Below are positions 1 to 64,000 of a stretch of DNA of 64,000 nt, one piece after another. Where the stretch lies: contig CP141138.1 of assembly GCA_035236585.1 (NCBI GenBank), positions 31,197,437-31,261,436 of the forward strand, in the 5' to 3' direction. The position numbers and the translations under genes are program-made. Under the pieces are notes generated by a model. The model saw nothing but the letters and a program-made list of their open reading frames with translations. It was not told the DNA's origin and searched no databases. Within the stretch, counting starts at the first letter, position 1, and every line of letters starts with the position of its first letter. This stretch comes from Warburgia ugandensis. Its lineage: Eukaryota; Streptophyta; Magnoliopsida; Canellales; Canellaceae.

Positions 1-327
1 AATCCCACCATTAAATCCTTAATCAAAGATATGATTGAGAGATTGATGAAGGATGATCAAATTTGTTGTGACTAGATTTGAAGAAATTTGTCATGATCAA
101 GCTAGAGAAGTTGATTTTATTTGTTATTTAGTTTAATTTTATGTCTTTTTGAACTTGGAATTGTGTAACTTTGATTAATGCAATAGATATGAAATTTGAG
201 TTTATTGTTATTTCTTTCAACAAGAGGGTAATTAAATTTTATTTAAACTCCATTTTCATTAAGTCGAGGCCCTGAGGGATCAACCTGTACTTGCATAAGC
301 TATACTATAATAGCCTGTGCACTTACA
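1..327 (+). mobile_element. Right end of an Athila-like LTR (element lies left of the window)
   Basis: The stretch aligns by eye along most of its length with the last 320 bases of the LTR ending at 37342. Shared landmarks are the TTAAATTTTATTTAAA block, the GGGATCAACCTGTA motif near 270 and the terminal AATAGCC...TGCA region. No tRNA-Asp-like primer site follows within 60 bases, so this is the end of a 3' LTR or a solo LTR, not a 5' LTR. Nothing can be said about the body of the element, which is outside the window. It is a fossil fragment. Confidence 0.75.
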
Positions 328-1020
328 GTAAACAATCAATAGTCTTATAATGTCACAAAGAATATAAGACAGTTTTCAAGAACCATCTTATAAATATTTG
401 ACATACTATACTCTTTGAGAGAAACTCAATTTCATTTGAATTTGAAATCTTTGTATTTTGTGACATTACTTTTTGAAATAATTGTTTAATCCCATATTGG
501 AAGATGGAAGAGAGCTTCAACTCCTTTTAAACACTCTCTCATTTACTCACATTGTTTTCAAAAGCGCACTTTTGAAATGATGCATAGGACACCAAGCATG
601 CACATGGGTTAGTGTAAAAGTGCACGTGTGTGCATTAGTGTGGACTTTGCACTTCACATTGCCACAAACTGCTTTGAGCCACCCTAATCTCCTTTTCTTT
701 TTGAAGTGATCCAATCCAAGCCCACTAGGTTGGATGGTCCATGGACGGATATCCCAGTGCATGATTGGCCCATCATGGCAAAGGACATCCTACCCATCAT
801 TGTAGAGATAGTATATCTAAGCCAATCCTGACCACAGAATCAACCACAAAGGTCCCAAACACAGGATAGTCCATTCGCTTTCCTATCTGTGCTACCTGCA
901 GGAAATTCTGGTTAGCCTTGGGGATCAAGCAAGATTGCTTTGACACCAAGCACCCCTATCAATATAAGGGGGCAACCTAGGCCATTCCACCTTGCACTTC
1001 ATTCTTCTCTTCCCATAGAG

Positions 1021-1050
1021 CTCTCTAGCCTCTAGCCTCTAGCCTCTAGC
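1021..1050. repeat. Four-copy 7-bp tandem repeat (CTAGCCT)
   Basis: The heptamer CTAGCCT is repeated about four times just downstream of the TATA-like site near 957, where a transcript leader would lie. It may simply be replication slippage. Confidence 0.8.
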
Positions 1051-1084
1051 TTTCTAGAGTTTGTTTAGTTGATACATTATTTAT

Positions 1085-1215
1085 GCTAGAGTTTACCAGT
1101 TTTGAGCATCACTCTATTCTTTTTTGGTTTTAATTTTTTTAGAGTTTAGAGCTTGCTAGTTTTGAGCATCACTCTATCCTTTGATTTTGTTAGTTTTGTA
1201 CATCACTCTTTTATT
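1085..1215. repeat. Three degenerate copies of a ~55-bp tandem repeat
   Basis: The core AGTTTTGAGCATCACTCTAT occurs at about 1098 and 1157 and in a diverged form (AGTTTTGTACATCACTCTTT) at about 1191. The copies are separated by T-rich spacers. They lie inside the LTR-like stretch and probably arose by local duplication within it. Confidence 0.7.
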
Positions 1216-1479
1216 ATTTCTCTTAAGAGTTTCCCTACTTTGGTATCAATCTTCAAGAGTTCTTCTACTTGTGAAGATTCTAGTTCTAGAGCTTGCATAT
1301 TTTGTCATTGCTATTTTTATAAATATTAGACTTGTGAAGTTCTTCTTGCTCTGAGTTTTCTACTATAGTTTCTTTCTAAAAGAATTTTTCCTTTGAAGAG
1401 AGAATTGAAGAACTTTATATTTTACAAGCTTCATCTTGTAGACTAAAGTTGGAACCAATCTTGATCATGCAAATCAATT

Positions 1480-1482
<3 letters not shown>

Positions 1483-1514
<32 letters not shown>
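1483..1514. repeat. (AT)16 microsatellite
   Basis: An uninterrupted AT dinucleotide run of about 32 bases. Confidence 0.95.
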
Positions 1515-1517
<3 letters not shown>

Positions 1518-2498
1518 GTGTACCTTGGTTGAATACCCAAGATAGAGATTCCATATCCCTTGTACTTGTTGGGAGGCTTTAGTTGTCTTTAAGAAGCTGC
1601 TTTAAGCATACCTCTAAGCTAGGTTTCATCAGTTTTATTTTGTTCAAGACTATATGATTCCAACATAAATACGATTACTACTTTATTATTACTAAGTTAC
1701 ACAAATATAAGAAAGAGATTTTGAGTTTATACTATATTTCATATACTTTGTATATTATTTAATATTTCATGTAATATAATAATATAATGTAATTGTCTAA
1801 AATACTTCTATAGTGATAAATAGGAAAAGCCTAAACCAACCCTACTTTGAATTGTCAAAAATAGAGACGATGGTTTAGTTTTAAAAACTTGGTATATAAA
1901 GAAATATGTATATAAAAAAGTGAAGATATTTGTGAAAATAAGGAGGTTACGAGAGGACGAAACTTGTGATCCTTTTATTTATTTATTTATTTGTTATCTT
2001 ATTTATTGATATTGATATTTATAATCTTCACTAAGATGGGTAGAAGAGGCAAAAATGAGAACACAATCAAGATACTCTAAGTAAGAGAGTCAAAGATATT
2101 TTTTTAATGGTTAGTAGAAGGCTTTGGAGCAAGAAATGGCCCTACCTATTCACGAAGCATCAATCTGCCGTTAAAACTTCTCTTTTCGGTCAATTTACCA
2201 CTTAACAAATACTAACAAGTCAATATCATCCATTTCACTAACAACATTACTTTTTGCTATTAGATTTCACCGTTCATATTGTTTGCCTTATGCATTTGCT
2301 TTCGTAGTCTATCTTGATGACTTGGAAGCGACTTTTTTAACATGGCACTTCACGTCAGACTAGGACTAGTCATCTTCTTTCCCTCTACTCTGGAGGAAGT
2401 GACACTGATTAGAGTACCCAATAATGAGTTGTAAATGGGGAAGCTAACCCAATTAAAATCAAATACAACTCATTAATATATACTCATAGACTTTTCAA

Positions 2499-2650
2499 GG
2501 CTTGGAGAACTTACAAGGTATTAGTTACAAAGAAATACTACTCAGGCTAGAAGATAATTCAAGGGATTAGTTGCAAAGAAATACAACTCAGACTTAGAGA
2601 ATTTCAAAGGACTAGTTGCAAAGAAATACAAAGGCTTGGAGATTTTTCAC
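2499..2650. repeat. Tandem repeat, three and a half copies of a 42-47-bp unit
   Basis: Units start at about 2499, 2544, 2591 and 2633. Each carries GGCTTGGAGA or a variant followed by TTAGTTGCAAAGAAATAC. The unit is not seen elsewhere in the window. Confidence 0.8.
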
Positions 2651-5600
2651 AAGATTTGTTTCATAGAGAAATTGTTGTAGAGTTTTCAGTGGATCCCAAG
2701 GAATCCATTTATTGATTTGGGATTGCAAATAGATTGAGGAAGTTGTAGAGTAAGGATGAACCTCTACAGGAAGAAGGAGATGAAGAAGAAGCAGCATTTG
2801 TCTCATTTCTCTAGGGTTGTTTCATGTAAGGAGACCTAGAGGATGATTAAGTAGAAGGCTAACAAGGAAACTTCTAGAGATGCAATGAGAAAAACCAGCT
2901 CTTTGCCTCTAAAAATTATACTGCCACTTGGGTTTGACCCTTTCCCAAAATTCAAGTCTTTTAATTGATTAATAAACCATGCATTTTATTTTTGTGTATA
3001 GCACAAATAGATTAAAAACTTTTGGAAGTTTTTATGTTCAATGTTTTCTTACTTCATCATTTTAGATATATTTATTACTTATTTTCATAGATTTGCTTCA
3101 TTTTTAATGTTTAATATGGTTGTTTAAGTTTTGGTGGTGGTGAAAACATGGAAAAAAAATGGCAGGCCCCACATCACTGCTACAATGGACGCATGTCGGT
3201 TGTCTTACGTGGCTATCCCCTGAATTACTTCAATTTTCATGTTAGAAAAACTGCAACACACGTTGAGAAAGTAGAGCGCCTACTTAACAGAAAATGAAAG
3301 AGTACTCCATGACCTTTGGCGGAAAGGCTAGTGTGTAAATTGAGTTAATCAAAAGTTTAAGGGAAGGAATGAAACATTTGTCATAGTTTAGGGGACAGTT
3401 GACCTTTTGCCTTAATAAAATATTAGATCATTTTTAAATAAAATAATGAGGTGATATTAATACTGAAACTAGATGATAATTAAAGACAAGTTTCATAGTT
3501 TGATTAACAATGAATACTCAAATTGAAGAAATGAATTTCAAGAAAACATCAAAAGCTATATGAGATTTAGTCGACATTCAAAACAATTTTACTAATTGTA
3601 TGATGCACAAAAGAGGAAAAAAGATTTTTCTTGCTTTGGAAATAAGAGAAAAATGTCTAAATTACTCTCAAGACCAAAACACAATATTTTTATTATAGTA
3701 TCAGTAATAATAGGGAAACTGTATGAATATTCTCATGTACTACACCAGCAAAAACACATTTGTAAGAGCGGAAAATTAAGCTGGTTTTCAAGGAAGATAA
3801 GTATAAACATGAGAATTGTAAAAGTGCAACTTGAGGGTCCAAGGTGTCCTCCTAAAAGTTTATACACCATCTTTCGTAGTTCTAGTATTGCTTCCCATTT
3901 TTTTGTGGGTCTCCACTAAAACTCAGTTTAATTTAGGTTATTTGTGCAATTCAATGGCCAAATTAGGGTGTCATATTGGAGTACAATACATACTCATCAT
4001 AATCTAGAATTACTAGTAATTCAGAAAGTTGTTACACTTCTCGAATTTAATGTAAACCAAATCAAGAATTAATTTATCAAAAAATATCTAAAATTTAATG
4101 AATAATAATGAAATTCCAAATATTATTTGTAAACCTAATTCAATCCTGAATCAAATAATAAAATTAGTATAGTGCTCTTTCCTAGACTTGTTTCTAACTC
4201 TACCCAGATATTTTTGGAACATTCTAAAATTTGTCTTGCAAGTTTATTATTAATTCTTAATTTTGTAACTGCAGTTACTAGTATGGTTTAAACCTAGCAT
4301 GATTGGCTGTTCAGTGATCTCCTTGTGGTAAATATTTCATGAATAGGATCGAGAAGATGCATCAATCCACGCAAAATGAAGACAAAACCCCATAGTGGGC
4401 TGCTACGTCGATAGAAGCAATATAAATCATCCGTGATCCATGATGCAAATTCTGTAATCTTCCACGAGCTCTCCTTCAGGAGCAAATACATCCATCCTCT
4501 GTGGTTGATCTGGGAACCTGAGAGAGAGACCTCATAGTTCAATCATAGCCTTTATACGATCCATTAGTGTCTAAAATCTCCACGGTGGTGATTCATCCTC
4601 CTCCATCTAACCAATTACATTGGATGAGTCACCTTCAACTGCAAGTGGCATATGTTTATTAGAGTACGAAAATCCGAGATGCCTGAATTTCCATAACATG
4701 TTCCATCAAAATCAAGTTTAAAGCAGTTTGGAGGAGCTGTTCCAGTATTATTAGTCCTTTTAGCTATTAATTAGCCTTTTGGTCTTTTTTCTTTTCCTCC
4801 TCAAGTCAATCCTTCATGGGTGTGACGTAGGAGCTTAGGAAGTTCAAAATAGCAATGCCATTGATATTTCACTTAGGAGATAAGGAGGCGTGTTAATGGG
4901 TCCACTATGTTGGTCCTTGTTCAAGCCCTAAATTTGTCATTTGGGTATGGATGGATCTTCATCCACGACCCTTCATGAAAATGCCAAAGTCACAACAAAC
5001 AAAGTGGTATGGACCCCATATCCACCATGAGCTAACCAGCTAATTATTTTTTTATTTATATTACGTATTGGACAAGTGAGGATAGCGTAGCTTTGGTGTC
5101 AAGACTATGTCTTCTTAGGTGAGCCACATGGATAGGTTGTTAATTCAGTTCAATCTTAGAACAATGATGTTTGTAAGGAATTAGAAAAATAGAAATACTA
5201 CCGCACGACACCACCACATGATAAGTTGCCGCGTCGCCTCAAATTTGCATGAGGCCATCTTTGTTGATCCAACCTATTCATCTCCAACTCTGGATCTCTA
5301 GTAATCCAAAAATCAAGTGGAACTAAAAAAAGTTCGGTAAGAATTGGTGAATCAAATAGGATGAGTGAACTCCCTCTTCAATTCATTCTTTTAAATGCTG
5401 AACTCAAGTATTGGATGACTTTACAATCGGAAAAAAACAGTAACTTTAATCACAGGAAATGAGGCTTGAAAACATTCTACAACAATGGTCTGGACTGAAC
5501 CATAAAAAGAATGATCGTTTGAACGCTAGAATCGTCCAATTTAATTGTTTTGGGTCAGTTAGATGGGATCGGTCAAAGCCAAAGGGCTCGCCTCCGGCAC

Positions 5601-6619
5601 GGCTACTTAACGAGTGCACCTATTTTTATTTTTTTCAGTTTACGCGTTTCAAGTCAGCTGTCAAGGTGACTGACAAAGGGAATTTGCTGAATTATATTAT
5701 AGTTAAGATGTAAAGTCATTAGGGTTAGGGAATGGCCGACTTGATGAAGCCGACGATGCATTCACACACCTCACTCTCTTTCTCTAATTTTCTTTGTTTC
5801 CATGTTAGGTGCGCTAAAAAATTGGAATATCTTTTGTTGTATTGTCTATTACTAGGTCGCGTGGCTCTTTAGTTGGATCCACATCTAGAATGTTTGATTG
5901 GTGGGTCCACTGTCAGGAGCACAATAGCTTAGAAAGGAAGTGTATATTGGCGAATTGGGCCCGGTTATTGGAGTCTCCCCCAGCTTTTATGAGTTAGGAT
6001 GGAACTCACGAAACTAAAGAGTTCCTTTTTCCCCTTTTTGGGAGTGGAAGGAACTAAGAATAATCAAACTCAGAAGAGTTTGGCCATGGGCCGTTTAGCA
6101 CAATTACTGATAGATAATATGGTGCCCCTCCTCATTATGCTTGAGTGGAGGTTTTAGGTGGAAGCTACTTTGCTTCGTAACTCTTCATAGTAATGAAAAA
6201 AATAAAAATAAAAAACTAAAAAGAGTTTGATCAAAGACAATTGCAAAAACCAGCAGCATGAAGTCCAAGTGGGACCTACTCATGTGATGATCCTGGCAGT
6301 TTATTATTATGTTGATTTGCTACATATGGAAGATTCTGAGTTTTTTATTTGTGAAGGCTGAGCTGACGAGCAAGTTCTATATATTTTTATTTAAAGACAG
6401 ACAATACAAAGAGGCCCATAGCTTTGGTCAAGATAATCAAATGCTAAGGTTAAGAAACAAAAGAACAAAGAGTTTCCTGTCCTTTAAGACAACACAAGCT
6501 ATCTCATAATCAACAAAAACATAAAGCGGCCATAGCCAAAACAGGGGCTCACAACATCAAATAGAAAAAAGAAAAGAAGAAAGACTGACTATACCTAACA
6601 CTAGATCTATAATCAGAAC

Positions 6620-6720
<101 letters not shown>

Positions 6721-7285
6721 TAATTACGGCCTCAAATATAAATAGATTGTGTTATTGTTCTACTAAAATATACACTCTATGTTGGTCCTAGATGCTCCAT
6801 TGAATTACAGGCAAAAAGAACAAACGATACATACAAAAAAAGTTACTCTTTTGTAGTACTAAATAACATTCAATTAAGCTAAATTAGAGTCATTGAATTA
6901 TATAGATCTTACCTCGGTAAACAAGGGAAGTTTTCCCCATTTTTTTCCCCTTCAAACACCAATCTCTGAACAAAACCTAGAGACCATAATTGTAACATTT
7001 TGTAAATATAAATATCAGTTACAAAAAAAAGGGTTTTTTTTTTCCCCCCTTCAAATTGTATCTCTTTCCCCTTGAACTTTAAGGAGCAAAGTTATTAATA
7101 TAGGATATGGAGAAGAGAGACGACACAATCTAAACGATATGAGGATAGTGGAAGTGTCCAAGTAGCATAGGATGTAAGTGATAGATGATGGAAATTCTAG
7201 ATCAAATGCATTAAAGACTTGGGTTATAAAGGAAATAGCATAGGATACTGTAGTGTTCTAGGGTAATGATGCCATTATGTACACA

Positions 7286-7323
7286 GGGCAGCCCTGGTGC
7301 ATGAAGCTTCCACCTATGCAAGG
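7286..7323 (+). mobile_element. Head of an Au-type SINE (5' fragment only)
   Basis: About 38 bases starting GGGCAGCCCTGGTGCATGAA match the first 38 bases of the full Au SINE at 30690, with a few substitutions. The rest of the SINE (tRNA-like box B and tail) is absent, so only the 5' end is present. Because LINE-driven copies normally lose the 5' end, a 5'-only piece is best read as a full copy later broken by deletion or rearrangement. Confidence 0.6.
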
Positions 7324-7329
7324 ATTAAG

Positions 7330-9963
7330 CGTGTAGATATCATGCTAGGATGAAGCATGTTTGAGATTTATTTTGGCTCTTATTTTCATATATGATTATC
7401 CCATGTTATCTCTACATGTAAGGTTGATTATGAGATTGATATTTCTGATGTTTATCGTGCATGTTAATGGATTTACATGATCCATGTTGTATGTACTATT
7501 GGTGGGGTTGAAAAGGGAAGATAGGCAAGGGTCAATCGCAGTGGGGAACATCCTTGCATTCCTATATTATGGTAGAGGGCTTTTCACTAATTCTTTGGGA
7601 TTTTTATTGAAGAGGAATAATGGTATAACATATTAAAATTTTGGAAGTTTTGGGAATGGTTTTGTTAGTGGATGAGGGGTTGAAAGTCGACCCCAAATTG
7701 CTAGCTCATTGGGTTGGAAATTGAATGCCAAATTGCTCCCCATTGTTGAGGACTACCCACTGCCCTCTTCTGACCAAAATTCCCATAATGAACTTTTTCT
7801 AAAGATATACTAGTAATATTTACATTCCAAAACGAATTTCATAAATCGGATGTAAACTAGAGGGTGAACACCCCACTTAAGGGAAAATGCCCCTGCTGGA
7901 AACTACAGGGAGGTGTTTCATTTAAGAAGAGTTTGACGGGTGATTTCGCTATTACCTGAGAATAATTTCACTTGGATTCTTTTAATAGCATGTAATATCT
8001 TCAGTTAACATGATATTTATGCAGTTTTATTTGTTATGTACATTTTCCATTTGCTCCCTTGAGTGGATACCAAAAAAGCTTCCTGCTAGAAACAGCAGGA
8101 AGACAGTTTTGGATGTATGGCATGTTAACTGTAACTAGGGAAATTGATGGATGAAAATGCCTCAATATTTGCTATAACATGATGCATTATATGTTAACAT
8201 GTGAATAATGAAAATTTTCCCTCTTTGAAATTCCATTCCTGTAAGGTTTCTATCATGATGTAAAAAATTGCTCCCTACTGGAAATGATAGGGAGACATTT
8301 TGCTAAGAGGTAGAATGTGTGTGGTAGCTACTTTTATATGGACTTGTAAATGCCATGTTTTCTCTTATGGAGTCTTAGTATTATATTTTTATTTGTAATT
8401 CATACAAAGAAATGGCAATGGATATGATTGTATGAGTTGGAATGAATGAAGAAGTGAAATACTCCCATGCTGGAAAAACTGTAGGAAGTCATGAAAGGGA
8501 CGAAGGCCTTGGGCCTTGGATAGAGGCCAGATCTTATGGGATTGGTCCAGAACTGAACCTCATTTTAGAGGTTGATGGACAGATGAGTGATTAACATGTA
8601 GATGATTGGGAATAAAAGAGATTTGAGGATGAGATACAAAGGAAAATGGAAAATATAATGGAAACCAGGATAAAATGTTTAGTTGGGAACGAAAACTTAG
8701 CTTGCCAGACTGATAAATTGAACACTTTGACACCAGAAGTGCATAAACTTGATTTATGATCACAATCAACCTTAATTCAACGCAGGAAAGTGCTAATTAA
8801 AATGACTTGCTTGTAGGAGAGTGAGCATAGGAAATAACTCTAAGGGAGAAGAGCTAGTATCACCTAGTTATGCAAGTAAATGTAGAAAAATCCATATTAG
8901 GTTGAATTCCAAAGGAATGAGACTAGGTAAATCTAGATTTACATAGAAGGTAACTACCCAAACAGAAAGTAGGAAGTTAGGGAGACTATCAATAGCTTAT
9001 ATGCTTCAACATTTAAGCTAGGGTAAAATAAGTGATAATTCATTAAGCATTACTCTACGTAATTGATGTAGCAAAAGGGCAGGACTGATTCACAACATTA
9101 CAAGTTATGTTAGTACATAAAATACATGAGAATCTAGGTCATGAAATGGAGTAATGTGGCTAGTTTCCTAAATAAGTAAACTGAATGAAAGTAAAGAAAA
9201 TGAGTAGAATTGATGTAATAGGAGACAAAATATGGTTAGAAATATAGTTAGGATAGCAAACCCTATAGTTACTATCCTTATAACATTCATAAAAAGATAA
9301 GTAACATTTCTAAACACATTAGGATGAACTATGGATTAGAAGGAAATCCATGAGATAGGGTCAAAAGAGAGGAGCAATGGATAAACCAACCTCTTATCTA
9401 CTCACATCCTAAGTGACTCATACTAATGATCATTTATAAACCTTAATCACTAATGAACAATAATTAAGAGATAATAATTCATATAGTTAGGGAATCCTTA
9501 GTGTTAAGGATGGAAACCTAACAAGAGGGAGATGACATCTAGGGAAACACATGCAAAACCTAGGATGGTGAGTCAACCATAATAGATAATGTGAAAACTA
9601 TCATAATCTACAACCACTTAGCATGGGAGCACATGGCATACCATGAAGTTTATAATATGGAACCATTAAACCATAGAACTTGAGGAGCATGATTTATGAC
9701 ATGCATGGATTATGAATGAGAAGGTTTTCATACCTTAGATTAGCACTAAGAATTCTATATTTTTGCGATGATTTTGATTTAAGTTTTGACGAGTTTTCAA
9801 AGAGTGCTTCAAGACTTGGAGCCAAGATTGCTACAAGCAACTGTAAGTCCTAGGATGTGATTTTAGTCGATGTTTGTTAAGGATGCTCTATAAGTGCTAT
9901 AAGACCAAGAGGAAAGCGTGCCAGAGGTAGCTGTAAGCCCTAGAGTGCTAAGAGGAGCGGGTG
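7330..9963 (+). mobile_element. Left part of the LTR of chromovirus F (split by element C)
   Basis: A segment of about 2.6 kb with no open reading frame of note. Its middle (8215-8950) recurs at 37350-38110, which shows it is repetitive. Element C with its target duplications sits at its right edge, so before that insertion it ran straight into 18091. The right flank carries chromoviral LTR-like DNA and then gag and pol. I infer that 7330-9963 plus 18091-19240 are one long LTR of the same element. The left boundary is uncertain by some hundred bases. It is a broken fossil, older than C. Confidence 0.5.
7890..8650 (+). repeat. Four ~190-bp subrepeats, each with a short hairpin, in the F LTR
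   Basis: The motif CTCCCTGCTGGAAACTACAGGGAG and its variants recurs at 7890, 8079, 8271 and 8462, giving spacings of 189, 192 and 191 bases. Each copy can fold. The copy at 8079-8102 is a perfect 9-bp stem (CTTCCTGCT and AGCAGGAAG) with a 6-base loop. Sequence between the motifs is only weakly conserved, so the array is old. In the second copy of this LTR two motifs remain near 37406 and 37590, 184 bases apart. Confidence 0.7.
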
Positions 9964-11591
9964 TGTAATGCCTTAAGCATTTCCACTATTTTTGCATCTA
10001 TTTTAGAAAAATGAATTGGACATTCTATATGAAATTAACCATGTTAAATATTTTATTTTATTTAAAATAGTAAACAAATAAATTTGTAAGAAAAATTAGT
10101 ACCATTAGATTCTACATTCAAAATAAAATCCAATGCCTCAAAGAACGCCGAAAACGGAGTTCATATGACAAAGTTATGGGAATTTGAATAGAGGTGCATT
10201 TTTATAAAATACAATTAAAACAGAACGATCCAAAAACATAGGGGGCCGTTTAACTAACGGCACCCCCTCCAGGTCGTCTTCCACCTCCAGCACCAACCAG
10301 TCAGGCAGTGCACAGCACCGCCATAAGCAGCACCACCTTGGCAGGGCTATAAGAAGCCCTCTTCCCTCCTCCTCAACCATCCCTCCTTTTCCCCATCTCT
10401 AGCTACCTTGAGCAAGGGTTTTTGGCCCGGCAAAAATTGAAAAACCCTCTTCCAATTTTCCTTAGGAATTTCGGCAATGGCCAGGTCCTTTCCTTGGGCC
10501 GGCCATTCCCCTCTCTTCTCTTTTTCTCTCCTTCTTCCTCCGGTCTCACCGAACATTAAGGTTTTTCTCTGCTTCATATTTTTCGGCGAGCAGGGGTTTC
10601 AAAGTGGAGAACAGGCACACCCACCGGCAACTCCTTAAGCTTTTTCCCCTTCTTCCCTACCCAAATCCATGCCGAATCTAGGCGTTTTCTAGCTGGAAAC
10701 ATTGGGAAAAAACCCAAGCGTGATGGGTCTCTTGACCCATCGAATAAGGTTGGTTCTGGGATGCCACACGTGATGTAGGCTTGGAACGCACTCCCTGGGG
10801 CAACTGTTGCAAGTGCGCTGCGTGGTGGGTTTCCGACTTGATCGGGATGCATGGGGCGTCCTGGGGGCCGAGACGCTTCACAACTGCACAGGAGACGCAT
10901 CCGCGCGACTCAATCCAAGACATACGCAATCCAAGACACGCGTCCGCGCTTCGTATGTGGATCTATTGATTTCTATTTCATGATTTTGATCATATTTATA
11001 TCGTTGAATACTAGATTATGAGAAATGATTCCATGATTGAAATTGCATCAATAAGCTTATGTTTTGTGCATAACTATGAATGCTTACACAAAAAGAATCA
11101 CTGATATTTTACATGAAAAGCTCTTGGAATTATGCATGTTGCCTACCGTGTTTTCAAAATAGTAGTATCAGATCACCTACTGAGTATGAGAAATACTCAC
11201 CCTAATATATTATTTTTCCAGATTAGCTCCGCACAGGAAAAGAAGAAGCATCAGAACATGTTAGTGCTAGGATCAAGTGAATGAAGAGAAGACAAGCATG
11301 CATGTAAGTAAACACTCTACATTTTTGGACATGTTTCTATATTTATTTACAGTTGGGATGTGAGCTATGACTGGATAGACCTGGGAAGACATTTATGATA
11401 TTCAAAATTTTCAAAACTACTTTACTCACCTCGAAAGCAAATGACACTCGGGGTTTTCAAAATGAATTTAAAACAAAGGATTTTCTACTACATTGCATTG
11501 TTTTCTAAAAATGTTTTCCAATAGGGATCGATCCAGCCTTAGGAATTAGATATTGCATTTAAAAATGCATGAGAAAACCCGGGTAGTCACA
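9964..11591 (+). repeat. 5' LTR of element C (1,628 bp)
   Basis: It runs from TGTAATGCC to GTCACA. It matches both ends of the right LTR closely but is shorter than it, because the central block present in the right copy (about 16290-17447) has no counterpart here. A GC-richer block around 10250-10960 is shared with the right LTR and is the likely promoter and leader side. Confidence 0.85.
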
Positions 11592-11606
11592 GTCAGTATC
11601 AGAGCC
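11592..11606 (+). promoter_or_regulatory. Primer-binding site of element C (initiator tRNA-Met type)
   Basis: Directly after the LTR end, CAGTATCAGAGCCCA matches the usual TGGTATCAGAGC site, complementary to the 3' end of initiator tRNA-Met, with small changes at its start. Confidence 0.75.
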
Positions 11607-14600
11607 CAATTTTATCCTTTCACAGCCAGCCTAGCATGTCCAAGGACATAGACAACCAAGATAATTAAGAAGAAGTAGTCTAAATAGAAGTAGTAGAGAT
11701 GACTAGCGTGAGAAATGATACTAACTCACAATGCATTTCACCATAAATAAATAGGTGAAAAAGGATATGGATTTAGCAAATACTTAGGCAATAGATAGTG
11801 CAAACCTTATTCAAAATCTAGTCTAAGATGACTTAAGGATAAAGGATTGTTGTGTGGTGCAAATAGAGAAACTCAGATATGGATCAGATTATGATGAGAA
11901 TGATGAATGAAGATGTTAGTGAACTTATTAGTAGATAGTTCTGACCTGTAATAGATTACTCTCACCAACGGTGAGAAAATCGAAGAACCTAGAGGGCTAT
12001 CTTACCCTTCTAAAGAATATCAGCATATGAGTATATTATCAAAAGGGATATAACATGAGTATGATAGGGGATGTAAAAGATAGACTTTGAGAAGAGTGAC
12101 AAAGAATTTGAGCAGAATAGAGTCATTAGAAGATTTTTGATGATAATCTAATAGGGATGAGAATACAAGATGATAACTGTGACTCATACTAGATGACAAA
12201 GGTATGGATCTTGAAGGACTTATCTCAATTTTGGATAACTTAATTGGAGTCTTATGAAGAGTAAAGTGCTATCTAATAATGACAACTTGAGTATAATGGA
12301 GCAGATAAGAAGATGTGTACAATTGACATATTATGTGATTAAGAGGAATATAACACAAATATGATAGAGAAATGTATTCGACAGAGTTACTAAAAGATTT
12401 TGACGATAATACTAGGGATGATAGATCTGTGATAATAGATTGATCTTGACATGAACTTGTAAGAGAAGTATAGCATGACCAAAACATCAATGACATTATT
12501 AAGACATTGTATGAATTTTATTGAGGCTATAGGCAATTAAGGATTTCGATGATATTAGAAAACTTCAACATTTCCTGGAAGTATTAAGTTTCTCTTGTCT
12601 AACGTGTAGATCGAGTATATGCAACCACTCAAATGGAGACAGTGATCTAAGTAGACAAAATGAGGATTTTGACCAAATAAGAAGAAAAGAGAGAAAGAGA
12701 TAGAGATGTAACTATAAGTATTCGATGAATATTGAATATTTAGAAGAAGAAGATCATGACTTTATAGAGGAAAGAATAGATACATACACATCTTTCATCT
12801 TGAATCATATGTGAAGGAATAATACTAGTTGAGTTGGTGATTTTATTGTAAAAGAGTATAATAGAGATAAAGCATATGGGATTTAAGACTTTGAGTAGAG
12901 TATCAAATTTAAGGGCATTATGCTGCAAGAAATTTTAAAAGAAGAATGGTGATCCACTAGAAATTAAATTCTACTAGTGGTTTGGTGTCTATATCAATTG
13001 TTGCAATTAGAATCTTATCGGATCCATTAACTTATGAGAAACACCAGTGGTTGTAAACCATAAAAGGGAAAAGTTGATAATATCCTACCTTGCCACTACA
13101 TGAGTAAATAAAGTTATTAAGCCAGGACAATGACTTGTCCATTTGTTTTCTTCATCTAGGGTACTATCAAGGATCAAATTGATGTCTTGCTATCATAGAT
13201 TGGAAGAGCAAGTATCTTAAGGCCATTAAGTAATCATTACCTTTGGAGTACTATTGACTGAATAAAAGTATCTCACCCTATTTTATCAAATATGTTAGTA
13301 TTTATTAGACAGTAGTCTAAGTCATATACTAAGAGGAATGTTATAAGTATTGAGACATGAGTTGTCCCTAAAAGAAGTTGCTAGACGAAGTCATTTGAGG
13401 GTCTAAGGTCAGTTAATTAAACTACGTCATGGAAGAGCTACGAGTATAATGAATATAGTAGCAACTCAGACAGAAGGAAAAATAAGAAGCGGTCTAAGCC
13501 AATGCGAAAGATTTTCCAAACCTTAATAGATACCATGACAAGGTGTAGGAATCACTTTGGGTCTGAAAGAGACTATTGACTTGGATTGAAAAGAAACACA
13601 GATAAGCACCGATTGCTGTAGAAACCTTTGAGCTATAACTGATATATCTGGAAAGAGATCAACAGGTAATCGAATAAATTCTCTTTCTATGTCTAAGAAA
13701 ATGTTCCATGCTTATCTGAATGTTTTTCAAACTTGATGATTTAACAGCTTCAACACAATTGCTATGATAGCTATTGAATGAGAATTATTGTTATAAGCTA
13801 AGTATGAGGAGGCGCTTGAAAGGTAAAATTTGAGGAATTGAGAAAATCACTACTTATGATGATACCTCCTGAAAATTAAACTGAATGGTTGTTGATAAAG
13901 CTTTGATAAAAGGTTGAACAATATATTGATATAGGAAATGAAAGGAGAAAATTTGAGGTAGCACATTATAAGGTAATATCTGATATTAACTTGCCTTAAA
14001 ACTAAAAGTTAGTTGTATCAATTGAAGGAATTTCCTAAGGACTAACCTTATTAGATCGAGTATAGAACTTTTAGACTGAAAGGTTATGAAGAAAATCATC
14101 AAGCAAAGAAAGGATAAAGAGGATAATGACAAAAGGATTCAATCATGACCTAGTAAGGGTACTTGGCTATGAATAAGAGACTTTTGGCATGAGTAGGAAC
14201 ATTGTTGGAAATCCTAATGACAATTTTATGTGAATAGTAAGATAGGCCTTTGAATGAGAACATTCGACCTATGATGATGAATTGACCATTAACATTTGAC
14301 ATGAGTTTGGATGAATTCTTCAAGGAGAAAAGCATTTAATGTATTCAATAATTATGAGATTGGGTATATAGTTAGGACATTTTACTTTCAGTATATGATA
14401 GGGTCCTCGATGGAAGATGCTACTGATTGGCTTTCATGGTTTTATTTTGAATGTAACTTTGGTTAAGGAATCAAGTCACATATGGAAAATGATAGACAAT
14501 TGAAATTCGAAGTTAATCAAGGGTTTGGCTATAGGGCACATGATACCATATCAGCTATTGAAGTATCTTGGAAGAAAATATAAAGCGAAGAAGATAAGAA

Positions 14601-15251
14601 GCAAAATTAGATATATGGGAAAGAATGTAGCTTTTTGGGACTTTACTAATAACATACAACCAATCTTTAGAAGGAAACATTGATGATGAATAGATCACTA
14701 AATGGGAGACAAGAGGAAAAGATGAGACTATCCCATGCTTATATGATCTCAAAGAAGTATGGAGTAATTTGTACATGAGTAAGGGAGTGTGGTCATTTGA
14801 GGAGACTATCCTATATATGATTAGAGGAATATGAACACCTAAGAATTCATAGCTACCTAAACTACAGCTATAAACCAGTATTGTTAAACTGACAAGTATG
14901 GGACTACGTGTCAGAGTACGCAGCGAGAGCATCCCTTATATACTTAAAGTTAACAGATAAGATATACTGACGTTTTATATGTAAGGTCTTGTAGAAGGAA
15001 TTATAAAGATGATAAATGGAGAATATGGATGGAATTGGTTGGAAGATAGTATAAACAGAAGTTTAAGGACAACATTATTCTAATTATTAACCCAATTGGA
15101 GTATTGGATGACATAATAATGGACTATTAGACAAAAGAAGTATGAAGTGAAGCAAAGGAATTTTCTTAGTACAAGTTTTAAGGGAGTCCTTAGGAAGAAT
15201 ATGTCCATTCAGAAGACAGCTGACTTGAAGGCAATTTTGAGGAAGAAATTC

Positions 15252-15268
15252 TTTTAAGGGGTTAATGA
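15252..15268 (+). promoter_or_regulatory. Polypurine tract of element C
   Basis: TTTTAAGGGGTTAATGA sits directly before the right LTR start TGTAAGG, where plus-strand priming is expected in Ty3/gypsy elements. Confidence 0.65.
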
Positions 15269-18090
15269 TGTAAGGCCTCAAGCATTTTCGCTATTTTTGC
15301 ATCCATTTTACAAAAATGAATTGGACATTCTATATGAAATTAACCATGTTAAATGTTTTATTTTATTTAAAATAGTAAAAAAATAAATTTGTAATAAAAA
15401 TTAGTACCATTAGATTCTACATTCAAAATAAAATCCAACACCTCAAAGAACGCCGAAAACAGAGTTCATATGACAAAGTTATGGGCATTTGAAGATAGAG
15501 GGGCATTTTTGTAAAATATAATTAAAACAGAACGACCCAAAAACATAGGGAGCCATTTTACTAACGGTACCCCCTCCAGGTTGTCTTCCACCTCCAGCAC
15601 CGACCAGTCAGGCAGTGCACAGAACTGCCATTGCCAATGGCGGCACCGCCATAGGCAGCACCGCCTTGGTAGGGCTATATGAAGCCCTCTTCCCGCCTCC
15701 TCAACCATCCCTCCTTTTCCCCATCTCCAGCTACCTTGAGCAAGGGTTTTCGGCCCAACAAAAATAAAAAAACCCTCTTCCAATTTTCCCTAGGAATTTC
15801 GACAATGGGCAGGTCCTTTCCTTGGGCTGGCCATTCCCCTCTCTTCTCTTTTTCTCTCCTTCTTCCTTCGGTCTCACTGAACATTAGGGTTTTTCTCTGC
15901 TTCATATTTTGTGGCGAGCAGGAGTTTCAAAGTGGAGAACAGGGCACTCATCGGCGATGGGCACTCTCCTAGATGGCCCAGGTAAGCCCCTCACACCTCC
16001 TTAAGCTTTTTCCCCTTCTTCCCTACCCAGATCCATGCCGGATCTGGGCATTTTTTGGCTGGGAACATCGGGAAAAAACCCAAGCGTGATGGGTCTCCTG
16101 ACCCATCGAATAAGGTTGGTTCCAGATGACACACATGACGCAGACTCGGAATGCACTCCCTAGGGCAACCGTTGCAAGTGCGCTGCATGTGGTGGGTTCT
16201 CGACTTGACCGGGACGCACGGGGCATCTCGGGGGCCGAGACGAGTCGCAACTGCACGGGAGATGCGTCCGCATGACGCAATCCAAGACATGTGCTTTGGT
16301 GTGCTGCTCGGGCGCACGCACTCGTGAACAAGGTCCTAGTTCGATTGGGACGCGCACGCGTCTTGGGAATCGTGACGCGCAGGGCCCTAATTAACACATC
16401 TAGGTCATCCATTGATGCACGACACTAAAAACCCAATTAAGGAGGCTATATAACTCCGATCAATGATCCAAAAGACCCATTGCGTTCTAATGATGACACG
16501 GACCTAATGAGACTATAAAAATTAGGATATGAGAACTATTTAGTATGACTCTAGCTTGAACACTATAGAGATCTTCTAGATCTACCAGATCAAATATGAT
16601 AAAAAAGGGCAGATCTATCCGTTAATCTAGAAATCTAAATAGTGATCTATAAGTGGATAGAAAATGATATTGGCATCCTTGTTATTCATGAACATCCAGG
16701 GTTTCACTAAGATGGGTTAAGGTCAAGAAATGAAGAACGGGATACATGAGACATTGAGGTAGGTAGTCTGATACTACTTTGTTTTCAAAATGCATCCCAA
16801 ATTGAGTTACCTGTTTCTATTGCTGCAATTAGTATGTATTTTTAAACCATGCCATTCTTATATGAGTTTCCATATTTATAACATTAATTACGGTACTAGC
16901 ATGAGTAGAGTTATGCCATGCTTGCATACTTCGAAAACAAATGCATAAATTGCATGATTTATGTTGATTTGAGATTTCGACTATGTATATTTTTGGCCTA
17001 TTGAGCCTAGTGGGCACTATGTTGAGGGGTACGGGTTTGGCCTCCCGGCCTCTACCACCAAAAAGGTGGATGGTATCGTTGTCAAAAATGACATTGTCCC
17101 TTCCCTGACTGCTGTGGTAAATAGGGACGACCACTGGAGGTGTTCACAGCACCCTTTCGGGGACATATCCATAGTCGCCGTGGAGGCTATGGTGGACTGG
17201 TCTCTAGATACTAGAGACACGCGATCTAGAGGGGTTCTAGTCATGAGCGTAGTGGCCCTATGATTTCAGTGTGGTTGATATGCATATAGCATTGAGATGG
17301 TCATATACGAGCACTCGTGACCAGTTGACGTAACGTGTATGCCGAGAGACTAATGTGCATGATACTAGCATCTGTTTGAACAATGACTATTTTTAGAGTT
17401 TCATGACTATTATATTTGACTCACTGGTTTGATGCATTTGCCGAGATCTTCGTATGTGGATCTATTGATTTCTATTTCATGATTTTGATCATATTTACAT
17501 TGTTGAATACTAGATTATGAGAAATGATTCCATGATTGAAATTGCATCAATAAGCTTATGTTTTGTGCATAACTATGCATGCTTACGCAAAAAGAATCAC
17601 TAATATTTTCCATGAAAAGCTCTTGGAATCATGCATGTTGCCTACCATGTTTTCAAAATAGTAGTATCAGATCACCTACTGAGTATGAGAAATACTCACC
17701 CTAATATATTATTTTTCCAGATTAGCTCCGCACAGGAAAAGAAGAAGCATCAGAACATGTTAGTCCTAGGATCAAGTGAATGAAGAGAAGACAAGCATGC
17801 ATGTAAGTAAACACTCTACATTTTTGGACATGTTTCTATATTTATTTATAGTTGGGTTGTGAGCTATGATTGGATAGACCTGGGAAGACATTTATGATGT
17901 CCGAAAATTTTAAAACTACTTTACTCATCTCGAAAGAAAATGACACTCGGGGTTTTCAAAATGAATTTAAAACAAAGGATTTTTTGCTACATTGCATTGT
18001 TTTCCAAAAATGTTTTTCAATAGGGATCGATCCCGCCCTAGGAATTAGATATTGCATTTAAAAATGCATGGGAAAACTTGGGTCGTCACA
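15269..18090 (+). repeat. 3' LTR of element C (2,822 bp)
   Basis: It runs from TGTAAGGCC to CGTCACA and covers the whole left LTR plus a central block of about 1.2 kb (GC-rich around 16290-17260). The length is typical of Tekay/Del chromovirus LTRs. The short open frames inside it have no recognisable product. Confidence 0.85.
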
Positions 18091-19240
18091 AGGTGGCCTT
18101 TGTCCATTGATTTATACTAGATACTAGCTTGACAAGAGCTTAATTCAAGAGTAGGCTTCATGGGAGATGCTCCTAGGATGAAGCGAGTAACCCCATGAGG
18201 GCTGGTGGGAGTCTGTGCGATATCCGCAGCAGACATAGTGGTGTGACGGTAGTTACCTGGGGTGATGGTAGTGCCATATGAGCATAATTGTCTGATTAAC
18301 TTTGGATATTGGCTAACATGTCGGACATTCTCAAGGTTTGGTTATGTCCTAAAAAGCAAGTGGCTTGCAAGAGTTAGCCTAGAGTCTATGATAGGATGGT
18401 TATGCCACTCAGGAGTATATCCACGAGGGTTATGTCATGATTGTGGACATGTTAGTCAATCTTGAGAGCCTAGACCTTGTCATGATGGTAGGACTATGTG
18501 CCATCCAGTTTATATTTATTGATTTCCATTTGGTGGATGTTAGATTTTGTACTCAGTTTCATTGTGGATTATGCCTTTAACCTCATGGATTGCCGAGAAT
18601 TTATAGCATCAATGGCTTATTGAATTTAACTCAATGATTGGATTTTAGGGGCATTGGGTATGATATTTGCATTTGCATTTGCCTTTTGTACTCTACTTTT
18701 TATATGTGAAACCAATCACTAAACAAGACTTATTGAACTATTATACTTGATCCATATTATCTTGAGATATCCATGAGACATTCTCATATATATGTGTGTG
18801 TGTGTGTGTAGGGATACCTATATATATTCATAGTGGGCAGTTGTTTTTCTCACCCTCCACAACCAACATTTTTAGGTAATATACCAGCTAAGTTGACAAC
18901 ACAAGAGAAGGGGAAGGCTAAAGTGACAATTGCTTGAGGCTAGATATATGGACATGATCTCTAATGATATGTTAGACTTAAATTTTCATATATGTATTAG
19001 TCTTTTGTTGACATTGGGACAGTATAAACCTTAAACAAGACTTTACTTTATGTGTGATGGTTATTCTATGATTTATAAGTGACCAGTAGATCATGTGGCA
19101 TGTACATCTAACCTTTTCCTAGGTTAGACATTTATTTTACATATATGTGAAGATTTTAGAAGGTAACACCCAAATAGAAGAGGATTCTTTTAAAAATACT
19201 TATATTATATCACACAATTGAATTCTTCAAAAATAAGGAA
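18091..19240 (+). mobile_element. Right part of the chromovirus F LTR
   Basis: This continues element F after the C insertion. It carries the phrase TTCTCACCCTCCACAACC and a purine-rich AGAGAAGGGGAAGGC block near 18906, which occupy the same position as the CTCACCC...AGAAGAAGAAGC block near the end of the C LTR. A short (TG)8 run lies at 18793-18809. No clean LTR terminus or primer site is visible before the gag remnant. Confidence 0.5.
18793..18809. repeat. (TG)8 microsatellite
   Basis: A short TG run following an ATATAT tract inside the F LTR. Confidence 0.9.
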
Positions 19241-21155
19241 ATTTTCTGACTAGCTAGGCTACATTTTGATGGCCCACTGCTCAGCGAAGCTACTTTGAGA
19301 GCGGTGACATTATTTCTTGGGACAAATTTAACGTCATCTTGACTAAGAGGTTTCTTCCTCCTCAAATATAGCAGAAGATGGAGCTATAGTTCCTGAGCTT
19401 GGTACAGGACTTCAGGATGGTTGCTCAGTATGAAAAGAATTCTTATGTCCGTGTAGATTTTCCCAGATGCTTGCTTGATCAAGTTGGAACTAGCACAAAA
19501 GTTTCTTCAAGGGCTGAATTTTGACTTGAAGAGATAGATCTTGACTTCACAGCCTACCACGGTAGCTAAGGTTGTAGAGTTTGTGACCATCCTTGAGAGC
19601 GAATTGAGGGATACTAGCAGGGATAAGGGAAAATTCAGTAGCCCTAAGCTAGAAGTAGTTGGAGTGCAGAAGAAGAAGTTCATCGACAGGAGGACTTTTG
19701 TGTGATAGGCTATGCTGGCATTGGGATAGATTATAGGAAGGGATGGCGATTAGGGGGTGTGTTAGAGGTGCCAGAAGTGCCTTTTGGGTAGAGCTTGTTG
19801 GGTGGTGCTATCATGTGTTTCACTCATGGTCAATAGAGCTACTTTTACAGGGACTACCTTACTTTCAAAAGAGTAGTATAGACATGATAGGATTAGGCAC
19901 CGCACGAGGCTCAAGTACCACATCAAGATTAGGCCCTCAGAACTTAGGGGTGAGTTTTCACTATTACTACCAAAGAGACTCACACATCCAACGCTGTTGT
20001 GGAAGGTACACTCTTGGAATTTGATAGATATGGCCTACTCATTCATTTATTTTAGGTAGTTTTGTATCTTTTGCTTGTTAAGGCGAGTAGACTAGGATTT
20101 CTTTTGGAGGTTAGTACTCTGGTGGGTGCATCATTTATTGTTCTAGTTTATATAGGATAAGGGACTTAAAACTGATCTAATGATCATAGGGATGACGGAC
20201 TTCAACAACATCCTAGGTATGGATTGGTTGGTAGAGCATGGAGCCCTGGTCAAGTGCAAGAAGAAGCAAATGGCTTTTTACACTCCATATGAAGATTCTA
20301 TATAATTTTAGGGCTGGTTGGATACTTTAGGCATGAGTATCATCTTTGCTTGTTGAGCAGCCCAACACTTGTCAAGTGGATGCAAGGCTTATCTATTGGA
20401 GACTCAGGATGAGTTGATGCCTCACATAGAGAGATTGATGTGGTAAGGGAGTTTGGAGATGTATTCCCAAAGGAGTTGCTTGGTTTATTGTCTAGGTGAG
20501 AGATGGAGTTCACCATTAAGCTACTACCGGAAGTAGCTGAGGGTTTAAATATAGGAGTTGATATATTAGGATTTCATTCACCCTACTATTTCACCATGGG
20601 GAGCTTGAGTCTTATTTGTGAACAAGAAGGATGGCTCCTTGTGGCTTTGTATGGATTACATGTCACTGAATAGAGTCATGGTAAAGAACAAGTACCCTTT
20701 GCCTCATATTGATGATCTCTTTGACTAGTTACAGCCAGCCAAAGTCTTGTTTAGGTTGATCAAAGGGTTGGCTACCATCAGCTGAGGATACAGGAAGAGG
20801 ATGATTCTAAGATCTCATTTAGAATTTGATATTGTGATTATGAGTTTTTGGTGATGCCATTCGGCTTATTGAATGCACATGCAACATTCATGGACCTGAT
20901 GAATTGGGTGCTTAGAGACTACATGGACAAGTTCGTGATAGTATTGTCGACAATATCCTCATCTAGTCCAGTAGTGTTAAGGAGCATCGTGAGAACTTGA
21001 GGACTGCGGTAGGAACTTTATGGGTACATCCCTTGTATGTCAAGTTCTCAAAGTTGGAGTTTTGGCTGGACTAGGTTCATTTCCATGGACATGTCATATC
21101 CAAGGATGGAATTGCTGTAGATCCATAGAAGGTGGAACCAGTATTTAACTAGGGC
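19241..21155 (+). mobile_element. Element F interior: Tekay/Del-type chromovirus gag and pol, broken
   Basis: Gag-like sequence around 19290-19440 carries the F-x-KRFLPP region and the AQYEK-like motif typical of plant chromovirus Gag. Around 20210 the segment LGMDWL marks the protease-to-reverse transcriptase boundary. Around 20610-20730 there are motifs like FVNKKDGSL and [11 protein letters not shown] of chromoviral reverse transcriptase, and VMPFGL-like sequence follows near 20850. The element stops near 21155, within the reverse transcriptase region, where it meets an unrelated Athila scrap. Many breaks are present. It is older than element C, which sits in its LTR. Confidence 0.8.
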
Positions 21156-21179
21156 TGAGTCTAATAATAGAAGGAGATA

Positions 21180-21590
21180 ATTGCATTATGTTCACTATTG
21201 GGTATGCACCTCCTACTGACCTAATCAGGATAGTACTTAAATAAGCATGGATCATCCGAATTAAAGCATTGAACCTTGGCAACAACTAGGCATTTGACTT
21301 GTAACAAGATAATTGACTATGTCTCCATACCAAGGTAACTAAGAATGTGCAATGGTTGTTCATCCAAAAAAGTTTTTGTTATAGGTACATTTTCACTAGT
21401 ATTCTCTGCCACTAGCCTAGATAATTGGTTTGCTACAATGTTTTGGAAACCTTTATTTTCACAAATTTCAAGATCAAATTCCTATAGTAGTAGTATCCAT
21501 CAGATCAACCTAGATTTTACATCTTTGTTAGAAAGGAGATATTTTAGTGCTGGATGTTCTTGTATACTATAACCTTAGAAAACAGTAGCT
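21180..21590 (-). mobile_element. Athila-like pol fragment (RNase H to integrase linker)
   Basis: Read on the minus strand, this matches D at about 59030-59450. Shared words include VANQLSRLV, ITKTFLDEQ and the RRCIPNSE-like start of the integrase zinc-binding region. Both ends are abrupt. It lies between the end of chromovirus F and the host-derived island and is a broken fossil. Confidence 0.7.
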
Positions 21591-22029
21591 TCATTTACAA
21601 AAGACACTCAGTTGTCCAATTGAGTAGTAAGAATCACTATTCCAAGAAAGTGAGTCATAAAAACTAAAATAGGCGAGAAAGAAATAAATGCCAAGTGGTT
21701 TTGAGCTATCCCCACATAGGAGTTTAGATATAAAGAAAAAGAAAGAAATTCCTGTCCATAGGACATTTAACACTTTGGCAAGAATTAGCTACTTTAACCA
21801 GCTTGGAAACTTAGCATGGCAATGCTTGAAACATTTTAAGTATAAGGTCACTATCAGAACCTTTTGATCCTTGATACCAAAATGTATCACCATTTCTAAA
21901 GGTTATTGTAAACCAGGTTACCGAACCTCACCATTCCCCATCTTCTCATATCACGTGCAATCTTCTCAACTTAGTAATTTGTTCTCTTGATAAGCTGTCA
22001 ACGTGATCCAACAACTTCAGGGCAATAAA
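21591..22029. other. Non-coding DNA downstream of the kinase pseudogene
   Basis: No recognisable coding or repeat is seen. It lies beyond the last kinase exon on the minus strand and may be its former 3' untranslated and downstream DNA. Confidence 0.4.
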
Positions 22030-23090
22030 GAAAACCAGTATCTATGAGCAGAAATATATTGTTACTCAGCTACTGTGAAAGGATATTCTAGTGACGCTCT
22101 TGAGGTAGGTTTTCCTTGATCATTTAATGCTTCTTGAGAATCTCTAGGAAAGAAGGCCATTGGTTCATATTAGCAGCCCAGCAATGCTCTGTCAACCTAA
22201 GACATTCAACAAGAGTTGGAAGACACTCAGGGTATTACAAGTTACAATCATACTATTGCATTGTGTGCTATCAACAAAAAGGTGTTTGAAGGTTGAGCTA
22301 ATAAAACATATATCAAGGTGCAATAGCAAACTACTAAGGATAGCAATGAGGAACTCTTAGTGGAGCTTTGCTGATGAAACAAACTAACTTGCAGACTTTT
22401 GATAAAAGAAATGTGAACTGTCATTTGTTCAAAATGCTTAAGAGAGTCAAGACTATTTTATTTCAGTCTGTTAGAGATTTTAATATTAATCACCAAGAAT
22501 CAGAAACTACAATGAAATGCAAAATGCTAGATGTTTTCAGACCTAAATAGTTTAGATGTTGTGTGATTTCAATATGTTGGACTTACACTGAGTTCAGAAA
22601 GGTATCCTTTTGCTCTAAAGCTAGACCTGTGTCCTTCTACGACATACTTGGTAGCTTCACAAGGTTCATAGCTTGCTAGCTGTGGATCTCCTTTGAGCGT
22701 CTACAAAAAAACTTATATGGTTAGTAACAAGAAAAAAGGACATTCATCTATCATTCTCCATAGAAACTCTTAGAAAAGAAAATTACCTCATACAAGATCA
22801 TAGCAAAAGAAAAAATATCAACTTTCTTGCCATGTTCATATGCTTGAAGACTTCTGGAGCCATATACCAGTCTTTGTTCCAAAGACATAAAAACAATTTA
22901 GCATGCAAAGATCCATGCCTCACAAAAATTAATTAATAAATAAAATAATAAAATTGAGAAATACTCACAGCTTCCAGTCTCTCCTATCATTTTGTAAACA
23001 TCATGAGAATTGTGGACCTTGATGAGCTTGCTTAGTCCAAAGTCACCAACCTTCAAATGGTTTGCATTGGAGTTGACCAATAGGACATTC
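22030..23090 (-). pseudogene. 3' exons of a VIK-type (VH1-interacting, Raf-like) protein kinase gene, decayed
   Basis: Four exon remnants follow in order on the minus strand. 22969-23090 encodes RNVLLVNS, VGDFGLSKLIKV (DFG motif) and KMIGETGS. 22787-22871 encodes YMAPEVFKH and, in a shifted frame, KKVDIFSFAMILYE (APE motif). 22587-22700 encodes GDPQLASYEPCEATKYV and GHRSSFRAKGY. 22030-22196 encodes LTEHCWAANMNQWPSFLEIL. Donors GTGAGT and GTAATT and an acceptor CTTAG lie at the joins, so introns are kept and this is not a retrocopy. Word matches fit plant VIK (At1g14000), an ankyrin-repeat serine/threonine kinase acting in vein patterning, better than other Raf-like kinases. It is broken: the ankyrin repeats, N-lobe and HRDLKP catalytic loop are missing, the second exon has a frame shift near 22830, and the last exon has stops at 22124-22126 and 22088-22090. 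Confidence 0.85.
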
Positions 23091-23299
23091 CTTAAATTCA
23101 AAAATTTCAGTCAATTGATAAAGAAAACTACATAACAAATTTCATAACACTTCCTTATAAATCTAGAACTTAACCAGCTCAGTTTGGTTTCCTAGGCTCA
23201 ATTACCTCTATGCCCATTTTCAGTTTTATGAAGGTTTAGCCTAGTTTATCTACTTGGGAAATTTCTACAAAATAAAAGTATTTGTTGCCCCAAAGAACC

Positions 23300-23400
23300 T
23301 AAATTTGGAATTTCAAGCAACATCTGGAATACTATAAATTCACAAATTGTTGAAAAGAAAAAAGGTAGCTTGGTTGAATAAAACGTGAAGATGCAAACCT
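23300..23400. repeat. Copy 1 of a ~100-bp local duplication (partner at 23630-23730)
   Basis: CAACATCTGGAATACTATAA and the following AAAGAAAAAAGGTAGCTT are repeated about 330 bases to the right with some changes. The duplicated piece covers the spacer beside the NAD(P)-binding gene fragment. Confidence 0.85.
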
Positions 23401-23544
23401 AAAACCCAAGTCACTTGATTCACCCATGACTCTGTATAAGAAGGCTGCCTTGACCTGTAAAAAAATCAAGCTCTAACATCACAAAGCATTATCTACTAAA
23501 ATTAAAAGTGTAAAGTACATTGAAACAACTTACAAGCAAAATGA

Positions 23545-23840
23545 TCTCTACAAAAGTTAGGTCCAAACCTGCTTAGGCTGATAATGTTGATCCCCTTTGA
23601 GACTGTTGCTTTACATATTGCAGAACCAACAAACTGCCATTTGGGTCTTCATCAAACAACATCTAGAATACTCCAAATTCATAAATTTTTGAAAAGAAAA
23701 AAGGTAGCTTAATTGAGAATAAGTGTTTGGATCTCAGATCCTTTCAGTCTTCACATGAGCAACAATATGTATTGGAGCAGGGAAGTCTTCTCTTATGTTA
23801 GCAGCATAACTACATCTGATTTTACTTCCAGAATGCAATC
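23545..23840 (-). pseudogene. 5' exon remnants of an At1g32220-like plastid NAD(P)-binding Rossmann-fold gene
   Basis: On the minus strand, 23737-23840 reads SKIRCSYA and then VAHVKTERI. 23545-23638 reads FVGSAICKATVSKG and then ISLSRFG. In the plant family (At1g32220, a plastoglobule-associated chloroplast protein of the extended short-chain dehydrogenase type) RCSYA ends the transit-peptide side, VKTER follows, and GGNGFVGSAICKA is the dinucleotide-binding loop, so the order is right. The two remnants are parted by 98 bases holding the duplicated segment, and a stop directly follows KTERI. The glycine-rich start of the loop and everything after the second beta strand are absent. It is a pseudogene. 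Upstream DNA to about 24200 may be its leader and promoter. Confidence 0.75.
23630..23730. repeat. Copy 2 of the ~100-bp local duplication (partner at 23300-23400)
   Basis: CAACATCTAGAATACTCCAA and AAAGAAAAAAGGTAGCTT match copy 1. It separates the two NAD(P)-binding gene remnants, so it may be a former intron or a later insertion. Confidence 0.85.
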
Positions 23841-24132
23841 TATCACAAGCAAATAATGTCAATAATTCAAGAACATACCCCTAAACCACAAAGGCTCCAA
23901 CATTTCTAATCAAAACTTAGAAATTTTTTAGACAGCAAGGCAAGAAAAATCCCATTTTCAAAGAAGAAAAAATAAAAAATTGCGGGACTAGTTTGCATGA
24001 GTAAAAAACTGTGACAAATGAAGAATATGATGGAAACCACAAGAAAATTGTGGAATTAAATTTAAAAGATAGTGCAACGGTAGGTTATTTTGAGAAGCCG
24101 AAATGGTTTTCTCCTTTGCCTATTGGGAATTC

Positions 24133-24140
24133 CTTTATAG
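24133..24140 (-). promoter_or_regulatory. Possible TATA box of the captured NAD(P)-binding gene fragment
   Basis: CTATAAAG on the minus strand lies about 300 bases upstream of the first recognisable coding remnant, in DNA that lacks transposon similarity. It is positional evidence only. Confidence 0.3.
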
Positions 24141-25446
24141 GATGAAGAATACGACGCCCCTATTCTCTCTCTAAAAACCTATGTTCAATATGATTTTTCT
24201 CTCTAGAAAGGAGTAGAATCTCATATATGTCCAAGATATCAAATTTAAATAAATATAATATCTCATATATGCATAATATATCATAGTTAAATAAGTTGCA
24301 CATTTGAGATATGCCATGATATCTCAGAAACACCAAACATACATTGTTAAATAAACCACCCTAAGTTTTTCTCTTCACACCTTGCAAGAACTAACTTTAA
24401 ATGGTTCAGGAACTCATCAAAAGAAGAACTGAATATTGTGAAGTCATCCATGAATACCTCTAGAAACCTCCACCATGTCTAAAAATATGCTCATCATACA
24501 AATTTGGAAAGTGGCTAGAGCATTACAAAGTCCGAAAGGCATATGTCAATAAGTGAAGGTTCCAAAAGGGTAGGAGAATGTAGTCTTATCTTGATATTTA
24601 GGTTGTATAAAAATGTGGTTATATCCGGAATAACCATCAAGGAAGTAGGTATAACTATGACTGGCTAACCTCTTAAGCATTTGGTCAATGAAGGGAAGAG
24701 GAAAGGGGTCTTTCCTCATGACTAAGTTAAATTTTTGGTAATTGATATGAACTCTCTACCCAATGGTCATGCGAGTGGGCTCTAACTCAATATCCTTATT
24801 TTTTATTACCATGACTCTAGATTGCTTGGGTACAACTTGAACTGGGCTTCCCTAAGTGCTGTCAGATATGGGGTATGTAATGCCAACATCTGAAATCTTA
24901 AGTACATCTCTTGCACCTCCTTCGTATAAGGATTTATTCTTCTTTGTGTTTCCATGGATGGTTTAGAGTTTTCTTCTAAGTGGATCATGTGCATGCACAC
25001 AGTTAGACTAATCCCCTTTATATCTACTATGCACCTTAGAGTAGTCTTATGTTCTTTGAGAATATTAAGAAAGTTCTTTGAGAATATTAAGAAAATTTTC
25101 TTCTTGTTTCTAGTCTAAATTTGATGCTATAATGATATGCAAGGATTAATTTGGTCCTAGGTAAGAGTATTTGAGATTATCTGGTAAGAGATTTAGGACC
25201 AGAGAAGGTGGTTGCTCTATAGTAGGTAGAGGGACCAATTCTAATGGTGGGAGTGGGTCCACATGAGGTCCTCATTTGGAGGTATCCATGATTAGCATTG
25301 CATCTAACATATTATTTACCTTCTCAATAGTCTTCTCCATATCAAAATCAAAATTAAAGTGCATTAGACATGCCTCAATTGGATCTGAGATGGATAATGG
25401 TAGATTAGTATCTTGATTTAGACCTTCAATTAAATTTACTTTATAA

Positions 25447-25459
25447 GAATCATCTAGGT
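25447..25459. repeat. Target-site duplication, left copy, of the LINE insertion
   Basis: GAATCATCTAGGT is repeated exactly at 25721-25733, directly after the LINE tail. Confidence 0.95.
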
Positions 25460-25720
25460 AATAAGATGAGGGAGATTAGACTTAGATGGTTTGGACATGT
25501 CCAAAGGAGACCAACAACAACACCAATTAGAAGGAGTGAGGCAATACAAGTAGAAGGTTCTAAAAGGGCAAGGGGAAGGCCCAAAAGAACATGGATAGAA
25601 GTGGTGAGGAAAGATTTAAAAACTTTGGGACTAAATGAAACCATGGTATTTAATAGAGTGGAATGGAGGAATAAGATTCATGTGGCCGACCCCTAATTGG
25701 GATAAGGTCTTGATGATGAT
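25460..25720 (+). mobile_element. 5'-truncated plant LINE, 3' end only
   Basis: A 261-bp insertion is bracketed by a perfect 13-bp duplication (GAATCATCTAGGT). From 25466 to 25696 one frame stays open and ends in a natural stop. It reads RLRWFGHVQRRP, then GRPKRTW, and ends in HVADP, which is the conserved C-terminal end of plant LINE reverse transcriptase ORF2. The short 3' part reads GACCCCTAATTGGGATAAGG and finishes in GATGATGAT, the usual plant LINE tail. The uninterrupted frame and exact duplication suggest a fairly recent insertion by target-primed reverse transcription. It lies inside element G in the opposite orientation. Confidence 0.92.
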
Positions 25721-25733
25721 GAATCATCTAGGT
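25721..25733. repeat. Target-site duplication, right copy, of the LINE insertion
   Basis: Exact match to 25447-25459. Confidence 0.95.
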
Positions 25734-28490
25734 CTAAGTGTTGATGATCGGCATTAAAGACATTAAGCTTGACCTTCATATTGTCGAAAGACAGCTTCAT
25801 CACACCGTTCTTAAAATTTATGATGGTGTTGGACATTGCCAAGAATGGACATCTAAGCATGACTAGAATCTGATTATCATGGTCAAATACCGACTGGGTA
25901 TCTAGTACGATGAAGTTGATAGGATAGTAAAACTGGTCCATCTATATCAAAATGTCCTCAACCATACCACATGGTATATTTATTGATTTATCTACCAATT
26001 ACAACATGGTGCTGGTTGGTTTGAGGTCAACAATCTTTAGTTGCTCATAGATAGAATATAGAAACATATTGACACTAGCCCCTAAATCAAGTAGTGCCCC
26101 ATTGATGATATGATTGCCAATAGTATATTTAACAGGAGGACATCCTGGGTCTCTAAACTTTGGTGAGGTCTGGTGCTTGATTAAAGAGCTCACCTGCTCA
26201 GTGAGGAATCATTCTTTTGCACATTAAGCTTTCTCTTTCGTTTGCAGAGCTCTTTAAGGATCTTGGCATAAGCAGGAATATCATTAATCACATTGAGCAA
26301 TGGGATGCTAATTTGCACATGCTTGCATACACCTATTAGCTCATTGAAATTTACTCCTTTCTTAGCCTTGTTTAGTAACTAAGGAAATGGAGCTTTAAGC
26401 ACATAGGGTTCCCCCACTATAGGTTCAGTAGGAGATTTTTGTCTTTCTCTCTTGCGTTTTACAAGTTCCTTCTCCTCTATAATTTCCTTAGTTAGTCCTA
26501 CTTGATTATTGACCTAACGGCTGCTCTTAAGGGTCATTATAGACTTGCTTGCTCATGAGAATGGGAGGTTTGTGAACTATACGTTATTTCAAATTGGCCT
26601 TTAGGGTTAGTGATGGGTTGACTAGGAAACTATACTCTTCCTTTGTCATGGAAAGCAATTGACAATTGGTTCATTTGCATTTCTAACTTTGAAATAGCTT
26701 GAGAGTTGACATTAGTTGAATGTTGACTATCATTCTACAATTGGTGTAGGGCCTTGTTAGTCTCTTCATTTTGTTTTAAAGATCTTTCTATGAGTAACTA
26801 TACATTCTCCTCAAATGTTGGTTTCTTTTTTTGTTGCAAGAGTTGAAAACTAGGAGGTTGCTAGGGAATTGAAGCTATAGGAAAGTTCTATGTGAGGGGT
26901 TCATAGATGGTCCTCCCTAGTAGTTGTTCTTGGACCATGAAAAGTTAGGATGCTTAGCCCATCCTATATTATAGGTCTAAGAGTAGGGGTTATTGTTGGG
27001 GTTGCGATATACATTCATGGTATTCGCTTGTTCTAGAAGATATTCATTGAACACCTTATTGGATGGACAAGTTGTGGTTACATGGGTTGGGCTATAGCAA
27101 ATAGCACAAACCTCTGGAGGCTTAGTGGATTTAGTAGCAGCCAGAAAGGTCAAAAACATATTTTCAAGATTGTCCACTCTTCCATCCAAGGAATCAAAGT
27201 TGTTCATTCTCTCAATCATATAGTTGAGCTTATCAAATATATCTATATGCGTTTCTATTTTGTACATGCCTCCTTGCTTTGGGGTTGAGTATTTCTCTCT
27301 CTTGTTAGAATAATACCATTACTGGGAATTATTAGCCAATGTTTGAAAAAATTTCTAGGCCTCTCTCTCATCTTTCATCATAAAGGTCCCTCACCTTGCT
27401 GCATTGACCATTTGTCTATTTTGAGGAGTTAATGCCTTAAAGAAGTAGTGAACTTGCCTACATTTTTTTAATCTATGATGGGAACACCTTTGCAGCAATT
27501 CATTACACTGTTCCCGACATTCATAATATTGTTTGTCATCTCTTTGCTAAAGTTAATAATTTCCCTTCTAAGGGCATTGGTTTTATGAACAAGGAAGAAT
27601 TTGTTCAAAAACTTCCTAAACAACTGGTCCCATGTATTGATGGAACGAACTTCTAAAGAATTTAGCCCTGACTTAGCTTTATCTTTCAGTGAGAATGGAA
27701 ACAATCAAAGCCTAATTGAGTCATCTGAAAAATTTCAGAATTAAAGTTAGGACAAATATCAAGGAATTCCTTAATATGTAGGTAGGGATCCTCTCTTTCT
27801 CGACTATAAAATGTGGGGAGTAACTGAATAACTCTAGGTTTAAGTTTAAAATGGTTTGCATTTGTGGGAGGTGATGCGATACATGAAGGGGTAATAAGTT
27901 GGAGTGATGCATAGAAATCTCTAATTGCCTTATGCTCAACTTCTGCTAGTTGTTCAGCCATTGGATTAGGGACTTGATTTCTCAACCCTTGCCTATGGGT
28001 ACACTCAATCTCTTGGTCTAGAGGTCCTAGCTCAACATTATGAGATTGATGTCCTTGTGTGCACTAAAATAAACCTATCTAATTGAGGCAACCTAACTAT
28101 ATGATTGCCTAATTCTATATCATGTGTAATCAATCCTAATGGTTTGTTAATCAAGTTGTGGTGATCTTCATTAATCTGTAGGGTGGTAGCTTTTTATACC
28201 TAAATATAGATAGCTCCTCTTTTTATCCAAGCTTGACTATTGCTTGGTAGGTTCTGCTCTAAAGTGGTTAATACAATTCTCATACCAGGAGGCATTTGAT
28301 TTCAACCAACATCAAAGGAAGGCATGGAAAAATCACTTGTATTATATATACCCACTATAACCACGACGCTCAAAAGCCATAGGAGTGACAATAGATCGCC
28401 TCCTTCTAAAAGGTTCCTATGTGCTCAATACCCTAAGTCTCTTGCTACTTGATTTTGAATTAATATTTCAAGGGCTAGGATCACAAACAT

Positions 28491-29192
28491 ATAAGGAATT
28501 TGATTGATTTACCTAGGTGGGCCAAGGATTTGGTGAAGAAATTTAGTCCTTATCTTATAAGGGTTCTTGTGGGGGCCTTATTATCATTATGATCCATTCC
28601 ACCATAAAGCTTTTAAACGTGCAATGCAATATAAGAAAGCAAACTAATTCCTACCTATATTGTATCTATAAAGGGTTAAACACCTCAACAACTAAGACAT
28701 TATAACCATATAGCCTATGCCTTGGTTATAGCTAAGCTTAGTAGAACCTTTGTTAAATAGGTGCAAAACTAATGCAATAGCCCTAAATAAAATGCAACAA
28801 TTATCATGAGTGATCTTATTCTCCATAAGTTAAACTACCATACAAGGAATTTGATTGATTTACCTAGGTGGGCCAAGGATTTGGTATGAAATTTAGTCCT
28901 TATTTTATAAGGGTTCTTGTGGGGGCCTTACTATCATTATGATCCATTCCACCATAAAGCTTTTAAACATGCAATGCAATATAAGAAAGCAAACTAATGC
29001 CTACCTATATTGTATCTATAAAGGGTTAAACACCTAAACAACTGAGACACTATAACCAGATAGCCTATGCCTTGGTTATAGCCGAGCTTAGTAGAACCTT
29101 TGTTAAATAGGTGCACAACTAATGCAATAGCCCTAAATAAAATGCAACAATTATCATGAGTGATCTTATTCTCCATAAGTTAAACTACCATC
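28491..29192 (-). repeat. 351-bp tandem duplication in the leader of element G
   Basis: The two units (28491-28841 and 28842-29192) align end to end with an offset of 351 bases and only a handful of substitutions, roughly 3-5% by eye. The unit contains the conserved leader block (ACCTAGGTGGGCCAAGGAT, then GGTTCTTGTGGGGGCC) that is present once in B and E. Divergence suggests duplication after or around the insertion. Confidence 0.95.
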
Positions 29193-29614
29193 AAAGATGA
29201 AAATTATACTAAATATAATTATACTATAAAAAGAAAAGATGATTGAAGGATGCTTACAGGTGGGGTTTCAATGAAGATCAAGTGTGGGCCACAATACCCC
29301 ATGCTTTCCCTATATTAATACAACACATTTAAAATTAAATAATAAAGTGAAAAATACAATGAGCCTCACCACAAGTTTCACTCAAAGCCTTAATCCCAAA
29401 AAGCAATAAAACCCTAATCTAATGTGATGAAGCTTTGACCAATAGGATCCCTGTAGCTCCTTTACCAATTTTCCTCACATAAAATCAAACAAAATATGGT
29501 CAATTTTAAGGAATTAGTTATAAATGCAAAAATAGATGAAATACCCTAATCTACTGCAACCTAAACCTAGAGGTAACTAATCTAAATTAAGATCCACTAC
29601 AAACACGTTGTGAT

Positions 29615-29632
29615 TTATTTGCAATGGTGCCA
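29615..29632 (-). promoter_or_regulatory. Primer-binding site of element G (tRNA-Asp type)
   Basis: The minus strand reads TGGCACCATTGC, close to TGGCGCCGTTGCCGGGG, the complement of the 3' end of plant tRNA-Asp used by Athila elements. Confidence 0.7.
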
Positions 29633-30671
29633 AAAACTTGGTGTATGTTTTAATTTACTAGCAAACATACGAATCTATTTTAGTAGATGTATGCGAGTGA
29701 GGTTGATCTCATGAAAAATCTCACGATTTTGTGTTAGGTGGCCCTTTAATTAAACTATTTAACCTAGATGAAGAAAGTTGATTTTTACCCTAAAATAAGG
29801 AGTGAATTAATTGTTGAAACATGACATAAATTAAAAACATGGAATATACAAACAAGCTAAAAGAAAATTCTTAAACCACACTTTCTAAAATAACATTTTC
29901 CTAAAAATTTGCAATTAAGAAACTTTCTAAAAACTAAAATTAGAAGCTTAGTAAAACTATTGCAATAAACTTAAACAATAACTAAGCACCTAAATATGGA
30001 GTAAGATAAATTACAACACATGCAAAACTAAGGAGTACTATGCAAAAGGATGTCCATGAAATAAGGTGCGATGAATGGAACCTAAAGTAAAGTTAAGATG
30101 TATGAATTGAAATGTCTGTGCTACACATGAATCCTAACCTTATCCTATTGATATCCTAACAAAGTAAAACATAAACAAAATGCAAAATGGATATTAAGAA
30201 CTAAACAAGATATGCATTACTGTATGATGTAACTTAACATGGAATGCTTGAACTAAAGTATTATGCATATGTTTCTAAGAGGAAAATCTACCTAAATGGA
30301 ATAAAGGAGGTTGCACATGAAATCTATCCTAATATAATGCATGAAATAACTAAACTAAAGGGCATGAATCATACATGAAATGTGTGTAATAAAGAGAACT
30401 TGAAACATACTAATCTAGAACTATGCATGGAATGTAAAGGAAACTAAAACATGGAATGCATGAAATAATGGATTGCATACATAAGTGATGGAAAGCAAAG
30501 ACGTGTATCAATCTTTAAACAAAGGGAGTAAGTCATAATAGCCATGGAACATAAGCTTTAAATAAAATAATTCTTTCAAGAATAATGCACACCTTTCATA
30601 AAATAAGAAGAGTTTTATTGAATTGCAAAATGCTTACAATTGTGGAGAACATCTTACAAGAGATGTGCGCA

Positions 30672-30689
30672 CCATTCTTGAATCTAAAA
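30672..30689. repeat. Target-site duplication, left copy, of the Au SINE
   Basis: CCATTCTTGAATCTAAAA (18 bp) is repeated exactly at 30868-30885. Confidence 0.97.
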
Positions 30690-30867
30690 GGGCAGCCCCA
30701 ATGCATGAAGCTCCTACCTATGCGGGGTTCGGGGAAGGGGTGGGCCACAATGGTCTAAAGTAAGCAGCCTTACCTTGTATTTTTGCAAGAGGCTGATTCC
30801 ACGCCTTGAACCCATGACCTCAAGGTCACATGACAACAACTTTTACCATTGCACCAAGGCTCCCCTT
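30690..30867 (+). mobile_element. Full-length Au-type SINE (tRNA-derived)
   Basis: The 178-bp body starts GGCAGCCCCAATGCATGAAG and ends CACCAAGGCTCCCCTT. It contains the Au SINE landmarks in order: GCGGGGTTCGGGG, GCAGCCTTACC, TTGCAAGAGGCTG, the box B-like CTTGAACCCATGACC, GGTCACATGACAACAAC and the short pyrimidine tail. Au SINEs are transcribed by RNA polymerase III and copied by LINE enzymes. The perfect 18-bp target duplication shows an intact insertion into the G LTR. The body is little diverged, so the insertion is probably fairly young. Confidence 0.95.
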
Positions 30868-30885
30868 CCATTCTTGAATCTAAAA
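30868..30885. repeat. Target-site duplication, right copy, of the Au SINE
   Basis: Exact match to 30672-30689. Confidence 0.97.
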
Positions 30886-33800
30886 ATAACCCAAAATAAC
30901 TTTTTCAATCATCCAACAATCAATCCAAGACCAGCATGTATCTGAACCCAAAGAATAGCCAAGGAAAAAGGGTGAAAAGGGAGGATGAGAATGATGGAAT
31001 CAATGGATCTTAAGCACCCAAATAACTTGATCTAAAGATCACTATCTCTTGGTTTGCACTACTAGAGATTAGTGATCCTTAAGAACAAGGATCTAAGGCT
31101 AACAGCAAAAGGCAAACAAGCACGAAAGATTAAGGAAGAAGGTTAGGAAAACAAGCATGGAATTAAAGGACTCTAACCAAAGCAATAAAGGATTAACTCA
31201 ATGAAAGATTAAGGAAGGAAACCAACCTGGAATGGAGGTGCATAAAACTAAGGATCACCAGCCATAAACATGCGTAGAAGGGTTGGAAGGAATGGCTGCC
31301 CTGAAGAGAAGTGTGCTAAAGGCTTTAAGAACGTAACCTCTTCTTTAGAGTAGCCATTCCACTCTTCTCCAAATTGAATTGCTTGGAACTCTTTTTAGGC
31401 ATATATAGTTCTTTGTTGAGCTATTCGAGGGTGACCTAAGGGAAAGCTAAGGTGAGGATGATATTAGAAAATGAGTGGATGGTTAGGATCAAAATATTGG
31501 ATGGCTATTTAGGGTTTCTTAAAGAAGAAACAAAAGTACCATATGAAGTAGGAGGCACCTACCTTTCAGGGTGGGGCATCTCCACCTCTCTCCCATGGTT
31601 GAAAATCCTAAGGTATGGGTGATGTGGCAAGTGAGATGGAAGAGGGAAAAAGGAGGGAAAGAAGGATGGAAAGATAGATAGAGAAGGAGATTAGAAGGTG
31701 AGTATAGGTGGCATTGAGAGATTGACCACTTAGGACATCTAAGAGGAGGGAGGAATGGAAGGAGGCTCCTATTTTGTAAGACCTAGATGTAGAGCTCCTT
31801 CTTCTAAGGCTTTTCACTCTGGATTAGCCTCTGAATCTACAAAATATCAAACTTTAGAGTCATTAGGTCAGAAATTGCATGTGTTACAAATTTTTGAAAA
31901 AACCATAGAATTAACACTATGTTTTGTAACACATGACTACTAGTTGGGTACTTTTATGCATAATTGAACACTTATCACTAAAAAATCCAAGGACATTGTG
32001 CTCTAGCCCCATACCAAACTCATCAATCTCTTGCTCCTAGACCTTACTTGCCCCCATCTAGAAGGCCTGTAGAGGATAATATACATCAACTTATCCCAAA
32101 CTAGGAGAGGAAAACTTTTAACTAAAAGTCCAACTAAAACAAGACATATAATCTATGAATGAAATAAAAAATATAATGAGCCAAATAATGCAAAATATGG
32201 AAAAGGAAAGTTTTTTGCTCAATAATAAGCAAACACTAAGGGTGTGCATGCAGTTGGCAATAATGCATCTAATGCATCTTCAAGCTCTACCATGGAACAG
32301 AGTAAGGCTATCACCATTCTTATGAGTGGTAAAATAATTCAGAAAGAGGAGTCACCAAAGATTAATAAGGAAAAGGAAAATTTAAGGAAAGGGACCCCAC
32401 TCCACATATTGAATCATGTCATATTCCCACTCAATTCCCTCAAAGGTTGCGTCAATTCACAAAGAGTGCCACCAATGATGAGAATATGGAAATATTTAAG
32501 CAAATCAAGATCATATTGATCTTAGACACAATAGAACACATCCTATCATATGCCAAAATTTTAAAGGATTTATGCACAATCAAAAGGAAATTGAATGTGT
32601 AAAAGAAGGCTTATGTGATTGAACAAGTAAGTTCAATTCTTTAGCACCATACACTCTAAAAACACAAGGATCTAGGTTACCTTACTCTCACTTGCATCAT
32701 TAGCAACCATGAGATTAACTAGGCCATATTAGATCTAAGATCCAGTGTCAATCTATTATCCTATGTAGTCTATGTTCAGCCAAGACTAGAAGATCTCAAG
32801 CCAAGATCCAATATAGTCCAGTTAGCTGGAAGATTAGTGGTAATATCGAGGGGCATCATAGAAGATGTGTTAGTCCAAATAGAACAATTATTTTTCCAGT
32901 CAATTTCTTAGTCTTAGACAACCAACCTGTCCTAAATGAGCAGAAGGAAATCACTATCATCCTTAGATGTCCATTTTGGCTACATTTAATGCCTTAATAA
33001 ATTATAAAAATGGTGTCATGAAGCTTTTATTTGGCAACATGACACTAGAATTGAACATCTTTGATATTTGTAAGCAACCAAGAGAAATCTCTGATAACTT
33101 GCACTGTGTCAACATGTAAGTTTAGTTGTACAAGATCATTTTATAACCTCTTCCTTGTCAGACCCACTTGTGGCTATTTGGCCCCCTTCAATGAGCTTAA
33201 TGAGGATGAATTAATAAAGAAAATTAATGCCCTCTTAGATTCTGTGCCCCATATGGGCACAAAAAGATGAAAACCTCATTTTGAGGATCTTCCATCAAGG
33301 GTCCACTCTCATTCCATCAATAATTGAACCTCCTAAGCTTGACTTGAAAACTCTACAATCAAATTTAAAGTATGTACATTTAGGAGAAAAAGAGACTTTG
33401 CCTGCGATAATTTCCTCCCAATTAGAAACATCTTAGGGGGAACATTTTCCTCTGCCCTTTGTTAATCAAATGTTAGAAAGGGTTATAAGCCACCAATACT
33501 ACTATTTTTTAGATGGTTATTCTAGATATAGCTAGATAGAAATTGTACCAGAAGATTAGAAAAAGGCCACCTTCACATATCCTGTTGGCACTTTTGCTTA
33601 CAAAAGAATGCCATTTGTATTATTTAATACTCCCGCCACTTTTCAAAGATGCATGCTTAGTATTTTTTGTGATATGGTAGAGCAATTTTTAGAGATCTTC
33701 ATGGATGACTACTCTAGTTTTCAGAAGAAGATTTTAATGTTGTACTTGGCAAAGTGCCACTACATTTTCATATGGGTCTTAGGGATATATGCTATTTATC

Positions 33801-33920
33801 AAGATTGAGTGGATCTGATCCCTCTAAATCAATTTTTGTAATTTAGAATTAGTTGTTTTCTATATCACCCATATTCATTTTTGGTCATATAATTTAAACA
33901 TTGGGGCCAATATTTCTTTC

Positions 33921-33935
33921 AAGTTGGGGGTGTAG
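33921..33935 (+). promoter_or_regulatory. Internal polypurine-like motif of element A
   Basis: AAGTTGGGGGTGTAG, preceded by an ATTGGGGCCAATATTT block, matches the B motif at 46373-46391. It lies about 1.5 kb before the terminal polypurine tract, at the end of the pol-proximal region. Athila-type elements have such a motif between pol and the 3' domain. Confidence 0.6.
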
Positions 33936-35194
33936 AATTCAAGCAAATTCTATTTTTTAATTAATTTTAGTAATTTTCTAAAAAATTAAAAATTGAAAAT
34001 GTTTGAGTTTTTAGATTAACTCCTACACAATGATGAGAATTGAATTTTTTGAAGTATAGTCTAGCTAACTTTTTCTTATAAATCGAATTGTACATGATTA
34101 ATTTATTATTTTACTCATTTTCTAAAGTATTCCATGAATGATAAATCTTAGATCACATTTGTACGTACAATTGTATGTACATAGTCTAAGTTGATAAGTA
34201 GTTATCACTTAGAGATCTTGAAAAAATTCAGTGGAGACTTATAACCTAAGTGAGTTTAGAGCCATTCATTATCTTGTGAGGTTATAAATGTATTCTAAAT
34301 TTTTCTTCAACATGCTTAATTTAAAGTTGATCCCACTAACTCTTAAATTTGGCCAATTACCTAAATTATTAAAGCATTATCTTTAAAAATATAGAAGCTT
34401 ATTGAATTTTCTAGGTTATATGAAACCTAGAAAATGATTTAGGTCATCCTTGTTATGAACCTAGAGATATAATTTTACCACTAACTAACCAAATTGAGCC
34501 ATTTATATAAGTTTTTTTTTCTTACCCAAATTATCCTTTACCCATAAGTAACCCAATATAAAGTATCCATTAACTATTTTCTTCAAAATATAAGATAGAG
34601 ATAAATGAATAAATACTTGTTAGTTGCAATGAAAGAAGAAAAGTGAACAACAAGAAAATAAATGTTCTTCAAAGGGATACAAAAGTTGTGAAATGCAAAG
34701 AAAAAAAGAAGAATGTGAGAAATATGAAAATAAATATTCGCTTTGGTAAAAGAAGAATTGTCAACTTTAGTAGAAGACCTCTACTTATTTTAGAAGATTT
34801 TGAATATCCTATATATCCCTTTTTTTGTACCCTATCCTATGCTTATGTTTAGTTCTAAAATAAGACCTATTGATTCTAGGAGGAATTTAGTATTGATGGG
34901 GATATGAATAGATATGACTTAAAGTGTAATATGTATAAATGTTCAAAGGTAATGGCATCTTATTGTTTCTAAAGGGATAAAAACTTAAATTTCTTAGTTA
35001 TTCCCATTCTTTCATGAGTATATGTGAGATAAATTTGCTTTTATTGACTTCACTTATGTATTTAAAAGAGAAATATGTTTTATCTTTTTATCTGAGAGTT
35101 TTATTTCTAAGTGTATGCTATTAGTGAGAATTGAGGTTAAAACATATTTCAGATGGAGTTCAAAAGATATAGTCCACTTAGAGTTTAATATTTC

Positions 35195-35198
<4 letters not shown>

Positions 35199-35255
<57 letters not shown>
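35199..35255. repeat. (CA)28 microsatellite
   Basis: A perfect CA run of about 57 bases in the 3' region of element A. Confidence 0.97.
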
Positions 35256-35258
<3 letters not shown>

Positions 35259-35459
35259 CTATGAGATCTGAGCTTAATTGGAATGTATTTAGCATATCAG
35301 TAGGGTTTTAAATTTATTATTTTATTTTATTAGGATGCAAAAGTTGATAGATTTATTAAAGATAATTCTTGAGAAAAAAAGCAAGAATTGGCTTGAAAAT
35401 AATTTTTGGAAATTTGAGATTGATCATTTGCATACTTTGCTCAAAAATAACAAAATGAT

Positions 35460-35471
35460 GGTTGGAGGGTG
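35460..35471 (+). promoter_or_regulatory. Terminal polypurine tract of element A
   Basis: GGTTGGAGGGTG directly precedes the LTR start TGTTGAG. Upstream TGCTCAAAAATAACAAAATG matches the degenerate 'TGCTTGAGGACAAGCAA' block common just before the 3' LTR in plant Tat/Athila elements. Confidence 0.7.
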
Positions 35472-36980
35472 TGTTGAGTTTTCAATTTTAACTAAAATTC
35501 CCTCAATTTAAGATCTAATTAGATCATCTAGGTAATTAATTTTAAAATTTTAGATTAAACATGCATTTTAGCTGCAATTGATCATCCAATCATTGATTTG
35601 TAAAATTTAACTGCCAGATGATCATTAGAGCTGATTAGATGATTAAAGCATGATTAGGATGATTCTAATTAAGTTTTATATGTGGTAGATCAACCATGAT
35701 GGAATTAGATGACTTGGATCGAATTGAATGGCCAGATCATGCAAGATGGAGCCCATTAGATAGAAGAACATGTGTGGTCCTTGAATTATAAAAAAGAGAT
35801 ATGTATGATGCTTGGACAAAGGGAGAGGGAAGATGATAAGGCATGTTTAAAAATGTTTGCTTAGAACTTGGGAGTTGTTTCATAATTGAAAACAATATCT
35901 TAGCTAAAGATGTATTTTAGAATGCTTCTAATTGAGGAGCTAAAAATAAAAGGAACAAAAGGGAAGACTAAAGCTTTATAAAGAGGAGAAGAGCAGGACC
36001 ATAAGGAGGATTCATACTAGGAAGGACCAAAGTAAACGAAGAAAAATCCAAGCAAAAAGCTCGGAGGAAGGATCGAAGATAGCTTCAATCTCTCCCATCA
36101 TCCCCTTGTTCCTAGTCTATCTCCATCCCTACTCTCTACCTTTTGTCGTTCCCAATCCTCCTTCATTTGCAGCCAACTCTCTGTCTTTGTTAGCTTTCTA
36201 CCTCGTTCCCAAGTTTCTCTTCCTTGTTCTAGTCACTCTCTTCCATCATCCACCATCGTTGTTCTCCTCTTTCTCAGTCATTATTTCACTTTGTGTCAAC
36301 CCCTGTTTTTCACCATTGATTCTTCGTCATTTTTTTCTTGTTTTACAATTGTTTTCCTTTGTTCTTTAATTGTTGTATTCCCTTGTTCATAGTAGTTTTC
36401 TTCTTTTCAAAGTAGTTGACTTCCTTTGCTTTCACCATAAATTTTCACTATTCTCCTTGTATTCACTATAAATTTCCACTATTCTCATCATTTTTATCTC
36501 GTTGATTTCTCACCTGTTTTCTCCTTGATTCCTTTCCTGATTCATTGTGTCTTAGCTTTAAGGAATATCCAATTTGGATTTTTCACCCAAAGTCCCTTTT
36601 CCCCTAAATCTCCTTCATTCATTGCATTTCCCATTCCCTATTTGTTCGTCGCCTTCCACTATTCAAAGAATGTTATATTTCAGGAAAAATTCTATTGCTT
36701 CTCTATTTTAATTCTAGCTTCATCCCCATTTTGCCTTTAGTCTATCTTGTCCTTTTCCTAGTTAATCCTAAAATCAATTTTAACCTAACCAAACCAATGG
36801 TCAAGACTTTATCGATAGTTTACTTCAATTTCTATGTTTATTTCTTTTTTATGTGAAATCCAACTTTTAATTTTCCTATAAGTTGAATTCCTAATTGATC
36901 CACAGGCTCTGATCCAATATGTAAAGTTCATACAATCAATCTAAGCTGTCCAAATCTCCAGGTCTTCCTTGATCTAGATA

Positions 36981-37013
<33 letters not shown>

Positions 37014-37342
37014 GAAGATTTTCTTAATCTAACCATTGAATAAGTAATCAAAGACATAAGTGAAGGATTGGTAAAGGTTGATCGACTTAGATGCAACCAA
37101 AAGTGGAGAATTTCTATATGATCGAGCTAGGAAGTAGAATTAGTTTGGTTTAATTCATTTTTAGTTAAATTCAGAATTGTGTATTTTATAGTTAATTAAT
37201 TGATCTAAGTTTTTTTGAGCATTGTTCTTTAATTTTGTTAATTTGCACAATTAAATTTTATTTAAAATCCACTTTATAAGTTGAGTTCCCGTGGGATCAA
37301 CCTGTATTTGCACATACTATACAACAATAGCCAATGCATGCA
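35472..37342 (+). repeat. 3' LTR of element A (about 1.87 kb)
   Basis: It runs from TGTTGAGTTTTC to GCATGCA. A TATA-like TTATAAAG near 35973 is followed by a strongly pyrimidine-rich tract at 36080-36740. The right end matches bases 1-327 of the window. A short (AT)n plus (TTG)4 run lies at 36979-37014. Confidence 0.75.
36979..37014. repeat. (AT)n followed by (TTG)4
   Basis: Compound microsatellite inside the LTR of element A. Confidence 0.95.
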
Positions 37343-37349
37343 AAAATCA

Positions 37350-38110
37350 GACACTCATATTTGAAATGCCATTCTTATAAGGTTTGTAGCATGATTTACA
37401 AAACTGCTCCTTGCTGGAACTACAGGGAGACGTTTTGCTAAGTGGTGGAATTTGTGTACCAGCTATTGTTATATGAACTTGTAAATCCCATGTTTTATAT
37501 TATGGCTTCTTAGTCCTACATGTTTACTTGTAATTCATACAAAGAAATGGGAATATATGTGATTCTATGAGTTGGAATGAATGAAGTACTCTCACGTTGG
37601 AAAAATTGTAAGAAATCGTGGAAGGGATAAAGGCCTTGGGCCTTGGATGGAGGTAGATCCTTATGGGATTGGTCATAGCTTGAACCTCATTTTGGAGATT
37701 GATGGACAGATTTGTGATTAATAGGTGGATGACTAGGAATAAAACTTGATTTATGGGTGAGATACAACGGAAAATGGCACATATAATGGAACCAAGATGA
37801 AATGTTAAGTTGGAAATGAAACCTTATCTTGGTAAACCAATAAATTGAACATTTTGACACCATAAGTGCATAAAATTGCTTTATGATTGTAATCTACCTT
37901 AATTCAATGATAAAATAAGAAAATATTAGTAGGAAACCACTCACCTATGATGACTTTCTTATAGGATAGTGAGCATGGTAAATAACTCTTAAGGGAGAAT
38001 ACTTAATATCACCTAATTGTGCAAGTAAATGTAGAACTATCCATATTGGTTGAAGTGCAAAATAATGAGACTAGGTAAACCTAGATTTCCAAAGAAGATA
38101 GCTAATAAGT
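37350..38110 (+). mobile_element. Second copy of part of the F-type LTR
   Basis: Collinear with 8215-8950. It shares AGGGAGAC...TTTTGCTAAG, GGACTTGTAAATGCCATG-like and GGCCTTGGGCCTTGGAT words, and two of the hairpin subrepeats. It is wedged between the end of the A LTR and the start of the B LTR, so both Athila elements appear to have landed in or beside an F-type LTR. Divergence from the first copy looks like 15-20%. Confidence 0.8.
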
Positions 38111-40046
38111 AGTCAAATTTGCATAAAAGGTACCCAATTAGTAGCACATGTGTCAAAGATCATATGGCATTATTCTAGGATTTTCCCAAAATTCATGACA
38201 CATTCATTTTTTTATTGATAATCTAAAAGCCTAATATTTTGCAAGTGCAGATGCTAATCCAAAGCAAGTATGTGATCTATCATAATTTTCTAGATATTAA
38301 ATAGTATTATAAATCTTTTGTAGGTGTTAAAAGAAAGATCCAATGGTCTAGATTGCTTTCGATGATTACCAATTATCCAGATCAACCCAAAGAGACCTAG
38401 ACCTATTTTCCATATTTTCAAAGTTCAAGTAAGGGTCAAGATTATTCCAGAGTAAGTAGATGACTTTTAAAAACAATAGATAGAATTCAAGGTGACTAGA
38501 AATGGGCCCATACAACAGGTAGTAGCATTCCCCCACGTTTACATGAGATTTCAAGCCATGAAAGTCACCTGAGCCACATAAGCCATGAAATAATGGCTAG
38601 GAGTAGCCAAGCCATGTGAGCCATGAAGCTAGGTTGAAGGCCACTTAAGCCATTTAAGATAAGCTACATGGGTCCACATGTTTTGAAGAAGAAAATGTGA
38701 TTCTCCAACTTGCAAAAAATGTATTCTGAAGAGAAATAATAGGAGGAAACAAGTTGACTTTATCAAAAAGGAAGTTTCCCACTTTCTCATCTCAACATCC
38801 ATGGTTTCCACTTTCTAATCTCCCTCTTTATCTTATCTTATTCTTTCCCCCATATCTTATCTCTCTTTTTCTATCTTCCTTAGGATAAACATTAGAAAGT
38901 TTTATCTCTTTCAGAATGGGTGGGGATCATATAAAAGATGGAATGTTTTCAATTCAATTTTCATATGAGAGGTCATAGGCCTCTTTCATTCCAAGTTTCC
39001 ACCACCCATCTAGATTTTTCCATGCATTCTTCTTAGAGTTTTTGTACACACTTTTCCTTGGAGCTTGACCCCCCTCTTTTCATATGGTTGTAGCCTAGTC
39101 TCCATGCCATCTTCAAGAGCTTTTCCACACATCCTTGAAGGCGTTCTTCTTGATGAAAGGCTACCAATCTCTTGTAGTGACAGCCAAGAGAGAGTAGCCC
39201 TTGAACCATCTTATTCCAAGTTAGTTACAAATTAGTTGCTTGCCTATTATTGTTTCTTGTTCTTCCTAGCTACAGTCATGATTCACCATCTTTGTTTCTC
39301 TTTAGAATTTGTTCCCATTTTTCTTTGATTCTCTCCATTGGTTTGCATGCATGCCATTAAAGAGTGATCGTTGAATTGCATTAGATAGTGAAGTTTGAAG
39401 TAAGAGAGTTGATTTTCATCATCATGAATGTTACACACACTTTAGTAATAGCATGTTTCCAAGTTTAAGTTCCATTGAATATTGCACATCTTTCTTGCAA
39501 CATTTTACATGCAATAAATTTTTTTATGTTTCATGCGTACTCTCCTTTGATCCATGCACACTCTCCTTATTTTTATACATGCTTTGATTTATTGATCATG
39601 TTATTTCATTAAGAATGTTAGTTAGAAGTTTAGAATTCGTTGATGTTCATTGATCATGTTTACTTACATGTTTATATTTTGTTATATTCATTGCTTAAGA
39701 TTTAGTTGAATGTTTAGATTAGATATTAATTCTTAGGAAGTTTCTACTTTCAATTTTAGAAAGATCATTCTAGATTTAGGTTGCTAAGTTATTCATGTTT
39801 CTAGTTTTGAAAAAGTTTCCTTTCTTGAATGCTATGTTAGTTTATAAAGTTTAAAATTAATTCCATTCTCAATTTTCTTGAAAAGGTTTCCATGTGCTTT
39901 TAATTCCTAGATTAAATAACAATCAAATCTCTTTTGGCTAGGATAAGTAATCTAAATAAGATTCCTATTGAATTCAATTTGTGAGATTTCTCATGGGATT
40001 GACCTCACTTATATGAAATCATACTACTTTGATTCGTGCACTTGCA
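38111..40046 (+). repeat. 5' LTR of element B (about 1.94 kb)
   Basis: The start is set by alignment with the E and G LTRs (GCATAAAAGGTACCC block). The end is set at CGTGCACTTGCA, 24 bases before the primer site. A TATA-like ATATAAAAG at 38929-38937 and a downstream leader near 38960 give a plausible promoter. Confidence 0.75.
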
Positions 40047-40070
40047 ATTAAAATTTAGAACTCAATTTTT

Positions 40071-40088
40071 TGGTGCCATTGCTAGGGA
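40071..40088 (+). promoter_or_regulatory. Primer-binding site of element B (tRNA-Asp type)
   Basis: TGGTGCCATTGCTAGGGA matches TGGCGCCGTTGCCGGGGA, the complement of the plant tRNA-Asp 3' end, at most positions. The changes are C-to-T or G-to-A, as expected from methylated-cytosine decay. Confidence 0.8.
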
Positions 40089-43000
40089 ATCGCAATGGAT
40101 TTGTAATTGGATTCTAGTTTAGAAAGATCTTCTCTAGTTGTAGTTTAGGTTGCAATAGTTTAGGATTTTTGCATCAATTTTTGCATATTTTGCTAATTCC
40201 TTAGAAATTGACACATCTTCCTTGTTTTGTGCAAGGGGAATTGGGGAAAATGAGCAGTAGAGATCCTATGGGCCAAAGCTTCATTGAAGCAGTTATGAGT
40301 TCATCTTTTTTCTAGATTATGTTTTTTATTCTTGTTTTTTTGGGATAACTTAGTGAGGCCAAGTGTAATTTTTATTTTAAATGGGTTGTAATAATACAAG
40401 TTAAGTGTGGGCCACTTCCACTCTAAGATTGTATGGCCCCACACTTGCATGAGCCAACTCACATCCAAGACCCCATTATAATAGCTAACTCTCTCTTTGC
40501 TTTTCTAGTGTAATTGCGTTTCTAGTTGATAGTGTAATTCATATAGTACAACTCATGCATATTAAATTGTTGCATAATTTTTAGGACTGTTGTATTAGAA
40601 TGGACCTATCTAACAAGGATTAGCCTAAGCTCAAGTATAACCAGGGCATAAACTATTTAGTTATAGTGCTCGACCTATTAAGGTGTGGACCCTTTGTTAG
40701 ATTGGTAGGCATTAGTTTATTTTTCTTGCATTAAATATTTCATATTTACTGCTTTATGGTGGATGATCAAATTGATAGTAAAGGCTGCATAGGAACCCTA
40801 ATAAGATAAGGATTGGATTCATCACCAGATCCTTAACCCACCTAGGTAATCAAATAAATCCTTGTATGCTCATTATCCTAACCCTTAAATTTTAATTTAA
40901 AATAAAGTAGGAATAGACTTAGGGTTTTCAAGCTTGTAGGACCTTTTTTGAAAGAGTAGATCCATTGTCACTCTAGTGGCTTTGGAGCATTGTGGTTATA
41001 TTGGGTATGCAAAATCAAAGTGATTTTTCCACGCCTTTCATTGATATTTGTTGAGGTCTAAACACCTCCTTACATGAGAATTATATTAATCACTCTAAGA
41101 ATTCCTTAATATATGTGCTAGATTCAAGTTTTAAAACATTTGAGACGATACCATTAGACTTTAGTTGTTTTCATTTTTGTTGAAAGACAAACCCAAATCT
41201 TAGATGAATTCATTAGAGGTCGGTTCCATTGCCACATGGTACAAATTATCAAAATAAATAAATAAATAAGTTCTTCCTTATACACAAAACCAATGCCCTT
41301 ATGGAAATAATAAATTTCTAACAACGTAAAGATAAACATTATTATGAGTTCTAGGAATGGTCAAATGAATTGCTACAAATATGTCCCCACTATAGATTTG
41401 AGAAGTGGCAGCAAGTTCAATACTTTTACGAAGCACTTACACTTCAAAACAAAAGAATGGTAGATGTCGCTAGTGGAGAGGCCATCATGACAAAAAATGA
41501 GATAGAGGCTTGGGAATTCTTTGAAACCTTAGTTGAAAATTCCTAAATGAGATTGAAGTTTATAGCTTAAAAAGGAAGAAGGCCTCTATGAAATAGGAGT
41601 AACTATAGATGTATCACATTAATTAGACTCCTTGGCTCAAGGAATGGATAAGTTTGATAGGATGTTCAAGAGAATAGATGCATTCATGGCTGGAAGTTCA
41701 TCCATGAAACTTCCATAGGAGATTTGCTCTACTTGTGCCAACCTAGCACACTTATCATCATTGTGTCCATCTAATCATGTGTACCCTAAATATCATTTTG
41801 AACAAGCGAATTCTATGAATGCATATGTCAACCTTAACAATAACCTTACTTTAAGACCTATAATCTAGAATGGGCTAGGCATCCTAATTTCTCATGGTCG
41901 AATAACACTCATTAGGGAGGTCCATCTATGAACCCCCTACTCAAAATTTCCCTAGAGCTTTAGTTCCCCAGTAGCTTCCTCAGCAACCAAAGAAACCAAC
42001 ATTTGAGGAAATCATGTAGTTGTTTATAGAGAAAGCTTTTAAACACTAGGATGAGACTAGACAAGCCATAATCCATCTCTAGAATGAGAGTCAAACAGAA
42101 CTCGAATGTTAATTCCCAAGCTATTGCTAAACTAGAGATGCAAATGAGTCAGTTGTCTATTGTCGTTAATGATTGAGATAAGGGAAAATTCCCCAACTTG
42201 CCAATCCCAAATCCTAAGGAAGAGTTTGAAATATGCACCACCTCAAATTCACAGAGACTACCTGAATAAGCTAAATCCATAAATAACCCTAGGAGTGGAC
42301 ATCAAATAGACAACAAAGTAGGGTTGACTGAAAATAAATTAGAGGAGAATGACCAAGCTACAACTAAAGAGAAGGAGAAGGGGCAGAAATCTCAAACTCT
42401 CTTTGAACCCTTAATGGATACAACTTATATGCCTAAGGCCCCATTCCCTCAACTTCTGAACAAGGCAAAGATAGAGCCCAACTTTAATGAGATAATGGAT
42501 GTATTCAAACTCGTTCAGATTGATATTCCATTGCTCAACACAATTAAGGATATCCTTGCCTATGCCAAGTTCCTCTAAAAGCTTTGCACACAAAACTAAA
42601 TGTGCAAAAGAAAGCCTTCCTGATTGAGCTGGTGAGCTCTTTGCTTCAACATAATACCCCTCCAAAGTTTAGATATCTAGGTTATCCTACCATATCATGT
42701 GATTGGAGACCATGTCATTGATAGGGCACTGTTAGATTTGGGTCTAGTGTGAACCTATTGTAGCATTTTGTCTAGGTGCAACTAGAGATTGGTGAACTAA
42801 AACCAACCAACACCACGTTACAACTTACAAATAGATCAGTTAAAATTCCACGTGATATGGTTGAAGATGTCTTGATATAGGTGGACCAATTTTATTTCCA
42901 TATTAATTTAATTGTCTTGGACACCCAATCTGTATCAAACGCTAACAATCAGATCCTTGTTATTCTTGGACATCCTTCTTTGGCAACATCCAATGCTATC

Positions 43001-46000
43001 ATTCACTTTCAAAAAAGTGTGATGAAACTTTCTTTTAGTAACATTGAAGTGAAACTTAATAAGTTTAATATCGATCATTAGCATCTACACCTTGATGAAT
43101 CCTTCAAAGTCAACATGATTGAAGCTCTTATTCTAGATTCTTTTTCGCTTTTCCCTACCTTACTTCCACTTCAAGCCTATCTTGCACATTTTAACCTCAA
43201 TTTTGACATAGATAGATCCATAGATGAAGTGAATGCTCTTCTAAGTGTTGCACCAATCATGGATACCTCTAAATGGGGACCCCAAGTAGGACCTCTTCCC
43301 CCCTCCAAATCTGTTCCTGTACCTTCAGATGACAAATCACCCACTCTGATTCTAAAACCATTGCTTTTTTTTTTTTTTTTACTTGAAATATTCTTATGTA
43401 GGACTGATGATTCCTTGCATATGATCATTGCCTCAGATCTCAATCAAGAATAGGAAAGAAAATCACATGATGTTCTACATGAACATGGGACAACTTTAGG
43501 GTGGACTATAATGGACATAGAAGGGAATAACCCTGCTATGTGTATGCATCAAATTCATCTCAAAGAGAATGCTAAACTATTTAGGGAAACACAGAGAAGG
43601 CCCCAACATGAAAGAGGTTGTTTGAGATGAAGCAATGAAATTGTTGGATGTTGGCGTAATATACCCCATTTCTAATAGCACATGGGTCAGCCCAGTTTGG
43701 GTTGTACCCAATAAATTTGGAGTTGTGGTAGTTTGTACTGTGGACAATGTATTGATTCCCAATTGCATAATCACCAGGTGGAGAGTTTATATTGATTATT
43801 ATAGATTGAATTCGGTTACTAGGAAATATCACTTTTCTCTTCCTTTCATTGACCAGACGTGATAAAGGTTAGCCAAACATAAATATTATTGCTTTCTTGA
43901 TGATTATTCCACTTATAACCAAATCACCATAGCACCTAAGGGCCAGTTATGTGGTACCTTTGCCTACTATCGCATGCCCTTTGGATTGTGTAATGCTCTG
44001 GCTACTTACCAAGGATGTATGTTGAGCATTTTTTCTGATATGGTAGAGAGGTTCTTAGAAGTGTTCATGGACAATTTTTCAGTATTTGGATCATCTTTTG
44101 ATGAATGCCTACACCATCTAAAGTTAGTTCTTGCTAGGTGTTAGGAGAAAAATTAAGTTCTTAATTGGGAGAAATATCACTTTATAGTGACAAGTGGTGT
44201 TGTTTTAGGGCATGTAATCTTAGATAATGGGATAGAGGTCAATAAAGCCAAAGTGGATTTAATTACTCCTTCTTCCTCCTAGGACGCTAAAGCAAATTTA
44301 CTCATTCGTTGGCCATGTTGTGTTTTACCGGTGCTTCATTATAGAGTTTAGCAAAATCTCCAAGGCCTTATGTAATTTACTTGCTAAAGAGGCAACATTT
44401 GACTTTAGTGAAGACTGCTTTCAAGATTTTGAGCAGCTCAAAGTAGAACACACCTCCACTCCATTTATTCGACCACCATATTGGAGTGCACTATTCAAGA
44501 TTATGTGTGCTGCCTCCGATTATGCAATAAGTGTTGCCTTGGGGCAGCATATAAATAAACTTCCCATGTGATATGCTATGCAAGTAGAACATTGAATGAC
44601 ACACAACTCAATTATTCTGCTATAGAGAAAGAGTTGCTGGTAGTTGTGTTTGCCTTAGACAAATTTAGATCCTACCTTTTAGGGTTTAAAGTCATCATCT
44701 ATTCTAATCATGCCACCTTGAAGTACGTTCTTTCTAAGCAGGATACTAAACCCAGGCTTGTTAGATGAATTCTATTGCTACAAGAGTTAGACATTGGGAT
44801 CCTTGGTAAGAAAGGTTCCAAGAATGTAGTAGAAGATCATTTGTCTAGGTAGTCATTCAATCCACTAACGGGTCCAACCCCATAACTTAGTCATTTTTGA
44901 ATAAACAGTTAATGGCTATCTCTAAGTTACCTTGTTATGCTAACATTGTAAACTATCTTATCTCTCATCAAATTCCAAATCGTTGATCGAAATAAGATAG
45001 ACATAAATTTCTTGCCAAGGTCAAACACTTTTCATGGGAAGGTTTGTATTTATTCAAGTACTATTTCTATTAGGTAATTAGGAGACGCATACCCGATAGT
45101 GAGCATCATCAAATCATTTTCTTTTTCCATGACCATGCATGTGGTAGCCACTTCAATGCAAAGAAGACAATTGCAAAAAAATTTCAGTATGGTTTCTACT
45201 AGCCCACCATCTTTAGGGATTCTCATGCTTGATGAATAGCATGTGTACGATGTCAGTAATTAGGGAGTATAGGTAAAAGAGATGATGCCTCTAAACCACA
45301 TTATGATTATTAAGCCTTTCACTGTTTAGGGCATCAACTTCATGGGGCCTTTTCCCAATTCCTTTCATCACCTTTACATCCTTGTGGGAGTGGATTAATT
45401 GTCCAAATGGGTGGAAGCCATAGCATGTAAGACCAATCACCACAAAGTGCTAGTTCAGTTTCTGAAAAAAAAATATTTTTGCACTCATTGGTATTCCACA
45501 GGCCTTTATTAGTGATGCAAAAAACAATGTTTGAAAATTTAATGAAGACATGCCCCTTACCATCCTCAGACTAGTGGATAAGTAGAAGTGTCCAATAGGG
45601 AAATAAAGTAGATTTTGAAAAGGACAATTAATCCTAGTTGGAAAGACTAGTCATTTAGGCTTAGTGATTCATTATGCGCTTATCATATTGAATTAAAAAC
45701 CCCTATAGGCAGGTCACCCTACCCTCTAGTCTATAAAATGGCCTATCATCTCCTAGTTAAATTTGACCATAAAGCCTATTGGGCTATTAAAAAACTCAAT
45801 TTTGACTTAGATAGTGCGGGGACCCATAGAAAGCTCTAACTCAATGAGTTGGATAAACTTAGAAAAGATGCACATGATATTGCTTGGGTATACAAGGGCC
45901 AAATGGAAGCTCATTATGATAAGCACATTTTGCGTAAGTCCTTCAAACTAGGACAAAAGGTACTCTTGTATAGCTTTAGGTTGCATCTCTTCCTTGGCAA

Positions 46001-46372
46001 GCATTGCTCTCAATGGATTGACCCTATATTATTTGCACTGTTTATCCTCATGGGACAACCGAGATAGAAAAGGATGGATTTTCAAAGTGAATGGTCAAAT
46101 ATTAAAACCCTTTCCTGAATTAGTCAACCCTAAAGTGGAGAAAATTGGTTGAGGATCCTATTTATTAGGACCCACTATTGCATAATCCATGACATCTGCA
46201 TTCATCATGATCATGGCATGCATTCATCATTGTACTAACACTATATTTGAATAAAGACATTAAACTTAGTGCTCATTGGGAGGCAACCTAGCATATTCAA
46301 AGTCTTATTTTTTCTACATTACTTAGTTAACATATAGGAGTCCTATTTTCAAAATATTGAGGACAATTTTTA

Positions 46373-46391
46373 GTTTAGTTTGGGGGTGTAG
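46373..46391 (+). promoter_or_regulatory. Internal polypurine-like motif of element B
   Basis: TTTAGTTTGGGGGTGTAG follows an ATTGAGGACAATTTT block. The same pair occurs in A at about 33900-33935. Sequence after it also aligns between A and B for about 400 bases. Confidence 0.6.
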
Positions 46392-46711
46392 ATATCTACA
46401 AGAAGTCTAAGTTTTTCCTAGTTATTAAAAAAAATAAAAATTATTTTTAAAGCTTTTAAGGTTTGAAGGTGAAGTTTCTTTATTGTGATGAGAATCGAAT
46501 TTTCAGAATCTTAGTATCTCTCCTACTTTAACTTATTAATAAACATGCATATGATTAATTCTACATTTTATTCATGTTCTAAAGTATTTATGAAGTCAAA
46601 TCTTAGAATGCATAGTCTAGACAGATAGATAGTTATGACTTAAAGACCTTGAGAAAAATTAGTGGGGACCTGTACCCAGTAAGTATTAGAGACTATTATC
46701 TTTCTAATAGT

Positions 46712-46736
46712 TATATATATATATATATATATATAT
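46712..46736. repeat. (TA)12 microsatellite
   Basis: A TA run in the 3' region of element B. Confidence 0.95.
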
Positions 46737-46829
46737 TTCCATATTTTCTTCAGCGAATATCAACTTTGAAAGATCCCAATATCTTTGTTTTAATCAATTG
46801 CCAAAAATCACTAATGGGAGTATTAACTT

Positions 46830-47935
46830 TCCTGAGATCATACTCTTTAGATAGGTCTAGACAAACTCTTACAAGTTGCTTGATTTTAATTGTACCCTTT
46901 GATCATAGTCTTTAGAGGGTCCATGGCCAACTCTCATGAGTCACCTTATTTTAACCATACTTGTAGGTTGCTCTCTTTATATGGGCCATGACCAACACTT
47001 ATGAGATGCTTGATTTTAACTGTACCTATAGATTACAGTCTTTAGATGGGCCAGGACCAACTCTCATGAGTCACCTAATTTTAACCATACCTGTAGATCG
47101 TAGTCCTTAGGTGAACTAGAACCTACTCTTACTAGTTGTTTGTTTTAACCATACTTGTAAATCACAATCTTTAGATGGGCGAGGACCAAATTTGACAAGT
47201 CACCTGATTTTAATCATACTTGTAGATCATAGTCATTAGATGGTCATGACCAACTCTTAATTTAACAGTACTAGCAAATCATAGTCTTTAGATTTGCCAG
47301 GACATACTCTTACGAGTCACTTGATTTTAACCATACTTGTAAATGTAGTATTTAAATAGGCTAAGACAAACTCTCAGAGTCAATTTTAACCATCCCTATA
47401 GATCACAGTCTTTTGGTGGGCCAGGACTAATTATCATGAGCTGTGTAATTTTAACCATACTTGCAAATCACAGTTATTAGATGGGCTAGGAACAACTCCT
47501 AATTTTAATCGTACTTATAGATCATATTCTTTAAATGGGCCTGGACATACTCTTAGAAGTTGCCTGATTTTAACCATATCTAGATATCATAGTCTTTAGA
47601 TGGGCCGAGACCAACTCTCACGAGTCAACTAATTTTAACCAAACCTGTTGATAATAGTCTTTAGATGGACTAGGACCAACCATACTTGTAAATCACAGTC
47701 TCCTAATTTTAACCATACCGATAAATAGTGGTCTTTAGACGGACCAGGGCAAACCCTTATGAGTTGCTTGATTTTAATCATACCTATGATCACAGTCTTC
47801 AAAGCGACGAGGACCAAGTCTCACGAGTCAGTTAATTTTAACCATACCTATAGATCACAGTTTTTAGCCAGGACTAACTCTTATGAGTGGCCTAATTTTA
47901 CTCGTATCAATAAATCAATATCTTGGGGCAAAAAA
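46830..47935 (+). repeat. Tandem array, about 17 copies of a 65-bp unit
   Basis: The unit starts ATCACAGTCTTTAGATGGGC, continues CAGGACCAACTCTCATGAGT and ends AATTTTAACCATACCTGTAG. Most units are 59-66 bases, and several are shortened to 33-54. Two variants can be told apart, one with GAGTTGCTTGATTTTAA and one with GAGTCACCTAATTTTAA, and they alternate in places, which hints at a dimeric higher-order unit of about 130 bp. The array starts directly after the part of element B's 3' region that still aligns with element A. Tat-lineage elements are known for hypervariable 3' regions that grow tandem repeats, so I assign it to B. An LTR of another element is the alternative. Confidence 0.9.
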
Positions 47936-48157
47936 ACTCCAAACAAATCCTCAAAATTCATCAAAATCATCTAAAACCAATTCACTAAAATAATATAAAC
48001 AAAATATGGGCCCAAATACTACTAAACAATCTTGTAAATATTTCCTATGAGATAAAAATGAAATAACGTGCACTCTTGCATGAATAATTTAAATCATCAT
48101 TCAAAACATAGCATGCATGTTTAACTTTATTCATCACATATTCTATCAAAGCTTAAT
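47936..48157. other. AT-rich spacer between the 65-bp array and the solo LTR
   Basis: No recognisable feature. It joins directly to 51349 once the solo LTR and one target duplication are set aside. Confidence 0.5.
48153..48157. repeat. Target-site duplication TTAAT, left copy, of the solo LTR
   Basis: TTAAT recurs exactly at 51349-51353. Confidence 0.85.
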
Positions 48158-51100
48158 TGTGACGACCCGAGTTTTCACATGCATTTTTAAATGCAAAACC
48201 AATTACTAATGCGGGATCAATCCCTACTTGAAAACACTTTTATAAAAACAATGTAATGCAGTGGAAAAATCTTTTATTTTAAATTCGTTTTGAGAACCCC
48301 AAGTGTCATTTGCTTTCAAGACGAAAGTGATTTTTAAAATTAAGACAAACATATATGCATCCCATATCTATCTAGTCATAGCTCATAGTCCAACTATAAT
48401 AATTACATATACATGTCTAGAAGATAGGTCATATACTTACATTCATACTTGTCTTTATCTTCATTCACTTGATCGTAGCACTAACATTTCCAGATACTTC
48501 TTCTAATCCTGTTGGAACTAATATATAAAAATAATATATTTGGGTGAGTATTCCTCATACTTAGTAGGTGATCTGATACTATTATTTTGAAAACACGGTA
48601 TGCAACATGCATAATTTCAAGAGGGGCTTTCCATGTAAAAATCATGCAATTTCTTTTTGTATAAAGATGCATTTTTATGCATATATCATAAGCTCATTTA
48701 CACATTTTCAACCATGGAATCTTTTATTCAAAACCAGTAATCAACAATCTAAATATTGCGAAAATCATAGAGTAGTAATCAATCAATTCATGTACTAAAA
48801 TCTTGGTGAGCATATCAAGTCAACTAGTCAAAGCCAATGATTCATAAAATAATAATAATTATGAAATTCTTAAAGTAGTTATTAGTCAAAACAGATGATA
48901 GCATCTCAAACCCACTATAGATATTAAGCGCGTGGGTATCTAGGCGAACATATCAAGCGGATGGGTCGGCGACCACATCAAGCCGACTGGTCATGAGTAC
49001 TTGTCTATGACCATCTCAATGCAATATGCATATCAATCTCAAAACTGAAATCATAGGGTCCACTATGCTCATGACCAGAACCTATTTTAAAATCGTGTGG
49101 CTCCGATATTTGGAGACCATGCCCGCCATAGCCTCCATGAAGACTATGGATATGTCTTCTTTGTCCCTTCGTAAGCTGCCTCATTTGAGAATCTGCCCAC
49201 TTGGAACTCAAGGTTTTGTTCCCTCCGCAGGTTGCCTCAATCGGCGATCTACCACTTAACATAGTGCTCACCAGGCTCATTAGCCCGGAAAAGATATATA
49301 CATATAATCCGATTCTCAATCATCGTAAATCATGCAATTTATGCAATTAGTTTCAAAACATGCGAGTAATGCATACATAAAATCTGTTCAATGCAAGCTA
49401 TCGCATTCAAGACGATAAATCATGAAGACAATTTGCATGCTCATTATAAGAATATCATATCTCAAAAAGCATACTAAATACGGGAATAGAGTCAAGTAAA
49501 TCATTTAGAATTTGGAATGCATTTGAAAAGTTAGTAACATCAGACTACCTACCTTGATATCTCTTAGATTGTGTTTCTCTTCAATTCGAATCTTGGATCA
49601 CCTTTGTGAGGTCCTAGATATTATTTGGGGATAAGAATCCAAGTATTATTTCTCATTCTTTATAGATCATCAGTTAGATTTACAGATCAATGGCTAGATC
49701 TATCCTTTAGGTTATAGATAATTGATTAATGTGTTTCTAGGATAGGTCTCACTTATAGATCTAATATTTAATGGTTAGATTGCCTTCAATAACTTTTATG
49801 TCATCAAGATCTTGTAATTGAATGGTTCGATCTCACAGATCGCCTATCCTGACGTTTAGATCAAAATTGTACTTAATTTGAATGGTCAGATCTACAATTC
49901 AAAGGTTGATATATGTAATTTAAGGTTGATCCTAGCATATTAATCTCCTAATACATCCAATGGATCAATTTATGAGATCTGATCATCTTTGATCTCATAG
50001 ATCTATGCGATCTCTATGATTTTTAGGCTATGGTCACATTAGATAGTCCTCTGATCCTAAATTTTATTATATAATTAGGTATGTGTCATCAATATGAACA
50101 CAACAAACTTTTTGGATCGTCAATCAGAGTTCTATAGCCTTCTTAATTGCAATTTTAGTGTTTTATATCAAATAAAAGATCCAGATTTGATCTCTGGATC
50201 CAGAATGTGACTAGACAGGGTCTGCGCATCATGATTCCCAAGACCACTTGCATCCTAGTCAAACTGAGACAGCACCATCAAGCCTGCACGTGCCCGAAGG
50301 AAGCGCTGGGAAGCAAGTTCCCATTGCACATTATGCGCATGCCTTCCGATAGCAAACTAGATCAGGAGAGTTGAGATGTCTGATCAAGACTGTTCGATCC
50401 ATCGTATCCCGATCAATGGATAAAATCACCCAAAAATTATCTATTTTTACCATTTTGGGGGTTTTGGGGTACCCTAGTTACATTGAACGACTCAGATCAT
50501 CCATCAGAGTTGCCTCAGAGATGATCCCCAACAGATCTGATGGATCTATTTTCACCTACATATTGCTGGCCTGGTGAGAACAAATCTGGCTTGGATTGGA
50601 GGAATACGCCTGGAAATGGTAGATGAAATAAGGGAAAGGAGAAGGGAAGAGGGGTCTTACCTAGGCAGTTGGAGATGGTGCCTTTTCAGTGGGTGAGGTT
50701 TCTTCTGTGCCTGCCAAAAAATTAGATTGTCAACAAAAATGAAAAAGCTGGAGAGAACAAAGGGAACACTAGAGTGGAAGGAGGGTGTGTTGGGAGGAGG
50801 AGTAGGGGAAAGAGAATGGGTGGAGAGAAGGAGAGACTTGGGGCTGGTGCCAGAAAACACAAAGAAAGGGGAGGAGGATTTTTTGATGGAGTTTTTTTCT
50901 AGAGCTGATGAAGGTAGCCAGAGAAGGGGAGAAGATGATCTGGGAGAGAGGAGGAGAGGGGAGGTTTATAGGAGTGAAGGGCGGTGCCATCCTCATGGCG
51001 GTGCCGCCATTTCTCCCGATGCCGCAGAGGTTGACTGGAGAAATGGGGTCGGCGCAGACGCGGGTGACAAAGCAGCGATGAAGGGAGTGATGAAGGGGGG

Positions 51101-51348
51101 TGTTGTTATCAAAATGACCATCTGTGTTTTCTGATCCTTTTTCCTTAATGTTTACAAAATTATAAAAATGGCCTCCAATCTTCAAATGCCCATATTTTTG
51201 TCATCTAATCTCCCTTTTCATCATTCTTTATGTCATTGGATTCCATTTTTCGAGTAGAATCTAATTAGGGGATATTTCCACCAAATTTGATCCCTATAAA
51301 ATCTCACTTTCAATATTCAATTAGGACTTAAAACTTCAGGTCATTACA
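48158..51348 (-). mobile_element. Solo LTR of the C family (3,191 bp)
   Basis: On the minus strand it begins TGTAATGACC and ends GGTCGTCACA, the same termini as the C LTRs. Its last 160 bases align with those of C at roughly 75-80% (TTTTTAAATGCA, GATCGATCCC-like and AGTGTCATTTGC words). A perfect 5-bp duplication TTAAT flanks it and there is no interior, so it is a solo LTR left by recombination between the two ends of a full element. The GC-rich block near 50640-51110 on the plus strand is the counterpart of 10250-10960 in C. Confidence 0.85.
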
Positions 51349-53050
51349 TTAATATGCAATCGTAATTCAAATAAACATGAAAACATAGTAATCTCAATTC
51401 CACCTACCTCGTGTGGAGATTAGCCATTCCTTTACCTTCATAACCACCAAATCTACTTACTAATCAGTGGTTAAGATTGATTGTTCAAGCTTTCATACTT
51501 GATTACTTGTAGATCTATGAAACAGTACATATATTTCTATTAAATTTTGTCATAGTTTGAAATCTAGATCTTTTGTGATTATATATGGTCAACACCGAAT
51601 GTAGATCACAATTCCATCACTAATTAGCACAAATTGATTGTTCAATCTGTTGATCAGTCTTTTCCAGTCATGGATCATCAATCTAATTTCCCATGGTTGC
51701 TAGAAACATATATCTATAAAGTTGATTATTAATCCATAGTCCAAATCACTCATTTAACATATGGAATTACTAATCTACAAGATTACAAATTACCCCACAA
51801 TTAGACTAGATCTATTGACCAAATAGTTTAAAGCACTAAATCTATCGTATGATTTCCTAATTACATTCAATCATCAATGAAATCCCTAGATTTTCTAGGA
51901 TTTACTATGCGCATGTATTGGAATTGAAATATGAAGTGAATTAGTGCAAATTAATAGCAATCTGACCTATAACTATTTCAATCCTTTTCACTAGATATCC
52001 AAAAATGTAGTCTAGTTGCTGGATCATTGCGATGTAGACTGATCATGGTTGTACGTCACTAGTGCCTTTAGACCTTCGTTGAATCTTCCTTGATCATCAA
52101 ATTATTGGAGGGGTTCTACACCTAACATTATAAAAAACATAATTCATACCTTAACTCTTCAATCTGAGTAGTCTTCTATCCTATACAATGCCATACCCAA
52201 TCGCTCTATTCTCCATCTAATAGCAGTTATCAGAGATGGAAATGGGAGTATTGAGAGCATGGAGGAGGAGGGGAAGAAGGAAGGAGGGGAAAGGTTGAGG
52301 GAAAAAGTCATGTCACTAACAGATTAAGCTCGAGTAGTGTGGAGTTTCAGACGATGCAGGGCAATTGTCATAGGCAACTAGCTCTGGTCACACTCAAGGG
52401 GGAAAATGGGTGAAGGGTTTTCCATCAGTGGACTTATGTTTGTCGGTTGCTAGGAACGTGCAAGGTCAAAGGGAGATGAGAGAGGGATCGAGAGGGGATG
52501 ACAGTTGGCCAATTGGTCGACTGTTTTCTCCTTTTCTCTTCCATCTTAAGAACATGAGGGGTGCCAATATCAATTTTGGCCCCTCCTTCAAGTTCTTTTT
52601 TATATATTACGTTTTCATTTTAAACTATTTTTAAAATATTATAATAGAATCATTATGTTTTCTAGTTAAAGCAATACTATCATTCTGTCAAGGACACGAT
52701 TATGTCTGTTTAAATCACTTGAGTTTTCAAATTTTACCAGAGGGGACCACAATGTAAATTTATTAAAATTCCCTTTTGAAAGTAGAATACCTAACTCTTT
52801 CATCCAAACTTTGATTTTAGCATTCTTAGTGTCGTCAAAATCTTTTTTCTAAGTACAATCCAAATATTAAGGTTTTAACACTCAAATTGATGTTTATGAC
52901 TACTTTCTTTCTTGAAGCTCAAAAGTGGAAATTCCAAATTCTCATTTCATTTTGATTCAAAATCAATAAAAAAAGTTACATGCAATGGAATTTAAACTAA
53001 GGGTATTGTAGTGTATCTACCTAGATATGGATTTATAACACTCTATATGA
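51349..53050. other. Unresolved LTR-like DNA
   Basis: No coding sequence is recognised. A purine-rich stretch at 52230-52520 resembles, by composition and place, the promoter-side block of the C-family LTR read in reverse, so this may be an older minus-strand chromoviral LTR that the solo LTR entered. Its ends could not be found. Confidence 0.3.
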
Positions 53051-53474
53051 TGTTTTATAGATTTTGAGCTTTGAATGAAATTTAAATTTGATAGTGAACG
53101 TGTTTAATTGACTGCATCCTTTTCTTTCTTGGAATTTTCCCACTGATTAGTCATACTCACTCCCAGCGACAATTTTAGGTCAATCTTTTGATTAGAAGTG
53201 AGAGTTAAGGCATTCTAGGAGGCATAGGAACAACAAGATAGAAAGTATGAGAATAAATGAGTTACTTTACTTTGTTTTGGACTACTATATTGAACATTGA
53301 GAACAATAATGTAATAGATGATATATTTTGTCATTAATATTATAATTTTTATATAATTATGGATTTATTATGGTTGTTTGGGTTGTGACTACTGGATCCT
53401 ACCAGTGCATTTATTTTTGTTATATTTGGTGTTTTGATAAGACACTTTGCTTGAAAGGGTAGTTGTGGAAACTA

Positions 53475-53519
53475 ATACATACATACATACATACATACAT
53501 ACATACATACATACATACA

Positions 53520-53550
<31 letters not shown>
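53475..53550. repeat. (CATA)19 microsatellite
   Basis: About 76 bases of perfect ACAT/CATA tetranucleotides in the LTR of element H, about 95 bases before the primer site. Confidence 0.97.
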
Positions 53551-53645
53551 GGTGTCTTTTTGAAATATTGAAAAAAATAGCTCAAGATCCTAATTATTTC
53601 TAAATAAATTTTAAAACATTTGTTTCTAAAAAATCTAGGTATCAC

Positions 53646-53658
53646 TTGATATCAGAGC
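53646..53658 (+). promoter_or_regulatory. Primer-binding site of element H (initiator tRNA-Met type)
   Basis: TTGATATCAGAGC differs from TTGGTATCAGAGC by one base and stands two bases after the inferred LTR end. Confidence 0.75.
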
Positions 53659-54078
53659 ATAGGTTATACTACTCACAGCCAAATGATTTGGAAACCATAA
53701 GAGTCAACAATGAGGAAACAAGTCCTAGGTCCACTAACCAATATAAGAACAGAAACTAACTAGGTCTTTTGCTGTTGAAAATCTAAATGCCTTCAAGGAA
53801 ACAAAGAAAGGGAAAACAATCATATGTCAATACTTCCAATAATAAAGAAACTTGAAAGGACATTGTAGATGAGTTAGTTGAGGTCATTCTCTGTGAAGTG
53901 GTGAAGCGATTTTGATCTCTAGAACTGTCAACTTCAAATTTCAAGGAAAAGAAGAGGATCCACAAGAGATGTCTGAGTTGCAAGAATTCTCATCTAAGAA
54001 AATCTTGTAATCATGGATAACATCATTACTACTTATGTCACGAAGAGGGACATTAAATTTATAACTATCCAGAATAGA

Positions 54079-54138
54079 GGAAGAAGAAGAAGAAGAAGAA
54101 GAAGAAGAAGAAGAAGAAGAAGAAGAAGAAGAAGAAGG
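54079..54138 (+). repeat. (GAA)19-20 trinucleotide run within the gag region of element H
   Basis: About 60 bases of AAG/GAA repeats between two zinc-knuckle remnants. Depending on frame it would encode a run of arginine, lysine or glutamate. It is likely a secondary slippage expansion. Confidence 0.95.
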
Positions 54139-56175
54139 AAAAAGATGTGGGCTGTCCACCTTGCAAGAATTACCATCAAGGCAAGCCTTATTACATCAAA
54201 GAATGTCATTGTTCCACTTTGTGGTGAGCTAGGTCATCTTCTTCGTAACTACCAAAAAAGGGAAGGAATGATGAATCTAGATGAGAGCCAGAGCCACAAA
54301 GTTGATGGGAAGTCTTTGTGCTGACAATTGGATTGGCTCAAATTTTAAAACATGATTGTGGAAAGTAGTCTTCTAGTTTTGAGATGACTTGATAAAACAC
54401 TTTTAACCATGAACCTATGCATATCTTCATTTCTTATTGATTTTACATTTTGGATAGTTGTTCAAAAGTTTGTAGTGTAAGATTCTATTTTGAAACTATG
54501 ATTTTCTTTGAAAATGTCTTTATGAACATGGAAGACTCTTCTAGGTTATCATCATAGTGTTTAATAATGAATAATAAATCCAACCTTATTCACTTTAGAT
54601 TCACTAGACTTTAGAAGAATCCTCTGGAGTGGACTGGTTGACTTTACATTGAACAACAGGTGAAAGCCATGGAAAAAATAAAATTTATTAATTTTAACAT
54701 TTCAAGCAAAGATGTTGATGGCCCAAAAAATTCAGAGGAATTCCCTAAAGAGTTCCTAGGATTACCACCTATGAGTCGATGGACTTGATATTAAACATGG
54801 CTTCTACCACCAAAACACCTAGTAGAATGGTCCTAGTAGAACTAAAAGAGTAAATAGATTAGAATTTAGTTAACTAAATGCCTCACGCTGGAGGGTCTAG
54901 TATTATCCAACAAGAAGAAGGTTGAATCAATATTATTAGAAATCAATTATAGATTATTGAATGGAGTTACTTCTAGGAACAAATAACCATTGAATGGTAT
55001 AGACAATCTCTTTGTTAGTTGCCATCTAACTAGTTATTGATAAACATAGTTCTGAGTTTTGGAAGTCATCAATCGAAAAGTCAGGATGAGAATATTCCAT
55101 AAATTGTATTCCAAGTCCATCTTGACCGATATGAATTTTGAGTAATGCCATTCAGGCTAACGAATGCACATACTACTTTATGGACTTGATGAATAGAGTA
55201 TTTAAGGGGTATCTTGATAGATTTGTTATAGTATTCATCAATGACATTTTAGTATACTCCAACAGCTAGGAGAAACATTAAGAACACCGACAAATTGTAT
55301 TCCACACTCTCTAGACTCACCAGTTATACACAAAGTTCTCAAAGTGTGAGTTTTGGCCTGACAGAGTCCACTTTCTTAGCCATGTTATTTTTGCAAGTGA
55401 TAATTTTATTGATCCTAAGAAGATAGAAGCAATCACCAACCAGGAGAAACCCAAGACTGTGATAAAGATCCATAGTTTTCTCAGGTTGGCAGGGTACTAC
55501 AGGAGATTTATAAAGGGTTTTTCTCACATTGCACAACCTATGACCTAGTTGACTAGGAAGAAGAAGAAATTTGACTAGATGGAGGAATATGACTGAGCTT
55601 TTAAGAATTGAAGAAAAGGCTTAGTACATCACCTATTCCAACCTTGCCTATGGGTAGTGGAGGATTTTTTGTTTACAACAATGCCTTAGGCAAGGGACTT
55701 GGATGCGTACTAATACAACATGTTAATGTGATAACTTATGCATTGAGATAATTAAAGATTGATGAAGTGAATTATTCCACCATGATTTGGAGTTGGCTAC
55801 TATGGTCTTTGCTTTGAAGATGTGGAGACACTATCTATATAGTGAAAAGTTTGAAATCTTTACAAATAATAAAAGCCTTAAGTACATTTTCTCGTAAAGT
55901 GACCTTAACATGAGACGGTGGTTTTTGGTGGAGTACTTTAAAGACTACAATTTCACCATCCAGTACTACCCTGGTAAGGAAAACATTGCGGCTGATGCTC
56001 TCATAGAAAGATGAAGGGAATGTTAGCCAATATATCAATAAGATCAGCCTTCATAGATTTGATTGTGCTAGCTAAGAAAGAGCTTGAAAAGACTCGAGGT
56101 ATAAGTGGCATGGCTAGTTTCTCTATAGGTGCTAATGGAGGTGTACGCTTCCATGGTAGACTCAATAGAGTGCAC

Positions 56176-59100
56176 AATGGATATCTTTTAGAGCAAGTGA
56201 ATGTAATGAATGCACATCACAACCTTAGAAATATTCCTTTTTTTGAGACCTATAATTGAGGATAGGCTAGGCATCCTAACTTGTCATGGTCTAAGAAAAA
56301 TTACCAAGGAAGTTTATCTATGAATCCCCCTACACAAAACTTTCCTAGAACTTCAGTACTTTAGCAGCCTCTAACAGCTTCCTCAATAGCCAAAGAGACC
56401 ATTAGTCAAGGACAATATTTAGATATTCTTAAAACAAAATGAGGAGACTAACAAGGGCCTGCACCAAATCTAGAATGAGAGTTGACAGCTAGCCAATGTC
56501 AATTCTCAAGCTATTACCAAATTAAAGATACAAATGAGCCAACTGTCTGCTACATTGAATGATGGAGCAAAGGGATAGTTACTTAGTTAGCCAATTCCAA
56601 ACCTTAAGGGACAGTTTGAAATAAGGTCCAATTCAAATTCACAAAGACACCATGAGCAAGCAAAGTCAATAACTATCCATAGGAGTGGCCAGCAGGTTAA
56701 TAATAAAGTAGGACAGACTAAGGAAAATTTAGAGAAGAATGAACTAGGTACTACAAAGGAGAAAGAAAAAGGATAGAAACTTCCAACTCTAGCTGACACT
56801 ATTGTGGAGGCACCTTATGTACCTAAATCCCTATTCCCTTAACTTTTAAACAAGTTAAAGACAGGAACTAATTTCCATGAAATAATGATGTGTTTAAGCA
56901 TGTGCAAATCAGTATCCCATTACGCAATGCTATTAAAAACATTTCTTCTTTTGTAAAATTTCTGAAGGAGCTCTACACACAAAAGTGCAACCTTAATGTG
57001 CAAAAGAAAGGCTTCCTCACTAAGCAAGTGAGCTCTTTGATCCAACACCAAACCTCTCCTACGTTTAGAGATCCATGTTGTCCTGCCATTTCTTGCGTTA
57101 TGGGAGACCATGTCATTAATAGGGCACTATTAGATTTAGGAGGCAATGTAAATTTGTTTTCATATTCTATCTATGAGCAATTTAGGCTTGGTGACCTTAT
57201 ACTAACCAATACCACTTTACAGTTAGCAGATAGACCTATAAAAATTCCATGTGGTATGGTTGAGGATGTTTTAATATAGGTGGACCAATTTTATTTCCCT
57301 ATAGATTTTGTTGTCCTGGATACCCAACCTGATAATAAGATCCTACTAATTCTTGGACATCCATTTTTAGCAACATCCAATGTGGTCATCAACTATAGAA
57401 GTAGTGTGATGAAATTGTCCTTTGGAAACATAAAAGGCAAGCTCAATGTTTATAATGCCAATCATCAACATTTAGACCTAGATAATTTTGGTGTAGTCAA
57501 TTTAATTTAAGGTCTAATATAAGATGCTAATCCACCGTTGTTTATTCTAAATCCACTAGGGGCATGTCTAGAACACTTTAATTGTGATTTTAATATAGAT
57601 AAGTCCATAAATGAGGTAAATAATCTTTTAGATGTTATAACAATCATGGATACCTCTAAATAGGGAACTCAAGTGGAACATTTTCTTATTTCAAATTCTG
57701 TCCCTTTGCCTTTAGTAGGAAAACCACCCACCTTGCTCCTTAAGCCATTACCTAATAATGTAAAATATTTCTTCCTAGGACTTGATGAATGCTTACTTGT
57801 AATCATAGCCTCAAATCAAGATTAAGAACATGAAGGAAAGCTCCTTGATGTTCTTAGAGAAAATAAGATAGCATTAGGGTGGAACATAGTGGATATTAGA
57901 AGGATTAGCCCTACTGTATGTATGTGTAGAATTAACTTAGAAGAAAATGCTAAACCATCTAGGGAAACACAGAGGAGATTAAAACCTAATATGAAAGAGG
58001 TATAGAGAGATGAAGTGCTAAAACTCCTAGATGTCAATTTTATCTACCCTATTTCTAACATCACTTGGGTTAGCCTAGTTCAAGTTATACCCAAGAAATT
58101 CAAAGTCACTATAATCTATAATGAGGATAATGAATTACTCCCCACTCACATGACCACGGGTGGAGAGTTTGTATAAATTATCAAAAATTAAACTCTGTCA
58201 TGAGAAAAGACCACTTTCCTCTTCCCTTCATTGACCAAATGCGGGAAAGGTTAGCCAACCATAGATATTATTATTTTCTAGATTGATACTCTAGCTATAA
58301 CCAAATCCTTACAGAACTTGAAGAACAAGGGAAGATGACCTTCACTTGCCCTTTTGGGACCTTCTCCTATTGTTGTATGCATTTTGGGCTTTGGAATGCA
58401 CCAGCTACTTTTCAAAGATGTATGTTGAGCATATTTTTTATTTGGTGGAGAGGTTTTTGGAGGTGTTTATGGATGATTTTTTAGAATTTGAGTCATAATT
58501 TGATGAATGCCTACACCATTTGAAATTAGTCAATGTCATTTTATCGTACAAAATGACATTATTTTAGGCCACATTATATCACATAATGGCATAGAAGTTG
58601 ACAAAGCCAAAGTAGATTTAATCTCTAACCTTTTTCCTCCAAGGATGGTGAAGGGAATTCAATCATTTTTAGGCCATGCTAGTTTTTATAAGAGATTCAT
58701 CAAATTCTAGAAAATTTCTGAGTCCCTATGTAATTTACTTATGAAGGAGGCAATTTTTTACTTTGATGATAATTGTATGAAAGCATTTGAATGCGCTCAC
58801 ATGCCAATAATTTGACCACCAAATTGGAGTGCACTATATAAAATAATGTGTGACACTTCACACTGTGTGATCGGTGCTATGTTGGGGTAGTGTATTAATA
58901 AACTCCCCCATATCATATATTACTCTAGCAAGACACTCAATGTTGCCCAAATCAATTATTTCACTACATAAAAAGAGTTGTTGGCAATTACATTTGCCTT
59001 GGATAAATTTAGATCTTACTTATTAGGATTTAAGTTCATTATTTATTCAAACCATGCATCATTAAAATACATTCTTTCTAAGAAGGATGCCAAATCTAGG

Positions 59101-60268
59101 CCGACCTAATGGAAACTATTGCTACAAGAGTCTAATTTGGAAATTTAGGATAAAAAGGTTCTAAAAATGTTGCAGTCGACCACTTATCCAAGTTAGTTGT
59201 GGAGTCTACTAATGAGAATGTGCTTGTAACAGAAACCTTCCTAGATGAACAATTATTACACATTTCCAAATTTCCTTGGAACGTAGATATAGTCAAGTAT
59301 CTTGTCAAGGTCAAATGCCTAACCATTGATCTAAACAAGATAGAAAAATATTTATTATTAAGGTTAAGCATTATTCATGGGATGATCTATACTTGAACAA
59401 ATACTATCTTAATCAGGTCATTAGGAGATGTATACCATATAATGAACATTATAAAATTATTTCCTTTTGTCACAACCATGTATGCAAGGGCCACTACAGT
59501 TCTAGAAAGATAGTTGCATAGAGTTTGTAGTGTGATTTTAATTAACCCACCATTTTTAGGGATTCACATTCTTATTGTATAGCATGTGCTGGGTGTCAAT
59601 AGTTAGATAGTATAGGTAAGAGAAATATCATGCCCTTGAACCCTATTTTGGTCATTAAGCCTTTTAGTATTTAGGGCATTGATTTTATGGAACCTATTTC
59701 AAATTCCTTTGGTTATTTTTACATCCTTGCAGGAGTGGACTATGTATCCAATTGGGTACAAGCCATACCATGTAAGACTAATGACCACAAGGTGGTGGTC
59801 AAGTTTTTAAAGGAAAATATATTTGTATGCTTTGGTTCACCAAGGGCCATAATTACTTATGGGGGAAAATACTTTTATAACAAAGTGTTTGAGAACTTGA
59901 TGAATAAATATTGTATTACCAATAAGATATCTACTCCTTATCATCATCATACTAGTGGACAAGTAGAAGTGTCAAATAGGGAGATAAAGAGAATCTTAGA
60001 AAAGATAATCAATCCAAATGACTTGTCTTTAAGACTTAATGATACTTTATGGGTGTACCATACTGCATATAAGACCCCTATAAGCATGTCACCCTACCAA
60101 CTAGTCTATGAAAATGCTTATCATCTCCTAGTAGAACTTGAGCATAAAGCATATTGGGCCATTAAAAAGCTCAATTTTGACTTAGTGTTAGGGCCCACAA
60201 GAAACTCCAACTTAATGAATGGGATGAACTTAGAAAGGATGCATGTAAGTCCTGCAAGAAATATGGTG
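56176..60268 (+). mobile_element. Element D: Athila-like interior from late gag to integrase, broken
   Basis: It starts within Gag just after the zinc knuckle (YLLEQVNVMNAHHN, as in G). Protease lies at 57000-57270 (ALLDLGGNVNLFSYSIYEQF). Reverse transcriptase spans about 58020-58710, RNase H about 58850-59190 and integrase about 59400-60268. The integrase core keeps the longest open stretch (59687-60286), with YFYILAGVDYVSNWVQAIPC and TPYHHHTSGQVEVSNREIK. The element carries of the order of ten to twenty breaks. Its right side is interrupted by the LTR of E. Neither of its own LTRs is in the window. Confidence 0.85.
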
Positions 60269-62901
60269 TGTCTAATTTTTGCATAAAAAACCTCCCAATT
60301 AGATTCCCAAGTGTTACAAGTTATAGGGATAAATTAGGGTTTTTAGACCAAAATTCATAACACATGCATTTTTGACCTAATGATTGGAAATTCTAATATT
60401 TTGTAGGTCTAGAGGCTAACTGAGGTAAGTTTATGATTAATTTTATATTTTAGGATTTACTTAGACTTTTAACTTTTTATAGGAAGCTAGATGATGATCC
60501 ATGGCTGAGATCGATCGAGATGAAGATTGAAGATCAAGTCAAAACCTAAGAATCATGAATCCAACATGATATCAAGGATGAAGATCATCTTTAGGACAAG
60601 TAATGGATATGAATAAAGGAGATAAAGGTGGCTAAAGTGGGCCAACGAAGTAAGCTATGCATTTCCACCACCTTTGCAAGTGAGCCATTCAAGCCACCTT
60701 AGCTATATAAGCCATGAGAGAAGGTGACAAGCTAAGGAATTCAAGCCACTCAAGCCAAGATATGTTGCCATAATGCCAAACTAAGAGAGCCATCTCAGCC
60801 AAGCATGAAGCTGAGCCAATGGAGCTCTCAAAGTTAGCTATCAAAGCCATTAAGCTAAGCGAGATGGCAATCTAGGATTGGAGAAAAATCAAGAGAATTA
60901 TCCATAAGATTATAAGGGATATTTTTAAGAGAATTAATAAAAAAATTATTTGGATAAGTTAGCATGTGGACCAATAGGATGAGACCCTTCTATTTTTCAT
61001 GTTTTTTCATTATTTTCCCACCTTTTTCTCACTTTCCACCTCACCACCAAATAGCACTACGAATTTGACGTTCCATTCAAGAGTCGTACCATTTGAAGAC
61101 TCCTACACCTTCCTAATCTCCCATCCCAACCACCCAATCAATCCCCACATCTTAGAAATCACTTAGCCAATAAAATTTTCCCACCTTACCTAACTTTCCT
61201 ATCCTTTTCCTACCCATCACTTTCCTCCCACTTTCCCCTCTCTTACCTACCTTATCCTATCACCCAATTTCCTATTTTGAAGGTTCTCAATGATTTTTGA
61301 ATGGGGGAGATGCCTACCTTAAAAAAATGGAGTCTCCCCACCTTAAGACAGTAGCCCACTTTGTTTCCTTTTTGCTAAAAACCCTAGGTAGCCCTCTGCA
61401 CCTAATCTTAGCCATCTGTTCCTAGTCTTATTTCATCCCCACACTACCTTCACTCGGAGCTGCCATAGAAAACTTAGGAAACAACATACAAAAATCCAAA
61501 AGGATTCAAACAAGAGAAGAATTGGGAAGAAGAAAAAGAACGCCTCCTCCAAAGTGAGGAGTTGTCCTCTTCTTCCACCTCTCCTCCTACCTTTTTGCTT
61601 TAACAATTCTTCTCCTTTGTGTGTTTCTTTTCTTTCCAAATTGGGGCTGCATCTTCTCCAAGTTTTCCACACCTAGCTTTGGTCTTTTAATTCTTCTTTG
61701 AAAGGTTGGTTGGTTCCCTTTTAATTTTTCTTTTCTTTGCTTGAACTTTACTTCCATTGTTGTTAGTTAACGCTTTTCAATTCTACTATTCTTATTTTCT
61801 TATTGATTAAGATCCAAGGTGGCTTTCCTCTTGAAGTGACAGCTAAGAGAAGTCACCTTGAATATAATCCTTGTCCTTGCTTTTCATTGCCTTTAGATCT
61901 CCTTAGGTTTCATTGAAATCCCATCTTGTGTTTCTTAATTTCTTAAAGTTTACCTTTAGTTTCTAGTGGAATTTTCCCTTGATGTAAGCATGCTTATTCA
62001 TGTTTGAGTATTGGAACAATTAAAGAAGGATTTGCTTGTAGTTGTGGGTTAATTAAGATCAAGTAGAATTAACTGTAATAAAATTTAAGTTTTAGATTTG
62101 GATTATACGTATTTTAGGGCCTATGTTGATGAATGTTAATGTAATTCAATGAAGTTTACTGGAGTTTTGAGTTCCTATTTGTGTCCACCAGTTAATAGTT
62201 TACATTCGTGGATATTTGCTTACAATAGAATTGATTAATTCAATGTTTTACATGTTCTATTGAGTGAATAATTCAACTATTATTCTACTGTTGTTTGTTT
62301 AATTTTCAGCACCAGGCACTTTATGTTCACTTGATTTTTCAAGAACTAGTTGCATGGTTAAGGTTTTCAAAGTAGTGGTTTAGATCCATTCCTACCCAAT
62401 GAATCATGTTTACCATTCCCTGTTCACACATATGATACTTGGGTAGTTGTCATTTCTTTGATTGATTTGTAATTGCTTTCATTAGTTTTATTGTTTACTT
62501 GTTGTTTAGATTCCATCATTTGCATCTTACTTTATTGTATAATTTCTTAGTTTAGGAAAGTCAAAGGTTTTAGTTGCCAAAGTTCATGTTTAGAAAGTTT
62601 AATGAATTTGTTGCTTAGTTTCATTTTTAGAAAGTTTTTAATTTAGGAAAGTTCTTATGTTAGGAAAGTTTTACATGTAGAAAGTGGATGTTTTAGGAAA
62701 GTTTTTAATTTTAGCATGTTTCTAGTTTTTGCATATTTTTCATTTTCATGTGTTAATTTCCATTCTTAGTGTAGGAAAAATCTCTTAAAATTGGCTAGGT
62801 TAGATAATTTAAAGTAGGGGCCACTAGTACCACATTTATTTGATTCCTCGTGGGATCAACCTCCTCATTTCAAAATACTACGACTGATTTGGGTGCTTGC
62901 A
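60269..62901 (+). repeat. 5' LTR of element E (about 2.63 kb)
   Basis: It runs from TGTCTAATTTTTGCATAAAA to GGTGCTTGCA. Its early region aligns with B and G (AATTCATAACACATGCATTT, then CTAATATTTTGTAGG). A pyrimidine-rich tract at 60990-61640 matches that of the A LTR in position. Confidence 0.75.
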
Positions 62902-62930
62902 TGTTTAATTTTAAAATCACAATAAGTTTT

Positions 62931-62948
62931 TGGTGCCATTGCCGAGGA
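62931..62948 (+). promoter_or_regulatory. Primer-binding site of element E (tRNA-Asp type)
   Basis: TGGTGCCATTGCCGAGGA is the closest match in the window to TGGCGCCGTTGCCGGGGA, and it stands 29 bases after the LTR end. Confidence 0.85.
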
Positions 62949-64000
62949 CTCAATATTTTTTATAGTGGGCCATACCTTAGATTATTTACCTCTAGTCTAG
63001 GTTTAGGGTGTGTTAGTTTAGTATTTTCATCATTTTTGCATTTATTATTATTTTCCTCATATTGACAGAATTGTTTAAATTTTTGTGCAAGGGAAACTAG
63101 CAAAGGAACAATAGTGATCCTATGGGTCATGGCTTCATAAAAATATATTAGGATTTTAGTGCTTTCCTAGATTAGGATTTGAGTGAAACTTATAGTGAGA
63201 CCTGTTGTAATTTTGATTTCAATTTTAATGTGTTGTAATAATGCAGGATAAGTGTGGGCTATGGTGGCCCACATTTGATCATCATCAGACTCCTCACTAT
63301 GAGCAATCCTCACCCAAATTTAAATTTCTAGGATAAAGTGCATTTAGTGTAGAATTGAATTTGAGATGGCAGTATAATTCATATAGATTAGGGTCATGAA
63401 TTGATAACTGTTGTATAATACTTAGGATTGTTGCATTAGTTCAAGCATCTATTTAATAATAGTTAGCTTGAGTTTGGCTATAACCAATGCATAGGCTGCA
63501 TGGTCATAGGGTCTCATCTATTAAGGTGCCTGACCCCTTGTTAAGTAGCACATAGTTAAGCATTAGTCTGCTTTTATTTTGCATTGCATGCTTACAACTT
63601 TATGGTGGAATGGAATTTAATGTTAGTAAGGGCCCCACAAGAACCCTTATAAGAAAAGTGCTGGATTTAATCACAAGCTACTTGGCTCACCTAGGAATTA
63701 ATCAACATCATTGCATATTGCGATCCCACCCATTGAACGTTAATTTAAAATCAAGTAGAAAGAGACTTAGGGTACCGAGCTCATAGAACCCTTTTAGAAG
63801 GATTTGATCTATTGTCACTCCAGTGGCTTCTAAGTACAGTGGTTATAGTGGGTGTCTTAAAATCCAAGTAATTTTCCCACCTCATCCATTAACGTCACTT
63901 GAGGTCTAAACACCTCCTAACATGAGGATTGTATTAACCACTTTAGACTAAAACCCAACTGGTAAGCAAAAGTCAAATATGGATAAAAGGAGGATGAGTC

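Follow-up and report, generated by a model that had tools for sequence, protein, structure and literature searches.

A probable PIF/Harbinger-type transposon copy carrying intron-containing pieces of two unlinked host genes in Warburgia ugandensis

Introduction

Capture of host gene fragments by transposons with PIF-type ends has been described in several plants. In the Pack-PIF elements of maize and rice, host gene fragments are enclosed by PIF-type terminal inverted repeats (TIRs; Gisby and Catoni, 2022, PMC8903248), and the Pifvine-3 (Harbinger-3_VV) elements of grapevine, as described, behave alike (Benjak et al., 2008, PMC2528002). For the Pack-TIR elements of animals, a model of fork stalling and template switching (FoSTeST) has been proposed (PMC8277862). 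In the accessible text of a 2026 review (PMC13317346) the word Harbinger is absent and PIF occurs once, as a transcription factor.

Here, we analyse a related case in the window, by which we mean the whole stretch of 64,000 nucleotides under study (C13:31197437-31261436 of the Warburgia ugandensis assembly). We consider it very probable, judging from sequence comparison, that a unit in this window is what decay and loss of the left end have spared of a PIF/Harbinger-type TIR element, belonging to a family whose 5' region consists of transduplicated, intron-containing pieces of two unlinked host genes. This explanation is built on a joint between the two pieces that recurs at 8 places, on family ends adjoining TAA or TTA, on relatives with both the joint and transposase or Myb pieces, and on the lack of linkage between the donor-type genes; it draws further on the position of the unit inside a Ty3-type element, its lost left end and its decay without exon constraint.

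Like Pack-PIF elements, the family has PIF-type TIRs enclosing host gene fragments. Pack-PIF elements are non-autonomous by definition, whereas in the present family the same cargo also occurs in relatives that have transposase and Myb/SANT pieces. One maize Pack-PIF family is drawn with pieces of two genes, of 163 and 58 bp (PMC8903248), against pieces of ~0.65 and 1.7 kb with introns in the present family. The likeness to Pifvine-3 is one of description; in the present case two donor genes, their joint and a duplication of 65 bp of intron are resolved. With animal Pack-TIRs the family has in common short shared sequence at the joints and multicopy spread after capture (PMC8277862), although FoSTeST was put forward for animal genomes and a comparable mechanism in this plant would be an inferred one. 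The phenomenon is known and ordinary, and the instance is unusually well resolved. Donor-type genes and internal joints can be read together with signatures of decay and with derivatives that do or do not have transposase DNA, which offers a test of gene capture by PIF elements. The locus also carries a warning for annotation, since a gene finder could easily mistake this transposon cargo for a chimeric kinase gene.

Captured gene fragments in the window

The preliminary description of this locus had recognised two gene fragments on the minus strand with their introns kept, each gene truncated where it faces the other, and had excluded retrocopies. Exon order and alignments bear this out, and introns are retained in both fragments. 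The pair is real; its extent had been drawn too narrowly, as the actual unit occupies about 21577-24361. Exons A-D and all further gene models were read from open frames and not with a gene finder.

The VIK-type kinase piece (21577-23320, minus strand) comprises the last four exons, their introns and 3' flank, and starts ~15 bp into the intron that follows donor exon GMAYLHNEPNVVIHRDLKPR. With an Arabidopsis VIK protein sequence as query, tblastn gave matches in exon order over 23101-22091. The exons, all on the minus strand, lie at 22970-23092 (RNVLLVNSNANHLKVGDFGLSKLIKVHNSHDVYKMIGETGS), at approximately 22785-22874 (split over two frames, YMAPEVFKH and KKVDIFSFAMILYE), at 22590-22700 (LKGDPQLASYEPCEATKYVVEGHRSSFRAKGYLSEL) and at 22091-22195, where tblastn places the last exon with an in-frame stop after LTEHCWAANMNQWPSFLEILKKH. 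Introns included, the piece is 89.8% identical over 1743 aligned columns to the genome's own VIK-type gene on contig C10 (locus L012).

The second gene is one that we take to be At1g32220-like. Its piece (23377-24022, minus strand) contains introns and portions of the first four predicted coding exons and aligns at the nucleotide level with an apparently intact gene on C14 (L020:4216-5070) across predicted exons B, C and D, their introns and a 38-bp stretch corresponding to the end of exon A. This last stretch (23985-24022, minus strand) has a local alignment score of 41 in the window and 46 in the copy at L009; none of 300 shuffles of the L009 piece scored above 31. Alignment to L020 sets exon B at 23740-23839 (minus strand), where the donor's GT splice site reads AT. 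Only the 3' part of exon C (FVGSAICKATVSKGI...; 23569-23634, minus strand) is recovered by alignment with the donor and the other copies; ~90 bp around the start of this exon, including its 5' part, are missing from the window copy and present in others. Exon D (SRQPSYTESWVNQVTWVLG) follows at 23399-23454 on the minus strand, and the piece stops ~22 bp into the next intron, at ~23377. The gene is cut on its outer side as well as on the side facing the kinase. Between the two pieces lies a second copy of 65 bp of its intron B-C (23313-23377, minus strand), 88% identical to 23652-23716.

Pfam searches with five window exon pieces gave two kinase matches below the cut-off (best E 0.0027 and 0.023), nothing for two pieces, and for the exon-C piece a chance-like top match, with Epimerase at E 0.21. 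The corresponding donor exon C matches Epimerase (PF01370) at 28.8 bits (cut-off 20.9), and two other donor pieces gave nothing above the cut-off. Since these profile matches are weak or nil in the window, the two genes are identified by their DNA matches to genes of the genome itself.

Ends and relatives of the carrier element

Element copies have a common left terminal sequence, GGGGGTTTATTTAAC...GTATGTTTGGC. TAA or TTA borders this sequence at nine of ten inspected left ends, in some cases separated from it by one or two additional G; the left end of L010 is decayed and does not fit, and the terminal repeat of L022 faces the opposite way relative to its gene piece. The sequence GGGGGTTTATTTAAC, G-rich at its start, is found inverted at the right ends of L011 and of the window copy, and near L032:597. 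Both of the two-ended copies have matching target-site duplications, TTA/TTA in L009 and TAA/TAA in the copy formed by L028 and L011. The right end of L009 matches the repeat at 23/36 positions, a score that a few chance places in the scan also reach, and is accepted because of its GAGGTTTATTTAACTGCG core and its expected position; in the DNA fetched for L016 and L017 no right terminal repeat was found.

In the window, where a search for inverted-repeat ends around 21591-24350 had been proposed, one such end was located: the terminal repeat GGGTGGTTTATTTAACAATGTATGTTTGGTGTTTCTG lies at 24325-24361 (minus strand) and matches the query string from the left ends at 30 of 36 positions. The adjoining target-site trinucleotide TAA (24362-24364) was placed by the terminal scan and by junction alignment with the copies at 44030 onwards and 58420 onwards. 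Two subterminal tandem units of 42 bp, 74% alike, occupy 24218-24301. The end region is high-copy, with 1184 first-look candidates in the genome, 40 of them scored.

Four joint-bearing loci (L010, L015, L016 and L017) continue into common DNA, which in L015-L017 contains transposase pieces. Two pieces pass their Pfam cut-offs, both in L016: DDE_Tnp_4 at 26.5 bits (cut-off 24.8) and Myb_DNA-bind_3 at 24.3 bits (cut-off 23.6). Transposase (PF13359) matches in other pieces of L015, L016, L017 and L024 stay below the cut-off, as does a Myb/SANT piece of L023 (22.1 bits against 23.6), and a piece of L022 has no match. All transposase pieces in the loci read are broken, and none is intact. On the strength of the ends, the TAA/TTA trinucleotides and the transposase and Myb pieces, the carrier of these copies is a PIF/Harbinger-type TIR element. 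L009 and L028 with L011 have two ends and both gene pieces, their TIRs enclosing host coding DNA and no transposase; in the window copy a single end survives, and L015-L017, which hold transposase DNA, fall outside the Pack-TYPE definition. The L028-L011 copy (C5:61331392-61343053) is apparently a two-ended one split by a nested insertion of ~8.2 kb, with ~7 bp of overlap at the edges.

The joint and the donor-type genes

The 1.12-Gb genome, in 14 contigs, was searched with a 551-bp joint query taken from L009 (20 of 20 candidates scored). Match counts in these searches being lower bounds, the joint recurs in full or nearly so at 8 places on 6 contigs at least: one each on C14, C12, C13 (the window) and C3, and two each on C5 and C9. 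The window copy covers query positions 1-538 and the C12 copy 1-550, and the seven places other than L009 itself are 88-93% identical to the query. Recurrence of a 551-bp stretch at 8 places means that the joint is not a product of chance. These are the further copies of the joint fragment for which the preliminary description had proposed to look; the interval that it delimited has at least 38 matches in the genome (26 of 26 candidates scored).

The genes of donor type match only one side of the joint. Kinase-gene places on C10 and C4 match query positions 1-226 or 1-225, and the At1g32220-like places (C14:2.745 Mb and C6:2.618 Mb) match 283-551, except that the C14 place also matches the 65-bp piece, separately. 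Past the joint, the kinase gene runs on in L012 (C10:74.84 Mb) and L014 (C4:55.87 Mb) through exon GMAYLHNEPNVVIHRDLKPR and two further upstream exon stretches. In L012, kinase exons were read over 1237-5475 and the exon stretches matched are open; the DNA fetched for this locus stops short of the 5' end of the gene. The At1g32220-like gene continues into downstream exons in L020 (C14:2.745 Mb) and, more distantly, in L027 (C6:2.618 Mb), and a genome search for these downstream exons (7 of 7 candidates scored) returned C14 and C6 only. Whole-genome searches with kinase protein did not single out a donor, their scored lists being filled by other kinases and element copies; the kinase donor assignment rests on DNA comparison at the joint and on exon reading. 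Two other candidates for the kinase donor were rejected, C3:38.908 Mb (L029) as an exon fragment and C5:9.382 Mb (L045) for its differing VIK-like exon.

In the direction of the genes, the joint runs from the At1g32220-like piece through the repeated 65 bp of intron B-C into the kinase intron. The first switch, from the intron after exon D into the 65-bp intron piece, has ~1 bp of shared sequence; the second, from there into the kinase gene, has 4 bp of exact shared sequence, or 8 bp with one mismatch. The second intron copy at the joint suggests template switching, and the structure as a whole fits template switching during repair synthesis of the kind proposed for animal Pack-TIRs (PMC8277862).

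Origin of the two-gene cargo

We envisage that a break inside an element was repaired by synthesis that copied part of the At1g32220-like gene, may then have returned into 65 bp of this gene's own intron, and would finally have passed, where a short sequence is shared, to the VIK-type kinase gene as template. The transposase of the family would have spread the chimera soon after capture, as the star-like form of the trees described below suggests, and DNA methylation would have silenced it afterwards. The preliminary description had left two explanations standing, capture by a Helitron or Pack-type DNA transposon and a deletion that fused two neighbouring co-oriented genes. Fusion would account for the common orientation and for each gene being cut where it faces the other. 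The donor-type genes are nevertheless on separate contigs, kinase on C10 and At1g32220-like on C14, with paralogs on C4 and C6, which excludes a fusion of neighbours and gives no adjacent parental pair; moreover, the fused unit is found at 8 dispersed places, and a second copy of 65 bp of intron is not expected from simple deletion. We give a deletion practically no chance. Helitrons capture intron-containing fragments of several genes. TIRs flanked by TAA/TTA duplications, together with DDE transposase and Myb/SANT pieces in a relative, make a Helitron highly improbable here, so that of the capture proposal the DNA transposon with inverted repeats stands and the Helitron falls. A CTAA near 21577 (minus strand) was considered as a CTRR Helitron terminus and discarded, other copies running ~0.68 kb further to their terminal repeat. 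Filling of a gap in the Ty3-type element from two unlinked templates was likewise rejected, the unit being multicopy with ends of its own.

It is quite possible, if short of probable, that two serial captures took place, the At1g32220-like piece first and the kinase piece later, instead of one template-switching event. In six copies on the transposase side (L019 and L022-L026) the At1g32220-like piece is present but most of the kinase piece is absent, and L023/L026 and L024/L025 have other neighbours in the kinase position; yet L019 and L022 retain a kinase remnant of ~50 bp and so look like deletion derivatives, and the break in L023 and L026 falls within the 65-bp joint piece, so that these two may descend from a joint-bearing copy. 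Star-like trees were obtained both for the kinase piece (12 rows) and for the At1g32220-like piece (16 rows), with the donors on short branches and the paralogs as outgroups. The trees speak neither for nor against one element clade: element copies are not separated from the donors as one clade (2 changes; the branch side appears in 34% and 27% of bootstrap trees), and the case for a single origin consequently rests on the shared joint.

The same transposase side and At1g32220-like piece are associated with at least three left neighbours: the kinase piece, that of L023/L026 and that of L024/L025. The latter two are further, different sequences, which meet the left side of the At1g32220-like piece at the kinase junction point or close to it. 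We tentatively propose, at rather less than even confidence, that a transposase-bearing PIF lineage in this genome exchanges its 5' cargo as a module and that the two-gene cargo was produced by a single template-switching repair drawing on two chromosomes.

Coding capacity and silencing

The arrangement had been thought to place a host promoter and transit-peptide region upstream of a kinase tail. This was not borne out: the captured At1g32220-like part takes in no more of exon A, the first predicted coding exon, than its last ~38 bp, no start codon or upstream DNA of this gene was found in the element, and a blastn comparison of window positions 18000-28000 with the 10-kb donor locus returned no match to donor DNA upstream of the captured part except a dispersed repeat. 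The window copy is further damaged by a frameshift, an in-frame stop, the changed splice donor of exon B and the loss of half an exon.

Divergence of the window copy from the donor is 8.4% in exons and 9.4% outside (p 0.57); for donor and paralog the corresponding values are 7.0% and 16.0% (p 1e-6). Measured in this unpolarised way, all 10 element copies diverge slightly less in exons. That difference vanishes once the paralog is used to assign changes to the element lineage: the window copy has 31 changes in 408 exon positions and 70 in 1025 non-exon positions (p 0.65), and in none of the 10 copies do the two rates differ (p 0.23 to 1). The lower unpolarised exon divergence is put down, from these polarised counts, to constraint on the donor's own branch.

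On the element lineage of the window copy, C>T/G>A changes affect 27/104 CHG sites and 19/401 CHH sites, and each of the other nine copies likewise has the higher fraction at CHG; between the two genes, donor and paralog, the values are 8/123 and 43/468. CG sites do not clearly separate element copies from the gene pair (window 15/36, paralog 12/34). Because its exons change as fast as its introns and CHG cytosines mutate in excess, the window copy looks like a methylated, unconstrained relic, silenced and non-coding. That its chimera is a functional new gene or regulator is very unlikely given the stop, frameshift, changed splice donor, missing half exon and lack of any start codon found, as well as the absence of exon constraint and the CHG-type decay.

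Setting of the window copy

The remaining element (21577-24361, gene fragments on the minus strand), delimited from the copies in L009-L028 and the terminal repeat scans, has its right end, and ~0.68 kb on the left are gone. It sits in a Ty3-type element on the minus strand, whose reverse-transcriptase DNA stops at the TAA, from 24365 upward, and which resumes with its RNase H region at 21171-21577 (minus strand). By arithmetic on alignment coordinates, ~0.5 kb of the Ty3-type element is missing between the two sides in comparison with another copy in the window. From these alignments, the window copy is one that inserted into the Ty3-type element and afterwards lost its left end along with ~0.5 kb of the host element; a single subsequent deletion spanning that end, of roughly 1.2 kb, could have caused both losses.

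The same Ty3-type element contains an insertion of ~262 bp at 25459-25722, with AATCATCTAGGT on both sides and a GATGATGATGA tail. Copies of it, 91-97% identical, occur in L012, L014 and L023, and its translation resembles what we take to be the end of a LINE reverse transcriptase, so that it looks like a 5'-truncated LINE. Elsewhere in the window, two head-to-tail units of 350 bp, 96% alike, lie at 28488-29191 in DNA matching other Ty3-type copies, and a diverged tandem array with periods of ~65, 119 and 130 bp lies at 46831-47917. Repeated blocks at 9964-11591 and 15269-18090, 85.5% and 95.5% alike and about 5-6.5 kb apart, are possibly LTRs or a duplicated element.
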